Part shown: piece by piece, positions 1 through 64,000 of the stretch
How positions within the stretch are numbered: position 1 is the first letter of the stretch
Layout: each line of letters begins with the position of its first letter
Assembly: GCA_023374045.1 (NCBI GenBank)
Contig: CM041776.1
Coordinates: 144,711,296-144,775,295, forward strand
DNA: 64,000 bases
Reading direction: 5' to 3'
DNA from: Limonium bicolor
Taxonomy: Eukaryota; Streptophyta; Magnoliopsida; Caryophyllales; Plumbaginaceae
The notes under the pieces: model-generated
Databases searched by the model: none
What the model saw: the letters and a program-made list of their open reading frames with translations, nothing else
Told to the model about the DNA's origin: nothing
Translations under genes and position numbers: made by a program

Positions 1-1707
1 ATAGGAAGGTTCATAATAGGAATTTTATACCTAAACCTTGAACCTTCTATTAGGTAAAACTGAGTTACATAAGATATTATATTGATATATTACGTAATGG
101 GAAATAATGATATGTTATTTTGAATATAAAATATGGGAATTTTCATAATAGATTGTCTTATTATTTAATTAACAATTTCACTTACGAACCAGAATTTAAT
201 TCTTTGATAAATTCTACTTTGTGTAGATATATTGTCCATCCTAAATACAATAAAGGAAATTATTTATTAAGTTTCTTTGAAACCTTAGGTTTGTACAGCA
301 GTTTAAAAATATTTAAGGTTAAGGTTATTGAAGTTTAGTACAAAAGGATTGTACATGGTCTATAGAGAGAATGTGTGTTAATAAAAACATTTAGGAGATT
401 AAAGGTAAGTAAAGCTACATACAAGGTTATATTTAAACACCTTATTTATAGGTAATAATTAAGCGAATGATATACCTGTGGATACTAAGTAAAAGAGTTG
501 GAAGGGTTTGAGTTAATTAAAATATAGTTGTTTCAGGATGAAGAGTAATTGAACATTAAGGCAAGATAATTAAATGGTTATAATATTAAGTCATTCTAAA
601 GTAAAGATAAAATAATTGAGTCTAGTAGTTGTCTCTAAATCTAAGATCAATGAAGTTGTAACGAAATGCAGCTACGACACTATGATTCCGATATACATGT
701 TGTAGGTCTTAATTCAGTTAAGGGGAGACTTAATCATAAAGGATTATCTAGTAATATTGATAAGATACCTAATCATTACCTTATGGAATAATAGTATAGT
801 ATTCTAAGATAAATCCATCATAGGTTATAATACGATGTCTGTCCTAAAGTAAGAATAAAGGTAGAAGTTAAGGGTGATTATTGAGATTCTAAGACTAACT
901 GAGTAATATAAATACACTTAAGATATAAAGGTATTAATGTGAGAACTACGGTTAAGTATTAGTAGTGGATAAGAGTGAGGAATCTATTTAAGTTTGACTT
1001 AGGGTATAAGTTATTGATGATAGATTACCTTTAATATTCTTCAGAGTACTGTGATTGTTTACGCAAGTTGTCTAGAGCTGCTACAGCGTTATCCAGGTAC
1101 GATTTCTCGTACTCCGATATTTTTGCTGATTGACTTGTGGAATGTTTTGTACGATTTCTCGTACTCAGCTTGTTGTGTTATGGACTTTATGGAATGTTTT
1201 GGAACACCAACTGATCTTGAATGGGTTTCAGAATGAGCTGTTGTGTGACTAATTGAGCTTGATGTGACTAACTGAGCCTGTATGTGAAACTTCCTTGGTT
1301 ATTGGTTCCTCCTATCTAGTGTTTCACTAGATATTAACTGCCTAGGGTTTACGCTTCTACACTCTGTAGGACTGAGTGTTTTGGTATTGCTCTTGTGCAG
1401 TTAATGATCTAGTGGGGTGACTGGGAATATAGGAAAATATCTGGTTGTGGTAATTCTTCCTTTGGACTCTGGGTATTGTTTCATCCATGAGTCGAGTTTG
1501 ATCAGCCTTATTGGAATGGATTCTTTCTATTGGATATTAATTGTTGAGGGTTTACGCCTCTCACTCTGTAGGACTGAGTGTTTGGTATTGCTTCTTGTGC
1601 AGTTAATAATCTAATGGGAATATGGGAAATGTTAATCTTGGTACTGAATATGGATTATTTCTATTAAGTGGTGCACACACTTTTCACCGATGACCAAGAA
1701 CGGGTCG

Positions 1708-1865
1708 GTGGCAGCGGAGGTCTGCTATACCTCGTCCATCTGGACAACTGACAGCGGAGGTCTGTTACCTCGTCCTTGTGACAACTGACAGCGGAGGTCT
1801 GTTTACCTCGTCCTTGTGACAACTGACAACGGAGGTCTGTTTACCTCGTCCTTGTGACAACTGAC
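1708..1865 (+). repeat. 38-bp tandem repeat inside X LTR
   Basis: About four head-to-tail units of roughly 38 bp, each holding a GCGGAGGTCTG ... ACCTCGTCC core and ending GACAAC. The same array is at 50610-50770 in copy B, and a diverged inverted array (unit about 47-50 bp) lies in the X relative at 45091-45285. The GGAGGT and ACCTCGTCC halves of each unit can partly pair. It is an LTR sub-repeat, not CRISPR: the units are contiguous, without spacers. Confidence 0.85.
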
Positions 1866-1960
1866 TGGCGGGGGGGCCATCTCTCCCAATTGGTTTATTC
1901 CACTCTTGAGTATATTTTGTCTATGGGAATCATCTTCTGAAATGGTGGAGACATACATGT

Positions 1961-1965
1961 CTACC
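1961..1965. repeat. 5' target-site duplication CTACC of the Athila insertion
   Basis: CTACC just before the 5' LTR recurs at 12605-12609 after the 3' LTR. Copy B at about 50865-50880 carries the site once and uninterrupted, confirming the insertion point. Confidence 0.92.
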
Positions 1966-2226
1966 TGATAAGTGAGAAATATATAGACTTTTAAGGGTTT
2001 AATTACCTTATAATTTGCAGTATTTTAAGTAATATTTCTCACTTATCTGACGATTTTCCTAGGTTTATGTTTTGATATGAATTGATATTTTATGTGTTAA
2101 ATGTAGGAAAAAGTGTTGGAATCAAGTAGTTTACTTCACAAGCTTTCCAACGCAACAAACGGCGAGTCAAACGGACTTATAACGAAGAATCTGGACCAGC
2201 TTAAACATTGCGTGAAAAATAGAGAA

Positions 2227-2440
2227 CATTATGTCCGCTTGGTTTTCGGGCGGTCACAAAGGCGGACCACAGCCGCGTCCGCTTGGTTTTCGGGCGGTCA
2301 GAGAGGCGGACTGGAGCATCACTGCAGGCGGACAGGAGACGCGGACAGAAGAAGACACGCAGGCGGACAGGAAACAAACAGCAGCGTCCGCATGAATTAG
2401 ACGCGGACGCCTGGGCGGACGCGGCGCGGACAGGTGCTGC
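2227..2440. repeat. CpG-rich GCGGAC/GTCCGC palindromic patch in Athila U3
   Basis: A dense cluster of GGCGGAC, GCGGAC and their complements GTCCGC and CCGCGTCCGC within about 210 bp, much richer in CpG than the flanks. It is repeated at 11033-11240 in the 3' LTR. It lies 270-480 bp upstream of the TATA box. An analogous GGCGG/CCGCC patch lies upstream of TATA in the inverted solo LTR at 31404-33565. Function is unknown; an enhancer or a hairpin source are both possible. Confidence 0.7.
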
Positions 2441-2710
2441 AGCGCACCAAAAATTGTGCCGGATCCAGATTTCGACGCGAATTCTCTTCTTCCTTCTTCC
2501 TTCGCGGCGCCGCAATCGAACTACCTTCATTAATTGCAGACGGTCGCCCACCTTAATTTGTGCACGCGTGATCAGCTCTGCAATCAATTGCTCTGCCCGA
2601 TGAAATCTCTGACTGCAATCTTCACGGATCTGCACCAACTCCACTGCCATCTACTCACTAGCTCACCGTCCCTGTCACTTCTCCGTTGTCTGCTTCTGAA
2701 TCCCTCAGCC

Positions 2711-2718
2711 TATATAAA
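2711..2718 (+). promoter_or_regulatory. TATA box of Athila 5' LTR
   Basis: TATATAAA followed by CCCACACTCTGC. The same TATATAAACCCAC context is kept in the 3' LTR (about 11511) and, on the minus strand, in the related solo LTR (32662-32669), where most surrounding sequence has diverged. This is the likely start region of the genomic transcript. Confidence 0.75.
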
Positions 2719-3808
2719 CCCACACTCTGCTTGCTAAAAAATCATCCATTCACCCACGCATTCATCTATCAATCGATCATCCCAATCATCAGCCACACTC
2801 CCTCACTCACATCGTACTCCATTCACTTCATTTCCCTCCATCAAAATAATCACCCATCCACTCCATTAAATTTCCACGTAAACACACATATCCCACTTTT
2901 ATTTTATTTTCACTATTACGCACCAGCTCTACAGAAATAAATTAGCAGACGGGGCAACGCAAGACAAAGTTGAAGCGAGGAACCGGAGTGAACTTCTAAA
3001 CTGGAGTTATCTCTTACCCTTACTTTAATTTATTTAATGCATTCCTTTTCTGTTATCGTTGTTTCTGTAACGATGAGCGAGTAAGTATTTTAGCTTCCCG
3101 GGTTGGGAAGCGAACCTATTTCCTAAATTCTGTTATGTATTTCTTAAATAAATTTAGTTAACTGCAACAGTTCAATTCCTGTCCTTCAAGTGTTTTAATT
3201 ATTTGGCCGGTAGTTAAAACAACCCTTGTAGTTATTTTATTAAAATGCGAGAGCTGAGATAAATAACTAGACGAGGAAGTTGAACCTAATTAACAGCTAG
3301 AAGCCTGATCCGGCCTATAGGTTAATTAGACTCCAATAGAAACTGCTCTTTATGCGATTAATTGTGTCCGGTCTAGAGCATTAGCCTGCTGCTAGGTCTA
3401 ACAATTGGTTAGGATTCATTATACTTAGTCGTTAATGAATTAATTAAAGTTTCTGAGTTATTGCAGTAAAATTAAAGGAAGAATTTAGTAACAGATATAA
3501 AAGGAATAGGTAAGCAAACAACCCGGGTGCGCTTTTCTATTTATCACATTCACCACTCTTTAAATCCCTCTGTTTTATTTAAGTTGTTTTATTTTTCCTT
3601 GTAGTTTAGTTTCTTTTTCAATCAAAACCGAAAAAGTGATATTTCCTGTTTTCTTTAGTTTAACTTAATTTCCCAGTTAATCAAATATTTGTCAATTAAT
3701 TATACGAGGTCCCTGAGATCGACAACCCCATTTAATCACTATACCCGCAAAACGATAGGTACACTGCCTATGTGGTAGAAGTAGTCACATATTTCTCCAT
3801 CAAGTTTT

Positions 3809-3826
3809 TGGCGCCGTTGCCGGGGA
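3809..3826 (+). other. Athila primer-binding site, tRNA-Asp
   Basis: TGGCGCCGTTGCCGGGGA is complementary to the 3' end of plant tRNA-Asp(GUC). That primer is characteristic of the Athila lineage. The site overlaps an imperfect palindrome: CCGTTGCCGG pairs with CCGGCACGG at 3829-3837. Confidence 0.92.
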
Positions 3827-3977
3827 CCTCCGGCACGGTTAATTGACAATTATTATTTAATTGGGATAAGTTAAATTTTTCATTCTTTTATTTTTATTTT
3901 CTGTTTGATATTTTCTCTTTTTTTTGCCACGTATATAGTTAATCTAGTTTTTCCATATTCATACCAACTCGTCTCTT

Positions 3978-5849
3978 ATGCGTCGGACCCGATCTGCAGG
4001 AGAACCTATAGCTGAATTTCAGCCAGAGATCGAAAGAGTTCTCCACAGCAGGCGACAACTACAGTTTGCCATGACGACCAGACAAACTCTGGGGGAGTAC
4101 CAGCAACCATCAGTAGAAGGACGATCCTCTGCTATCGTCCTCCCTCAAGTGACGCAAACTGAGCTCGACGCCTGGCAATTCAAGACGAGCTTCATCACCA
4201 CGTTGTACCACCAGGGACAATTCAGCGGACTTGACTCAGATGATGCCCCACACCACATCTCTGCATTCCTGGACTTCTGCAATACATTCAACAAGACGGG
4301 GAACCTGAACGAGCGCATTCGTCTACAGCTGTTCCCCTATTCTCTGAAAGACGGAGCGTCCAGGTGGCTAAGGAGTCTGCAACCGGGTAGCATCCACACT
4401 TGGGCTGACTTGGCAAACAAGTTCCTGGCGAAGTACTATCCACCGTCAAAGACAAGGGAAAAGATCGCTGAAATCACAAACTTTTGTCAAGAACCAGGTG
4501 AGTCCCTGTATGATTCTTGGGATAGATTCAAGGAGCTGCAGATTCAATGCCCACACCATGGTATGAGTAGCGAAGAACTAGTACTGTCGTTCTTTAAGGG
4601 ATTGAATGATTCAAACAAGATGGTACTAAGTTCCTCATCTGGAGGAAACTTTATGGCAAGAACTGGGGATGAAGCGATGGAGCTTTTGGACACCATGACC
4701 GCTAGTACCAGACAGTGGTGCAAGAACAAGGGGAGAGGTGAGCCAAAAGCAGGTATGTATAATATTCCCCCACAGGATCATTTATCCGCTCAACTAACAG
4801 CTCTTACTAAAGTTGTGGAAAAGTTAGCTGTAAACCAGACGCAACAGCAAACCGCGAAGGCAGCTACTTCTTCGCCTTTCCTGAATCCTTGCTGTGAGAA
4901 TTGTGGAGGAGCCCACGAAACGTTCAACTGTGAAGGTCCTAGCTTTGCAGGTAACCCCGAAGAGCTAAAATCGATCAACAACAGACCAGGTAACCCCTAT
5001 CCTAACAATTTCAATCAGAATAATTGGAGGAACAATCAACAACCTCCATGGAGGGGTAATGATCAGTCTATAGGTAATTTTGGGTTCAATCAAAATAGAC
5101 CACCTTACTTTAGACAGCAGGAGCAATCCCAAAATTCTCAAGGAGGCAGTGGTAAAATTGAGAATATGCTGGCAGAAATCCTTAAACAAGGCCAAACTAC
5201 AAACTCCAGGATTGCCGAAATAGAAGCTAAACTTTCTGAACAAGCCGCTAAAAACGCTGATCAAGCTTCTATCAACCTGAGCCTAGAGAGGCAAATGAGT
5301 CAAATTTCACAACAGCTGGCACAGCGACCGACGGGGTCACTTCCCAGTCAGCCTGACCCTAACCCAAGGGAGCATGCAAAAGCAGTAACTCTGAGAAGCG
5401 GCAAGGAACTAGTTTCTGATGTTCCAGAAGTTGAAGAAGATTTTAATAAGCCAGCTGAATCTCAACCTGAAGTGGAGGAAACAACAAATCCCAAGGAGAA
5501 GGAGTCTCCTGAATCTCTCACTATTAAACCTTCTCAACTCTCTTATAATCCTCCTATTCCATTCCCTAACAGACTAAAGAAAAAGAACATGGACGAGCAA
5601 TATGGAAAATTTCTTAATATCTTTAAGAAATTAACTATTAATATCCCTTTTTCTGATGCTTTGTCTCAAATGCCTATGTATGCTAAATTTATGAAGGATA
5701 TTTTGTCTAACAGGCGTTCTTTGCTAGAGTCTGACACAGTCAAGTTGACAGAAAGAGTATCTGCAGTTCTCCTGAAGAAACTGCCACCCAAGTTAGGAGA
5801 TCCGGGTCTTCCCATCATTCCATGCGCTATCGAGAAGGTGATTGGGTAA
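3978..5849 (+). CDS. gag: Athila Gag polyprotein N-terminal part
   Basis: A 623-codon open frame encoding the capsid/nucleocapsid precursor, which assembles cytoplasmic particles and packages element RNA. The retrotransposon gag domain (about residues 85-230) includes FLDFCNTFNKTGNLNERIR, RWLRSLQPGSIHTW and FLAKYYPPSKTR. A single CX2CX3HX4C-like knuckle follows near residue 310 (CENCGGAHETFNC). The middle is rich in Asn and Gln, and a predicted coiled-coil segment of about 60 residues comes next. ATG 3978 is the first in-frame Met after the leader, 150 bp past the PBS. The frame ends at a stop in a position where protease is expected to continue, so a one-base frameshift at about 5847 separates Gag from Pol. 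Confidence 0.88.
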   Translation: MRRTRSAGEPIAEFQPEIERVLHSRRQLQFAMTTRQTLGEYQQPSVEGRSSAIVLPQVTQTELDAWQFKTSFITTLYHQGQFSGLDSDDAPHHISAFLDFCNTFNKTGNLNERIRLQLFPYSLKDGASRWLRSLQPGSIHTWADLANKFLAKYYPPSKTREKIAEITNFCQEPGESLYDSWDRFKELQIQCPHHGMSSEELVLSFFKGLNDSNKMVLSSSSGGNFMARTGDEAMELLDTMTASTRQWCKNKGRGEPKAGMYNIPPQDHLSAQLTALTKVVEKLAVNQTQQQTAKAATSSPFLNPCCENCGGAHETFNCEGPSFAGNPEELKSINNRPGNPYPNNFNQNNWRNNQQPPWRGNDQSIGNFGFNQNRPPYFRQQEQSQNSQGGSGKIENMLAEILKQGQTTNSRIAEIEAKLSEQAAKNADQASINLSLERQMSQISQQLAQRPTGSLPSQPDPNPREHAKAVTLRSGKELVSDVPEVEEDFNKPAESQPEVEETTNPKEKESPESLTIKPSQLSYNPPIPFPNRLKKKNMDEQYGKFLNIFKKLTINIPFSDALSQMPMYAKFMKDILSNRRSLLESDTVKLTERVSAVLLKKLPPKLGDPGLPIIPCAIEKVIG

Positions 5850-6313
5850 CGGTTTATGTGATTTAGGAGCAAGTATTAATTTGATGCCTTTATCTATTTT
5901 CAAGAAATTAGGTGTAGGTCAATGTGCTCCCACATCTGTTCAGTTACAACTAGCAGACCGTTCCATAATTATCCTAAAGGAAAAGTTGAGGACTGGTAGT
6001 TTCTATTGATAAATTTATTTTCCCTGCTGATTTTATCATCATTGATATGGAGGAAGATACAGATGTACCACTAATTTTGGGCAGACCGTTTATGAGAACT
6101 GCCCGCACTCTCATTGATGTGGAAGGAGGGAAGATTATTCTAAGATTTCATGATGAGCAGGTTGTTTTCGACATGACACGCAACATGAAGCGTCCTGCCG
6201 CTGTTCAATCCTGCTTTGCAATAGATGTTATTGACTCTTTAGTGCAGGAAACTATTTTAAGCAAGAGAAGAGGAAATCCTGGAAAGATGTCTTATGGCAT
6301 CTTGCGAAGCTGA
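5850..6313 (+). pseudogene. Athila aspartic protease region, frameshifted
   Basis: The active-site motif is DLGASINLMP (about 5857-5890), the Athila variant of D-S/T-G. It is followed by a broken stretch to about 6045. Open frame 6047-6313 then carries the flap and C-terminal region, including DVPLILGRPFMRTARTLIDV, which is well conserved. At least two frame changes (about 5848 and about 5995-6010) occur within 200 bp. The enzyme would cleave Gag-Pol. This copy cannot make it intact. Confidence 0.82.
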
Positions 6314-7976
6314 TGATGAGGATCCAGATATGGCCCTCATGGCTGAGGAGTTAAACAAAAGGCGGCCACACTTCCACAAGTACCAGCAGCAATTTGAGAA
6401 AGTCGAGCGAAGTGCTGACCGGCCAAGACCATCTATTGAAAAACCTCCTACAGTGGAGATGAAACCTCTTCCCTCTCATTTGAAATATTCTTTTCTTAAT
6501 GAACCATCGGAATTACCTGTTATAATCTCTTCTGACTTGACAGGAACTCAAGAGAAGCAACTACTGGAGGTGTTGCGCAATCACATCAGCTATTGGTTGG
6601 TCTATAGCAGATATTAAGGGAATCAGCCCTCAGTTGTGTTCTCACCGAATCTATATGGAAGATAACTACCGACCATTGGCTCAGCCTCAGCGACGTCTTA
6701 ACCCAGTCCTAAAAGAGGTAGTTAAGAAAGAGGTAATCAAACTACTCGATGCAGGCATTATTTATCCTATTTCAGACAGTAAATGGGTAAGTCCAGTTCA
6801 GGTAGTACCAAAGAAAGGAGGAATCACTGTGGTTCCTAATGAAAAGGGTGAGCTGATTACCCAGCGTCCCACTACAGGATGGCGGGTTTGTATTGATTAT
6901 AGAAAATTAAATGACGCCACTCGTAAGGACCATTTTCCATTACCTTTCATTGATCAAATGTTGGAAAGACTAGCTGGACATGACTACTACTGCTTTCTGG
7001 ATGGCTTTTCAGGTTATTTTCAGATCCCTATAGCTCCTGAGGATCAGGATAAGACAACTTTTACCTGTCCGTATGGAACCTATAGTTATAAAAGAATGCC
7101 ATTTGGATTATGTAATGCTCCTGCCACGTTTCAACGTTGTATGATGGCCATCTTTGCTGAATATATTGAGAAATGCATTGAGGTTTTTATGGACGATTTT
7201 TCTGTTTATGGTCTAACATTTGAATCCTGTCTAGAAAACCTTGATCTTGTGCTGTCCAGGTGTGAAGAAACCAATCTGGTGTTAAATTGGGAAAAATGCC
7301 ACTTCATGGTTCGAGAAGGAATCGTCCTGGGCCACAAAATTTCTTCAAAAGGTATTGAGGTAGACCGGGCTAAAGTCGAGGTAATTGAAAAGCTCCCACC
7401 ACCATCTTCTGTTAGAGATATTCGTAGTTTTCTTGGACACGCAGGTTTTTATAGAAGATTCATCAAAGATTTTTCCAAAATCTCTAAACCTCTGTGTGAT
7501 CTACTTGCGAAGGATGTCAAGTTCCATTTTTCTGAAGAATGTCTGAAAGCTTTTAATTTATTAAAAGAAAAGCTAATTTCTGCACCTGTCGTTGTGTCTC
7601 CTGATTGGTCACTCCCTTTTGAGATAATGTGTGACGCTAGTGATTACGCTGTGGGAGCCGTGTTATGTCAGAAGATTGATAAAATTCTTCGGGTAGTATA
7701 TTATGCAAGTCGAACTTTAAATGATGCCCAGAAAAATTATGCGACCACAGAAAAAGAATTACTAGCTGTAGTTTTTGCTCTAGATAAGTTTCGATCTTAT
7801 TTACTGGGTGGTAAAATTATTGTGCATACTGACCACTCTGCTCTTAAGTATTTGTTGCTAAGGCAGAGTCAAAACCCAGGTTGATTAGGTGGATTCTCCT
7901 ATTGCAAGAATTTGATATTGAGATCAGGGACAAAAAGGGACACAAAATGTGGTAGCTGATCATCTGTCCAGAATGG
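6294..7976 (+). pseudogene. Athila reverse transcriptase and RNase H, frameshifted
   Basis: A linker ORF (6294-6617) leads into the main open frame 6634-7884 (416 codons) after a frame change near 6580-6600. RT motifs are in order: WVSPVQVVPKKGG, WRVCIDYRKLNDATRKDHFPLP, FQIPIAPEDQDKTTFTCPYG, MPFGLCNAPATFQRCM and the catalytic FMDD (VFMDDFSVYG), with Phe in place of the usual Tyr, as is common in this lineage. RNase H starts near 7610 (FEIMCDAS ... TEKELLAVVFALDKFRSYL ... [11 protein letters not shown]). The frame breaks at about 7862, and the RNase H tail ([10 protein letters not shown]) continues in another frame to about 7976. Confidence 0.9.
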
Positions 7977-9392
7977 AGGCATCTGATGATGGGACTCCCA
8001 TCAACGAGTCCTTCCCTGATGAGTCAGCATTTGCAGCAGAAGATGTTGAGGATCCATGGTTTGCTGATATCGCTAACTACCTTGTTAGAAGATTGTTCCA
8101 GCTGATATGACTTATCAGCAGAGAAAGAGGTTCTTTTCCATTGTCAAACATTATTTTTGGGATGACCCTTATCTGTTTAAAGTCTGTGCAGATGGTATCA
8201 TTAGGAGATGTGTCCAGAAGTCAGAGGTCAGAAACATCCTCCTCCATTGCCATTCCAGAGAAGCCGGTGGACATCATGGTGCCACTCGAACCGCCGCAAA
8301 AATACTAGAATCAGGTTTTTTCTGGAACACCCTTCACAAGGATTGTCATGCGTTTGTTTCGACATGTGATCGGTGTCAAAGGCAAGGTAATCTATCTCGT
8401 CGGAATGAGCTACCACTGAATAACATGTTAGAAGTTGAGCTATTTGACGTCTGGGGTATTGATTTTATGGGTCCCTTCCCAAACTCTTTCGGTAATCTTT
8501 ACATCTTAGTAGCTGTTGATTATGTTTCAAAATGGGCGGAAGCCCTTGCCTGTTCTACTAATGATGCTAAAATTGTTGTGAAGTTCCTGAAGAAAAATAT
8601 TTTCACTCGATTCGGCGTTCCTCGAGCCATAATCAGTGACGGTGGCTCCCATTTCTGTAACCGCCAGTTTGAAGCACTATTAAAGAAATATGGGGTTCGA
8701 CATAAGGTTTCCTTACCCTACCATCCTCAACAAATGGGCAGGCCGAAGTGACGAACCGAGAGCTCAAGTGGATCTTGCAAAAGACGGTGAACTCTTCTCG
8801 AAAGGATTGGTCACTTCGATTAGATGAAGCGCTCTGGGCCTACCGCACTGCTTTCAAGACACCAATTGGCATGTCTCCCTACAAGTTGGTTTTTGGGAAG
8901 GCATGCCACTTGCCTGTGGAATTAGAATACAAGTCATATTGGGCTTTGAAAGCTCTTAATTTTGACCTACAGCAAGCCGGTGATAAACGCAAGTTCCAGT
9001 TGACAGAGTTGGAGGAACTCAGGAACGAATCTTACGAGAATGCTGTAATATATAAGGAACGTACCAAGCGCTGGCATGACAAGATGATTGCCAATCGAGA
9101 ACTCAAGGTGGGGGACCAAGTCCTACTTTTCAACTCCAGGCTCAGATTCTTCCCAGGTAAGCTGAAATCTACTGGTCAGGGCCTTACCCTATTATTAGCA
9201 TTTCCCCATTCGGTGCGATTGAACTCGCCAATGCAAAGGGAGAGAAACATTTAAAGTCAATGGGTCAAGAGTCAAGAAATTTCTGGGTACTACACTGGAT
9301 CAAGCTGCTACTATGAAATATCTCTTAAAGATCCAACTGCAAGGTTAGCTACTTCACAAAGTCCAGCCAATGACTATAAAGAGGGCAGCTGA
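7977..9392 (+). pseudogene. Athila integrase, frameshifted
   Basis: The N-terminal HHCC zinc-binding region lies at about 8245-8395 ([16 protein letters not shown] ... CDRCQRQG). The catalytic core begins with [11 protein letters not shown] (first Asp) and IISDGGSHF (second Asp). The segment with the catalytic Glu is reached only after a one-base loss near 8735, which ends the first frame at 8751. The following frame (8748-9254) has the C-terminal core and GPY/F-like domain ([40 protein letters not shown]). A further frameshift at about 9165 moves the last 70 codons to another frame, ending near 9392. Integration activity is not expected. Confidence 0.88.
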
Positions 9393-10766
9393 CCGGGAGG
9401 CAACCCAGGGGTAATTTTCAAATTCATGTTTTATAAGCTACGCATCTATTTCTCTCTAATATATTGTGATATATATATATATATAAAAGGGGCGAGGAGA
9501 AAGAAGAGAGGAAGGAGATAATTAGACCTGTGCTATTAACGCAACGCTTCCTAGCGTTATTTTGGTATTTGACAGTGTGTGTAGGTAAACCGTTTGTTGC
9601 AATCACTCCAAGCTGAACCCTTGCTTAGACTCAAGTGTGAGGAACATCGACCCCACGCCAATGCTTTAAGTGTGAGGAAGGGCACCTTCCTCAATCTCAC
9701 GATATCAGGGGAGTCTCAGTTCCTTTATTTTTAATATTTATGTTCAGCCACTCGAGCTTTAACTGTTGATTCATGAGTCTGGCATATTTTGAAAGGTCTT
9801 TTCTTGATTATTTTATGAACAATGAGGACATTGCTCCTCTTAAGTGTGAGGAAGTTTAGACCTTTCCCTGAAAATATGCCAGTAGTACCTAATGCCACAC
9901 TTGATTTTTATTGTTCTCTAATTATGATAGTAAGCTTCTCTAAAGGCCAATACATGTTGAATTTTCGGGCTAAAATTTTTTGTGGAAGTTTTTGAAATCG
10001 AGCCTGATGACAACCTCAAGAATCGTTCTGCTTGACGTTGTTTGTATGTATCAAATTCTTCTTACAAAATTAAATCTATTTCACTGAAATCTGGTGGATA
10101 AGCTGATTGTGGAAATTGAGCTACCTTAGCTTGGCAATCATGGGACTAAGTGAAAGTTTGGTATGGAAAGGATAAGGAAAGGTACTCCTCTGATCATATA
10201 ATGAAGTTTTCTGAACCAAAACAGGCCTCGTTCATTCGGTTATTAAGTCCTTGGGGTGCCTTATCTCCCATCTACCTAAGGTCTTGTGATCTGGGATAGA
10301 AGGCCCAAAGCCACTACATGGGTGAAAGAAAAGTCTGGGGATGAAAACAAATTGTGCGAACAATGAAAAACAAAAGAGAAGAGAAAAACAAAGAAATAAA
10401 CATGCAAAACTCTGAATGATTGTCGCAATTTTCATTTGATCATGAGTATGTGGTGTTGAAAGGTATCACGGAATAAGGTGTTACTTCACACCCTTGTCAT
10501 CCAAAGGTAAGAGAAAAGAAATTGGTGGAAGGTTCCAAGCTAATCTATGTTCAATTTTTACAATCTGACTTATCCATGCTCTTATTAAAAATTTTCTGTT
10601 TCACTGTTTACAAAAACCTACATCTAAAAGCAGGATTATTCTTTTGATTGCCATTTAGCTTGATTTCCTTCCACGATTGTTGAATCCCGGAGTTTGATAC
10701 TGTAACCTTAGAGAAAGTTTGTTCTTATTTGCTTGAGGACAAGCAAAAGATAAGTGTGAGGAAGTT
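9393..10766 (+). other. Athila 3' non-coding region, no env ORF
   Basis: About 1.37 kb between integrase and the 3' LTR. No open frame on the plus strand resembles an envelope-like protein. It holds a short (TA)n run near 9470-9485 and four copies of AAGTGTGAGGAA (9633, 9668, 9842, 10752). The last copy abuts the 3' LTR and is the polypurine tract. Confidence 0.8.
10752..10766 (+). other. Athila polypurine tract (plus-strand primer)
   Basis: AAGTGTGAGGAAGTT lies immediately before the 3' LTR start TGATAAGTG at 10767. It is purine-rich but interrupted by T. Three near-identical 12-mers lie upstream at 9633, 9668 and 9842. Confidence 0.65.
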
Positions 10767-12604
10767 TGATAAGTGCGAAATATATAGACTTTTAAGGGTT
10801 TAATTACCTAATTTAATTATTTTAAGTAATATTTCTCACTTATCTGACGATTTTCCTAGGTTTATGTTTTGATATGAATTGATATATTTTATGTGTTAAA
10901 TGTAGGAAAAAAGTGTTGGAATCAAGTAGTTTACTTCACAAGCTTTCCAACGCAACAAACGGCGAGTCAAACGGACTTATAACGAAGAATCTGGACCAGC
11001 TTAAACATTGCGTTAAAAATAGAGAACATTATGTCCGCTTGGTTTCGGCGGTCACAAAGGCGGACCACAGCCGCGTCCGCTTGGTTTTCGGGCGGTCAGA
11101 GAGGCGGACTGGAGCATCACTGCAGGCGGAGAGGAGACGCGGACAGAAGAAGAAGACACGCAGGCGGACAGGAAACAAAGCAGCGTCCGCATGAATTAGA
11201 CGCGGACGCCTGGGCGGACGCGCGCGCGGACAGGTGCTGCAGCGCACCAAAAATTGTGCCGGATCCAGATTTCGACGCAAATTCTCTTCTTCCTTCTTCC
11301 TTCGCGGCGCCGCAATCGAACTACCTTCATTAATTGCAGACGGTCGCCCACCTTAATTTGTGCACGCGTGATCAGCTCTGCAATCAATTGCTCTGCCCGA
11401 TGAAATCTCTGACTGCAATCTTCACGGATCTGCACCAACTCCACTGCCATCTACTCACTAGCTCACCGTCCCTGTCACTTCTCGGTTGTCTGCTTCTGAA
11501 TCCCTCAGCCTATATAAACCCACACTCTGCTTGCTAAAAAATCATCCATTCACCCACGCATTCATCTATCAATCGATCATCCCAATCATCAGCCACACTC
11601 CCTCACTCACAATCGTACTCCATTCACTTCATTTCCCTCCATAAAAATAATCACCCATCCACTCCATTAAATTCCACGTAAACACACATATCCCACTTTT
11701 ATTTTATTTTCACTATTACGCACCAGCTCTACAGAAATAAATTAGCAGACGGGGCAACGCAAGACAAAGTTGAAGCGAGGAACGGAGTGAACTTCTAAAC
11801 TGGAGTTATCTCTTACCCTTACTTTAATTTATTTAATGCATTCCTTTTCTGTTATCGTTGTTTCTGTAACGATGAGCGAGTAAGTATTTTAGCTTCCCGG
11901 GTTGGGAAGCGAACCTATTTCCTAAATTCTGTTATGTATTTCTTCAAATAAATTTAGTTAACTGCAACAGTTCAATTCCTGTCCTTCAAGTGTTTTAATT
12001 ATTTGGCCGGTAGTTAAAACAACCCTTGTAGTTATTTTATTAAAATGCGAGAGCTGAGATAAATAACTAGACAGAGGAAGTTGAACCTAATTAACAGCTA
12101 GAAGCCTGATCCGGCCTATAGGTTAATTAGACTCCAATAGAAACTGCTCTTTATGCGATTGATTGTGTCCGGTCTAGAGCATTAGCCTGCTGCTAGGTCT
12201 AACAATTGGTTAGGATTCATTACACTTAGTCGTTAATGAATTAATTAAAGTTTCTAAGTTATTGCAGTAAAATTAAAGGAAGAATTTAGTAACAGATATA
12301 AAAAGAATAGGTAAGCAAACAACCCAGGATGCGTTTTTCTATTTATTACATTCATCACTCTTTAAATCCCTCTGTGTTTATTTAAGTTGTTTTATTTTTC
12401 CTTGTAGTCTAGTTTCTTTTTAATCAAAACCGAAAAAGTGATATTTCCTGTTTTCTTTATTTTAACTTAATTTCCCAATTAATCAAATAATTGTCAATTA
12501 ATTATACGAGGTCCCTGAGATCGACAACCCCATTTAATCACTATACCCGCAAAACGATAGGTACACTGCCTATGTGGTAGAAGTAGTCACATATTTCTCC
12601 ACCA
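10767..12604 (+). repeat. Athila 3' LTR
   Basis: Direct repeat of 1966-3802, ending TCTCCACCA and followed by the TSD copy CTACC at 12605-12609. Differences from the 5' LTR include single-base indels and a few substitutions scattered along its length, so the insertion is not brand new. Confidence 0.93.
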
Positions 12605-13331
12605 CTACCACGGGTTATGGATATTCATGTCACTCCTAGTCCTTTGTGACTACTTAAGTCTTTCTCTTCTTAACCAGAATTGGTTCTAACATCAACAATG
12701 GATGCTTACTAACTATGTGGTGTGACTGCTTAAGTGGATGACCTGGTTTGGAAGTTCTCTATCTCTATCCTTACCTTGTTCTCTCTTCTCTATGATTGAT
12801 TGTTTTGAAGTGCCTCCCTTCCCTGTTTTACTTTCAAGAGTTTGAAATTTAAGTGGACGACTTGGTTTAGAAGTTCTTTATCTTTATCTTTGTCTTGTTT
12901 TCCTTTCTCTTTAACTTGATTGTTTTGAAGTGCTTTATCTCTGTTTTACTTTTGAGAGTTTGTTATCATGTTACTGTTTATTTTGAAGTGTTATGTTTTA
13001 TAAGTTTGTTTTTGGAGAATTGTACCAGTTCCATTCCAGGGAACTGACTCACCCCTCTCGGGGTGGGCTGCTTGGTTTCATCTTGCAGGTACGAATTGAT
13101 TTACAGGTGGCCACGAAGAGAATGAGCGTTTGGGTTGGGTCTAGGTTTTGTGGAGAGAGAATATGTTTAATTTCTATTATGTTGTGTTAAGTTTTTCTCG
13201 AGTTCAGACCGTAACTTAGTTAATTGTAATGGTTGTAATTGGTGAGGTTGGTACCGGGTGTTTGGAGCCCGATGGTCTGTAGCACCTTTAGTTATTTTCC
13301 GCTGTTGTTTTATTGTTATAGGGGTGTTACA
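12605..13331 (+). mobile_element. Element X copy A, 5' LTR (part 2, LTR 3' end)
   Basis: Continues the LTR broken at 1965; the joined sequence matches 48889-51593. It ends GGGGTGTTACA, five bases before a tRNA-iMet PBS. It carries two consecutive perfect stem-loops, CAGTTCC/GGAACTG (13026-13046) and CACCCC-TCTC-GGGGTG (13050-13065), and a TCTTGCAG/GTACG splice-like junction just after them. Confidence 0.88.
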
Positions 13332-15385
13332 GAAAGTGGTATCAGAGCGTAGTTACGCTCTGAACCCGAGAAAACAAGCCGAGTGAAATACTTAGATTAT
13401 AGGTGCACTTAAAACTGGGGAACTGGGGTAGAATTGGGAAGTGAGGACTCCAGTAAGGCACGACTCCTAACCCTTTTGGAATTGTGAACGATTCCTTTAC
13501 ACACTTTTCTTTTGTAAATGTTTGTTGAGTGTGATGTGTGTTGTTATACCGTTCCAACAGTAAACTACAGAAATAAATATATATGTATATATATATATAT
13601 ATAAGTTTGGAACACCCTATATTAAGTACGATAAGATTTTGGTTGAGATAAACCAAATATTAAGCTATTTTTCAAAAGCATACTCATGGAGAATACATTG
13701 CTAAAAATGCAATCCTTTAAAAGCTGGTACACAAATTCCTAGAATTTTAAAGAATACTTTTGGTTGAAAACAGTATACAAATAAAACTTTACATAACTAA
13801 ATTAGTATTGATGTTATGTGATAGTACTTCAACTCCTTTAAAGTTTGAAAATAAATCTCATGAACTACTTGGTATCGATTTATTACCTAAAGATAATGTT
13901 TAAGATAAATCTTAAGTCTAGAAAATTATTAAGCTAACAAGAACTAGTAGTGTATTAGAAAAGATCAACATCTGAACTTGTAAAACACATTAAAACTCTA
14001 TGTTAACTTTAGAAAGAAAACACATAAACCTAACACCCTACGGGAAGTGCCTGGTGCGACGAACTCCTAGGCTGAAAGTAGTGGGGGTGCACACCCACTT
14101 CTAGAAGTTTAGGGGCTAGACAAGCCTTGTCATCTAACTGTAAATAATCTTCTACGCATGTGATGGATTGTGTTGAACTTGAGGGGAAGTGGTGGTAAGA
14201 CGTTACCATCATGAAATCTTGAGCTAGGCATATTTCATTGCTAACCACAATGAACAAATCAAAATTTGTATCTTAAGATCCGGTATTAAAACTCATAAAT
14301 GTAAAGGGTTTATTGAGTTAAATCTTTGGTGGAAAAATGCCTATACATGGAGGAAGGGGTTTAAGTTTGGGTACTCCAAGATACAACATCCACCCCTGGT
14401 TGAATATATATATAAAAAAAAATCAATAAAAGAAGTTACTTAAAGATTGAGTGAAGAGAAGAGTAATACTAGACTAAATATCATTGATCCTTAAATACTT
14501 GAGTATTGAGCATCTTAAAAAAAAAAATTGAGAGTTACATAAAGACTGGAAATTCTCATGTTTATTTGGAAGTTTAACATTATACATCTATAAAATTTTA
14601 AAAGACACACTAAGAGTGATATTTACCAAAAGTCACAGAAAATATTTATCTTATAGAGTTTTAACATATGGTTGGCCAATAAACCTTTGAAGATAATTTT
14701 GGAAGATTATTGAGGATTATTAAATGATCGGGAATATTATGTTAAACTACTCAAGTACGTTACACCCGAGGTATAGCTTAGTAATATAATTGATATAAAA
14801 TGATCATATATGGACATATAATTCGTATCAGTCATTAAATGAATGGATAATAATCATAAGATAAAATTTTATAACCACCAAGGAAATACAAATACATAAC
14901 AATCAAGAGATACAGATATATATAACGATCATAGATATAATCAACGGTGCAGTAAAATTCAACAAAGCTGGTTAATGAGGTGTTGAATTCTTTGAATGTG
15001 CCATTAGTAGCGGTACGAGGGCGTACCTTAGCTCTTTTAAGGGGGATTACTGGCATACTCCTCCTTCGTTATCTCATCCGGATTATGCCTCGTTGCATTA
15101 TTAGCAAAGGGAGAACAGTATTAGCAGAATGAGAGGTGTTTGTATGTGCTTTTTTTGCATTATGACTCAGTATGTGACTTTTGATTTTCATCATGTTATA
15201 TTGGTATATCCTGATTCAGTTTGATTTTGAGATAATTGAGTGGAATGTTGTTATGGAAGTGGATGGAAATAAAGGATTGGTTTGGTATGGAACTTTTATT
15301 GTCTCAGCACACCCGAAGCGGTGTGAGTGCTTATTAGTTGATTTTTAAACTTCGAGGCGAAGTTTCTTTTAAGGGGGATATATGC
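13332..15385 (+). mobile_element. Element X copy A interior, non-coding
   Basis: About 2.05 kb between PBS and 3' LTR with no gag, protease, RT or integrase trace on either strand. It is the same length and sequence as 51594-53665. It contains a short (TA)n microsatellite at about 13577-13602, longer in copy B. It ends with an inverted repeat AAACTTCG-AGG-CGAAGTTT (15347-15365) and a polypurine tract AAGGGGGATA. The structure is that of a non-autonomous LTR element of the LARD kind, dependent on proteins made elsewhere. Confidence 0.85.
13337..13348 (+). other. Element X primer-binding site, tRNA-iMet
   Basis: TGGTATCAGAGC is the standard complement of plant initiator tRNA-Met. TCAGAGCGTA (13341-13350) pairs perfectly with TACGCTCTGA immediately downstream, so the PBS lies in a palindrome. 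Confidence 0.93.
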
Positions 15386-17643
15386 TGAAATACCCCTAAA
15401 TTAATTTAAATTAATTTAGGGGATTTCTTTTATTAAACCTTTAATAATACTATTAAGTATTAAATTATTATATGGAATTATGAATATTAAATTATTATAT
15501 GGAATTATGAATATTAAATTAATATAAGGGGTGGTGAAATTATTTAGGGGTTTTCTCCTAATTATATATTATTGTATAGTATTATGAATTTAATAATAAG
15601 ATTTATAAGTCAATAAATCTTGGGGAAATTTCTAAACACTCCAAATATATTATATAGATTTTAGGAAGTGTTGGAACATTGTTTTGAAACATAAAAGTCA
15701 ATATAAAATTCTAGAAACCTTAAAGCTTATTAAGCCTTGCTAGAGTTGACTTTTTGAGAATGGTCAAACCAGGCCATTAAACCTATACCAATAAATAGGT
15801 TATGAAAAACCATGAAGATCGATAAAAAGAACGTCTAAAACGGATCATCCTAGCCAAAGTTATGCTAGATTGAAGTTTTGAGTCAAAATTTTAAGAAGTG
15901 CCACGTGTCACTCTGTAATGGGTCGCCCACACTTAGCCGATTTCCTTCCCTGATTTTCGTAACCGATTTCACTTCCTAGCCCTAACTTTAGACGGCTATA
16001 ACTTTCACATCTCTCAATATTTTTCCATGCCGTCTTCACCACTCTCTTCTCCTACAATTACTCTTTCCAACCATTACTCATACAAACCCTAGATCCTTCT
16101 GAGTCAACCGAGAAATCGAGCCAAAGTAGCCACCTTGCTAGGTTGTTTCCAGAATTCAGGAATTTCCTTCGTTTTCAGGTAACTTGCGTCGATCATAACT
16201 TCTTCGTTAATCAACCAAAATTTGATTTCTTTAGCTCATTGTAAAGATCTCTAATCCCTCTACAATTTTCGTGTTTATGCCCAAGTCTGAATCGCAACCA
16301 GTTGGGAGATATAGAGGTCTAAAGTTTCGGTTTCAACAGCACATAAAATAACACCGAAACAGGAAGGTAAACTCGTGTTTGTAACTTTAAAATCTTTTTG
16401 TATGGTGCGAGTTAGGATTAGTTCTAGTTATCAATGTGTAGAGCTAAGTTTCATCTTTCTATTGAGCCAATTAACAAAGCCTAAATCGATCTGTACAATA
16501 ACTTATAGATCCTCGAAGTTGGCTTCACGAACTGATCGGAAGCTCGAGTTTTTCCAGAACCCGTTCTCGAATTCTCCTCCGATATTGCAATTCCGGTGAG
16601 TGTTTCCTCAAATTCTTCTGTTGTTGCTAATCTATACTTCATTGTCGACCTAACCCATGTGCCAATTTAGTCAATTTCGTGTTAGGCTAGGAGAATTTGG
16701 AGGAATTGCATTCGATTTTATTCTGTACCGAAATAAAAACCTAACTCTCGAATCAGTTTCGAATCTTGGTGTATACTGTATTAAAATTGGGGAAATTGGT
16801 ACCAATAGAACCGGAATTTGATTACGAATCCATAGAAACAAGAATCACTCGATTTCGTTCTGTAGATTAGGAGTTATCATCGATTTAGTACTCGGGTTGC
16901 AATTTAGAATCGGGGAAGAACTTGAGTTTCAGGGACCGTCCGATCAGAGTTTAAAGGATTGGACGGTCCAGATTAGATCTGGCGATTTAAAGTTGTTTTA
17001 GGGTTTTATAAATTCCAGTAAATAGTCTTAACTTGTTGGGTTATTTAAATATCTTCCCGAATGTATTTTGACTTGAAATTTTAACCATAGATTCCTTATT
17101 TAATATAGTTTATTTTGATGTAAATTATTATGGCTTTGGAGTTTTTAAACATAAGTTATGATTTTTACAAGTTACGGTTTTTTTGGAATTATTCGGTTAA
17201 ATAAAGAAGATATTTTTATGAAATAAAAATTTTATAATATGTCTAAAATGTTATAGTTACTGTATATTAAATTTGGGAATTTTTGGGCAATGGTAAAAGG
17301 TTTTAAAAATTGTGTTTATGAGTTTTTCATAAGAATAACCTATAATATAAGGTTTTAATGTAATCAAAAATTAAAGTGTAGTTGATGAATGAACTTTATA
17401 GGTTGGGGAAAATATAATAAGACTAATTAACATTTAATACAGTATGTTTATAAATATTTTGGGTATTAACTTTAAGTGAAGTAAAAATTGTTACATATAC
17501 TTATATATATATTTATATGAGAGAAATAAAATAGAAACTTATATTAAATCAAGGAATTTAACTAAACTACATTTTATTTATTATATGGAAGCTAATACGT
17601 TTAACTAAAACTAAGGGAAATACTTTATTTTATAAACCATAAA
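15386..17643 (+). mobile_element. Element X copy A, 3' LTR, interrupted
   Basis: Starts TGAAATACCCC after the polypurine tract and matches 45776-48032 closely, including a duplicated ATTAAATTATTATATGGAA segment near its start. It is cut at 17643 by an inverted D/E-type LTR (TGTAACACCCC at 17644). In copy B the sequence runs on. It carries a G-box (15902-15907), a pyrimidine-rich stretch near 16030-16080 that could be a transcript leader, and a GGACCGTCC/GGACGGTCC inverted repeat (16933-16969). Confidence 0.88.
15902..15907. promoter_or_regulatory. G-box CACGTG in X LTR
   Basis: GCCACGTGTC is a G-box/ABRE-like core, binding motif of plant bZIP and bHLH factors. It is preserved in copy B at 46293-46298. 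The CT-rich leader-like stretch about 130 bp downstream fits a promoter. A six-base motif alone is weak evidence. Confidence 0.4.
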
Positions 17644-18230
17644 TGTAACACCCCAACCACCACCGTACACTTAACATCAAACTGCAGCGGAAATCTCAAC
17701 TCATCACATTACTTAATTCAATGGTGTTACACGCCGTTAGCCGCCCACGTGGCTAACAAGGCTAATACATGTACATTGTACCGGTCTGATGGACTAGATT
17801 CCCGAGCAACTACACAATACAATCCTCATTCCATTTTCAACATTTATTATATACATACATTCCTACTGTGCCGAGTATTTACAGACTAATGCCGATAACA
17901 ATTTCGGTCTTACTACGCTTACAATGCTTACGCCATTTAAATGGCTACCCATGTATAAACATCTACCCCGTCCTACTCTCGAACGGCCTCCAGCTCCTTG
18001 TACCTGAAATAGAAAAGGAGAGAAAGGGTGGCCCCCAAGGGGCTCAGCACCTTTGCTGGTATGGTAATCCCGCAGCCCACATGCTACCGGGCCACGCACA
18101 ACTAATTGTCATCTTAGCATGCAGTTGATTATATTTAAATCATGCATACAAGCCATAAACATACAACACATAACATTTCGCCTCAATGGGCTCAACCTAT
18201 AACCAACACATCCACACTTAACCAACCATC
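17644..18230 (-). mobile_element. Inverted LTR fragment, D/E family
   Basis: Begins TGTAACACCCC (reverse complement of an LTR 3' end) and is nearly identical to 59196-59783, with only isolated differences. It inserts into the X 3' LTR after CCATAAA and runs into the assembly gap, so its other end and TSD are not visible. It may be a solo LTR or the edge of a whole element. Confidence 0.85.
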
Positions 18231-18730
18231 NNNNNNNNNNNNNNNNNNNNNNNNNNNNNNNNNNNNNNNNNNNNNNNNNNNNNNNNNNNNNNNNNNNNNN
18301 NNNNNNNNNNNNNNNNNNNNNNNNNNNNNNNNNNNNNNNNNNNNNNNNNNNNNNNNNNNNNNNNNNNNNNNNNNNNNNNNNNNNNNNNNNNNNNNNNNNN
18401 NNNNNNNNNNNNNNNNNNNNNNNNNNNNNNNNNNNNNNNNNNNNNNNNNNNNNNNNNNNNNNNNNNNNNNNNNNNNNNNNNNNNNNNNNNNNNNNNNNNN
18501 NNNNNNNNNNNNNNNNNNNNNNNNNNNNNNNNNNNNNNNNNNNNNNNNNNNNNNNNNNNNNNNNNNNNNNNNNNNNNNNNNNNNNNNNNNNNNNNNNNNN
18601 NNNNNNNNNNNNNNNNNNNNNNNNNNNNNNNNNNNNNNNNNNNNNNNNNNNNNNNNNNNNNNNNNNNNNNNNNNNNNNNNNNNNNNNNNNNNNNNNNNNN
18701 NNNNNNNNNNNNNNNNNNNNNNNNNNNNNN
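18231..18730. other. Assembly gap, 500 N
   Basis: Exactly 500 N bases; the round number suggests a placeholder of unknown size. Left flank is a D/E-type LTR, right flank the interior of a CACTA transposon, so the join crosses two repeats. Confidence 0.98.
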
Positions 18731-18822
18731 TGCACCATCGCACGTCTGTCCATTTATATATTCAAATAATTTATTCATACATAATATTTAATAACTTGTG
18801 TGAATTTTTCTAACAAATGTAG

Positions 18823-19078
18823 GATAAGTATGGTAGACTTTTGGAAGCTGCCACACAACAGACTGCTGAAAGTAGTGGGGAAGGCACGTCAGAGGCATCA
18901 CCCATAGAGATGATGCAAGCTATGATCCAAGAGCAGCGTTCGTGAGCAATTGCGTCAGGAAATGCATAGAGATGAGATGCAAGCTATGATCCAAGAGGAG
19001 CTTGCTCTCCTAATCCAGCGTGGTAGATTATTAGGCAGCTCAGACAGTGGAGCAAGTAGACGACAAGAGGGTGCTTAA
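18823..19078 (+). pseudogene. C-terminal exon of CACTA transposase, frameshifted
   Basis: After an intron-like acceptor (ACAAATGTAG) the frame reads DKYGRLLEAATQQTAESSGE and an Ala/Met/Gln-rich helix (MMQAMIQEQ). It then breaks near 18937-18945 and resumes in another frame with EMHRDEMQAMIQEELALLIQ and a Ser/Gly/Arg-rich tail ending at TAA 19076. Plant En/Spm transposases often end in such a Gln/Met-rich helical tail, so the assignment rests mostly on position beside the CACTA terminus. Confidence 0.55.
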
Positions 19079-19372
19079 GAGATATTTTAGATATTGAAGT
19101 GGATAAAAGAGTATGGATTTGGTGGGTAACTTTGATTATATACCTTTGAATACATTTATATGTTTTTTGTTGGAACATACTATCTAGTAAGTAGTTGTTT
19201 AGTAAATGATTGGATTCTTAATGTAGTACTACGTGTTTACTAATATGATGAACATATTCTAATGATCTAAATGCATTTAAAATTTATGTTTAATAGCAGG
19301 TTTTGTTATTATTATTTATAGTTTGAAAAATATAATTTTTAAGTAATTACATATTTTAAAAAAAATTATGGA

Positions 19373-19754
19373 GACGGAACAGAGACGGAAAATTGAACTC
19401 CAATGGATGATGAGGTTGCAGAAATAGCGACGAAAATAATTACGACTCTAAATAGAGTCGGAATAGAGGCGGAGTGGCCCGACTCTAAAAGCATGGAGTA
19501 AGTTGTAGAAATCCGTCGCCAAATAGAGTTGGAAACATTTCGATTCTATTCCGTCGCGAAATATAAACTAGAGACGGATATTTCCGACTCAAATCCGTCG
19601 CCATTTCGAGTCGGAATTTTGTTTTCGACGCTATTACCTTTGCGACAAGCCTTTCTGAGTCAGACGCGTTACGACTCTATTCCGTCGCTATAACCTGATA
19701 GAGACGGAATCGAGACGGATTTTTCTGACTCTAAACTGCTGTTTTTTGGTAGTG
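19373..19754. repeat. CACTA subterminal repeats and terminal inverted repeat
   Basis: Many copies of GAGTCGGAA, CCGACTC, GAGACGGA and CCGTCGC in both orientations lie in the last 380 bp, ending in the TIR at 19742-19754. In CACTA elements such motifs bind the transposase accessory protein (TNPA-like). Some form direct palindromes, for example CGACTCTAAATAGAGTCG near 19442. Confidence 0.82.
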
Positions 19755-20273
19755 CTGATTCTGTCTGTCTCTGACTCTATTCAGTCCTTTAATGAAGGGA
19801 CCTTTGTTTCTGTTTTCTGACATGCTTATGGATTCCTTTCGACTCCTTCTGATTTGGATAATATTCTTTAAATGTTTTGAGCATGCTGGTTGATGAAGTT
19901 AGTCATCTACTGGGCATAGTTGTTTGCTCATTCCTCTACTCTACTAACATTGCAGATTGATCAACGAGGGTCACTTTGCTCAGCTTCCGGAGTTTAGTTC
20001 GTTATGTTATTTTGATTCTTTTGAGGCATTTGTATTCGACTTTGAGCCTTTGGGCCTCTTCAGTTAGCTTCCGCTTTTGTTATTCGTTTGGTGGGTTTTG
20101 TAATGACTTTTGGGATGTTTCAACATCACTTTGTTAATACTTTTATTCGAGGATTCATTTTGGGCCTTGCTTGATTATTTGTTAACTTCGTTTATAAGAG
20201 CCTTGCGTTATTATGTAATAATACGCGGCGTGTAATACCCCTAACTCCTAGGCCAGTGTTTGGGGATGTTACA
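19755..20273 (+). mobile_element. F1 chromovirus 5' LTR, right part
   Basis: Matches 26599-27116 and the end of 33912-36110. It ends GATGTTACA before the PBS. The left part is displaced by the CACTA insertion and lost beyond the gap. Confidence 0.92.
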
Positions 20274-20278
20274 TTTAG

Positions 20279-20291
20279 TGGTATCAGAGCC
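20279..20291 (+). other. F1 primer-binding site, tRNA-iMet
   Basis: TGGTATCAGAGCC, initiator tRNA-Met complement, five bases after the LTR end. AGAGCC pairs with GGTTCT directly downstream (one G-T wobble), giving a short stem-loop over the PBS. Confidence 0.92.
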
Positions 20292-20384
20292 AGGTTCTAA
20301 TCTGCTGGGATTTTAAGTTAGCCAGTCAGTCAGAAACGTCAGTTCTAGTGTCTGAGTCTAATTGCCTGTTGTTGGACTTTCAAT

Positions 20385-21437
20385 ATGCCGCCAAGAAGGG
20401 CTCCAGGAAATGTTGCTGATGCTGTTCAGCAGTTTATGACGCAGCTCATGCAGACCATGGCTGCTGGGGGTGGACCAGCAGGGGGAGGACCAGCTGGCGG
20501 ACCAGGCCCAGCTGGGGCTGATGCTGGAGGAAGGAACGTGATGGCGCTTCAAGAATTCATGAAGCTGAAGCCGCCGTCGTTCGATGGGGCAGGAGACCCC
20601 CAGGAGGCCTATCATTGGCTGTTAGAGGTGGAGGACTTGCTGCGAGTCATGGGCTACGAGGAGGAGCAGAAGGTCGACTTTGCCACCTTCCTTTTCAAGG
20701 CCGAAGCCAAGGATTGGTGGAGGTCTGTGTTGGAGAAGTTCCCACAGCCTTGGACGTGGGAGCAGTTCACTGGGGAGTTCAACAAGCAGTTCTACCCCGA
20801 TGTGTATAAGGACCAGTGCATCTTGGAGTATAATAGGCATCGCCAGGGGCGCGATATGAGTGTGGAGGAGTATGTTCGTAAGTTTATCAGCATGTCGAAG
20901 TTCGCACCTGAGCTAGATGAGCATAGGAAGGCCAGGAAGTATGAGAGCGGCTTGAGGCCAGATATCCGATCTACTGTGACGCCTCTGCGTCACAAGACCT
21001 TCAGGGATGTTGCTGATGTTGCCCTGTTGGTGGAGGCTGATTTGAGAGGTCGCCAGTCTGGAGGGAAGGACCAGAAGAGGAAGCAGAGGTCCGACGAGAG
21101 CGATAGGAGGGATCAGTCTGCTTCTCAGAAGAAGCAGTCTACTGGAGACCGAGCTTGGGACCGCCAGGGTTCGAGAGATAGAGGTGGTTCATCTTCGTCA
21201 GCTCCCGCTCCGAAGTGCTAGGTCTGCGACAAGTTTCACCGAGGCCAGGACTGCTGCAGGGAGTCTGGAGCTTGCTTCAAGAATGGATCCTTGGAGCATA
21301 GGATAGCTGACTGCCCTCAGGCCGAGAGGAGTAGGGGTAGCTCTGGAGGTAGAGATGGTGAGTCCGCCTCAGGGTCTAGAGATCGAGACCGGGCTGAGCA
21401 GAAGAAGCCCCAGGGCCAGGCCAAAGTGTACGTGATG
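20385..21437 (+). pseudogene. gag: F1 Gag (chromovirus capsid/nucleocapsid)
   Basis: ATG 20385 opens a 278-codon frame: an N-terminal segment with GGGPAGG repeats, then the retrotransposon gag domain (LKPPSFDGAGDPQEA, WWRSVLEKFPQPWTWEQFTGEFNKQFYP, RHRQGRDMSVEEYVRKF). Arg/Lys-rich sequence follows. The frame stops at TAG 21219 inside the first zinc knuckle, where F2 has CGG. Reading through shows two knuckles. The second (CFKNGSLEHRIADC) lacks its second Cys; F2 has Tyr there, so the loss predates the split of the two copies. Typical of the Tekay/Del-type chromoviruses. Confidence 0.88.
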
Positions 21438-22028
21438 GCTGAGAGAGAGACCGATCGACTGACAGGGTTGTCACAGGTATTCTCCAGCTGTCTTCTCGTT
21501 CTGTTTTCTGCTTGTTTGACTCTGGAGCCACCCACTCTTTTATTTCTGCTGAGTTGGTGGGTGAGCTCGGTTTGCCTGTTGTCCCTCTGGGTGTTGAGTT
21601 GTGGGTGCATAGTCCATTAGTTAGGGACTCTTCTACGCTTTTGAACTCTGTCTGTAAAGCTAGTCCTGTGTTAGTCAGAGATAGGACTCTATATGCTAAC
21701 CTCATCCCGATGGAGATGACCAATTTTGATGTGATTCTGGGCATGGATTGGCTTGCTGCGCACCATGCCCACATTGATTGTGCTGCTTCGAGAGTCACTT
21801 TTGAGGAGACGGGTCGGCCCCGTCTAGTTGTAGCAGGGAATGGAATCCCGTGCTCGCCGCCAGTTATATCTACTATGCAGGCGTTCTGCCATTTGAGGAA
21901 AGGATGCTAGGGATATCTGTGCTACTTCCCTGAGGTTCGCAAGGTTGCGAAGCTGGAGGACATTCCAGTGGTCAGAGACTTCCCTCATGTGTTCCAGGAT
22001 GATGTACCTGGGCTTCCCCCTGCAGAGA
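21438..22028 (+). pseudogene. F1 aspartic protease, frameshifted
   Basis: Open frame 21512-21910 starts at the active site LFDSGATHSFIS and continues to MTNFDVILGMDWLAAHHAHIDC, the usual chromoviral protease fold. The start of the domain is out of frame with Gag because of a change near 21440-21480. It stops at TAG 21908, which F2 shares (28752), so either both copies inherited a dead codon or the parent was already broken. A base is missing near 22021 compared with F2. Confidence 0.85.
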
Positions 22029-23360
22029 GGTGGAGTTCTCGATCGAGCTCGCACCTGAGACTCAGCCTATTTCTAAGGCCCCATACCGGATGGCGCCTAC
22101 TGAGCTCAAGGAGTTGAAGGTCCATTTGCAGGAGCTGCTGGACAAGGGCTTCGTTCGCCCTAGTGTGGCGCCTTGGGGAGTGCCTGTTCTGTTTGTCAAG
22201 AAGAAGGACGGTAGTATGCGTTTGTGCATTGACTACAGGGAGCTCAACAAGGTTACCATCAATAATAGGTACCCTCTCCCACGCATAGATGACTTTTTCG
22301 ACCAGTCAGCAGGAGCTAAGGTGTTTCGAAGATCGATCTGAGGTCCGGTTATCATTAGCTGAGGATTAAGGCAGATGACGTGCCTAAGTCCGCCTTCAGG
22401 ACTCGTTATGGACATTACGAGTTCCTAGTGATGCCATTCGGTTTGACGAATGCGCCTTCTGTGTTTATGGATACGATGAACCGGGTGTTCAAGCCCTTTC
22501 TAGACCAGTTCGCCGTGGTGTTCATTGATGACATCTTTGTGTATTCCAAGAGTGCTGAGGAGCACGAGGAGCATTTGAGGACTATTCTCCAGACTCTGAG
22601 GGAGAAGGAGCTGTACGCGAAGCTGAAGAAGTGTGAGTTATGGTTGGATCAGGTGGTGTTCTTGGGACATGTCGTCTCCAAGGACGGTATCTCCATGGAC
22701 CCGGAGAAGATTAGAGCTATTACTGAGTGGGCCAGGCCTACTAATGTTGGAGTGATCCATTGCTTCCTTGGACTAGCGGGCTACTATCGTAAGTTTGTGG
22801 AGGGCTTCTCCAAGTTGATGATTCCGTTGACCCGTCTACTGCAGAAGGGTGTGAAGTTCGAGTGGAGTGAGGCATGTGAGCTGTGTTTCCAGGAGTTGAA
22901 GAAGAGGTTGACGTCTGCGCTGATTCTGACTCTTCCAGAGGGGACCGAGGGTCTGGAGGTTTTCTGCGATGTGTCCTGTAAGGGACTTGGGTGTGTTCTG
23001 ATGCAACAGGGGAAGGTAGTAGCGTATGGCTCTCGTCAGCTTAAGACATATGAGAAGAACTACCCGACTCACGACCTGGAGTTAGCTGTGGTGGTGTTTG
23101 CGTTGAAAATTTGGAGGCACTACCTGTATGGAGCAGCGTGCAAGGTGTATACGGACCACAAGAGCCTCAAGTATTTGTTCACTCAGAAGGAGTTGAACTT
23201 AAGGCAGAGGAGGTGGCTAGAGTTGCTACACGATTATGATTTGGAGATCCTCTACCATCCTGGTAGGGCGAATGTGGTTGCTCATTCGCTTAGTAGGAGG
23301 GGTCCGTCTGGAGCCGTTTGTGCTTTGTCTGGTGTGCAGAGGTATGCCCTCGAGTTGTAG
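22029..23360 (+). pseudogene. F1 reverse transcriptase and RNase H
   Basis: The first frame, 22030-22341, has [48 protein letters not shown] and YPLPRIDD. It breaks at about 22325 (one T fewer than F2). Frame 22380-23360 (326 codons) carries [14 protein letters not shown] and the catalytic FIDD ([11 protein letters not shown]), then the connection domain and RNase H ([47 protein letters not shown]). RNase H has DVS where F2 has the usual DAS. The frame ends at TAG 23358, where F2 has CAG. Confidence 0.9.
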
Positions 23361-24860
23361 CGTATGTGTACCTGGGTCGTCCGTCCAGAGAGGTCTGGGA
23401 TGTTAGCAGCGTTGCAGATTCAGCCTACCTTGATCGACTGGATCAAGGCCAGTCAGGAGCTCGACGCCGGGTTGAGTAAGATCAGAGATGAGATTGCTGC
23501 TGGTCAGGGGTCTGAGTTCCGGGTTTTAGAGGATGACTGCCTGTGGTTCCGAGACCGTGTTTGTGTGCCTGTAGACGATGCTTCGAGGCGAGAGATTATG
23601 CAGGAGGCTCATGGAGCCCCGTACTCGGTACACCCAGGAGGTGTGAAGATGTACCGGGACCTGCGTGAGACATTCTGGTGGAGCAACATGAAGAGAGACA
23701 TTTCTGATTTTGTGTCCAGATGTCGGACCTGTCAGCAGGTCAAAGCCGAGCATCAGAGACCAGCTGGTTTGCTTCAGCCTCTACCCGTTCCGGAGTGGAA
23801 GTGGGAGAGCGTCGGTATGGACTTCGTTATGGGACTGCCTAAGACTCCTAGGGGTTTTGATGTTGTTTGGGTGATAGTGGACAGGCTCACGAAGAGCGCT
23901 CACTTCTTGCCTGTCAGGAAGACTTTTAGTCTGGATCGCTTGGCTCAGTTGTATATGGACGAGATAGTGCGTCTCCATGCAGTTCCCACTTCTATTGTGT
24001 CTGACAGAGATCTGCGTTTCGTGTCCAGATTCTGGCAGAGTTTCCACCAGGCTTTGGGGACGAAGTTGTCGTTCAGCTTAGCGTATCATCCTCAGTCAGA
24101 CGGGCAGCCGGAGAGGACGAATCAGGTCCTTGAGGGCATGCTCAGAGCATGTGTGCTTGACTTTGGAGGCAGTTGGGATCAGCACATGGCGCTGATAGAG
24201 TTCGCGTATAATAACAACTTCAAGACTAGCATCGGAATGGCCCCGTTTGAGGCTTTGTATGGCAGGATGTGCAGATCACCCATCCATTGGGATGATCTGA
24301 AGGAGACAGCAGTTGTTGGTCCGTTCTTGGTTGAAGATGCTGTAACTAAGATGCAGTCTATCAGGGAGCGTTTGCTTGTGGCTCAGAGTCGTCAGAAGAG
24401 CTACGCCGATCAGAGGAGAAGACCTCTAGTGTTTGAGGTGGGCGACCATGTGTATCTGAAAGTTTCTCCAGTTCGAGGAGTTGTTCGGTTTGGGAAGAGA
24501 GGCAAGCTTAGCCCTCGCTTTGTGGGTCCTTTTGAGATCATGGAAAGGATCGGACCAGTTGTCTACCGTTTAGCTTTGCCACCGTCGTTGGTGAGTGTTC
24601 ACAGTGTGTTTCATGTTTCCATGCTGAGAAAATATGTTCCGGACCCGTCGCATGTGATTAACTTCAGTCCGCTTCAATTGAGGGAGGACTTCACGTTCGA
24701 GGCAGTTCCTTCGAGGATTTTAGCCCGGGATGTTCGCAAGCTCAGGAGTAAGACCATGCCCTTAGTGAAGGTGCAGTGGTCGGGTCAGTCGGAAGAAGAG
24801 GCGACCTGGGAGGTCGAAAGCGAAGTGCGTTCTAAGTTCCCCGCCCTCTTCGATCAGTAG
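23361..24860 (+). CDS. F1 integrase with C-terminal chromodomain (open frame)
   Basis: A 498-codon uninterrupted frame, the best preserved gene of F1. The HHCC finger lies at about residues 80-130 (HGAPYSVHPGG ... CRTCQQVK). The DD35E core has GMDFVMGLP (Asp), IVSDRDLRFVSRFW (Asp) and PQSDGQPERTNQ (Glu). A GPY/F module (FVGPFEIMERIGPVVYRL) follows, then a chromodomain over the last 55 residues (VRKLRSKTMPLVKVQWSGQSEEEATWE). In chromoviruses the chromodomain guides integration to particular chromatin. It would be made as part of Gag-Pol, so the intact frame does not imply an active protein here. Confidence 0.9.
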   Translation, partial: RMCTWVVRPERSGMLAALQIQPTLIDWIKASQELDAGLSKIRDEIAAGQGSEFRVLEDDCLWFRDRVCVPVDDASRREIMQEAHGAPYSVHPGGVKMYRDLRETFWWSNMKRDISDFVSRCRTCQQVKAEHQRPAGLLQPLPVPEWKWESVGMDFVMGLPKTPRGFDVVWVIVDRLTKSAHFLPVRKTFSLDRLAQLYMDEIVRLHAVPTSIVSDRDLRFVSRFWQSFHQALGTKLSFSLAYHPQSDGQPERTNQVLEGMLRACVLDFGGSWDQHMALIEFAYNNNFKTSIGMAPFEALYGRMCRSPIHWDDLKETAVVGPFLVEDAVTKMQSIRERLLVAQSRQKSYADQRRRPLVFEVGDHVYLKVSPVRGVVRFGKRGKLSPRFVGPFEIMERIGPVVYRLALPPSLVSVHSVFHVSMLRKYVPDPSHVINFSPLQLREDFTFEAVPSRILARDVRKLRSKTMPLVKVQWSGQSEEEATWEVESEVRSKFPALFDQ

Positions 24861-24869
24861 GTACGTTTT

Positions 24870-24887
24870 AATTTCGAGGATGAAATT
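24870..24887 (+). other. Stem-loop before the F1 polypurine tract
   Basis: AATTTC-GAGGAT-GAAATT lies between the pol stop and the polypurine tract TTAAGGGGGAGG (24891-24902). F2 has AATTTCG-AGGA-CGAAATT at the same place (33876-33893). Confidence 0.7.
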
Positions 24888-24905
24888 CTTTTAAGGGGGA
24901 GGTGA

Positions 24906-27116
24906 TGTTATAACCCAAGGTTCGGTACAGAATTATTTTCATTTAGTTGTTAACCTAAGTGGAATTACTTATTCAGGACATGAAGGTCCTTCTGATTAAA
25001 GGCGAGGACGAGGAGGTCTTTTGCCATTGGTTAATTAGGTAAGGATTAATTAAGTTAATAAATTCCTTTATTAACTTTCCTGATCACGTTGTGAATCACG
25101 TTCTTTTCCCCACAATCAGAATCCCTATCTTACAGTTAGCGAGACGCTCTTCTCTCTCTCTTCTCTCTCAACGCCGCTTCCTTTCTCGATCAATCAAAAC
25201 TCCCTCGATTCTGCAGTCGATTCAACTGTGGATTGCTCCACCATCGGAATTGCTGGTTTCTTCGAGGTAGGGTTGCCAGATTACTCTTTTCGTTGATTCT
25301 TCGGTTCTTGAGATCTCCTTATTCTGATTTCCTCGGCAATCTGATTATGGTTCAGCGTTGGTTCTTGTGCTCTATCAATTCTCTTCTATTGTTGGTTTCA
25401 TCTGCGAATCCGCTGTCTGATTCAGGTGAGGAATGTGAGTACGTTCTGCATTTCAGTTTCAGGGTTTAAGTTGCGTTTCTGATTTGGGGTTGTAATTGTG
25501 TTCTGATTCAGAGGTTTGGAACTGTTTCTTTTTGGTTTGCGTTGCCGGTCTGTGTTCGGGTTTCTGCTGTGGTTTGGACTCTACTGTTCAGATTGGAACG
25601 CCGTCTCTGTTAATTCGAGGTAGGTGGCTGATGGATTCGATTAGTGTGTTCAGCCTTGGGGAGTTTCATTCCGGTTCTGAATTTTGATTGTGATCTGTCT
25701 TGGATTGTGGTTGGGAACTGTCTGTTTAATGTCGTTTTAATGCCTACAAACCCCCAAGGTTTTTTTCTGCAAACATATAATGTTTTGACATTGTTTTGGT
25801 GCTTCTGTTCATGTGAAAATCACCTCTATTCACTGTGTTTTTCGGCGCGTCCGAACTTCTGTCCGACCTTGGACGTTCAGACCTGCCATGTTTCGCTTTG
25901 ATTTTTCTGAAGTTTTGTCGTGTCCGAACTTCCGTCTGAGCTTCAATGTTCGGACGGGGCGCGAGGACGAGTCCGACTTATAAGTCTCGAATGGTGTCCG
26001 AACTTGTAAGTCCAGACAGAAGTTCGAACACACCCATCTCCTTCTTCTGATTTTGCTTCGACTTGTGTCCGAACTTGACATTCGGACACATGTTCGGACA
26101 TTACGCATATTTGGTTTCTGAAAACGTCCGGACATCCATCCGAGCTTGGATGTTCTGACACCTCTGTCTCTGCCTCTGTTTTAAGGTTCGACCTGTGTTC
26201 GAGCTTCGTCGTTCGGACACATGTTCGGACATGGTACTATTTTGACCATAACCTGCTTGTTCGAGCTCCGTTTTGACTTCAGTTTGCGGGGTTGGATTCC
26301 CCTTCTGATTTCCAAGCTATCTATGTGCTTTCTGGTGCCTTTGGTGCACATATGCTTATGTGTATTTAAGCTTCTATTTTGGGACCTAATTATCTCTGTA
26401 TTTGAACCTTTGGATGGCTGGTTTAGCTATCTTGTAGCGCGCTATGTAGGATCCTTCTGTTCACGGGTGATGTTCCCCGTTCTGTTCACAGGTGTTCCAC
26501 CTGTTCTGTTTAGGAGTGAGGTTTCCTCGTTCTATTCACGAGCTGGTTGCTCGTTCTGTCTGTATGCTGTGATCAACTAGTGTCCCGTTCTGTTTTCTGA
26601 TTCTGTCTGTCTCTGACTCTATTCAGTCCTTTAATGAAGGGACCTCTGTTTTGTTTTTTTGACATGCTTATGGATTGCTTTCGACTCCTTCTGATTTGGA
26701 TAATATTCTTTAAATGTTTTGAGCATGCTGGTTGATGAAGTTAGTCATCCACTGGGTATATTTGTTTGCTCATTCCCCTACTCTATCTAACATTGCAGAT
26801 TGATCAGCGAGTGTCACTTTGCTCAGCTTCTGGAGTTTAGTTCGTTATGTTATTTTGATTCTTTTGAGGCATTTGTATTCGACTTTGAGCCTTTGGGCCT
26901 CTTCAGTTAGCTTCCGCTTTTGTTATTCGTTTGGTGGGTTTTGTAATGACTTTTGGGATGTTTCAACATCACTTTGTTAATACTTTTATTCGAGGATTCG
27001 TTTTGGGCCTTGCTTGATTATTTGTTAACTTCGTTTATTAGAGCCTTGCGTTATTATGTAATAATACGCGGCGTGTAATACCCCTTACTCCTAGGCCAGT
27101 GTTTGGGGGTGTTACA
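24906..27116 (+). repeat. Shared chromovirus LTR (3' LTR of F1, 5' LTR of F2)
   Basis: Starts TGTTATAACCC after the F1 polypurine tract and ends GTGTTACA five bases before the F2 PBS; about 2.21 kb. The same sequence closes F2 at 33912-36110. It has a (CT)n leader-like stretch at 25145-25175 and a palindromic CpG patch at 25848-26232. Confidence 0.93.
25848..26232. repeat. GTCCGAAC/GTTCGGAC palindromic array in F LTR
   Basis: About six degenerate units spaced 57-75 bp. Each has GTCCGAAC or GTCCGNNC followed within 15-40 bp by a GTTCGGAC-type complement (units near 25850, 25922, 25997, 26068, 26125, 26195). The matching array in the next LTR is at 34857-35230. Pairing within units is often good, for example CCGAGCTTGGATGTTCGG-type arms. 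Confidence 0.75.
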
Positions 27117-27121
27117 TTTAG

Positions 27122-27134
27122 TGGTATCAGAGCC
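27122..27134 (+). other. F2 primer-binding site, tRNA-iMet
   Basis: TGGTATCAGAGCC follows the shared LTR; same AGAGCC/GGTTCT stem-loop as F1. Confidence 0.92.
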
Positions 27135-27227
27135 AGGTTCTAATCTACTGGGATTTTAAGTTAGCTAGTCAGTCAGAAACGTCATTGCTAGTGTCTGAGT
27201 CTAATTGTCTGCTGTTGGACTTTCAGT

Positions 27228-28268
27228 ATGCCGCCAAGAAGGGCTCCAGGAAATGTTGCTGATGCTGTTCAGCAGTTTATGACGCAGCTCATGCAAACCA
27301 TGGCTGCTGGGGGTGGACCAGCTGGGGGAGGACCAGCTGGCGGACTAGGCCCAGCTGGGGCTGATGCTGGAGGAAGGAACGTGATGGCACTTCAAGAATT
27401 CATCAAGCTGAAGCCGCCGTCGTTCGATGGGGCAGGAGACCCCCAGGAGGCCAGTCATTGGTTGTCAGAGGTGAAGGACTTGCTGCGAGTCATGGGCTCC
27501 GAGGAGGACCAGAAGGTCGACTTTGCCACCTTCCTTTTCAAGGCCGAAGCCAAGGAGTGGTGGAGGTCTGTGTTGGAGAAGTTCCCACAGCCTTGGACGT
27601 GGGAGCAGTTCACTGGGGAGTTCAACAAGCAGTTCTACCCCGATGTGTACAAGGACTAGTGCATCTTGGAGTATAATAGGCATCGCCAGGGGCGCGATAT
27701 GAGTGTGGAGAAGTATGTTCGTAAGTTCATCAGCTTGTCGAAGTTCGCACCTGAGCTAGATGAGCATAGGAAGGCCAGGAAGTTTGAGAGCAGCTTGAGG
27801 CCAGATATCTGATCTGCTGTGATGCCTCTGTGTCACAAGACCTTCAGGGATGTTGCTGATGTCACCCTGTTGGTGGAGGCTGATTTGAGAGGTCGCTAGT
27901 CTGGAGGGAAGGACCAGAAGAGGAAGCAGAGGTCTGACGAGAGCGACATGAGGGATCAGTCTGCTTCTCAGAAGAAGCAGTCTACTAGAGACCGAGCTGG
28001 GGACCGCCAGGGTTCGAGAGATAGAGGTGGTTCATCTTCGTCAGCTCCCGCTCCAAAGTGCCGGGTCTGCGACAAGTTTCACCGAGGCCAGCACTGCTAC
28101 AGGGAGTCTGGAGCCTGCTTCAAGTATGGATCCTTGGAGCATAGGATAGCTGACTGCCCCCAGGCCGAGAGGAGCAGGGGTAGCTCAGGAGGTAGAGCTG
28201 GTTAGTCCGCCTTAGGGTCTAGAGATCGAAACCGGGCTGAGCAGAAGAAGCCCCAGGGCCAGGCCAAA
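27228..28268 (+). pseudogene. gag: F2 Gag, several stop codons
   Basis: Same protein as F1 Gag. The open part is 143 codons, ending at TAG 27657 (F1 has CAG). Further stops are TGA 27810 (F1 CGA) and TAG 27897 (F1 CAG), with another TAG near 28203. The tail retains the first zinc knuckle (CRVCDKFHRGQHC), which F1 has lost. The second knuckle has Tyr at its second Cys position. The gene is dead. Confidence 0.88.
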
Positions 28269-28754
28269 GTGTATGCGATGGCTGGAGAGAGAGATCGATC
28301 GACTGACAGGGTTGTCACAGGCATTCTCCAGCTGTCTTCTTGTTCCGTTTTCTGCTTGTTTGACTCTGGAGCCACCCACTCTTTTATTTCTGCTGAGTTG
28401 GTGGGTGAGCTCGGTTTGCCTGTTGTGCCTCTGGGTGTTGAGTTGTGTGTGCATAGTCCATTAGTTAGGGACTCTTCTATGTTTTTGAACTCTGTCTGTA
28501 AAGCTAGTCCTGTGTTAGTCAGAGATAGGACTCTATATGCTAACCTCATCCTGATGGAAATGACCAATTTTGATGTGATTCTGGGCATGGATTGGCATGC
28601 TGCGCACCATGCCCACATTGATTGTGCTGCTTTGAGAGTCACTTTTGAGGAGCCGGGTCAGCCCCGCCTAGTTGTAGCAGGGAATGGAATCCCGTGCTCG
28701 CCGCCAGTTATATCAGCTATGCAGGCGTTCCACCATTTGAGGAAAGGATGCTAG
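28269..28754 (+). pseudogene. F2 aspartic protease
   Basis: An open 161-codon frame with active site LFDSGATHSFIS and the conserved MTNFDVILGMDWHAAHHAHIDC strand. Unlike F1 it joins the end of Gag without a frameshift. It ends at TAG 28752, shared with F1, just before the linker to RT. Confidence 0.86.
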
Positions 28755-30168
28755 GGATATCTGTGCTACATCCCTAAGGTTCGCAAGGATGTGAAGCTGG
28801 AGGACATTCCAGTGGTCAGAGACTTCCCTGATGTGTTCCAGGATGATGTACCTGGGCTTTCCCCTGTCAGAGAGGTGGAGTTCTCGATCGAGCTCGCACC
28901 TGAGACTCAGCCTATTTCTAAGGCCCCATACCGGATGGCGCCTGCTGAGCTCAAGGAGTTGGAGGTCCAGTTGCAGGAGCTGCTGGACAAGGGCTTCGTT
29001 CGCCCTAGTGTGTCACCTTGGGGAGCGCCCGTTCTGTTTTTCAAGAAGAAGGACGGTAGTATGCGTTTGTGCATTGACTACAGGGAGCTCAACAAGGTTA
29101 CCATCAATAATAGGTACCCTCTCCCGCGCATAGATGACTTTTTCGACCAGTTAGCAGGAGCAAAGGTGTTTTCGAAGATCGATCTGAGGTCCGGTTATCA
29201 TCAGCTGAGGATTAAGGCAGATGACGTGCCTAAGTCCGCCTTCAGTACTCGTTATGGACATTACGAGATCCTAGTGATGCCATTCGGTTTGACGAACACG
29301 CCTTCTGTGTTTATGGATATGATGAACCGGGTGTTCAAGCCCTTTCTAGACCAGTTCGTCGTGGTGTTCATTGATGACATCTTGGTGTATTCCAAGAGTG
29401 CTGAGGAGCACGAGGAGCATTTGAGGACTGTTCTCCAGACTCTGAGGGAGAAGGAGCTGTACGCGAAGCTGAAGAAGTGTGAGTTCTGGTTGGATCAGGT
29501 GGTGTTCTTGGGACATGTCGTCTCCAAGGACGGTATCTCCATGGACCTGGAGAAGATTAGAGCTATTACTGAGTGGGCCAGGCCTACTAATGTTGGAGAG
29601 ATCCATAGGTTCCTTGGACTAGCGGGCTACTGTCGTAAGTTTGTGGAGGGCTTCTCCATGTTGGTGATTCCGTTGACCCGTCTACTGCAGAAGGATGTGA
29701 AGTTCGAGTGGAGTGAGGCATGTGAGCTGTGTTTCCAGGAGTTGAAGAAGAGGTTGACGTCTGCCCGATTCTGACTCTTCCAGAGGGGGCCGAGGGTCTA
29801 GAGGTTTTCTGCGATGCGTCCCATAAGGGACTTGGGTGTGTTCTGATGCAGCAGGGGAAGGTAGTAGCGTATGGCTCTCGTCAGCTTAAGCCATATGAGA
29901 AGAACTACCCGACTCACGACCTAGAGTTAGCTGCGGTGGTGTTTGCGTTGAAAATTTGAAGGCACTACCTGTATGGAGCAGCGTGCAAGGTGTATACGGA
30001 CCACAAGAGCCTCAAGTATCTGTTCACTCAGAAGGAGTTGAACTTGAGGCAGAGGAGGTGGCTAGAGTTGCTACACGATTATGATTTAGAGATCCTCTGC
30101 CATCCTGGTAGGGCGAATGTGGTTGCTGATGCCTCAGTAGGAGGGGTCCGTCTGGAGCCGTTTGTGCT
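28755..30168 (+). pseudogene. F2 reverse transcriptase and RNase H
   Basis: Frame 28791-29774 (327 codons) holds a complete chromoviral [56 protein letters not shown], catalytic [13 protein letters not shown] and [15 protein letters not shown] deletion near 29765 shifts into RNase H (29790-29959; [16 protein letters not shown]). TGA 29957 replaces the Trp codon of F1. The remainder ([12 protein letters not shown] ... [10 protein letters not shown]) follows, with a further frame change near 30130. Confidence 0.9.
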
Positions 30169-31403
30169 TTGTCTGGTGTGCAGAGGTCTGCCCTCGAGTT
30201 GCAGCGGATGGGTATCTGGGTCGTCCGTCCAGAGAGGTCTGGGATGTTAGCAGCGTTGCAGATTCAGCCTACCTTGATCGACTGGATCAGGGCCAGTCAG
30301 GAGCTCGACATCGGGTTGAGTAAGATCAGAGATGAGATTGCTGCTGGTCAGGGGTCTGAGTTCCGGGTTTCAGAGGATGACTGCCTGAGGTTCTGAGACC
30401 GTGTTTGTGTGCCTGCAGACGATGCTTCGAGGTGAGAGATTATGGGGGCTCATGGAGCCCCGTACTCGGTACACCCAGGAGGTGTGAAGATGTACCGGGA
30501 CCTGCGTGAGACATTCTGGTGGAGCAACATGAAGAGAGACATTTCTGATTTTGTGTCCAGATGTCGGACCTGTCAGCAGGTCAAAGCCGAGCATCAGAGA
30601 CCAGCTGGTGTGCTTCAGCCTCTACCCGTTCCGAAGTGGAAGTGGGAGAGCGTCGGTATGGACTTCGTTATGGGACTGCCTAAGACTCCTAGGGGTTTTG
30701 ATGTTGTTTGGGTGATAGTGGACAGGCTCATGAAGAGCACTCACTTCTTGCCTGTCAGGAAGACTTTCAGTCTGCATCGCTTGGCTCAGTTGTATATGGA
30801 AGAGATAGTGCGTCTTCATGGAGTTCCCACTTCTATTGTGTCTGATAGAGATCTGCGTTTCGTGTCCAGATTATGGTAGAGTTTGCACCAGGCTTTGGGG
30901 ACGAAGATGTCGTTCAGATCAGCGTATCATCCTCAGTCAGACGGGTAGACGGAGAGGACGAATCAGGTCCTTGAGGACATGCTCAGAGCATGTGTGCTTG
31001 ACTTTGGAGGCAGTTGGGATCAGCACGTGGCGCTGATAGAGTTCGCGTATAATAACAGCTTCAAGACTAGCATCGGAATGGCCCCGTTCGAGGCTTTGTA
31101 TGGCAGGAGGTGCAGATCACCCATCTATTGGGATGATCTGAAGGAGAGAGCAGTTGTTGGTCCGCTCTTGGTTGAAGATGCTGTAACTAAGATCCAGTCT
31201 ATCAGGGAGCGTTTGCTTGTGGCTCAGAGTCGTCAGAAGAGCTACGCCGATCAAAGGAGAAGACCTCTAGAGTTTGAGGTGGGCGACCATGTGTATCTGA
31301 AAGTTTCTCCAGTTCGAGGAGTTGTTCGGTTTGGGAAGAGAGGCAAGCTTAGCCCTCGCTTTGTGGGTCCTTTTGAGATCATGGAAAGGATCGGACCGGT
31401 TGC
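30169..31403 (+). pseudogene. F2 integrase, N-terminal and core part, interrupted
   Basis: The same integrase as F1, with stops at TGA 30394, TGA 30433, TAG 30877 and TAG 30946. Each replaces a CGA or CAG sense codon in F1. The HHCC finger and the DDE residues can still be read between stops. The last part, 30979-31403, is open up to the GPY/F module, where a solo LTR interrupts it. Confidence 0.88.
31399..31403. repeat. TSD GTTGC, left copy, of solo LTR
   Basis: GTTGC at 31399-31403 recurs at 33566-33570. F1 carries the corresponding site uninterrupted at about 24558-24563 (GTTGTC). Confidence 0.9.
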
Positions 31404-32661
31404 TGTTGGGCAAAATAGTAGTTAAACTATCTTCCTAATTATGGGCAGTGAACCCAATCTTTGTAGTACAACAAGGTCGTATCCACAGAGACTTCGCAAC
31501 TGTCTAATTAATTATTCAGTTTAGTAAATGTACAAAAGATAAATTAAAGTGCATAAAAAGTAAATTGGGGTTTAGCCGGAGGCAAGCTTGGTTTTAGGAT
31601 TAGTACAGAAATAATAAATACAGTAAAACAAAGTAAATGGATGGAAAAAGGTATCCTAGGATAGCGGGGGAATTTCCTAAATTACTTAAACAAATTCATA
31701 ACCATGTCTCAAATATTTATTGTCTATTAGAGTCAATAATTGTCAGTTACGAACTCTTATTAATAGCCTTAGTATTTTCCTGCTCAATCCGGAGTGTAAA
31801 TACTAAGGTTAATCCCTTTGTGGTACTTAACTATCTCAAAATCATATGTTGATAGTTACCAAATAAATGCAGTAGTTTGTAACGCTAAAGCATTTAACAA
31901 TATTTGCTGAAAGGAATTAAAACAAGTTTAATAAGTGAAACAGGTGATAAATATTTATTTAAGTACAGACATTAATTATAATCCTAATTTGCTCTTATTT
32001 GTCTGTTAAGAATTTATCTTGTGGCCTTCCTAAATCATAGATAAGGACAACTCTTAATTAATTCATTAGACTTTTTACAATCAGAAAAAGTCTAAAATCA
32101 TTAATTAGCTTTAAGCGAGAATTCTTTTAATAACAGCGATGGATTTTATCTGCTAATCAAGGAGTATAATATCTAACGTTTGTCTCTCTTTGTGGTCTAT
32201 TCTCAGATTTACAAAATCATTGAAATAAGAGAAACCGTAAATGCATAAAAATGATCAGTTCTTAAGCATTTAATAATTTAGAGAGACAAAACAAATATTT
32301 ATAAAAACTTGGTATTAATAATAAGTCTGAATTATTTAGGAACAAACCCCATCCTAGGATACGAATAAAATCACTCAGACATTAACAATAATAAAAAGGA
32401 AACAGAAATAGCCATTAATTTGGAGACTGCTGCGGAGACTGGACTGCGATTCGCTCTGTTCCAGCTCCCTTTTCTTCTGTTCTTCTTATAGTGTTTACGC
32501 TTCGTGGGGAAATGTAGAATAAAACTAAAATGGAGAAGTGGAGGATACGAGATGAATGGTGGTGGTCGTGGTGGTCTAATACTAACGATTACAATTAACA
32601 AATAACAACTAACAATTTGGATGCGGAGGAAGGGTTATTTTAGTTGAGCAGAGGGCGTGGG

Positions 32662-32669
32662 TTTATATA
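32662..32669 (-). promoter_or_regulatory. TATA box of the inverted solo LTR
   Basis: TATATAAA on the minus strand followed by CCCAC(G)CCCTCTGC, the same context as the full Athila LTR. It could drive a transcript antisense to F2 integrase. Confidence 0.6.
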
Positions 32670-32874
32670 GAGGTTTGGATCCGTACGATTGCAGATGAAG
32701 AAGAGCAGCTTCATTGATTGCGCAGGGGACAAAGCTCACGCGTGAGGGAAATATGGTAGGCGCCGGCGGGGTAGATAGATAAGTTGCAGTGGACGAGTTG
32801 CGGAGAGTCGGCGCAAGTTGCAGACGAAGAAGAAGACGGGCGAAGAAGATAAGCTCAATTTTATACACGACCGC

Positions 32875-33300
32875 CTGATAAGTGGCGGTCTTCTCTGTCT
32901 TGTCCGCGAGTGAACCAGGCGGTAGCCTGTGTCTCGTCCGCCTGATAAGGAGGCGGTAGCCTCAGTGTTGTCCGCGAGTTAAGAGGCGGTAGCCTCTATA
33001 TTTACCGCGAGGCGGTAGCCTGACCGCGAGGCGGTAGTCTGTGTGGTGTCCGCCTGTTAAGAGGCGGTAGCCTCTAAATTGACCGCGAGGCGGTAGCCTC
33101 TCTCACGTCCGCCTCCTTGAGAGGCGGTTGCCTCTATCTGTTCCGCCTCCTTGAGAGGCGGTTGCCTCTATCTGTTCCGCCTCTGTAACCGCCCATTTAA
33201 GAGGCGGTTGAATGAGAGATGTCCGCCCATTTCAGAGGCGGTTGGGTGTGTGATGTCCGCCCCATACTGGGCGGTAGCCTTTGTGAGACGTCCGCCTGTT
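32875..33300. repeat. GGCGGTAGCC/CCGCCT repeat patch in solo LTR
   Basis: At least ten near copies of GAGGCGGTAGCCTC or GAGGCGGTTGCCTC, each preceded by a CCGCGAG or CCGCCT motif, spaced about 20-45 bp. GAGGCGG can pair with CCGCCTC in the neighbouring unit. It lies upstream of the TATA box on the element's own strand. Confidence 0.8.
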
Positions 33301-33565
33301 ATCTCCATGTATAGCTTATTTCTTCTACCGGCTCTAGATTCTTCGTTTGGGCTCCGTTTTCTGAGTCGTCTGTGCTTATGCGTTCGTCTCTTCGTGTACT
33401 TTGCTCCTAGCTTGGTTGTTCCTCATGTTAAAACCAATAAATTGTGAGATAATCAATAAAACATAAACTAGAGGAAAACCATAAGATAAGTGAGAAATGA
33501 GCAGAAAAGTGCTGATATAATATATGAAATACACCTATAAAACATGCTCATTTAGACACTTATCA

Positions 33566-33862
33566 GTTGCCTATCGTTTAGCTTTGCCACCGTCGTTGGC
33601 GAGTGTTCACAGTGTGTTTCATGTTTCCATGCTGAGGAAATATGTTCCGGACCCGTCGCATGTGATTAACTTCAGTCCTCTTCAATTGAGGGAGGACTTC
33701 ACGTTCGAGGAAGTTCCTTCGAGGATTTTAGCCCGGGATGTTCGCAAGCTCAGGAGTAAGACCATGCCCTTAGTGAAGGTGCAGTGGTCGGGTCAGTCGG
33801 AAGAAAGGCGACCTTGGAGGTCGAAAGCGAAGTGTTTCTAAGTTCCCCGCCCTTTTCGATCA
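33566..33862 (+). pseudogene. F2 integrase C-terminus and chromodomain
   Basis: Resumes exactly where the solo LTR broke the gene (VAYRLALPPSLASVHSVFHV) and runs through the chromodomain VRKLRSKTMPLVKVQWSGQS. A small deletion at about 33806 then shifts the frame. F1 preserves the correct end. Confidence 0.88.
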
Positions 33863-33911
33863 GTAGGTACGTTTTAATTTCGAGGACGAAATTCTTTTAA
33901 GGGGGAGGTGA

Positions 33912-36110
33912 TGTTATAACCCAAGGTTCGGTACGGAATTATTTTCATTTAGTTGTTAACCTAAGTGGAATTACTTATTCAGGACATGGAGGTCCTTCTG
34001 ATTAAAGGCGAGGACGAGGAGGTCTTTTGCCATTGGTTAATTAGGTAAGGATTAATTAAGTTAATAAATTCCTTTATTAACTTTCCTGATCACGTTGTGA
34101 ATCACGTTCTTTTCCCCACAATCAGAATCCCTATCTTACAGTTAGCGAGACGCTCTTCTCTCTCTCTCTTCTCTCTCAACGCCGCTTCCTTTCTCGATCA
34201 ATCAAGACTCCCTTGATTTTGCAGTCAAGATTCAACTGTGGATTGCTCCGCCATCGGAATTGCTGGTTTCTTCGAGGTAGGGTTGCCAGATTACTCTTTT
34301 CGTTGATTCTTCGGTTCTTGAGATCTCCTTATTCTGATTTCCTCGGCAATCTGATTATGGTTCAGCGTTGGTTCTTGTGCTCTATCAATTCTCTTCTGTT
34401 GTTGGTTTCATCTGCGAATCCGCTGTCTGATTCAGGTGAGGAATGTGAGTACGTTCTGCATTTCAGTTTCAGGGTTTAAGTTGCGTTTCTGATTTGGGGT
34501 TGTAATTGTGTTCTGATTCAGAGGTTTGGAACTGTTTCTTTTCGGTTTGTGTTGCCGGTCTGCGTTTGGATTTCTGCTGTGGGTTGAAATCTAGTGTTCA
34601 GATTGGAATGCCGTCTCTGTTAATTCGAGGTAGGTGGCTGATGGATTCGATTAGTGTGTTCAGCCTTGGGGAGTTTCTTTCCGGTTCTGAATTTTGATTG
34701 TGATTTGTCTTGGATTATGGTTGGGAACTGTCTGTTTAATGTCGTTTTAGCCTACAAACCCCCAAGGTTGTTTTCTCTACAACATATAATGTTTTGACAT
34801 TGTTTTGGTGCTTCAGTTCGTGTGAAAATCGCATCTGTTCATTGTGTTTTTGGCGCGTCCGAACTTCCGTCCGACCTTGGACGTTCGGACCTGCCCTGTT
34901 TCGCTTTGATTTTTCTGAAGTTTTATCATGTCCGAACTTCCATCTGAGCTTCGATGTTCGGACGGGTGCGAGGACGAGTCCGACTTACAAGTCTCGAATG
35001 GTGTCCGAACTTGTAAGTCCGGACAGATGTTCGGACACACCCATCTCCTTCTTCTGATTTTTCTTCGACTTCTGTCTGAACTTGACATTCGGACACATGT
35101 TCGGACATTAAGCGTATTTGGTTTCCGAAAACGTCCGGATATCCGTCCGAGCTTGGATGTTCGGACACCTCTGTCTCTGCCTCTGTTTTAAGGTTCGACC
35201 TGTGTTAGAGCTTCGTCGTTCGGACATGGTACTGTTTTGACCATAACTTACTCGTTCGAGCTCCGTTTTGACTTCCGTTTGCGGGGTTGGATTCCCCTTC
35301 TGATTTCCAAGCTATCTATGTACTTTCTTGTGCCTTTGGTGCACATATGCTTATCTGTATTTAAGCTTCTGTTTTGGGACCAAGTTATCTCTGTATCTGA
35401 ACCTTTGGATGACTGGTTTAGCTGTCTCGTAGCGCGCTATGTAGGATCCTTCTGTTCACGGGTGATGTTCCCCGTTCTGTTCACTGGTGTTCCACCTGTT
35501 CTGTTTACGAGTGAGGTTTCCTCGTTCTGTTCACGAGCTGGTTGCTCGTTCTGTCTGTATGCTGTGATCAACTAGTGTCCCGTTCTGTTTTCTGATTATG
35601 TCTGTCTCTGACTCTGTTTAGTCCTTTAATGAAGGGACTTTTGTTTCTGTTTTCTGACATGCTTATGGATTCCTTTCGACTCCTTCTGATTTGGATAATA
35701 TTCTTTAAATGTTTTAAGCATGCTGGTTGATGAAGTTAGTCATCTACTAGTCATAGTTGTTTGCTCATTCCCCTACTCTATCTAACATTGCAGATTGATC
35801 AGCGAGGGTCACTTTGCTCAGCTTCTAGAGTTTAGTTTGTTATGTTATTTTGATTCTTTTGAGGCATTTGTATTCGACTTTGAGCCTTTGGGCCTCTTCA
35901 GTTAGCTTCCGCTTTGTTATTCGTTTGGTAGGTTTTGTAATGACTTTTGGGATGTTTCAACATCACTTTGTTAATACTTTTATGCGAGGATTCGTTTTGG
36001 GCCTTGCTTGATTATTTGTTAACTTCGTTTATTAGAGCCTTGCGTTATTACGTAATAATACGTGGCGTGTAATACCCCTAACTCCTAGGCCAGTGTTTGG
36101 GGGTGTTACA
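33912..36110 (+). repeat. F2 3' LTR
   Basis: Third copy of the F LTR, about 2.20 kb, from TGTTATAACCC to GTGTTACA. It is preceded by the stem-loop at 33876-33893 and TTAAGGGGGAGG. It differs from 24906-27116 by small indels and substitutions. Sequence beyond 36110 is unrelated, marking the outer edge of the array. Confidence 0.93.
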
Positions 36111-36885
36111 CTTTTCCCAAGCGCTTCGCTCCTATGAGGCTCGAGCGAGAAATACAAGAGAGCTGTCAACGAGGAGAAGGCAAAGGCTTGAGAAATCCTT
36201 AAACGAGCGCAGGCTCAATTTGAGGACAAAAAGGTCGCCCTCCGGGAGGAACTCCAAGAAGCTGCGTCCATCGACCAAGAGGATGCTATTAAAAGGTTAT
36301 AGGCTGCTTTTGACGATCAGCAGCGGATATTAGAAGAGGAAGCTGAAGACGTTCGGAAGGTTGCTGAAGAGGTCCGGAAGACTACTGAGGATCTACGGTC
36401 TTCCTTTGAATCAGAGTTGGACAAATAGAACCAAATCTTGCAAGCAGCCGAGGCCAAACAGAATGACCTCAAATCCAGCCTTGAAACGGAGAGGGAAAAG
36501 CTTGCACATGCAACTTTTCGTATTAAAGAGCTTGAGGAAGAGTTGGAAGCACAGAAGAAAAAGGCTTCCGGTAATCTTCGTATCACCGAAAGCATCCATT
36601 TTTCCTTCTCTTTTACATTATTCTGTTAATCCTTTGTGATTCATGCAGAAAATCCAAGTCCCTCGTTGGAAACTGCCAGAAGTTCCGACTTTTGGCTTAA
36701 AAATGTGTCCGGTCTTAAAGCTTCATTGATCACTTCGGAGTCGGAGAGGGAACGATACCAGAGTCTTGCCTTATCCTACGAGAGCCAACTTGCAAAGCTA
36801 AAGGGGGCTCTCAAAGAGACGCAGTCGGAACTCCAAGCGAAGGACCGTACTGTTTCGGGTCTCAAAGAGACACTCTCTTCCAGTG
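36111..36885 (+). pseudogene. Coiled-coil gene remnant with intron
   Basis: Between the F2 edge and the element C LTR lies coding-like sequence rich in Glu, Lys, Arg and Ala. One frame reads ALREELQEAASIDQEDAIKR, then EEEAEDVRKVAEEVRK, then AAEAKQNDLKSSLETEREKL and FRIKELEEELEAQKKK. An intron of about 79 bp fits at 36572-36650 (donor CCG/GTAATC, acceptor ATGCAG), phase 1. It joins in frame to ENPSPSLETARSSDFWLKNV and a second helical segment ending at 36885. Two TAG codons (36300, 36427) sit where CAG would suit the repeat, and the 5' end is frameshifted. Such coiled coils occur in myosin-like host proteins and in the C-terminal part of plant 'putative transposase, gypsy type' ORFs; which applies is undecided. 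Confidence 0.6.
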
Positions 36886-37503
36886 TGAAATACCCCAAAC
36901 CTAGTTATGTTGTTTAAACACACTAAAATAAGGTGTGGTGAGACTAAAAAGAGTCTTAGAAACATTTGTAAACAATTTAAATCATAAAAAACACAAAATG
37001 TGCTTTAAGGTCAGTAAAGGCCAAATGTGCTCTAAGCTTTGGATAAGCTTGGTTAAGACCTAATGAACTTACCAAGACCTTATTATATACTAATGAACAT
37101 ATTAAACCAATTAGCAAAGAAAACCAAGCTTGAAAACAAGTTAAAACACAAAATGTGCTTTAAGGAGTCTTAAAGCACATTTTTGAAAAATTGTCTTGTA
37201 AATGATTTTTGAATGGCTAAATGTCCATCATTACTCTTTAATTAACATGTGTACTATATAGTATCACATTTGGAAGTCTATATCAATGGGAAATCAAAAA
37301 TTTCACATCTATGTGCCTTGTTTTTACGAATAGTAACTTTAATAAGCTAGTTTGTAACAAATGTTGTTATAAGTAATTAAATTGATAAACAAAGACTAAA
37401 ATACCCTTAGTAATAAGGGGGCCAGTTTTGTAGCAATGAGTCACCAAACATGTTAGTTAATTAAGTAACAAATGATGACTAATGGTTACTATTTGCTTTA
37501 AGG

Positions 37504-37511
37504 TATAAATA
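37504..37511 (+). promoter_or_regulatory. Candidate TATA box in C LTR
   Basis: TATAAATA followed about 25-30 bp later by the pyrimidine-rich ACTCTATTCTCTTCTTCC, a typical plant transcript start context. Confidence 0.6.
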
Positions 37512-39124
37512 TCTTCAAAAGCAAAACTCTATTCTCTTCTTCCTTCCTCATTTCACACGCCTCCAAGCTCTCTTCTACCTCTTCTTCATTCTCCATTTAC
37601 GGTTTGCAATAGTACACACCAAGACTCCATCTTTGACCACTTGTATTTCCTAGCTCACTTAACCAAATCAAAAACAAACACCAATTCTCTTCCTCTCATC
37701 AAGCTCTTCATTCCTATCTTTTCAAAACTTCAAGACCACCATTTTGGTGCCATGGATTTCCACCATTGAAGGAGCTTGAGCTTATATTTCTACATATTAT
37801 TGATCTCCCTTGCTTCTAGGTAAGGAATCTCAAAGAAAAATGATGTTTCTTCCATGTTTTTATCTTGACCGAGAATCACCATTAATGGTGCTCATTATAT
37901 TGCTTTGTTCTAGCTTCATTCCAACCTTTCAAGGACTAGGTGGAGTCCTCTCTTGATAGATATTCAAACTCTCTTCAAATACCAAGGTAAAACAACTATC
38001 TTAATGCTTTTGAAACAATGTGAAACTAGGGTTTACAATGAGATGAAGCTTAAAGCTTGTATACTCATTTCATTACTTGTACATTGTTTAGAAGTTGATG
38101 AACAACCAAACATCCTTACCGGTTTTATAAGGAAACAAGAAAGAAGTTGTGAGGAAAAGAGGTAAATATGCTAACCTAATGTGGTTTAAAGTCTTAGGAG
38201 AAATGAGCTTATGTTGCTTATTGAAATGATCTAAGGAGCCAATGGTGAATGACTTAGTAAAATGTTCTCAAGGGCTTAGTAAGAGGCATATGTATTGTTG
38301 AGTGTATTTGCAGATCAAAGGCAATATATTGTGGAAATTCAGTGTTTAAGATTATGCATCTTAAGGGCCTAAAAGCCATGTTATTTAAGGGCCTAAGTGC
38401 CATGCAATTTAAATTATGCACTATATTGTGATGTAGTGCTAAATGTGTGAAATTTGTGTATAAGAATGTGTTTGATGGATTTTAGTGTTCATGGTTTTTG
38501 ATGGTGAAAACAAGTGTCTTGGTTTAGTAATGTTCTAGGAGAGTTCATGTCAAAATTTAGGTAATAAACATGAAGTTCTAAGGGTTTTAAATGAGTTGGT
38601 AAGTTAGGAAAGGTTTAGAATGGTTAAGTGTTCAACTAGTGGGAGAAACATGCATTAAGGTGCTTAAAGATGTAAAAGGGCTTAGGCAATGTTCTAGAGG
38701 ATTTAGAATGCAAAAGAAGCTTTGGGACATTTCAAGATTCATGGTGAGAGTTTATTTAGGACTTGTGTATTTTTGGTGAAAAAGGGAAAGTGAATTGTTG
38801 CATGGGAATCTATAAACTTGTAAAGATGTTCAAGGAGTTGTTTAGGAATAAAAGATGCTTGGGGATGATGTTGTAGTGGTGAGAAAACATTTGGGAATAG
38901 TGGGAGTTATGGGTATGAAACACCACATAGAAACTTAGTGAAAAACATTATAAGTGTAAACCTTTTTATAAGAATTTGTGTAAATGCTTGAGGAGGATTT
39001 TAGTGAATGATTTGAGGAGTTTTAAGGAGGTCTTAAGGTGTTTTGAAGTGCCCAAATGAGGTTAGGATATACTAGGGTATATGAGGTGAAGTTTGGAGTT
39101 AAATGGGCAATGGAAAATAAGGGT

Positions 39125-39460
39125 CTGGGGCAGACCGATCTTGCGACCGACTTGCAAGGTCGGTCGAGCCCAGTTTACCCTGCGAGAATTGGTTTCTGGA
39201 ATGGACCGACCTTGGGGACCGGACTTGCAAGGTCGGTCGGGCATGGATTTTTAGTACGGATTGAGTCTCTGGAATAGACCGAACATGGGACCGGACTTAC
39301 AAGTTCGGCCGGGCCTGGATTTTCAAAGGAGAGAAACTCTCGGGAATGGACCGAACATGTGACCGAACTTACAAGGTCGGTCGGTAGAAAACTTTGACGG
39401 TAATATGTTCTGGAATGGACCGACCTTGTGTAAGGTCGGTCGGTAAGGTCGGTCGGACCA
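39125..39460. repeat. GACCGACC/GGTCGGTC palindromic array in C LTR
   Basis: Five units spaced about 68-73 bp (near 39131, 39204, 39277, 39349, 39417). Each holds GACCGA(A/C)C...TTG and, about 25-30 bp on, CAAGGTCGGTCGG or CAAGTTCGGCCGG. The arms are reverse complements, so each unit can form a stem-loop. Variants pair with each other in part: where the left arm is CCGGACTTAC the right arm is AAGTTCGG. Confidence 0.78.
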
Positions 39461-40830
39461 AAACTTGTAAAAAAAAACAAACAAGAATGGTTTAAGTAAT
39501 AAACCCTAGGGGGTGTAATGTGGGTAATCAAGTATAAGTTAAGACATTAAGACATGTCATATAAACATGTTAAACACTTAATAAATTTGAAGTTAAGTAA
39601 GTAATTAACCGACATTCTTAAACATGTATAGGAGTGACCTACGGTGGAAATCGATCAAAGCAAGGACCAAGGTATGGTTTTCTTGCAGTCTGTTGCCTAC
39701 CGGTTTACACCGGCTTGTGTGTTGTATGTTTTTCTGTGTGTTTATGACGTTATAAGACTTAAACATGTAATGAGTTTACAGTTGTTCATATTACTGCAAT
39801 GTTATGATGTAACTCATTTCCCTTGTGTGTGTCTAACATGACTTACCACTTGTTGTGAATTGTTTGTTAAGTTCCACTGTTGAACTTCTAACATGTGCTA
39901 ACTGGGAAGTGACGAATCCGGTTGTCCGGTCATGCATGTAAGTTAAGAGTAGATATCTGAATCAGATTCGACTCTTATGTTGTTAAGATTGTCCTCCTTA
40001 ATTTGGCGTTCGATCTCCCGCTAGCTTCCTCCAAAGCTTACCTATTCCGACTTATGATCGGTTTAGTGGGAACATGTGTTTGTGTGGTGTGTTCGGGTCA
40101 CTATATCCGAACCCTCTGTGACTTAAGTTACTCGTTCGAATAACAGAACGGTAATGAGTGTGTGTAACGAGCTTAACATGAGGGTGAACCATTCTCTAGG
40201 CTCTTATGTTATTTAACCTTCTTGGTTTGTTATTGTGGGAAGAGTATCCACTGTGTATGTGATGTTGTGCTACGCAATGATAATGCTATGCCACATGTTA
40301 TGTTATGTTATGTTATGTTGTGTTTAAAAATGAATGCCATGTTATCATGACAATTAGTTGCGCGTATCCCGGTAGCTGATGGGCTGCGCGTTAACCATAC
40401 CAGCCAAGGGTTGCTGACCCCCTCGGGGGCTCCATATTTTTACTGCAGGATGAGGATCGAAGAAGCAGAGTGGCTGTAGGTCCTAGGCTGCAGATGTACT
40501 TTTGGTTATTTTGGATGTTGAGCCCAGGATGCGCTTGTGCTCCCGTGGCATTATATTTTGATTCCGTTGAAACTACTGTGGCGGTATATTCGGAGTTTAC
40601 AGTGAAGGAATGTATTTAAATACTTGGTATTGTATATGATGTAATTATGGTTTTAGTTCTATGCTCGGGAGTCTGATCATCAGACCGGTACACTTGTATT
40701 TATTCTGCCTTGTTAACCACGTGGGTGGTTGACGGCGTTGTAGCACCGAAGCGTTTAGTTATTGTTTAGTTATTTGTTCCACTGCGATTTCAATTAGTTG
40801 TGAAGTAAGATGTAGGGGTGTTACAAAAAG

Positions 40831-40842
40831 TGGTATCAGAGC
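40831..40842 (+). other. Element C primer-binding site, tRNA-iMet
   Basis: TGGTATCAGAGC five bases after the LTR. TCAGAGCGA (40835-40843) pairs perfectly with TCGCTCTGA (40848-40856) across a four-base loop, placing most of the PBS in a nine-bp stem. Confidence 0.93.
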
Positions 40843-41043
40843 GAAGTATCGCTCTGATGACTAGAATACCGAGCTTAGGAAAATACCGAGTTAGGAAACC
40901 TAACTACAGTTACCTAAGTGAGCAGTTATGGAATGGTTAACCACTAACCAAGTGTGGAGATACCTTGTTGTCGGGAAAACGTTACAACTGTTGGAACCGA
41001 TAAGTGTGTAAGCATAATGCTAATAATGTTCGTGTGAATTCAG

Positions 41044-41718
41044 ATGTCAGGTAGACCGAGAGGTAGAGGCCGCGGAAGCGGTACTGGAGATACGGATGAC
41101 GAGGGCGAGAATACTACGGCTCAGGTTATGGCCGAAGCTGTAGCGGCCGTCGTAGCCCAAATGGTCCCACAACTTGTAGCTGCAATTCAGCAGGGGCAAT
41201 AGCCCGAAGTTCAACCACCACCGCCACCACCACAAGAGACCAACTGGGTCAAGGCATTGGCAGACTTGAGACCCCCGTCATTTCATGGGGAGACCGACCC
41301 ACGTAAGCTGGAGGCGTACATCTCTGAGTTGGAGACCGCCTATGAGACCTTGGATGTGCCTGCTGGGGCCAAGGTCCGTCTTGGCGCTTACTACCTGAAG
41401 GGATCGACACAGAGTTGGTTGAAGCTTGTGAGAGAGGACCGGATGGCGGATCCTCAGTTTGGATGGAGGGAGTACACAGCTCTACTGCGAGCCAAGTATT
41501 ACCCTGTGCATGTTCAAGAGGCTAAGTGCCTGGAGCTGGATAGTCTGAGGCAGGGGGACAAGATGTCGGTTGATGAGTACTACACTGCATTCACCGGCCT
41601 TATCCACCTGTTACCGGACCTGGGATACTCGAACCGGGTGCTGGTAAACCGTTTCTACAACAGTCTCAGCCACCGTCTTCGCTATGGGATGGGGCCAGCT
41701 GAGTATACTACCTTGCAG
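41044..41718 (+). pseudogene. gag: Element C Gag exon 1
   Basis: ATG 41044, about 200 bp past the PBS, opens MSGRPRGRGRGSGTGDTDDE and a helical segment. TAG 41200 interrupts it at codon 53 where CAG (Gln) would fit; the frame then continues open. The retrotransposon gag domain follows: LADLRPPSFHGETDPRKLEA, SWLKLVREDRM, YTALLRAKYYPVHVQEAKCL and KMSVDEYYTAFTGLIHLLPD. It ends TTGCAG before a consensus donor GTAATT. It supplies the structural capsid. The single stop makes this copy defective unless read through. Confidence 0.83.
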
Positions 41719-41822
41719 GTAATTTGAATGAAGTGTGATGTGAATAAGGGTAATCCATAAGTGAATATTAATGTGAGTTTGTGAATATGTTTTGCGGGGC
41801 ATGACTCACATCCTAAATCCAG
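41719..41822 (+). other. Candidate gag intron 1 (104 bp)
   Basis: CAG/GTAATTTGA ... CTAAATCCAG/GAG. Removal joins the frames in phase 0, giving TTLQ then ECYHAAAKVEI with no stop. The segment is AT-rich and has stops in the gag frame, unlike its flanks. Confidence 0.72.
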
Positions 41823-42084
41823 GAGTGCTATCATGCCGCTGCTAAGGTCGAGATTACCGTCCGTCTGAGGGACGAGGAGAATGCGCACAAGCGCAAGGCC
41901 ACGAGCGAGGGCCAGAGTCCGCAGGGGTACGGGGGAGGAAAGAAGAAGAAGAAACCTTATCCCCAACCCCAGAAGAGTCAGCACCAGGGTGACAAGGGCC
42001 AAGCCCAGACCACCACAGCTGAGGAGCCATTGAAGCTCACATATGCTTATGCGGCGAAACCCCTACGCTTTTACCCACCAAAGG
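41823..42084 (+). CDS. gag: Element C Gag exon 2
   Basis: An open stretch of about 87 codons: ECYHAAAKVEITVRLRDEEN, a basic Lys-rich segment (GGGKKKKKPYPQPQKSQ) and KLTYAYAAKPLRFYPPK. Such basic linkers commonly precede the zinc knuckles of Gag. It ends in phase 1 at AAAG/GGTAATT. It is too short and too broken from its neighbours to be found without splicing. Confidence 0.7.
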
Positions 42085-42167
42085 GTAATTATTTAATCAT
42101 GTGTGACAAGTTGAAGTATATGTTGTTAAGTTATGAAGTAAGTATTGATTGTGTACTGTGATAGCAG
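42085..42167 (+). other. Candidate gag intron 2 (83 bp)
   Basis: Donor GTAATTATTT, acceptor GTGATAGCAG. Phase 1 on both sides, so the frame continues from PPK into ASTGSGPERHYYC. An acceptor three bases earlier (GATAG) would also keep frame. Confidence 0.7.
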
Positions 42168-42509
42168 CTAGCACGGGCTCTGGACCGGAGCGCCACTACT
42201 ACTGTAAGTGGTGTAACGGAGACCACCCCGGCAAGGACTGCAAGGGAAACGACGTGCAGTGTCGTTACTGCGAGAAATGGGGTCACCGTGACTACGAGTG
42301 TTACCGGAACCCCAACAGCAGAGTCAACAAGCCCAAGGGGCAGTGGAAGGGTAAGGCCACAGCGACTATTGATGGCCCGAAGACGGCTAACCAGCCACCC
42401 ACAGATCAGAGGGGCACTGATTCCCAGAAGGGGAAGGGGTCGGGACCTAGCAAGGCCACCCTGCACGTGGTGGACCGGTATGAGGCGCCAGGGCCCTCTT
42501 CTAGACCAG
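42168..42509 (+). CDS. gag: Element C Gag exon 3, double zinc knuckle (nucleocapsid)
   Basis: Two intact CCHC knuckles: CKWCNGDHPGKDC (CX2CX3HX4C) and CRYCEKWGHRDYEC (CX2CX4HX4C), followed by a Pro/Lys/Gly-rich tail. Knuckles bind element RNA during packaging. The exon ends at GACCAG/GTACC in phase 1. Reading on would stop 10 bases later (TAA 42518). The same donor is compatible in phase with two acceptors, one leading to the AlkB frame (42656) and one to protease (43628). Confidence 0.78.
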
Positions 42510-42656
42510 GTACCGCCTAAACTGTTGAATGAAATAAGTGATTGCATACCGTATTTCATGCATGTGTGTATTAGTGAGTCCAATTGTATTATTATGTGAG
42601 TAAAGAGTTAAAGTATAGTGTGAAAGTCACCTAATTAGGTAATTCTGAACTTAAAG
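42510..42656 (+). other. Candidate intron 3 (147 bp), Gag to AlkB
   Basis: Donor GTACCGCC, acceptor ACTTAAAG/GAACC. The phase-1 donor joins in frame to about 25 codons (TFNICYPIPPTPNPEETT...) that run without stop into the AlkB Met at 42734. The acceptor is non-optimal (AAAG rather than CAG). Confidence 0.55.
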
Positions 42657-43396
42657 GAACCTTCAATATATGTTATCCAATCCCACCCACACCAAACCCA
42701 GAAGAAACCACCATCAACATCACTGACTTTCCAATGGAGCAAAGTCAGGTTATCCAGCCAGGTATGATACTCTTAAATGGATACCTGACACTGGAAGCAC
42801 AAGTCCATATCATCAGACGATGCAATGAACTTGGAGCAACACCTGGAGGTTTCTACACACCTGAATACCCGAGCGGATCAAGAATGAAATTGAAGATGAT
42901 GTGCATGGGTAAGGACTGGAATCCTTACACCAAGACATATCAAGAAGTGCGAGCTGAAGACGGAGCAACTGTACCGATGATACCTGAGGAGTTCCTTGCG
43001 GTCGTTAACCATGCCGTGGGAATTGCTCAGCAAGTTGAAACAGATTCAATTCCAAGTGTTAAAGCAGATTTGTGTATTGTGAACTTCTACCAGAAAGGTG
43101 GACGATTAGGTTTACACCAAGATAAGGACGAGTCACCCGAGTCTCTAAGTAAGGGAGTACCCGTGGTGTCTTGGTCCATTGGTGATACCGCAGTGTTTAT
43201 ATATGGCGAGCAGAAGCGTGCTGACCTCGTAAGGAAGTTAGTGTTGAAATCAGGAGATGTACTAATCATGGGTGGGCAGTCAAGGATGCTATATCATGGC
43301 ATCAGGAAGATCAAACTGAATACCGCACCGTCGGCAGTGATCAATGCCACACACATGAAACCCGGACGTTTGAACTTGACCTTCAGACAGTTTTAA
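42657..43396 (+). CDS. AlkB-family Fe(II)/2-oxoglutarate dioxygenase inside element C
   Basis: The open frame from ATG 42734 gives 220 residues; if spliced to Gag it starts at 42657. It is a complete AlkB dioxygenase domain. Iron ligands H128 and D130 (GLHQDKDE) and H188 (MLYHGIR) are present. 2-oxoglutarate contacts N117 and Y119 (NFY), R212, N214 and R218 (GRLNLTFRQF) match the E. coli AlkB pattern N-x-Y ... RxNxxxR. The nucleotide-lid side includes GGFYTPEY and MKLKMMCMGK, and GDVLIMGGQSRMLYHG is near-canonical. AlkB enzymes oxidatively remove methyl groups from N1-methyladenine, N3-methylcytosine or N6-methyladenine in nucleic acid. The sequence looks like cellular plant ALKBH1-type proteins. 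It has no stop or frameshift, although Gag in the same copy has one. It sits between nucleocapsid and protease, on the element's strand, with no promoter of its own seen. Substrate is unknown. Confidence 0.88.
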
Positions 43397-43628
43397 AGCC
43401 TTGTATAATTGTGTAATGTGTTAAGCCAGTGTATGTTAAGGATATTATATATGTGTTAGTTATGACAACAGTGTAAACCAACGTATAATGTAAGAAGAGT
43501 GTGTTAATGAATAAAGTGAAGTTGTTGAAGTATATCAACCGTGTTGTTACCCAATACTTATTAGTTTGCCAATGAATTTGGCTGTGCTCTCGGAACGGGA
43601 GGTATACTGAGTATCTGCAATGAGGCAG
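43397..43628 (+). other. AlkB 3' flank up to candidate protease acceptor
   Basis: AT-rich, non-coding sequence of 232 bp after the AlkB stop TAA (43394-43396). It ends at TGAGGCAG/AAGCC, an acceptor in phase with the Gag exon 3 donor. Splicing 42510-43628 (1119 bp) would skip AlkB and place protease in frame with Gag. In-frame coding-like sequence also exists just upstream of the acceptor, so the true acceptor is uncertain. Confidence 0.5.
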
Positions 43629-44454
43629 AAGCCAGCAAGAGCGGCACAATCCTCACCGGTACCTTTCTAGTCAATGGCGTGGACGCTTCGATCTTGTTCG
43701 ACTCCGGAGCCTCTCATACATTTATTTCGCTATCCTTTGCGAAGAGGCTGGGGTTAGACGGTGATGAGATGCCAGACTTCCTAGTCACTCTCCCGTCGAA
43801 AGAGCGGATCAGGTGTACCCGCTACCACCGAGATGTTGTTGTACGAATCAGAGGTGAAGAGTTCCCGATCGACTTGATAGAGTTCGACGGACTTGGTTTT
43901 GATGTGATTGTCGGGATGAACTGGTTGGAGCGGTACAAGGGCAGAATCCTGTGTGCCGAGCATCGTCTGCTCCTTCGGAGTCCATCTGGGGTTACTATAT
44001 CTTACCGCCAGAGGCCCAGGAAGCCTTCGACTCAGATCATCACCGCCATGGCTATGTGTCGTGAACTACGACGAGGGAGTGATGTATACCTCTGCTATGT
44101 CCAGGACATAGAGAGAGATCCAGAGTTTAGTCCTGATGTGCTGGTAGTGTCGGAGTTTCCTGATGTATTTCCTAAGGAACTGCCGGGCATGCCGCCAGCA
44201 CGGGAAGTAGAATTTGAAATTGATTTGGTTCCGGGCACCGGACCAATTGCGAAGGCGCCCTATCGTATGGCTCCAGCAGAAATGACAGAGCTCAAGGAGC
44301 AGCTGAGAGACCTACTCGACAAGGGATTTATCCGCCCTAGCGTGTCACCATGGGGAGCGCCGATCCTCTTCGTGAAGAAGAAGGACGGTAGTCTCCGCCT
44401 GTGTATTGACTATCGAGAACCGAATGCAGTTACGGTGAAGAACCGTTACCCTTT
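43629..44454 (+). pseudogene. Element C protease and N-terminal reverse transcriptase, truncated
   Basis: The open frame has [20 protein letters not shown] and the protease active site [13 protein letters not shown], then [20 protein letters not shown] linker ([18 protein letters not shown]) leads to RT motifs [56 protein letters not shown] replaces the usual YRELN. It is cut at 44454, before the catalytic FIDD block, by an inverted LTR that begins TGTAACACCCC. The rest of Pol is absent from the window. Confidence 0.88.
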
Positions 44455-45775
44455 TGTAACACCCCTATTTAACATATTTATAGCAGAAATAAAATACTAA
44501 AGGCGTACAGATCATCGGGTTCCAAACACCCGGTACCAAACCTCACCAAAATACAACTTAATGATTACAACTGTCACGGCCTGAACCTCGAGAAAACTTA
44601 ACAAAAGTACAACAGTAATAAAACATATAAACCCTCAAAACCTAATCCCATCCCAATCACTCGTTCTCTTCGTGGCCACCTGTAAAATAACTCGTACCTG
44701 CAAGATAAAACCAAGCAGCCCACCCCAAGAGGGGTGGGTCAGTTCCCTGGAATGGAACTGGTACGATCCTCCAAAACAAACTTATAATACAATTCTTAAA
44801 TAATTAATAGCAGGAAAATAAACACTTAAACCACACAGAGGAACAAGGCATTTCACAAATCACCAACCAAGATAACATGATAAGAATAAAGGTTAATAAC
44901 AGAAAAGTAAAGTTAGTAAAACAAAACCACATCAAGTGTTAGTGAGCATCCATTGCCTTAGTTAAACCCAATTCCCGTCAGGAGTAGAAAGACTCTGATA
45001 GTCACAAAGGACTAGGAATAATAAGATAGATCCAAGGATCAATAACTCAAGAGTGGAATAATTCAACTGGGAGAGATGGCCCCCACCGCCAAATATAAAT
45101 GTCCGTATGGACGAGGGATATACAACCCCCTGCTGTCATATTAAAAAATGTCCTGGTGGACGAGGGATATACAGCCCCCTGCTGTCAAATATAAATGCCC
45201 CTATGGGCGAGGGATATACAGCCCCCTGCTGTCAAATATAAATGCCCCTATGGGCGAGGGATATACAGCCCCCTACTGTTACCATTGAAGACGCGCGCAC
45301 GTCGAAACCTCAAGAACCAGCTCATGGATGAAACGATATCCAGAGTCGAAAGAAGAATTTACCAAAGTTGACCTTTTCCAAATTCCCACCAGATCACTAA
45401 CTACCCAGAGCAATACCAAAACACTCAGTCCTACAGAGTGCAGAAGCGTAAACCCCAAGCAGTCAATGTCCAATGGAACAACCAAAGAGAAGGAACCAAT
45501 ACCCAAGTGAGTTTCACATTCAAGGCTCAGTTAGTCACACAAGCTGAGTTAGTCACACAACCATTTTCTTTTGGAAATTCCTCGTAAAGTCAGTTAGCGT
45601 TTTTCGAAAACGTCTCATAAGTCAATCAGCAAAAGTAACGGAGTACGAGAAATCGTACAAAACATTCCACAAAGTCCAAAACACAACAAGCTGAGTACGA
45701 GAAATCGTACCTGGTATGTGAAGAACAATAAATAACTCGAATAAGTGATTCCCCAATAGTAACCTATAATTAAGG
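44455..45775 (-). mobile_element. Inverted LTR fragment, relative of X
   Basis: Reverse complement of an LTR 3' end (TGTAACACCCC at 44455). It follows the X LTR segment by segment at clearly lower similarity: CCGGGTGTTTGGA motif, paired hairpins at about 44720-44758, a repeat array at 45091-45285, and the twin GTACGAGAAATCGTAC palindromes near 45648 and 45696. Similarity ends near 45710. It is a sister family rather than a copy. It interrupts C's RT and is itself bounded at 45776 by X copy B. Confidence 0.82.
45091..45285 (-). repeat. About 47-50 bp tandem repeat in inverted X relative
   Basis: Four units with GGGCGAGGGATATACAGCCC-type cores and a CTGTCA join. It occupies the position of the 38-bp array of X but has a different unit length, so the array has been re-amplified in each family. 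Confidence 0.8.
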
Positions 45776-48700
45776 TGAAATACCCTAAATTAATTTAAAT
45801 TAATTTAGGGGATTTCTTTTATTAAACCTTTAATAATACTATTAAGTATTAAATTATTATATGGAATTATGAATATTAAATTATTATATGGAATTATGAA
45901 TATTAAATTAATATAAGGGGTTGTGAAATTTATTTAGGGGTTTTCTCCTAATTATTATATAATTGTATAGTATTATGAATTTAATAATAAGATTTATAAG
46001 TCAATAAATCTTGGGGAAATTTCTAAACACTCCAAATATATTATAAAGATTTTAGGAAGTGTTGGAACATTGTTTTGAAACATAAAAGTCAATATAAAAT
46101 TCTAGAAACCTTAAAGCTTATTAAGCCTTGCTAGAGCTGACTTTTTGAGAATGGTCAAACCAGGCCATTAAACCTATACCAATAAATAGGTTATGAAAAA
46201 CCATGAAGATCGATAAAAATAACGTCTAAAACGGATCATCCTAGCCAAAGTTATGCTAGATTGAAGTTTTGAATCAAAATTTTAAGAAGTGCCACGTGTC
46301 ACTCTGTAATGGGTCGCCCACACTTAGCCGATTTCCTTCCCTGATTTTGGTAACCGATTTCACTTCCTAGCCCTAACTTTAGACGGCTATAACTTTCACA
46401 TCTCTCAATATTTTTCCATGCCGTCTTCACCACTCTCTTCTCCTACAATTACTCTTTCCAACCATTACTCATACAAACCCTAGATCCTTCTAAGTCAACC
46501 GGGAAATCGAGCCAAAGTAGCCACCTTGCTAGGCTGTTTCCAGAATTCCGGAATTTCCTTCGTTTTCAGGTAACTTGCGTCGATCATAACTTCTTCGTTA
46601 ATCAACCAAAATTCGATTTCTTTAGCTCGTTGTAAAGATCTCTAATCCCTCTACAATTTTCGTGTTTATGCCCAAGTCTGAATCGCAACCAGTTGGGAGA
46701 TATAGAGGTCTAAAGTTTCGGTTTCAACAGCACATAAAATAACACCGAAACAGGAAGGTAAACTCGTGTTTTGTAACTTTAAAATCTTTTTGTATGGTGC
46801 GACTTAGGATTAGTTCTAGTTATCAATGTGTAGAGCTAAGTTTCATCTTTCTATTGAGCCAATTAACAAAGCCTAAATCGATCTGTACAATAACTTATAG
46901 ATCCTCGAAGTTGGCTTCACGAACTGATCGGAAGCTCGAGTTTTTCCAGAACCCGTTCTCGAATTCTCCTCCGATATTGCAATTCCGGTGAGTGTTTCCT
47001 CAAATTCTTCCGTTGTTGCTAATTTATACTTCATTGTCGACCTAACCCATGTGCCAATTTAGTCAATTTCGTGTTAGGCTAGGAGAATTTGGAGGAATTG
47101 CATTCGATTTTATTCTGTACCAAAATAAAAACCTAACTCTCGAATCAGTTTCGAATCTTGGTGTATACTGTATTAAAATTGGGGAAATTGGTACCAATAG
47201 AACCGGAATTTGATTACGAATCCATAGAAACAAGAATCACTCGATTTCGTTCTATAGATTAGGAGTTATCATCGATTTAGTACTCGGGTTGCAATTTAGA
47301 ATCGGGGAAGAACTTGAGTTTCAGGGACCGTCCGATCAGAGTTTAAAGGATTGGACGGTCCAGATTAGATCTGGCGATTTAAAGTTGTTTTAGGGTTTTA
47401 TAAATTCCAGTAAATAGTCTTAACTTGTTGGGTTAATTTAAATATCTTCCCGAATGTATTTTGACTTGAAATTTTAACCATAGATTCCTTATTTAATATA
47501 GTTTATTTTGATGTAAATTATTATGGCTTTGGAGTTTTTAAACATAAGTTATGATTTTTACAAGTTACGGTTTTTCTGGAATTATTCGGTTAAATAAAGA
47601 AGATATTTTTATGAAATAAAAATTTTATAATATGTCTAAAATGTTATAGTTACTGTATATTAAATTTGGGAATTTTTGGGCAATGGTAAAAGGTTTTAAA
47701 AATTGTGTTTATGAGTTTTTCATAAGAATAACCTATAATATAAGGTTTTAATGTAATCAAAAATTAAAGTGTAGTTGATTAATGAACTTTATAGGTTGGG
47801 GAAAATATAATAAGACTAATTAACATTTAATACAGTATGTTTATAAATATTTTGGGTATTAACTTTAAGTGAAGTAAAAATTGTTACATATACTTATATA
47901 TATTTATATGAGAGAATAAAATAGAAACTTATATTAAATCAAGGAATTTAACTAAACTACATTTTATTTATTATATGGAAGCTAATACGTTTAACTAAAA
48001 CTAAGGGAAATACTTTATTTTATAAACCATAAATCAGTTGTGGATATGTCTAAAAGATATTAAATATAATTAAATACAATAGAATTTCTTGAAGAATGTT
48101 CTGGATAAATCTTAATATATGTGATATATATATATTCATATAATAAATACAATAAAAATAGATAAGGGAAATAACATTCCTTGTGAGAAATATAATAGGA
48201 AGGATATATATATATATATATATATCGATAAATTAATAAATAAAAGGAATAAAATACCTGATAGAAAATGTAATATGAAGGAATTAATGAGTTAAACTAA
48301 ACCTCTACATAATACTAATAATAGAGTACTATATGAGGTGGTATTATTTTATGGTTATGAACTGAGTTTTAGTTACCTTTGAGTTTCTAGGATTTATATT
48401 AACGATATTAAAATACATGTAGTATTAGTTGTCAACGACCAGGATGTAAATCTTAAATTGGGATTAAGTAATTAATAAGTTAAAACTTAGGAAAAATTGT
48501 GATTACATAAAATGTTGTACAAATAGATCTTATTCTATAATTAATGTTAAACAAAAGTAATACGTTTACATCTAGATGTTCTTATTATATAAACCATAGT
48601 AAAATAAGTAAAATACTTTTACATCTAAACGTGAGGTGGATTAGTAAGTCTATATTTAATCATTTCTTAACATTTATGGTAGTGAGATATAACTTAATGT

Positions 48701-51593
48701 TTTAAGATAGAATCATTAAAAGGATTATGATATATTCTATATTAAACGATGATTTGGACATTTATCTAAATTATTATCCTTAAGTTTCTTAGAATTAGGT
48801 AAGCCATATAAAATACATTTATTACCAATATTCAGGATGTGAGTTTACATGTAGGTGAGGTATTTAGTAGTGAGAATTTATAGGAAGGTTCATAATAGGA
48901 ATTTTATACCTAAAACCTTTGAACCTTCTATTAGGTAAAACTGAGTTACATAAGATATTATATTGATATACTTTACGGTAATAGGAAATAATGATATGTT
49001 ATTTTGAATATAAAATAAGGGAATATTCATAATAGATTGTCTTATTATTTAATTAACAATTTCACTTACGAACCAGAATTTAATTCTTTGATAAATTCTA
49101 CTTTGTGTAGATATATTGTCCATCCTAAATACAATAAAGGAAATTAATTTATTAAGTTATTTCTTTGAAACCTTAGGTTTTGTACAGCAGTTTAAAACAT
49201 ATTTAAGGTTTAAGGTTATTGAAGTTTAGTACAAAAGGATTGTACATGGTCTATAGAGAGAATGTGTGTTAAATAAAACATTTAGGAGATTAAAGGTAAG
49301 TAAAGCTACATACAAGGTTATATTTAAACACCTTATTATATAGGTAATAATTAAGCGAATGATATACCTTGTGGATACTAAGTAAAAGAGTTGGAAGGGT
49401 TTGAGTTAATTAAAATATAGTTGTTTCAGGATGAAGAGTAATTGAACATCTTAAGGCAAGATAATTAAATGGTTATAATATTAAGTCATTCTAAAGTAAA
49501 GATAAAATAATTGAGTCTAGTAGTTGTCTCTAAATTCTAAGATCAATGAAGTTGTAACGAAATGCAGCTACGACACTATGATTCCGATATACAGGTTGTA
49601 GGTCTTAATTCAGTTAAGGGGAAGACTTAATCATAAAGGATTATCTAGTAAATATTGATAAGATACCTAATCATTACCTTATGGAATAATAGTATAGTAT
49701 TCTAAGATAAATCCATCATAGGTTATAATACGATGTCTGTCCTAAAGTAAGAATAAAGGTATTAAGCTTAAGGGTGATTATTGAGATTCTAAGACTAACT
49801 GAGTAATATAAATACACTTAAGATATAAAGGTATTAATGTGAGAACTACGGTTAAGTATTAGTAGTGGATAAGAGTGAGGAATCTATTTAAGTTTGACTT
49901 AGGGTATAAGTTATTGATGATAGATTACCTTTAATATTCTTCAGAGTACTGTTGATTGTTTACGCAAGTTGTCTAGAGCTGCTACAGCGTTATCCAGGTA
50001 CGATTTCTCGTACTCCGATATTTTTACTGATTGACTTGTGGAATGTTTTGTACGATTTCTCGTACTCAGCTTGTTGTGTTATGGACTTTATGGAATGTTT
50101 TGGAACACCAACTGATCTTGAATGGGTTTCAGAATGAGACTGTTGTGTGACTAACTGAGCTTGATGTGACTAACTGAGCCTGTATGTGAAACTTCCTTGG
50201 TTATTGGTTCCTCCTATCTAGTTGTTTCACTAGATATTAACTGCCTAGGGTTTACGCTTCTACACTCTGTAGGACTGAGTGTTTTGGTATTGCTCTTGTG
50301 CAGTTAATGATCTAGTGGGGTGACTGGGAATATAGGAAAATATCTGGTTGTGGTAATTCTTCCTTTGGACTATGGGTATTGTTTCATCCATGAGTCGAGT
50401 TTGATCAGCCTTATTTGGAATGGATTCTTTCTATTGGATATTAATTGTTGAGGGTTTACGCCTCTGCACTCTGTAGGACTGAGTGTTTTGGTATTGCTTG
50501 TGTGCAGTTAATAATCTAATGGGAATATGGGAAATGTTAATCTTGGTACTGAATATGGATTATTTCTATTAAGTGGTGCACACACTTTCACCGATGACCG
50601 AGAACGGGTCGGTGGCAGCGGAGGTCTGCTATACCTCGTCCATCTGGACAACTGACAGCGGAGGTCTGTTTACCTCGTCCTTGTGACAACTGACAGCGGA
50701 GGTCTGTTTACCTCGTCCTTGTGACAACTGACAGCGGAGGTCTGTTTACCTCGTCCTTGTGACAACTGACTGGCGGTGGGGGCCATCTCTCCCAATTGGT
50801 TTATTCCACTCTTGAGTATATTTTGTCTATGGAATCATCTTCTGAAATGGTGGAGACATAAACTGTCTACCACGGGTTATGGATATTCATGTCACTCCTA
50901 GTCCTTTGTGACTACTTAAGTCTTTCTCTTCTTAACCAGAATTGGTTCTAACATCAACAATGGATGCTTACTAACTATGTGGTGTGACTGCTTAAGTGGA
51001 TGACTGGTTTGGAAGTTCTCTATCTCTATCCTTACCTTGTTCTCTCTTCTCTATGATTGATTGTTTTGAAGTGCCTCCCTTCCCTGTTTTACTTTCAAGA
51101 GTTTGAAATTTAAGTGGACGACTTGGTTTAGAAGTTCTTTATCTTTATCTTTGTCTTGTTTTCCTTTCTCTTTAACTTGATTGTTTTGAAGTGCTTTATC
51201 TCTATTTTACTTTTGAGAGTTTGTTATCATGTTACTGTTTATTTTGAAGTGTTATGTTTTATAAGTTTGTTTTTGGAGAATTGTACCAGTTCCATTCCAG
51301 GGAACTGACTCACCCCTCTCCGGGTGGGCTGCTTGGTTTCATCTTGCAGGTACGAATTGATTTACAGGTGGCCACGAAGAGAATGAGCGTTTGGGTTGGG
51401 TCTAGGTTTTGTGGAGAGAGAATATGTTTAATTTCTATTATGTTGTGTTAAGTTTTTCTCGAGTTCAGACCGTAACTTAGTTAATTGTAATGGTTGTAAT
51501 TGGTGAGGTTGGTACCGGGTGTTTGGAGCCCGATGGTCTGTAGCACCTTTAGTTTATTTTCCGCTGTTGTTTTATTGTTATAGGGGTGTTACA
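45776..51593 (+). repeat. X copy B 5' LTR, 5.8 kb
   Basis: Starts TGAAATACCC, ends GGGGTGTTACA. Its first 2.26 kb equals 15386-17643, and its last part equals 1-1965 plus 12605-13331. The middle segment 48033-48888 is seen only here: very AT-rich, with a (TA)n run near 48209-48226. It holds the G-box 46293, the GGACCGTCC/GGACGGTCC pair 47325-47361 and the 38-bp array near 50610-50770. An LTR of this size is at the upper end for plant elements. Confidence 0.87.
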
Positions 51594-51840
51594 GAAAGTG
51601 GTATCAGAGCGTAGTTACGCTCTGAACCCGAGAAAACAAGCCGAGTGAAATACTTAGATTATAGGTGCACTTAAAACTGGGGAACTGGGGTAGAATTGGG
51701 AAGTGAGGACTCCAGTAAGGCACGACTCCTAACCCTTTTTGGAATTGTGAACGATTCCTTTACACACTTTTCTTTTGTAAATGTTTGTTGAGTGTGATGT
51801 GTTGTTATACCGTTCCAACAGTAAACTACAGAAATAAATA

Positions 51841-51882
<42 letters not shown>

Positions 51883-53665
51883 TTTGGAACACCCTATATT
51901 AAGTACGATAAGATTTTGGTTGAGATAAACCAAATATTAAGCTATTTTTCAAAAGCATACTCATGGAGAATACATTGCTAAAAATGCAATCCTTTAAAAG
52001 CTGGTACACAAATTCCTAGAATTTTAAAGAATACTTTTGGTTGAAAACAGTATACAAATAAAACTTTACATAACTAAATTAGTATTGATGTTATGTGATA
52101 GTACTTCAACTCCTTTAAAGTTTGAAAATAAATCTCATGAACTACTTGGTATCGATTTATTACCTAAAGATAATGTTTAAGATAAATCTTAAGTCTAGAA
52201 AATTATTAAGCTAACAAGAACTAGTAGCGTATTAGAAAAGATCAACATCTGAACTTGTAAAACACATTAAAACTCTATGTTAACTTTAGAAAGAAAACAC
52301 ATAAACCTAACACCCTACGGGAAGTGCCTGGTGCGACGAACTCCTAGGCTGAAAGTAGTGGGGGTGCACACCCACTTCTAGAAGTTTAGGGGCTAGACAA
52401 GCCTTGTCATCTAACTGTAAATAATCTTCTACGCATGTGATGGATTGTGTTGAACTTGAGGGGAAGTGGTGGTAAGACGTTACCATCATGAAATCTTGAG
52501 CTAGGCATATTTCATTGCTAACCACAATGAACAAATCAAAATTTGTATCTTAAGATCCGGTATTAAAACTCATAAATGTAAAGGGTTTATTGAGTTAAAT
52601 CTTTGGTGGAAAAATGCCTATACATGGAGGAAGGGGTTTAAGTTTGGGTACTCCAAGATACAACATCCACCCCTGGTTGAATATATATATAAAAAAATCA
52701 ATAAAAGAAGTTACTTAAAGATTGAGTGAAGAGAAGAGTAATACTAGACTAAATATCATTGATCCTTAAATACTTGAGTATTGAGCATCTTAAAAAAAAA
52801 AAATTGAGAGTTACATAAAGACTGGAAATTCTCATGTTTATTTGGAAGTTTAACATTATACATCTATAAAATTTTAAAAGACACACTAAGAGTGATATTT
52901 ACCAAAAGTCACAGAAAATATTTATCTTATAGAGTTTTAACATATGGTTGGCCAATAAACCTTTGAAGATAATTTTGGAAGATTATTGAGGATTATTAAA
53001 TGATCGGGAATATTATGTTAAACTACTCAAGTACGTTACACCCGAGGTATAGCTTAGTAATATAATTGATATGATAAATGATCATATATGGACATATAAT
53101 TCGTATCAGTCATTAAATGAATGGATAATAATCATAAGATAAAATTTTAACCACCAAGGAAATACAAATACATAACAATCAAGAGATACAGATATATATA
53201 ACGATCATAGATATAATCAACGGTGCAGTAAAATTCAACAAAGCTGGTTAATGAGGTGTTGAATTCTTTGAATGTGCCATTAGTAGCGGTACGAGGGCGT
53301 ACCTTAGCTCTTTTAAGGGGGATATGCTGGCATACTCCTCCTTCGTTATCTCATCCGGATTATGCCTCGTTGCATTATTAGCAAAGGGAGAACAGTATTA
53401 GCAGAATGAGAGGTGTTTGTATGTGCTTGGTTTTTGCATTATGACTCAGTATGTGACTTTTGATTTTCATCATGTTATATCTTGGTATATCCTGATTCAG
53501 TTTGATTTTGAGTAATCTTGAGTGGAATGTTGTTATGGAAGTGGATGGAAATAAAGGATTGGTTTGGTATGGAACTTTTATTGTCTCAGCACACCCGAAG
53601 CGGTGTGAGTGCTTATTAGTTGATTTTTAAACTTCGAGGCGAAGTTTCTTTTAAGGGGGATATGC
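51594..53665 (+). mobile_element. X copy B interior, non-coding
   Basis: 2.07 kb matching 13332-15385. The TA microsatellite (about 51837-51880) is longer than in copy A. It ends with the AAACTTCG-AGG-CGAAGTTT stem-loop (53629-53647) and AAGGGGGATA. No protein-coding trace. A 75-codon minus-strand frame (52307-52534) is present in both copies but looks like no known family and is probably fortuitous. Confidence 0.85.
51599..51610 (+). other. X copy B primer-binding site, tRNA-iMet
   Basis: TGGTATCAGAGC with the same TCAGAGCGTA/TACGCTCTGA palindrome as copy A. Confidence 0.93.
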
Positions 53666-53989
53666 TGAAATACCCCTAAATTAATTTAAATTAATTTAGG
53701 GGATTTCTTTTATTAAACCTTTAATAATACTATTAAGTATTAAATTATTATATGGAATTATGAATATTAAATTATTATATGGAATTATGAATATTAAATT
53801 AATATAAGGGGTGGTGAAATTTATTTAGGGGTTTTCTCCTAATTATTATATATTATTGTATAGTATTATGAATTTAATAATAAGATTTATAAGTCAATAA
53901 ATCTTGGGGAAATTTCTAAACACTCCAAATATATTATAAAGATTTTAGGAAGTGTTGGAACATTGTTTTGAAACATAAAAGTCAATATA
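53666..53989 (+). repeat. X copy B 3' LTR, truncated
   Basis: First 324 bp of the X LTR, identical in layout to 15386-15710, ending abruptly at AGTCAATATAAA. Beyond it is D-family LTR in reverse. Confidence 0.87.
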
Positions 53990-54205
53990 AAGTCATAATT
54001 AAACATTATCAAGTCTTGGTAGGCTCTTTGGGTCCTAACCAAGTTCACTCCAAGCTTAGAGCATGTTTTTGCTCAAACCGTGTCTTAGTGTTTTATTGTG
54101 TTTTACCATGGTTTAAATGTTTCATTTATGTTTCTAAGGCACTTTTTAGCCTTTAAATACCATAGTTTAACATTTACACAACATACCAAGGTTTGGGGTA
54201 TTTCA
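53990..54205 (-). repeat. Element D 3' LTR, first 216 bp
   Basis: The minus strand begins TGAAATACCCCAAACC, like the C LTR, with shared blocks such as GTGCCTTAGAAACAT and ATGCTCTAAGCTT. It stops at the junction with truncated X, giving a head-to-head fusion of two incomplete LTRs. Confidence 0.75.
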
Positions 54206-54222
54206 ATCTACCCCCCTTAAAA

Positions 54223-54242
54223 GAACTTCGTCCTCGAAGTTC
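54223..54242 (-). other. Stem-loop before D polypurine tract
   Basis: GAACTTCG pairs perfectly with CGAAGTTC around a four-base loop (AGGA on the element strand), next to the polypurine tract. Compare 24870, 33876, 15347 and 53629. Confidence 0.72.
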
Positions 54243-54324
54243 ACATTTCCTCGCATCATTGGATTAGAGTACGGGATTTACTTATAGCCATAAAACTTCC
54301 ATTACCAACCACCCTTTACATCCA

Positions 54325-54505
54325 ACCTCGGACTTAATGGTCCGGGCAACATATCCACATTATACATCAAATATCATACTCACATGGTAACCTCGGACTT
54401 AATGGTCCGGGTACCTTCACCACACTTGCACTTACATAATATCCCTCAGACTCTTAGGTCTGGGTGACATAACCACATTTGGACTCGTAGGCCCGGGTAA
54501 CACAA
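54325..54505. repeat. Four covarying GGACT...GGTCC repeats in D
   Basis: CTCGGACTTAATGGTCCGGG occurs twice (about 54328 and 54391), then CTCAGACTCTTAGGTCTGGG (54448) and TTGGACTCGTAGGCCCGGGT (54479). The spacing is about 30-60 bp. Arm changes tend to be matched (GGAC/GTCC to AGAC/GTCT). Confidence 0.65.
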
Positions 54506-57500
54506 TCAATTCAGAACCCACCCACATTAGAACTCAAGGTCTAAAATAGTATTTATTACTTATTCCACACAACATGTCTTAGCATGTATATCAAAAAGAA
54601 ATACCTTTTCCATCTCTCCATGGGTTCGAATCCCACGTTGAGTACATATACACTGTGATCCCGCAGAACCCGGTCGTGATGGACACCTTCTGGTCCCCGT
54701 TCCTTTGGGAGATCAAAACAGTCACTTAATTTTTTTTAACATATATACTTCTCATGTCACCGGTCCGAAGACAAAGGCTCATACGTCCTCAGCTCGTGAG
54801 CAAGTACTACAAAAATATTCTTTACTAGGTTAAGTATAAGAAGATCTTTTATTCAAAATATTAATCGATTGTTTGAAAACACCAATTGAAAATCCTTTTG
54901 AAAACACCACACCACACAACTCCAAGTCCAATTTATGCTCCTTGTATTTTCTTAACGTGGTTGTTTATGACCACTTACAGGGAGCTTCAAGAGTCATCCA
55001 ACCCTGATGTGATCAGCATCAGTGTTGAACTATCTTTCCACCCCAATTTGTGTTCGGCTTCCCTTGATCTCATGATAATCAAGTTTCACCTCCCACCTCA
55101 TTTTCAACCAACAACTAATTCAAGCATGTCCCATTTTCTATCTTTAAATTCTTCTAGTCATAATCATTACATCTCCAAGGGATAGAACTCCGTCTATCAA
55201 TCTTCATCCAAATCCAACTTAATTCAAGTTACCTAGGGAATTTAATTCTCACTAGGTTCTATGTCGGTCTCATACCCCTTCATAAATCACAACACTGTAT
55301 ATATATACATATATTTTTATCAAAATACAATACATGGTTTACATTTATGCACCGTCGAGGTTTTAGTTCCCCGGGAGTTTCTTTACTCCCTTCCATTTGT
55401 ACTCTCACACACCACTGTTAACAAGATAAACACACTTCCCACAATGGTATTCGCATCTTCTGTGCGCAATTACCACAATTTAACCACAAATAAATGCGTA
55501 TGTTTATATAACACACGCGCCAACCATCATAACAATTTATTTTTGTGCAATGCACAACATAGTTCACGTACACTTGTACGGTAAAACACACTAAGCGGCT
55601 TTACGCTCTACCCCCCTTAAGAGGGATTACGCCCACGTAATCAACCACTGAACATTGGCTTTAAAATGTTCTGCCGTCGTGAAGTATTTTAACTTCCACG
55701 CGGTCTGGTACACAATGCGTTTTGGTTAGAGGATTTTAACCATATTGGCGGTTTAATCCCTAAACCAAGAATTCTTATTAGAGTTTATCTAACTCATAAC
55801 CGGTTTCGGTCCTGGCCTGTGAGGCTTCTAGGCATTGATGACTAGCCATCCATTCATATTCACAATGTATATCCGGTATCTGACGCATGGGCTCACTGGC
55901 CTCTGTTGCGCAACCCTGATAATTATAGAGCTAGTTTGCCCCATTCGTTACTGTTACTGTATTGTACATCTCCAATGTATTACCCTTATCTTGGGAAGAA
56001 TGGTTTCTCAACCGACGCATGGTATCTCTTACCCTGAGCGAATTCGGTGAGTTTCACAATTTTCCACCCACTTCTCCAATAGCTTACAGCGTAAACTACT
56101 ATGTAATTCACAATGATTGACTTGCTTCTACCGACTTACTGTCGGTTGAGATTGAGCTACTACCTAATGTGTAGTGCTCTCTCAGTTATTTCCCACACCT
56201 GGGGTATATCTCATACCGACATTTGGTATTTAGTGTTACTGTAGTTATTTACTGTTAATCATGTCTCCACCTTTGGTTTTGTACATGTATTCTTTCATTC
56301 CTGCGGCCTTGCATTACCTATGCATCAGCCATTATAACATTATTCCTCCACAATTACCATGCTTCCGATTCCTAGCTATCCCACTTGATCATTACTGCGC
56401 AAGTGCAATACCAAAACACTCAGTCATACAGAGAGCAGAGGCGTAAACTCTTGACAGTAAATCTCTCATGCGATTGCGATAGGAATTTACACTGTTTTAC
56501 TGAAATTCTTATCACATAATACTTGTCACCGGCTTACTGCTCGGTTCGTTTGTTATCATTTACTGTTGTGCCTCCACTGGGTTTAACTCATAACTCTGCT
56601 CACTCCCCATTTTATCATCTAACAATACTCACACAGCGGTCGCTTATTGCACACCGTATCCTTACTCACTATACAACATCAACTTATACTGCATCCGCTT
56701 TATATTAGCTTCCGCTATTACACTGGGTTTATCTGGCCACTTATTTGGCTGATTTTTGAATATACTACTATTTTCTTGAGCCTTTATGTTTCTTGAGCGT
56801 TGTTCGCTACACATTAAGCTTCAACACCTATGGTGATTGCTACCAGACTTATTACTCTTCCTGTGTACACAACTGGTACGAGCACTTCTTTTCGTGTTAT
56901 TTATTCAAATCATCCTGGGGTAATAACAACGTGGTCCATCCTCCACATATTTCTTGAACTTGATTCACATAACTACCGCTCCTGCGGTCTCACAATATCG
57001 AGAGGGATCCCCACTCTTAATGCAGTGGTTCGCTTACCACTCTATTCACTTATACAACATAAACTTCTACCATCAATCGAATTTATATAACATATCTTGT
57101 TTATGGCTTATAAGCCTTATTTGCCTTGAGCTGGGCTCATTGTAGGCTGTCCACACACATGTACTTCTCTGTACAATATTACATGTTTAGAGGTTGTAGT
57201 GGGCTCCATGACAAGGTCGTTGCATTCCGTTTCCTTTCCTGGGATGCCCCTTAGGTTTGTCAGTCCGTCTCCTGACAACTTATGTCTAAACTGGGTGTTA
57301 ATTTCAACCCTTGTGTTTCTGTCATGTATTTCGTTCAACAATTGTTGATGCGCACACCCTTTAAGGATTTCTCCTGGGTGTCGTTAAGTTATGCCTTTAC
57401 ATCTGGTTCACAGTTATTGGTACATTCAGTTAGCCACGCCTTTTGCGTTCTTCACTGGTTATTATCTTCTTCTGCGAAGGTCATCATTTCCTAATAATGT

Positions 57501-59178
57501 AGGTACTCATTCTGGGAATTTCATCCCGTCCATTGCACTTTACTGTGTCCACACTAGGCATCTGCCTTGCCCTGCTTTCCAGCTATCATGTTAATCCCTG
57601 GGGATCCTTAAGTCATATAAGCTGTCTTTACATTCAGTTAGTGCACTTCGCACCTCCTGACTCTTAAACATTTCCTTGAAAGGAATTCACTAATTCCTTT
57701 AGTTTCGTTAACTTAACTGAGTTCCTTAACTTCAACCATTCCTTGTAATCTCTAGCTCTCGTTTGATTTATACTGCTGACCGTAGACGGAGTCGACTACT
57801 TCCCGTGTTTCGGACTCTACTCGTATACATATATGGGGTATCATACTGATACATTACTACTTACCCAACTAACCTATAAGTAGGTCTGTCAGGCCCACAT
57901 GCTCCTATCGGAGTGCGGTCGTCCCACAACATAGTTGGTACACTTGTAGTGTCCGTCACACGCCTAGGCGAAGTATTCTGTTGTCAACTCCCTTATATTG
58001 TCCCGTGACAATATTCATTCCTTGCTTCCCGAAATCAATCGAGGGAAGGTTTATCCACTGTTGTATCCTTGTCAATTGCCCCTGGTTTCACTGGTTTGGT
58101 TTAAAAGAAGGTTGGAGAGAAGTGTTGGTTTGAAAGAAAATCTGGTTTTGAAAGAAAGAGTTTAAGTAAATCTGGGTTTGAAAGAAAATTTTTCATGGTT
58201 TCACAACATCTTCTTACCTTAGCCAAGTCTAGCTTCTTGCTGACTGGTGTACTTCCAATTACAGAGGTTAGGCTAACAGGCCCTTCCACTGTTATGATGA
58301 TCACATTTAACTTCATGGTACTTTTCCAAGTACTTTGTAGTGGTTATAAATTTCCCGAACAGCCCTGTTATAGTAGCACTTGCTATGGCAAGTGCGCCAT
58401 GCTAGCTGGCTATCGGTTTAACACATACCGTTTGTGGTATTGTTTTTACCCATTTTGTCATCAGTGGCCTTGTTGGCCCTCGCTGATCTTACTGTCTTGA
58501 TAAATACTCTTCTAGGTGATTTCTCACTGTCTTCACATGATAATCATTAACTAGGGTGTTTCCCATTCTAGGAGTCCCTATTTTCTTAGTATTGTATCCT
58601 CTTGTAGCCCGTTCCACGTATTTGGGCACTACGTTGTAGTTCCCTTGCCAGTTGGTACACCGTTGGTGTATTATTTATCAACTGCGGTCCCGTAGACACT
58701 CGTCTCGGGTTTCACTAATCCACTTCTTGCCTGTTGCACGGTCGGTGCGTTGCAAGCTGGTTATTCTCGACTGCTCTGCATGTCGACCCAGGTTGCCAGA
58801 AATTCTATTCTTTTATACACAAATTCTTCATTCTTCGCTGTTAAATGCGGTTAACATTGTTCAGATGGATACCGTCTCCGGGATTCCCAGTTTTCGGGAT
58901 CTACCGTATGACAGGTTCTCCGTACTCACAGTAGTACTTAAACATAGCCAGATCGGGTATTCCCGAGTAAGAGAGGACTTCCATCTCTCTGGCGTCCTTT
59001 CCCAAGTTATAAAACAGGGATTGTGGAGGGTGGGAAGGATACTACAGGTTTCCAGTATTCACTGGTAGTTCCTATCTAGCGTATCTCTCACGCTATCACT
59101 CAACCCTTAACCCAAAGTACTTAAATCTTAACTCGGTACTTCCTAAGCTCGGTAATCCAGTCATCAGAGCGATACTTC

Positions 59179-59190
59179 GCTCTGATACCA
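59179..59190 (-). other. Element D primer-binding site, tRNA-iMet
   Basis: Minus strand TGGTATCAGAGC, with the TCAGAGCGA/TCGCTCTGA nine-bp palindrome exactly as in C and E. Confidence 0.92.
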
Positions 59191-59195
59191 CTTTT

Positions 59196-60030
59196 TGTAA
59201 CACCCCAACCACCACCGTACACTTAACATCAAACTGCAGCGGAAATCTCAACTCATCACATTACTTAATTCAATGGTGTTACACGCCGTTAGCCGCCCAC
59301 GTGGCTAACAAGGCTAATACATGTACATTGTACCGGTCTGATGGACTAGATTCCCGAGCAACTACACAATACAATCCTCATTCCATTTTCAACATTTATT
59401 ATATACATACATTCCTACTGTGCCGAGTATTTACAGACTAATGCCGATAACAATTTCGGTCTTACTACGCTTACAATGCTTACGCCATTTAAATGGCTAC
59501 CCATGTATAAATATCTACCCCGTCCTACTCTCGAACGGCCTCCAGCTCCTTGTACCTGAAATAGAAAAGGAGAGAAAGGGTGGCCCCCAAGGGGCTCAAC
59601 ACCTTTGCTGGTATGGTAATCCCGCAGCCCACATGCTACCGGGCCACGCACAACTAATTGTCATCTTAGCATGCAGTTGATTATATTTAAATCATGCATA
59701 CAAGCCATAAACATACAACACATAACATTTCGCCTCAATGGGCTCAACCTATAACCAACACATCCACACTTAACCAACCATCCAATGATTCCTTAAACCC
59801 TAAAGTGGCTCTTCTCTAAAACGGAGCTACTTCCTTAACGAATGACATGTACCCATTAATCGGGTTATCCTTAAACGCCTCTTGTCACAAACTGGGATTC
59901 ATTTCCATGATCCACACACTCCATATCCTACAACATATCTCATTCCTCACATAACAAAACATAACAAAACCTTTCTTGTTTCGGCGTACATAAACAACAT
60001 CGAGTTCATTTTAAACATCTAACATATACA
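59196..60030 (-). repeat. Element D 5' LTR, 3' end portion
   Basis: Minus-strand LTR ending GGTGTTACA at 59196. 835 bp are visible before the gap. Nearly identical to 17644-18230 over their shared 587 bp, and clearly related to 61900-62661 of E. Confidence 0.87.
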
Positions 60031-60530
60031 NNNNNNNNNNNNNNNNNNNNNNNNNNNNNNNNNNNNNNNNNNNNNNNNNNNNNNNNNNNNNNNNNNNNNN
60101 NNNNNNNNNNNNNNNNNNNNNNNNNNNNNNNNNNNNNNNNNNNNNNNNNNNNNNNNNNNNNNNNNNNNNNNNNNNNNNNNNNNNNNNNNNNNNNNNNNNN
60201 NNNNNNNNNNNNNNNNNNNNNNNNNNNNNNNNNNNNNNNNNNNNNNNNNNNNNNNNNNNNNNNNNNNNNNNNNNNNNNNNNNNNNNNNNNNNNNNNNNNN
60301 NNNNNNNNNNNNNNNNNNNNNNNNNNNNNNNNNNNNNNNNNNNNNNNNNNNNNNNNNNNNNNNNNNNNNNNNNNNNNNNNNNNNNNNNNNNNNNNNNNNN
60401 NNNNNNNNNNNNNNNNNNNNNNNNNNNNNNNNNNNNNNNNNNNNNNNNNNNNNNNNNNNNNNNNNNNNNNNNNNNNNNNNNNNNNNNNNNNNNNNNNNNN
60501 NNNNNNNNNNNNNNNNNNNNNNNNNNNNNN
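60031..60530. other. Assembly gap, 500 N
   Basis: A second 500-N placeholder. The same LTR family stands on both sides in opposite orientation (minus on the left, plus on the right), a place where assembly collapse or a wrong join is likely. Confidence 0.98.
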
Positions 60531-62661
60531 TATGGAATGATTAGGTAAGGTTTAAGGTTGGATTAGGGGTTGAAAAATGATGTTTTGTTTTAATTAACAT
60601 GGTGCGGGACCTAGCCCTTGTATAGGTACCCGGACCACCCATAAAAACTTGCCGAGAGTGAATGCAAGAATTGGTCCGGGACTAAGTCCAGGAACAATGC
60701 AAAAAACAAGCCGAGAGTAATTTCCAGAGGTGGTCCGGGACCTTGGGTCCGGACCAAGTCCCGGACCAGACCAAAAATGGCCTAAAATGTGTTTTAAAGT
60801 GTTCTAAAGGTTATGGTTTGATGGGTAATGGTTTTGGATGTTGTTCAGGCCTAGTTTGGTGACTTTTAAAGGTCCTAAGAAGTATAAACAAGTGTTGGAA
60901 GTGGTTGGGAAAGTTGTGAGTTTAAGTACACAAAGTTAAACCGAAATAACGAGATAACGGGGTAAGTACGGGAGTAGCAATTATGTACCTACCGTAACAC
61001 CTTATTATTAATCGAACCATTTCACATGTAAATAGTGGTTCAAGAGTAAGACATGAGGAACAAGTGTGAGCCGAGGAGCGTGAGAACACCCGGTAAAGTA
61101 ATTCCCTGTGGTGACAGGTATGGTTTTCTTGCAACCTGTGTCCTACCGGATTACACCGGCTTGTATGCCAATATGTTTTTCTGTATGTTTGCCACGTTGT
61201 AAGATAAAACATGTAATGAGTTTATAGTAATTCATTTATGTGGCGTGTTCAATTCCGATACCGTTTAACCTCGAAAGTGTTATACCTTAGCTAACCAAAT
61301 CTAGGATCACATAAGAGAACGGTATCCGGATTTAACGACCCAAACCATGGGAACGTTCTAACCACGGCTATGCGTGAGTTAATTGTGTGATGTTTGTGTG
61401 TGAATGTATGGACCTCCCTTGTGGGTTTAATCTAGTTGTAATACTGTATGGTGTATGGATGTGATAGGTTCCACAGTGGAGCCCTTAACTATGTTTATAT
61501 ATATATTATTGGGGGGTGAGGAATCCGGTTGTTCCGGTCGTGCGTTGTTTGGGAGTGGGTATCCTTCTTAGCTTTACCCTCCTCTCTGTTATGGTTGTTT
61601 CCTCCACGGGTTACGATCTCCCATTAGCTTACTCCAAAGCTTAGCTATTCTGACTTATGATCGGTTTAGGGGGAACATGTGTTTGTGTGGTGTGTTCGGG
61701 TCACTATATCCGAACCATCTTAACTTAAGTTACTCGTCCGACTATTAGGACGGTAATGAGTGTTGTATAACAAGTTTATCATGAGGGTGACATCATTCTC
61801 TAGGCTCACAAGTGAATTAACTATGTTTGGGTCGGTTCCTAAGAGAACCGTTCCCGTTATGTTGTGTTATTGTTGTACTGCAATTCCCATTGCGATGTTA
61901 TGTTATGTGCACGTTGAAACGTGAAAAATGTTGTTATGTGGTGTATGAGGATCATGGATATGAATCCCAGTTTATAAAAGAGACGTTTATGGATAACCCG
62001 ATTATTGGGTAAGTGTCGTCTATTAAGGAAGTAGCGCCATTAGAGGAGAACCCTCTAGGGTTAATGAACACAATGAGTGACTTATCAAGTAAGGATGTGT
62101 TATCTGTTTGTTGAGCCCATTGTGGTGGAATGTTATGTGTTGTGTGTTTATAGTTTACATGCATGATTCAAATATAATCAACCGCATGCTAAGACGACAA
62201 TTAGTTGTGCGTGGCCCGGTAGCATGCGGGCTGCGGGATTACCATACCAGCAAAGGTGCTGAGCCCCTGGGGGGCCACCCTTTCTTCTCTTTCCTATTTC
62301 AGGTACAAGGTGCTGGAAGCCGTTCGAGAGTAGGACGGGGTAGTTGTTTATACACGAATAGCCATTTCAATTGTATATGTATTGTAGGTGTAGTAAGACC
62401 GAAATTGTTATCGGCATTAGTTGGTAAAAACTCGGTACAGTTGGAATGTATATGTATAATGGTTGTTGTTAATGGAAAGGGATAGTAGTGTGTAGCTGCT
62501 CGGGAATCTAGTCCATCAGACCGATACAATGTAGATGTATTAGCCTTGTTAGCCACGTGGGTGGCTAACGGCGTGTAACACCATTGAATTAAGTAATGTG
62601 TTGAGTTAAGTTTTCCGCTGCAGTTTGATGTTAAGTGTACGGTTATAGTTGGGGTGTTACA
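60531..62661 (+). mobile_element. Element E 5' LTR, right part
   Basis: Ends GGGGTGTTACA before the PBS. The last 750 bp match the D LTR; other parts match the C LTR in short blocks (CTTATGATCGGTTTAG, GTGTTCGGGTCACTATATCC). A GGTCCGGGACC-type palindromic cluster lies at 60600-60775. Confidence 0.85.
60600..60775. repeat. GGTCCGGGACC palindromic cluster in E LTR
   Basis: Repeated GGTCCGGGAC, GGGACCT, GGTCCGGACC and AAGTCCCGGACC motifs in about 175 bp, many directly palindromic. It is the counterpart of the arrays in the C and F LTRs. Confidence 0.72.
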
Positions 62662-63954
62662 AAAAGTGGTATCAGAGCGAAGTATCGCTCTGATGACTGA
62701 ATTACCGAGCTTAGGAAGTACCGAGTTAGGATTTTAGTACTTTGGGTTAAGGGTTGAGTGATAGCGTGAGAGATACGCAAGTTAGGAGTAACCAGTGTGT
62801 ACTGAAAACCTACAGTGTCCGACCCACCCTCCACAATCCCTGTTTTATAACTTGGGAAAGAACGCCAGAGAGATGGAAGTCCTCTCTTACTCGGGAATAC
62901 CTGATCTTGCTGTTATTAAGTACCACTGTGAGTACGGAGAACCTGTCATACGGTAGATCCCGAAAAGTGGGAATCTCGGAGACGGTTTCCCTCTGAACAA
63001 TGTTAACCGCATTCAATAGCGAAGAATGAAGAATCTTGTGTATAGAAGAATGGAATTTCTAGCAACCTGGGTTGACATGCCGAGCAGTCGAGGACAACCA
63101 GCTTGCAACACACTAACCGTGCAACAGGCAACAAGTGAAGTAATGGAACCCGAGACGCGTGTCTACGGGACCGTGATTATTAAATAATGTCACCAACGGT
63201 ATACCAACCGCTAATGAACTACAACGTAGTACCCAAACAAGAGACAGATCTCAGTAACCACGACAGATGCGTGGAATGGGCTACGAAGAGGATACAATAC
63301 TAAGTAAAAGGGGAGTCCAAGAATGGGGAACACCCCAGTTAATGATTATCATGTGAAGACAGTGAGAAGTCACCTAGAAGAATTATTATCAAGATTGTAA
63401 GATCAAGTAAGGGCCAACAAGGCCACTGATGACAGTGCGGGTAAAGGACAATACCACAACTGGTATGTGTTGAACCGATAGCCAGTTAGCATGGCGCACT
63501 TGCCATGGCAAGTGCTGCTATAACAGGGCTGTTCGGGAAAATTTTAACAAATACGAAGTACTTAGTAAAGTACCACGAAGTCAACTGTGATCATCATAAC
63601 TGTGGAAGGGCTTAACAGCCTAACCTTTGTAATTGGAAGTACACCAGTCAGCAAGAAGCTAGATTTGGTTAAGGGAAGAAGGCATTGTAAAACCATGAGA
63701 ATTTTTCTTTCAACTCAGATTTATTTCAAACTCTTTTCTTTCAAACCGAATTTTCTTTCAAACCAATATTTATTTCTAACCTTCTTTTAAACCAAACCGG
63801 TAAACCCAAGGGTAGCGACCCGAGGGAATGGATGGAGTTCATAGTGATACAACAGTGGATAAACCTTCCCTTGATTAAGTTCGGGAAGCAGGGAATGCAT
63901 ATTGTCACAAGACAATATAAGGGAGTTGACAACAGAATACTTCACCTAGGCGTG
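62662..63954 (+). mobile_element. Element E interior, non-coding, same family as D
   Basis: Follows the minus strand of D from its PBS inward (for example CCACCCTCCACAATCCCTG, GAACGCCAGAGAGATGGAAG) as far as CACCTAGGCGTGTG. No gag frame; the longest Met-initiated frame near 63050 is about 45 codons. It includes a perfect 20-bp palindrome GCACTTGCCATGGCAAGTGC (63496-63515) and TTTCTTTCAAACC repeats (63700-63790). Confidence 0.78.
62667..62678 (+). other. Element E primer-binding site, tRNA-iMet
   Basis: TGGTATCAGAGC five bases after the LTR, with the TCAGAGCGA-AGTA-TCGCTCTGA stem-loop. Confidence 0.93.
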
Positions 63955-64000
63955 TGTTATACCCAAAATTTTGACCCCCCTGGTTGGGGTCTACGAGGTC
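63955..64000 (+). mobile_element. Probable start of another LTR, inserted in E
   Basis: Similarity to D stops at 63954-63956. New sequence starts TGTTATACCCAAAATTTTG, a typical LTR-type TG start. Only 46 bp are visible, so this is tentative. Confidence 0.5.

Follow-up and report, generated by a model that had tools for sequence, protein, structure and literature searches.

A truncated Ty3/gypsy retrotransposon copy in the 64-kb stretch of Limonium bicolor DNA analysed here (the window) carries an intact AlkB dioxygenase frame of ALKBH1 type between gag and protease (Table 1). Since related gag and enzyme genes likely lie on one second contig, the element probably uses AlkB for itself, and likely does so by demethylating its own RNA or the DNA copied from it. 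On our best reading it would represent an independent, second capture of an AlkB enzyme, with alternative splicing as the probable means of producing either Gag-AlkB or Gag-Pol.

An intact AlkB frame between gag and protease

The AlkB frame runs open for 253 codons to a TAA at 43394-43396, and the two other forward frames of 42639-43396 contain 19 and 16 stops. Pfam domain 2OG-FeII_Oxy_2 (PF13532) covers residues 43-251 (E = 7.4e-47), and the seven cofactor residues (HxD...H, RxNxxxR, N and Y) are found at N150, Y152, H161, D163, H221, R245 and R251. An earlier, sequence-only reading had claimed that all catalytic residues were present with no stop, and that AlkB lay between gag and protease in a single orientation. 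Both claims were borne out, the latter by a Pfam gag match upstream and RVP_2 downstream on the same strand. The start given in that reading, 42657, falls directly after the second of two in-phase AG sites. No second AlkB copy was found in the 64 kb.

An AlphaFold2 model built with 42 aligned sequences was confident (pLDDT 91.2, pTM 0.90). The nearest solved structure by sequence was rice ALKBH1 (PDB 5xeg, E = 2.9e-68). The PDB search returned 24 rows up to E 1, headed by rice ALKBH1, bacterial AlkB and animal ALKBH1 and including three unrelated rows at E 0.6; ALKBH5 was absent from them. Judged by these matches, the enzyme is ALKBH1-type, closer to ALKBH1/AlkB than to ALKBH5.

Table 1. Features of the AlkB-bearing element, in order along the window.
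Feature	Positions	Strand	Basis
5' LTR, TGAAATACCCC ... TGTTACA	36886..40825	+	TG...CA ends adjoining primer site; pieces 77-80% alike to other LTR ends in the window
Primer binding site TGGTATCAGAGC	40831..40842	+	Sequence
gag exon 1, capsid part, one in-frame stop	41044..41718	+	Retrotrans_gag, Ty3_capsid; 61% identical to gag relative P0121
Predicted intron 1, CAG/GTAATT ... CCAG/GAG, 104 bases, 64.4% AT	41719..41822	+	In-phase GT-AG; break conserved in P0121
gag exon 2	41823..42084	+	Open, in phase with exon 1
Predicted intron 2, 83 bases, 71.1% AT	42085..42167	+	In-phase GT-AG; acceptor 42164 also in phase
gag exon 3, Cys/His-rich, nucleocapsid-like	42168..42509	+	Sub-threshold PHD and zf-CCHC_3; ends CAG/GTACCG
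Predicted intron, gag exon 3 to AlkB, 66.7% AT	42510..42638	+	In-phase acceptors 42638, 42656
AlkB open frame, ALKBH1-type	42635..43396	+	Open frame, Pfam, PDB match, model, constraint
AlkB-protease spacer, rich in stops, 65.4% AT, probably ending the gag-pol intron	43397..43601	+	Composition, acceptor sites
Protease and RT start, cut by inverted LTR piece at 44455	43602..44454	+	RVP_2; RT start compared with two window elements

Layout and class of the host element

The 3.9-kb 5' LTR has an alternative start at a TG at 36884, and the primer binding site at 40831 (TGGTATCAGAGC) is of a sort that we take to be tRNA-Met type. Retrotrans_gag matched 41203-41727 of the forward strand (E = 2.4e-13), preceded by one true stop, a TAG at 41200-41202. 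The description of gag as stop-bearing in the sequence-only reading thus holds for this single codon; the other breaks are intron-like gaps. The Cys/His-rich segment (42149-42520) drew Pfam matches below threshold only (PHD 0.002, zf-CCHC_3 0.014), its knuckles being read by eye. RVP_2 matched the protease frame (43565-44500, forward strand) with E = 1.5e-29. An inverted LTR piece starts at approximately 44455, inside RT, and neither a 3' LTR nor further pol of the AlkB element was found in the window. With the element cut at approximately 44454, most of its pol and its 3' LTR are therefore absent from the window.

Two other segments touch this element or its LTR family. The segment 36114-36885, charged and coding-looking by eye, is cut off by the 5' LTR of the AlkB element. 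A minus-strand stretch of approximately 5 kb (54193-59196) is bounded by an LTR-like start and a primer site related to the LTR family of the AlkB element. The window queries for gag, AlkB and pol found no match in it, and it is perhaps a non-autonomous relative.

Gag, protease and RT of the AlkB element are of Ty3/gypsy type (Retrotrans_gag, RVP_2 and the RT start). Two other elements in the window share 65% and 72% identity with the RT start, and one of them, scanned further downstream, contains a Chromo domain (PF00385, E = 3e-7); identity to another Ty3/gypsy-like element, at 6541-7884, is 32%. According to PMC6317226, tRNA-Met primers are a trait of most chromoviruses and not of non-chromoviruses. 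The AlkB element is likely chromovirus-like, as judged from the primer site and a short RT piece; the copy ends in RT, and no chromodomain is left in it.

The window also holds two chromodomain-type elements (19755-24561 and 26597-31402) that are 95.9% alike over 4.8 kb. The LTR-like blocks of this pair (24556-27119 and 33564-36113) are 95% alike, as in an LTR-internal-LTR-internal-LTR tandem (19755-36113). A 78-base unit rich in GAGGCGGTAGCCTC occurs twice, 85% alike, at 32940-33095. A further element at 45776-54022 has an LTR of approximately 5.8 kb and, near 51600, a primer site of tRNA-Met type; its internal part is short and gave no match to gag or pol. A copy of it, 97.6-98.8% identical, lies in pieces at 1-1965 and 12605-17644; the block that splits this copy (1-17644) occupies 1966-12604 and has ends of its own that are 97.6% identical. 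Two runs of exactly 500 N (18231-18730 and 60031-60530), within copies of one LTR-like repeat, are probable assembly gaps.

Relatives of the enzyme and probable linkage to gag

When 5.8 billion proteins were searched with the AlkB frame, 1215 matched at 1e-10 or better, and the best 120 of them were examined. Four of these were close relatives: P0001 (71% identical), P0003 (69%), P0004 (66%) and P0002 (59%). The other 116 were at most 54% identical to the window frame. A search with gag exon 1 yielded one passing match among 26 candidates, P0121 (61% identical). For P0001, an AlkB, as for P0121, a gag, the source is ena and the longest contig measures exactly 26,621 bases; gag and AlkB therefore likely sit on one second contig. 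From contig size and source, these two are likely to constitute a second, well-diverged gag-AlkB copy. For P0002-P0004, the putative tie to elements is their clade membership alone; the contigs of P0002 and P0003 measure 26,561 and 9,956 bases.

The window AlkB and P0001-P0004 formed one clade in a 65-row tree (SH-aLRT 99) and in a 38-row tree that included three bacterial rows (bootstrap 89, SH-aLRT 99), and the clade has 18 positions specific to it against 37 other rows. With four relatives in its clade, the window AlkB is not a one-off. As to where the captured gene came from within plants, the element clade joined liverwort rows with support of 71/36 in the 38-row tree, where the bacterial branches are very long, and neither of two alternative placements was rejected (AU p = 0.36 and 0.28). 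Plant ALKBH1 (rice 5xeg, ALKBH1D-like) is nearest by sequence and has the same cofactor residues; unlike it, the element clade occupies a branch of its own, bears these 18 particular positions and lacks most of the host N-terminal region.

Relatives were also sought elsewhere. None was confirmed in the viral contigs scanned and none was found in the genome contigs scanned. Fifty plasmid records matched, the best place in each being less than 60% identical; the 12 listed were bacterial AlkB-like and were used as outgroup only.

Constraint on the enzyme

The sequence-only reading had taken the integrity of AlkB to suggest selection. A simulation of neutral decay by substitutions only left the frame stop-free in 10/300 runs at 55 residue changes and in 2/300 at 92, so the open frame by itself does not entirely rule out neutral decay. 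The distribution of the changes bears out constraint. Between the window AlkB and P0001, 4/70 host-conserved sites differ against 56/140 host-variable sites (p = 3.7e-8). All ten AlkB pairs, which are not independent of one another, pointed in the same direction (10/10, p = 0.0047 to 8.2e-12). Along the branch leading to the window AlkB alone, scored at sites where P0001 and P0002 agree, 3/66 host-conserved and 19/71 host-variable sites had changed (p = 0.0004). These differences arose after the copies parted and spare the host-conserved ALKBH1 sites, which shows that AlkB was held under constraint for much of the history of the clade.

These data bear on the explanation that AlkB is a host ALKBH1 gene, or a retrocopy of one, which was inserted into a single copy by accident and does nothing for the element. 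The element was read as DNA in a single copy, and AlkB is 55.0% AT compared with 40-44% for the gag exons, both of which would suit such an event. Against it stand the single clade that unites AlkB with four database proteins, of which one likely shares a contig with a gag relative, and the constraint that persisted after the copies parted. A lone copy with its own TSD and poly-A had been named in the sequence-only reading as the mark of a random host-gene or pseudogene insertion; relatives were found instead, the longest flanking repeat around AlkB was 8 bases, a length reached in 319/500 shuffles, and no poly-A was seen by eye 3' of the frame. Random insertion is strongly disfavoured, and we regard a chance passenger without function as highly improbable.

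Alternatively, gag-AlkB could be a domesticated host gene with introns, the adjoining protease and RT being incidental. An intron-split gag and a constrained enzyme fit this too, and no pol relative is tied to the second contig. However, a 3.9-kb LTR and primer site come before the pair and protease and RT after it, all on the same strand, and gag contains a stop. Moreover, among the 120 listed of 375 passing longer AlkB proteins none had a gag or pol Pfam domain (0/120), so that no annotated gag-AlkB host gene was seen; AlkB within long annotated polyproteins was rejected on the same count. Domestication is thus an unlikely explanation.

Predicted splicing and a proposed Gag-tethered enzyme

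The gaps in gag are 64-71% AT with GT...AG ends, compared with 40-44% AT in the gag exons. The first break is shared with P0121, which ends in TTLQVLS where the window frame, 61% identical, reads TTLQVI; this break at the same residue is the strongest evidence for the putative introns. The donor at 42509/42510 is in phase with AlkB at 42639 or 42657, and also with protease at 43602, 43629 and 43632 (acceptors 43601, 43628 and 43631). The T-rich acceptor at 43564, by contrast, does not match the phase of gag exon 3. Open, in-phase donor-acceptor pairs numbered 4/20 for intron 1, 2/4 for intron 2, 2/10 for the junction to AlkB and 13/40 for that to protease, and phase matches give weak support to splicing.

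According to the available text of a 2025 review (PMC12786077), plant LTR elements are generally without introns, Ogre and EVADE being exceptions, and spliced short-Gag RNAs are known in EVADE and BARE1. Ogre, EVADE and BARE1 resemble the reading proposed here in being plant LTR elements that splice to separate protein products. In Ogre (Tat) and in EVADE and BARE1 (Ty1/copia), splicing is reported from experiments and that text describes no AlkB exon (PMC12786077), whereas in the window element splicing is predicted. Ogre has a tRNA-Arg primer and a dual RNase H; the window element has a tRNA-Met-type primer site, and its RNase H region is missing.

We lean towards a chromovirus-type element in which AlkB is an alternative exon within the gag-pol intron and the enzyme clears methylated bases from the element's own RNA or new DNA. 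A single donor after the nucleocapsid-like exon (42509/42510) would be joined either to AlkB, giving Gag-AlkB, or to protease, giving Gag-Pol. Attached to Gag, AlkB would then enter the virus-like particle and so be close to the packaged RNA and the single-stranded cDNA. There the enzyme could remove blocking or marking methyls (m1A, m3C, m6A or 6mA), and their removal may help reverse transcription or escape from host marking. The splicing, the Gag-AlkB product, its packaging, its substrate and the benefit are all steps that we infer. For an enzyme of ALKBH1 type, unpaired DNA (6mA) is indicated as a target at least as strongly as RNA bearing m6A (PMC10469495).

The main rival is an AlkB untethered to Gag, made free from ATG 42734 on an intron-retaining or subgenomic RNA. 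Its cellular targets would be RNAs of the element or of the host, in line with the proposal made for ORF2 of an orchid element. This ATG is the first in frame and lies just 5' of the domain, and the frame has its own stop. The orchid AlkB is likewise a separate ORF that is said to be expressed independently of Gag-Pol (PMC9289625). But the gag exon 3 donor is in phase with AlkB at two sites, and ATG 42734 is far downstream of the gag start, so that a free enzyme needs a separate RNA or re-initiation. We consider a free enzyme possible, though doubtful, and with moderate confidence prefer an AlkB that is tethered to Gag and works on the RNA or single-stranded cDNA of the element itself.

Comparison with known AlkB-bearing elements

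The sequence-only reading knew of no described Ty3/gypsy family with an AlkB gene. This was mistaken, as such a family was published from Phalaenopsis in 2022 (PMC9289625), the sole paper among the open-licence ones listed whose title or abstract reports an AlkB-bearing LTR element. A screen of 121 genomes, which its authors describe as unsuited to low-copy families, detected AlkB-bearing Gypsy elements in two Phalaenopsis genomes but in none of the other plants (Alvarado-Marchena et al. 2022, PMC9289625). The ALKBH5-like enzyme of these Phalaenopsis elements demethylates m6A in vitro (PMC9289625). Gypsy_Pa_2799, which encodes paALKBH5-like (PMC9289625), and the window element are both plant LTR elements of Ty3/gypsy type that have gained an AlkB gene with a complete catalytic set. 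In Phalaenopsis the AlkB is kept over many copies, and a role against base methylation of element RNA has been proposed (PMC9289625).

The two differ in lineage, layout and enzyme. The Phalaenopsis element is a sister of Ogre (Tat group) with a tRNA-Arg primer (PMC9289625), whereas the window element has a tRNA-Met-type site and a chromovirus-like RT start. The Phalaenopsis AlkB ends a separate ORF of 565 residues next to a single Gag-Pol ORF (PMC9289625); in the window a 253-codon frame stands between gag and protease, and gag has intron-like gaps. Moreover, the Phalaenopsis enzyme is ALKBH5-type with m6A activity demonstrated (PMC9289625), while that of the window is ALKBH1-type and known from sequence. 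Enzyme type, primer site and ORF layout led us to reject membership in the Phalaenopsis family, and the best reading of the window element is therefore that a different lineage captured a different type of AlkB on a separate occasion. Plant RNA viruses (Alpha- and Betaflexiviridae, Closteroviridae) are also genetic parasites with an AlkB of their own, thought to repair or unmark RNA (cited in PMC9289625); they replicate differently.

Implications

Taken as a whole, the proposal is that a chromovirus lineage took ALKBH1 once, that a single gag donor chooses between Gag-Pol and Gag-AlkB, that a particle-borne demethylase cleans template and cDNA, and that this is a second, independent AlkB capture by a plant gypsy element. 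We put forward this full chain tentatively. If true, it would provide a retroelement whose demethylase is carried in the particle, and the single splice donor selecting enzyme or polymerase would be a simple, testable switch. The ALKBH1 type directs attention to DNA marks or blocking lesions as well as RNA m6A. If two gypsy lineages each took up a different type of AlkB, this would mark out base methylation as an obstacle that plant retrotransposons meet repeatedly.
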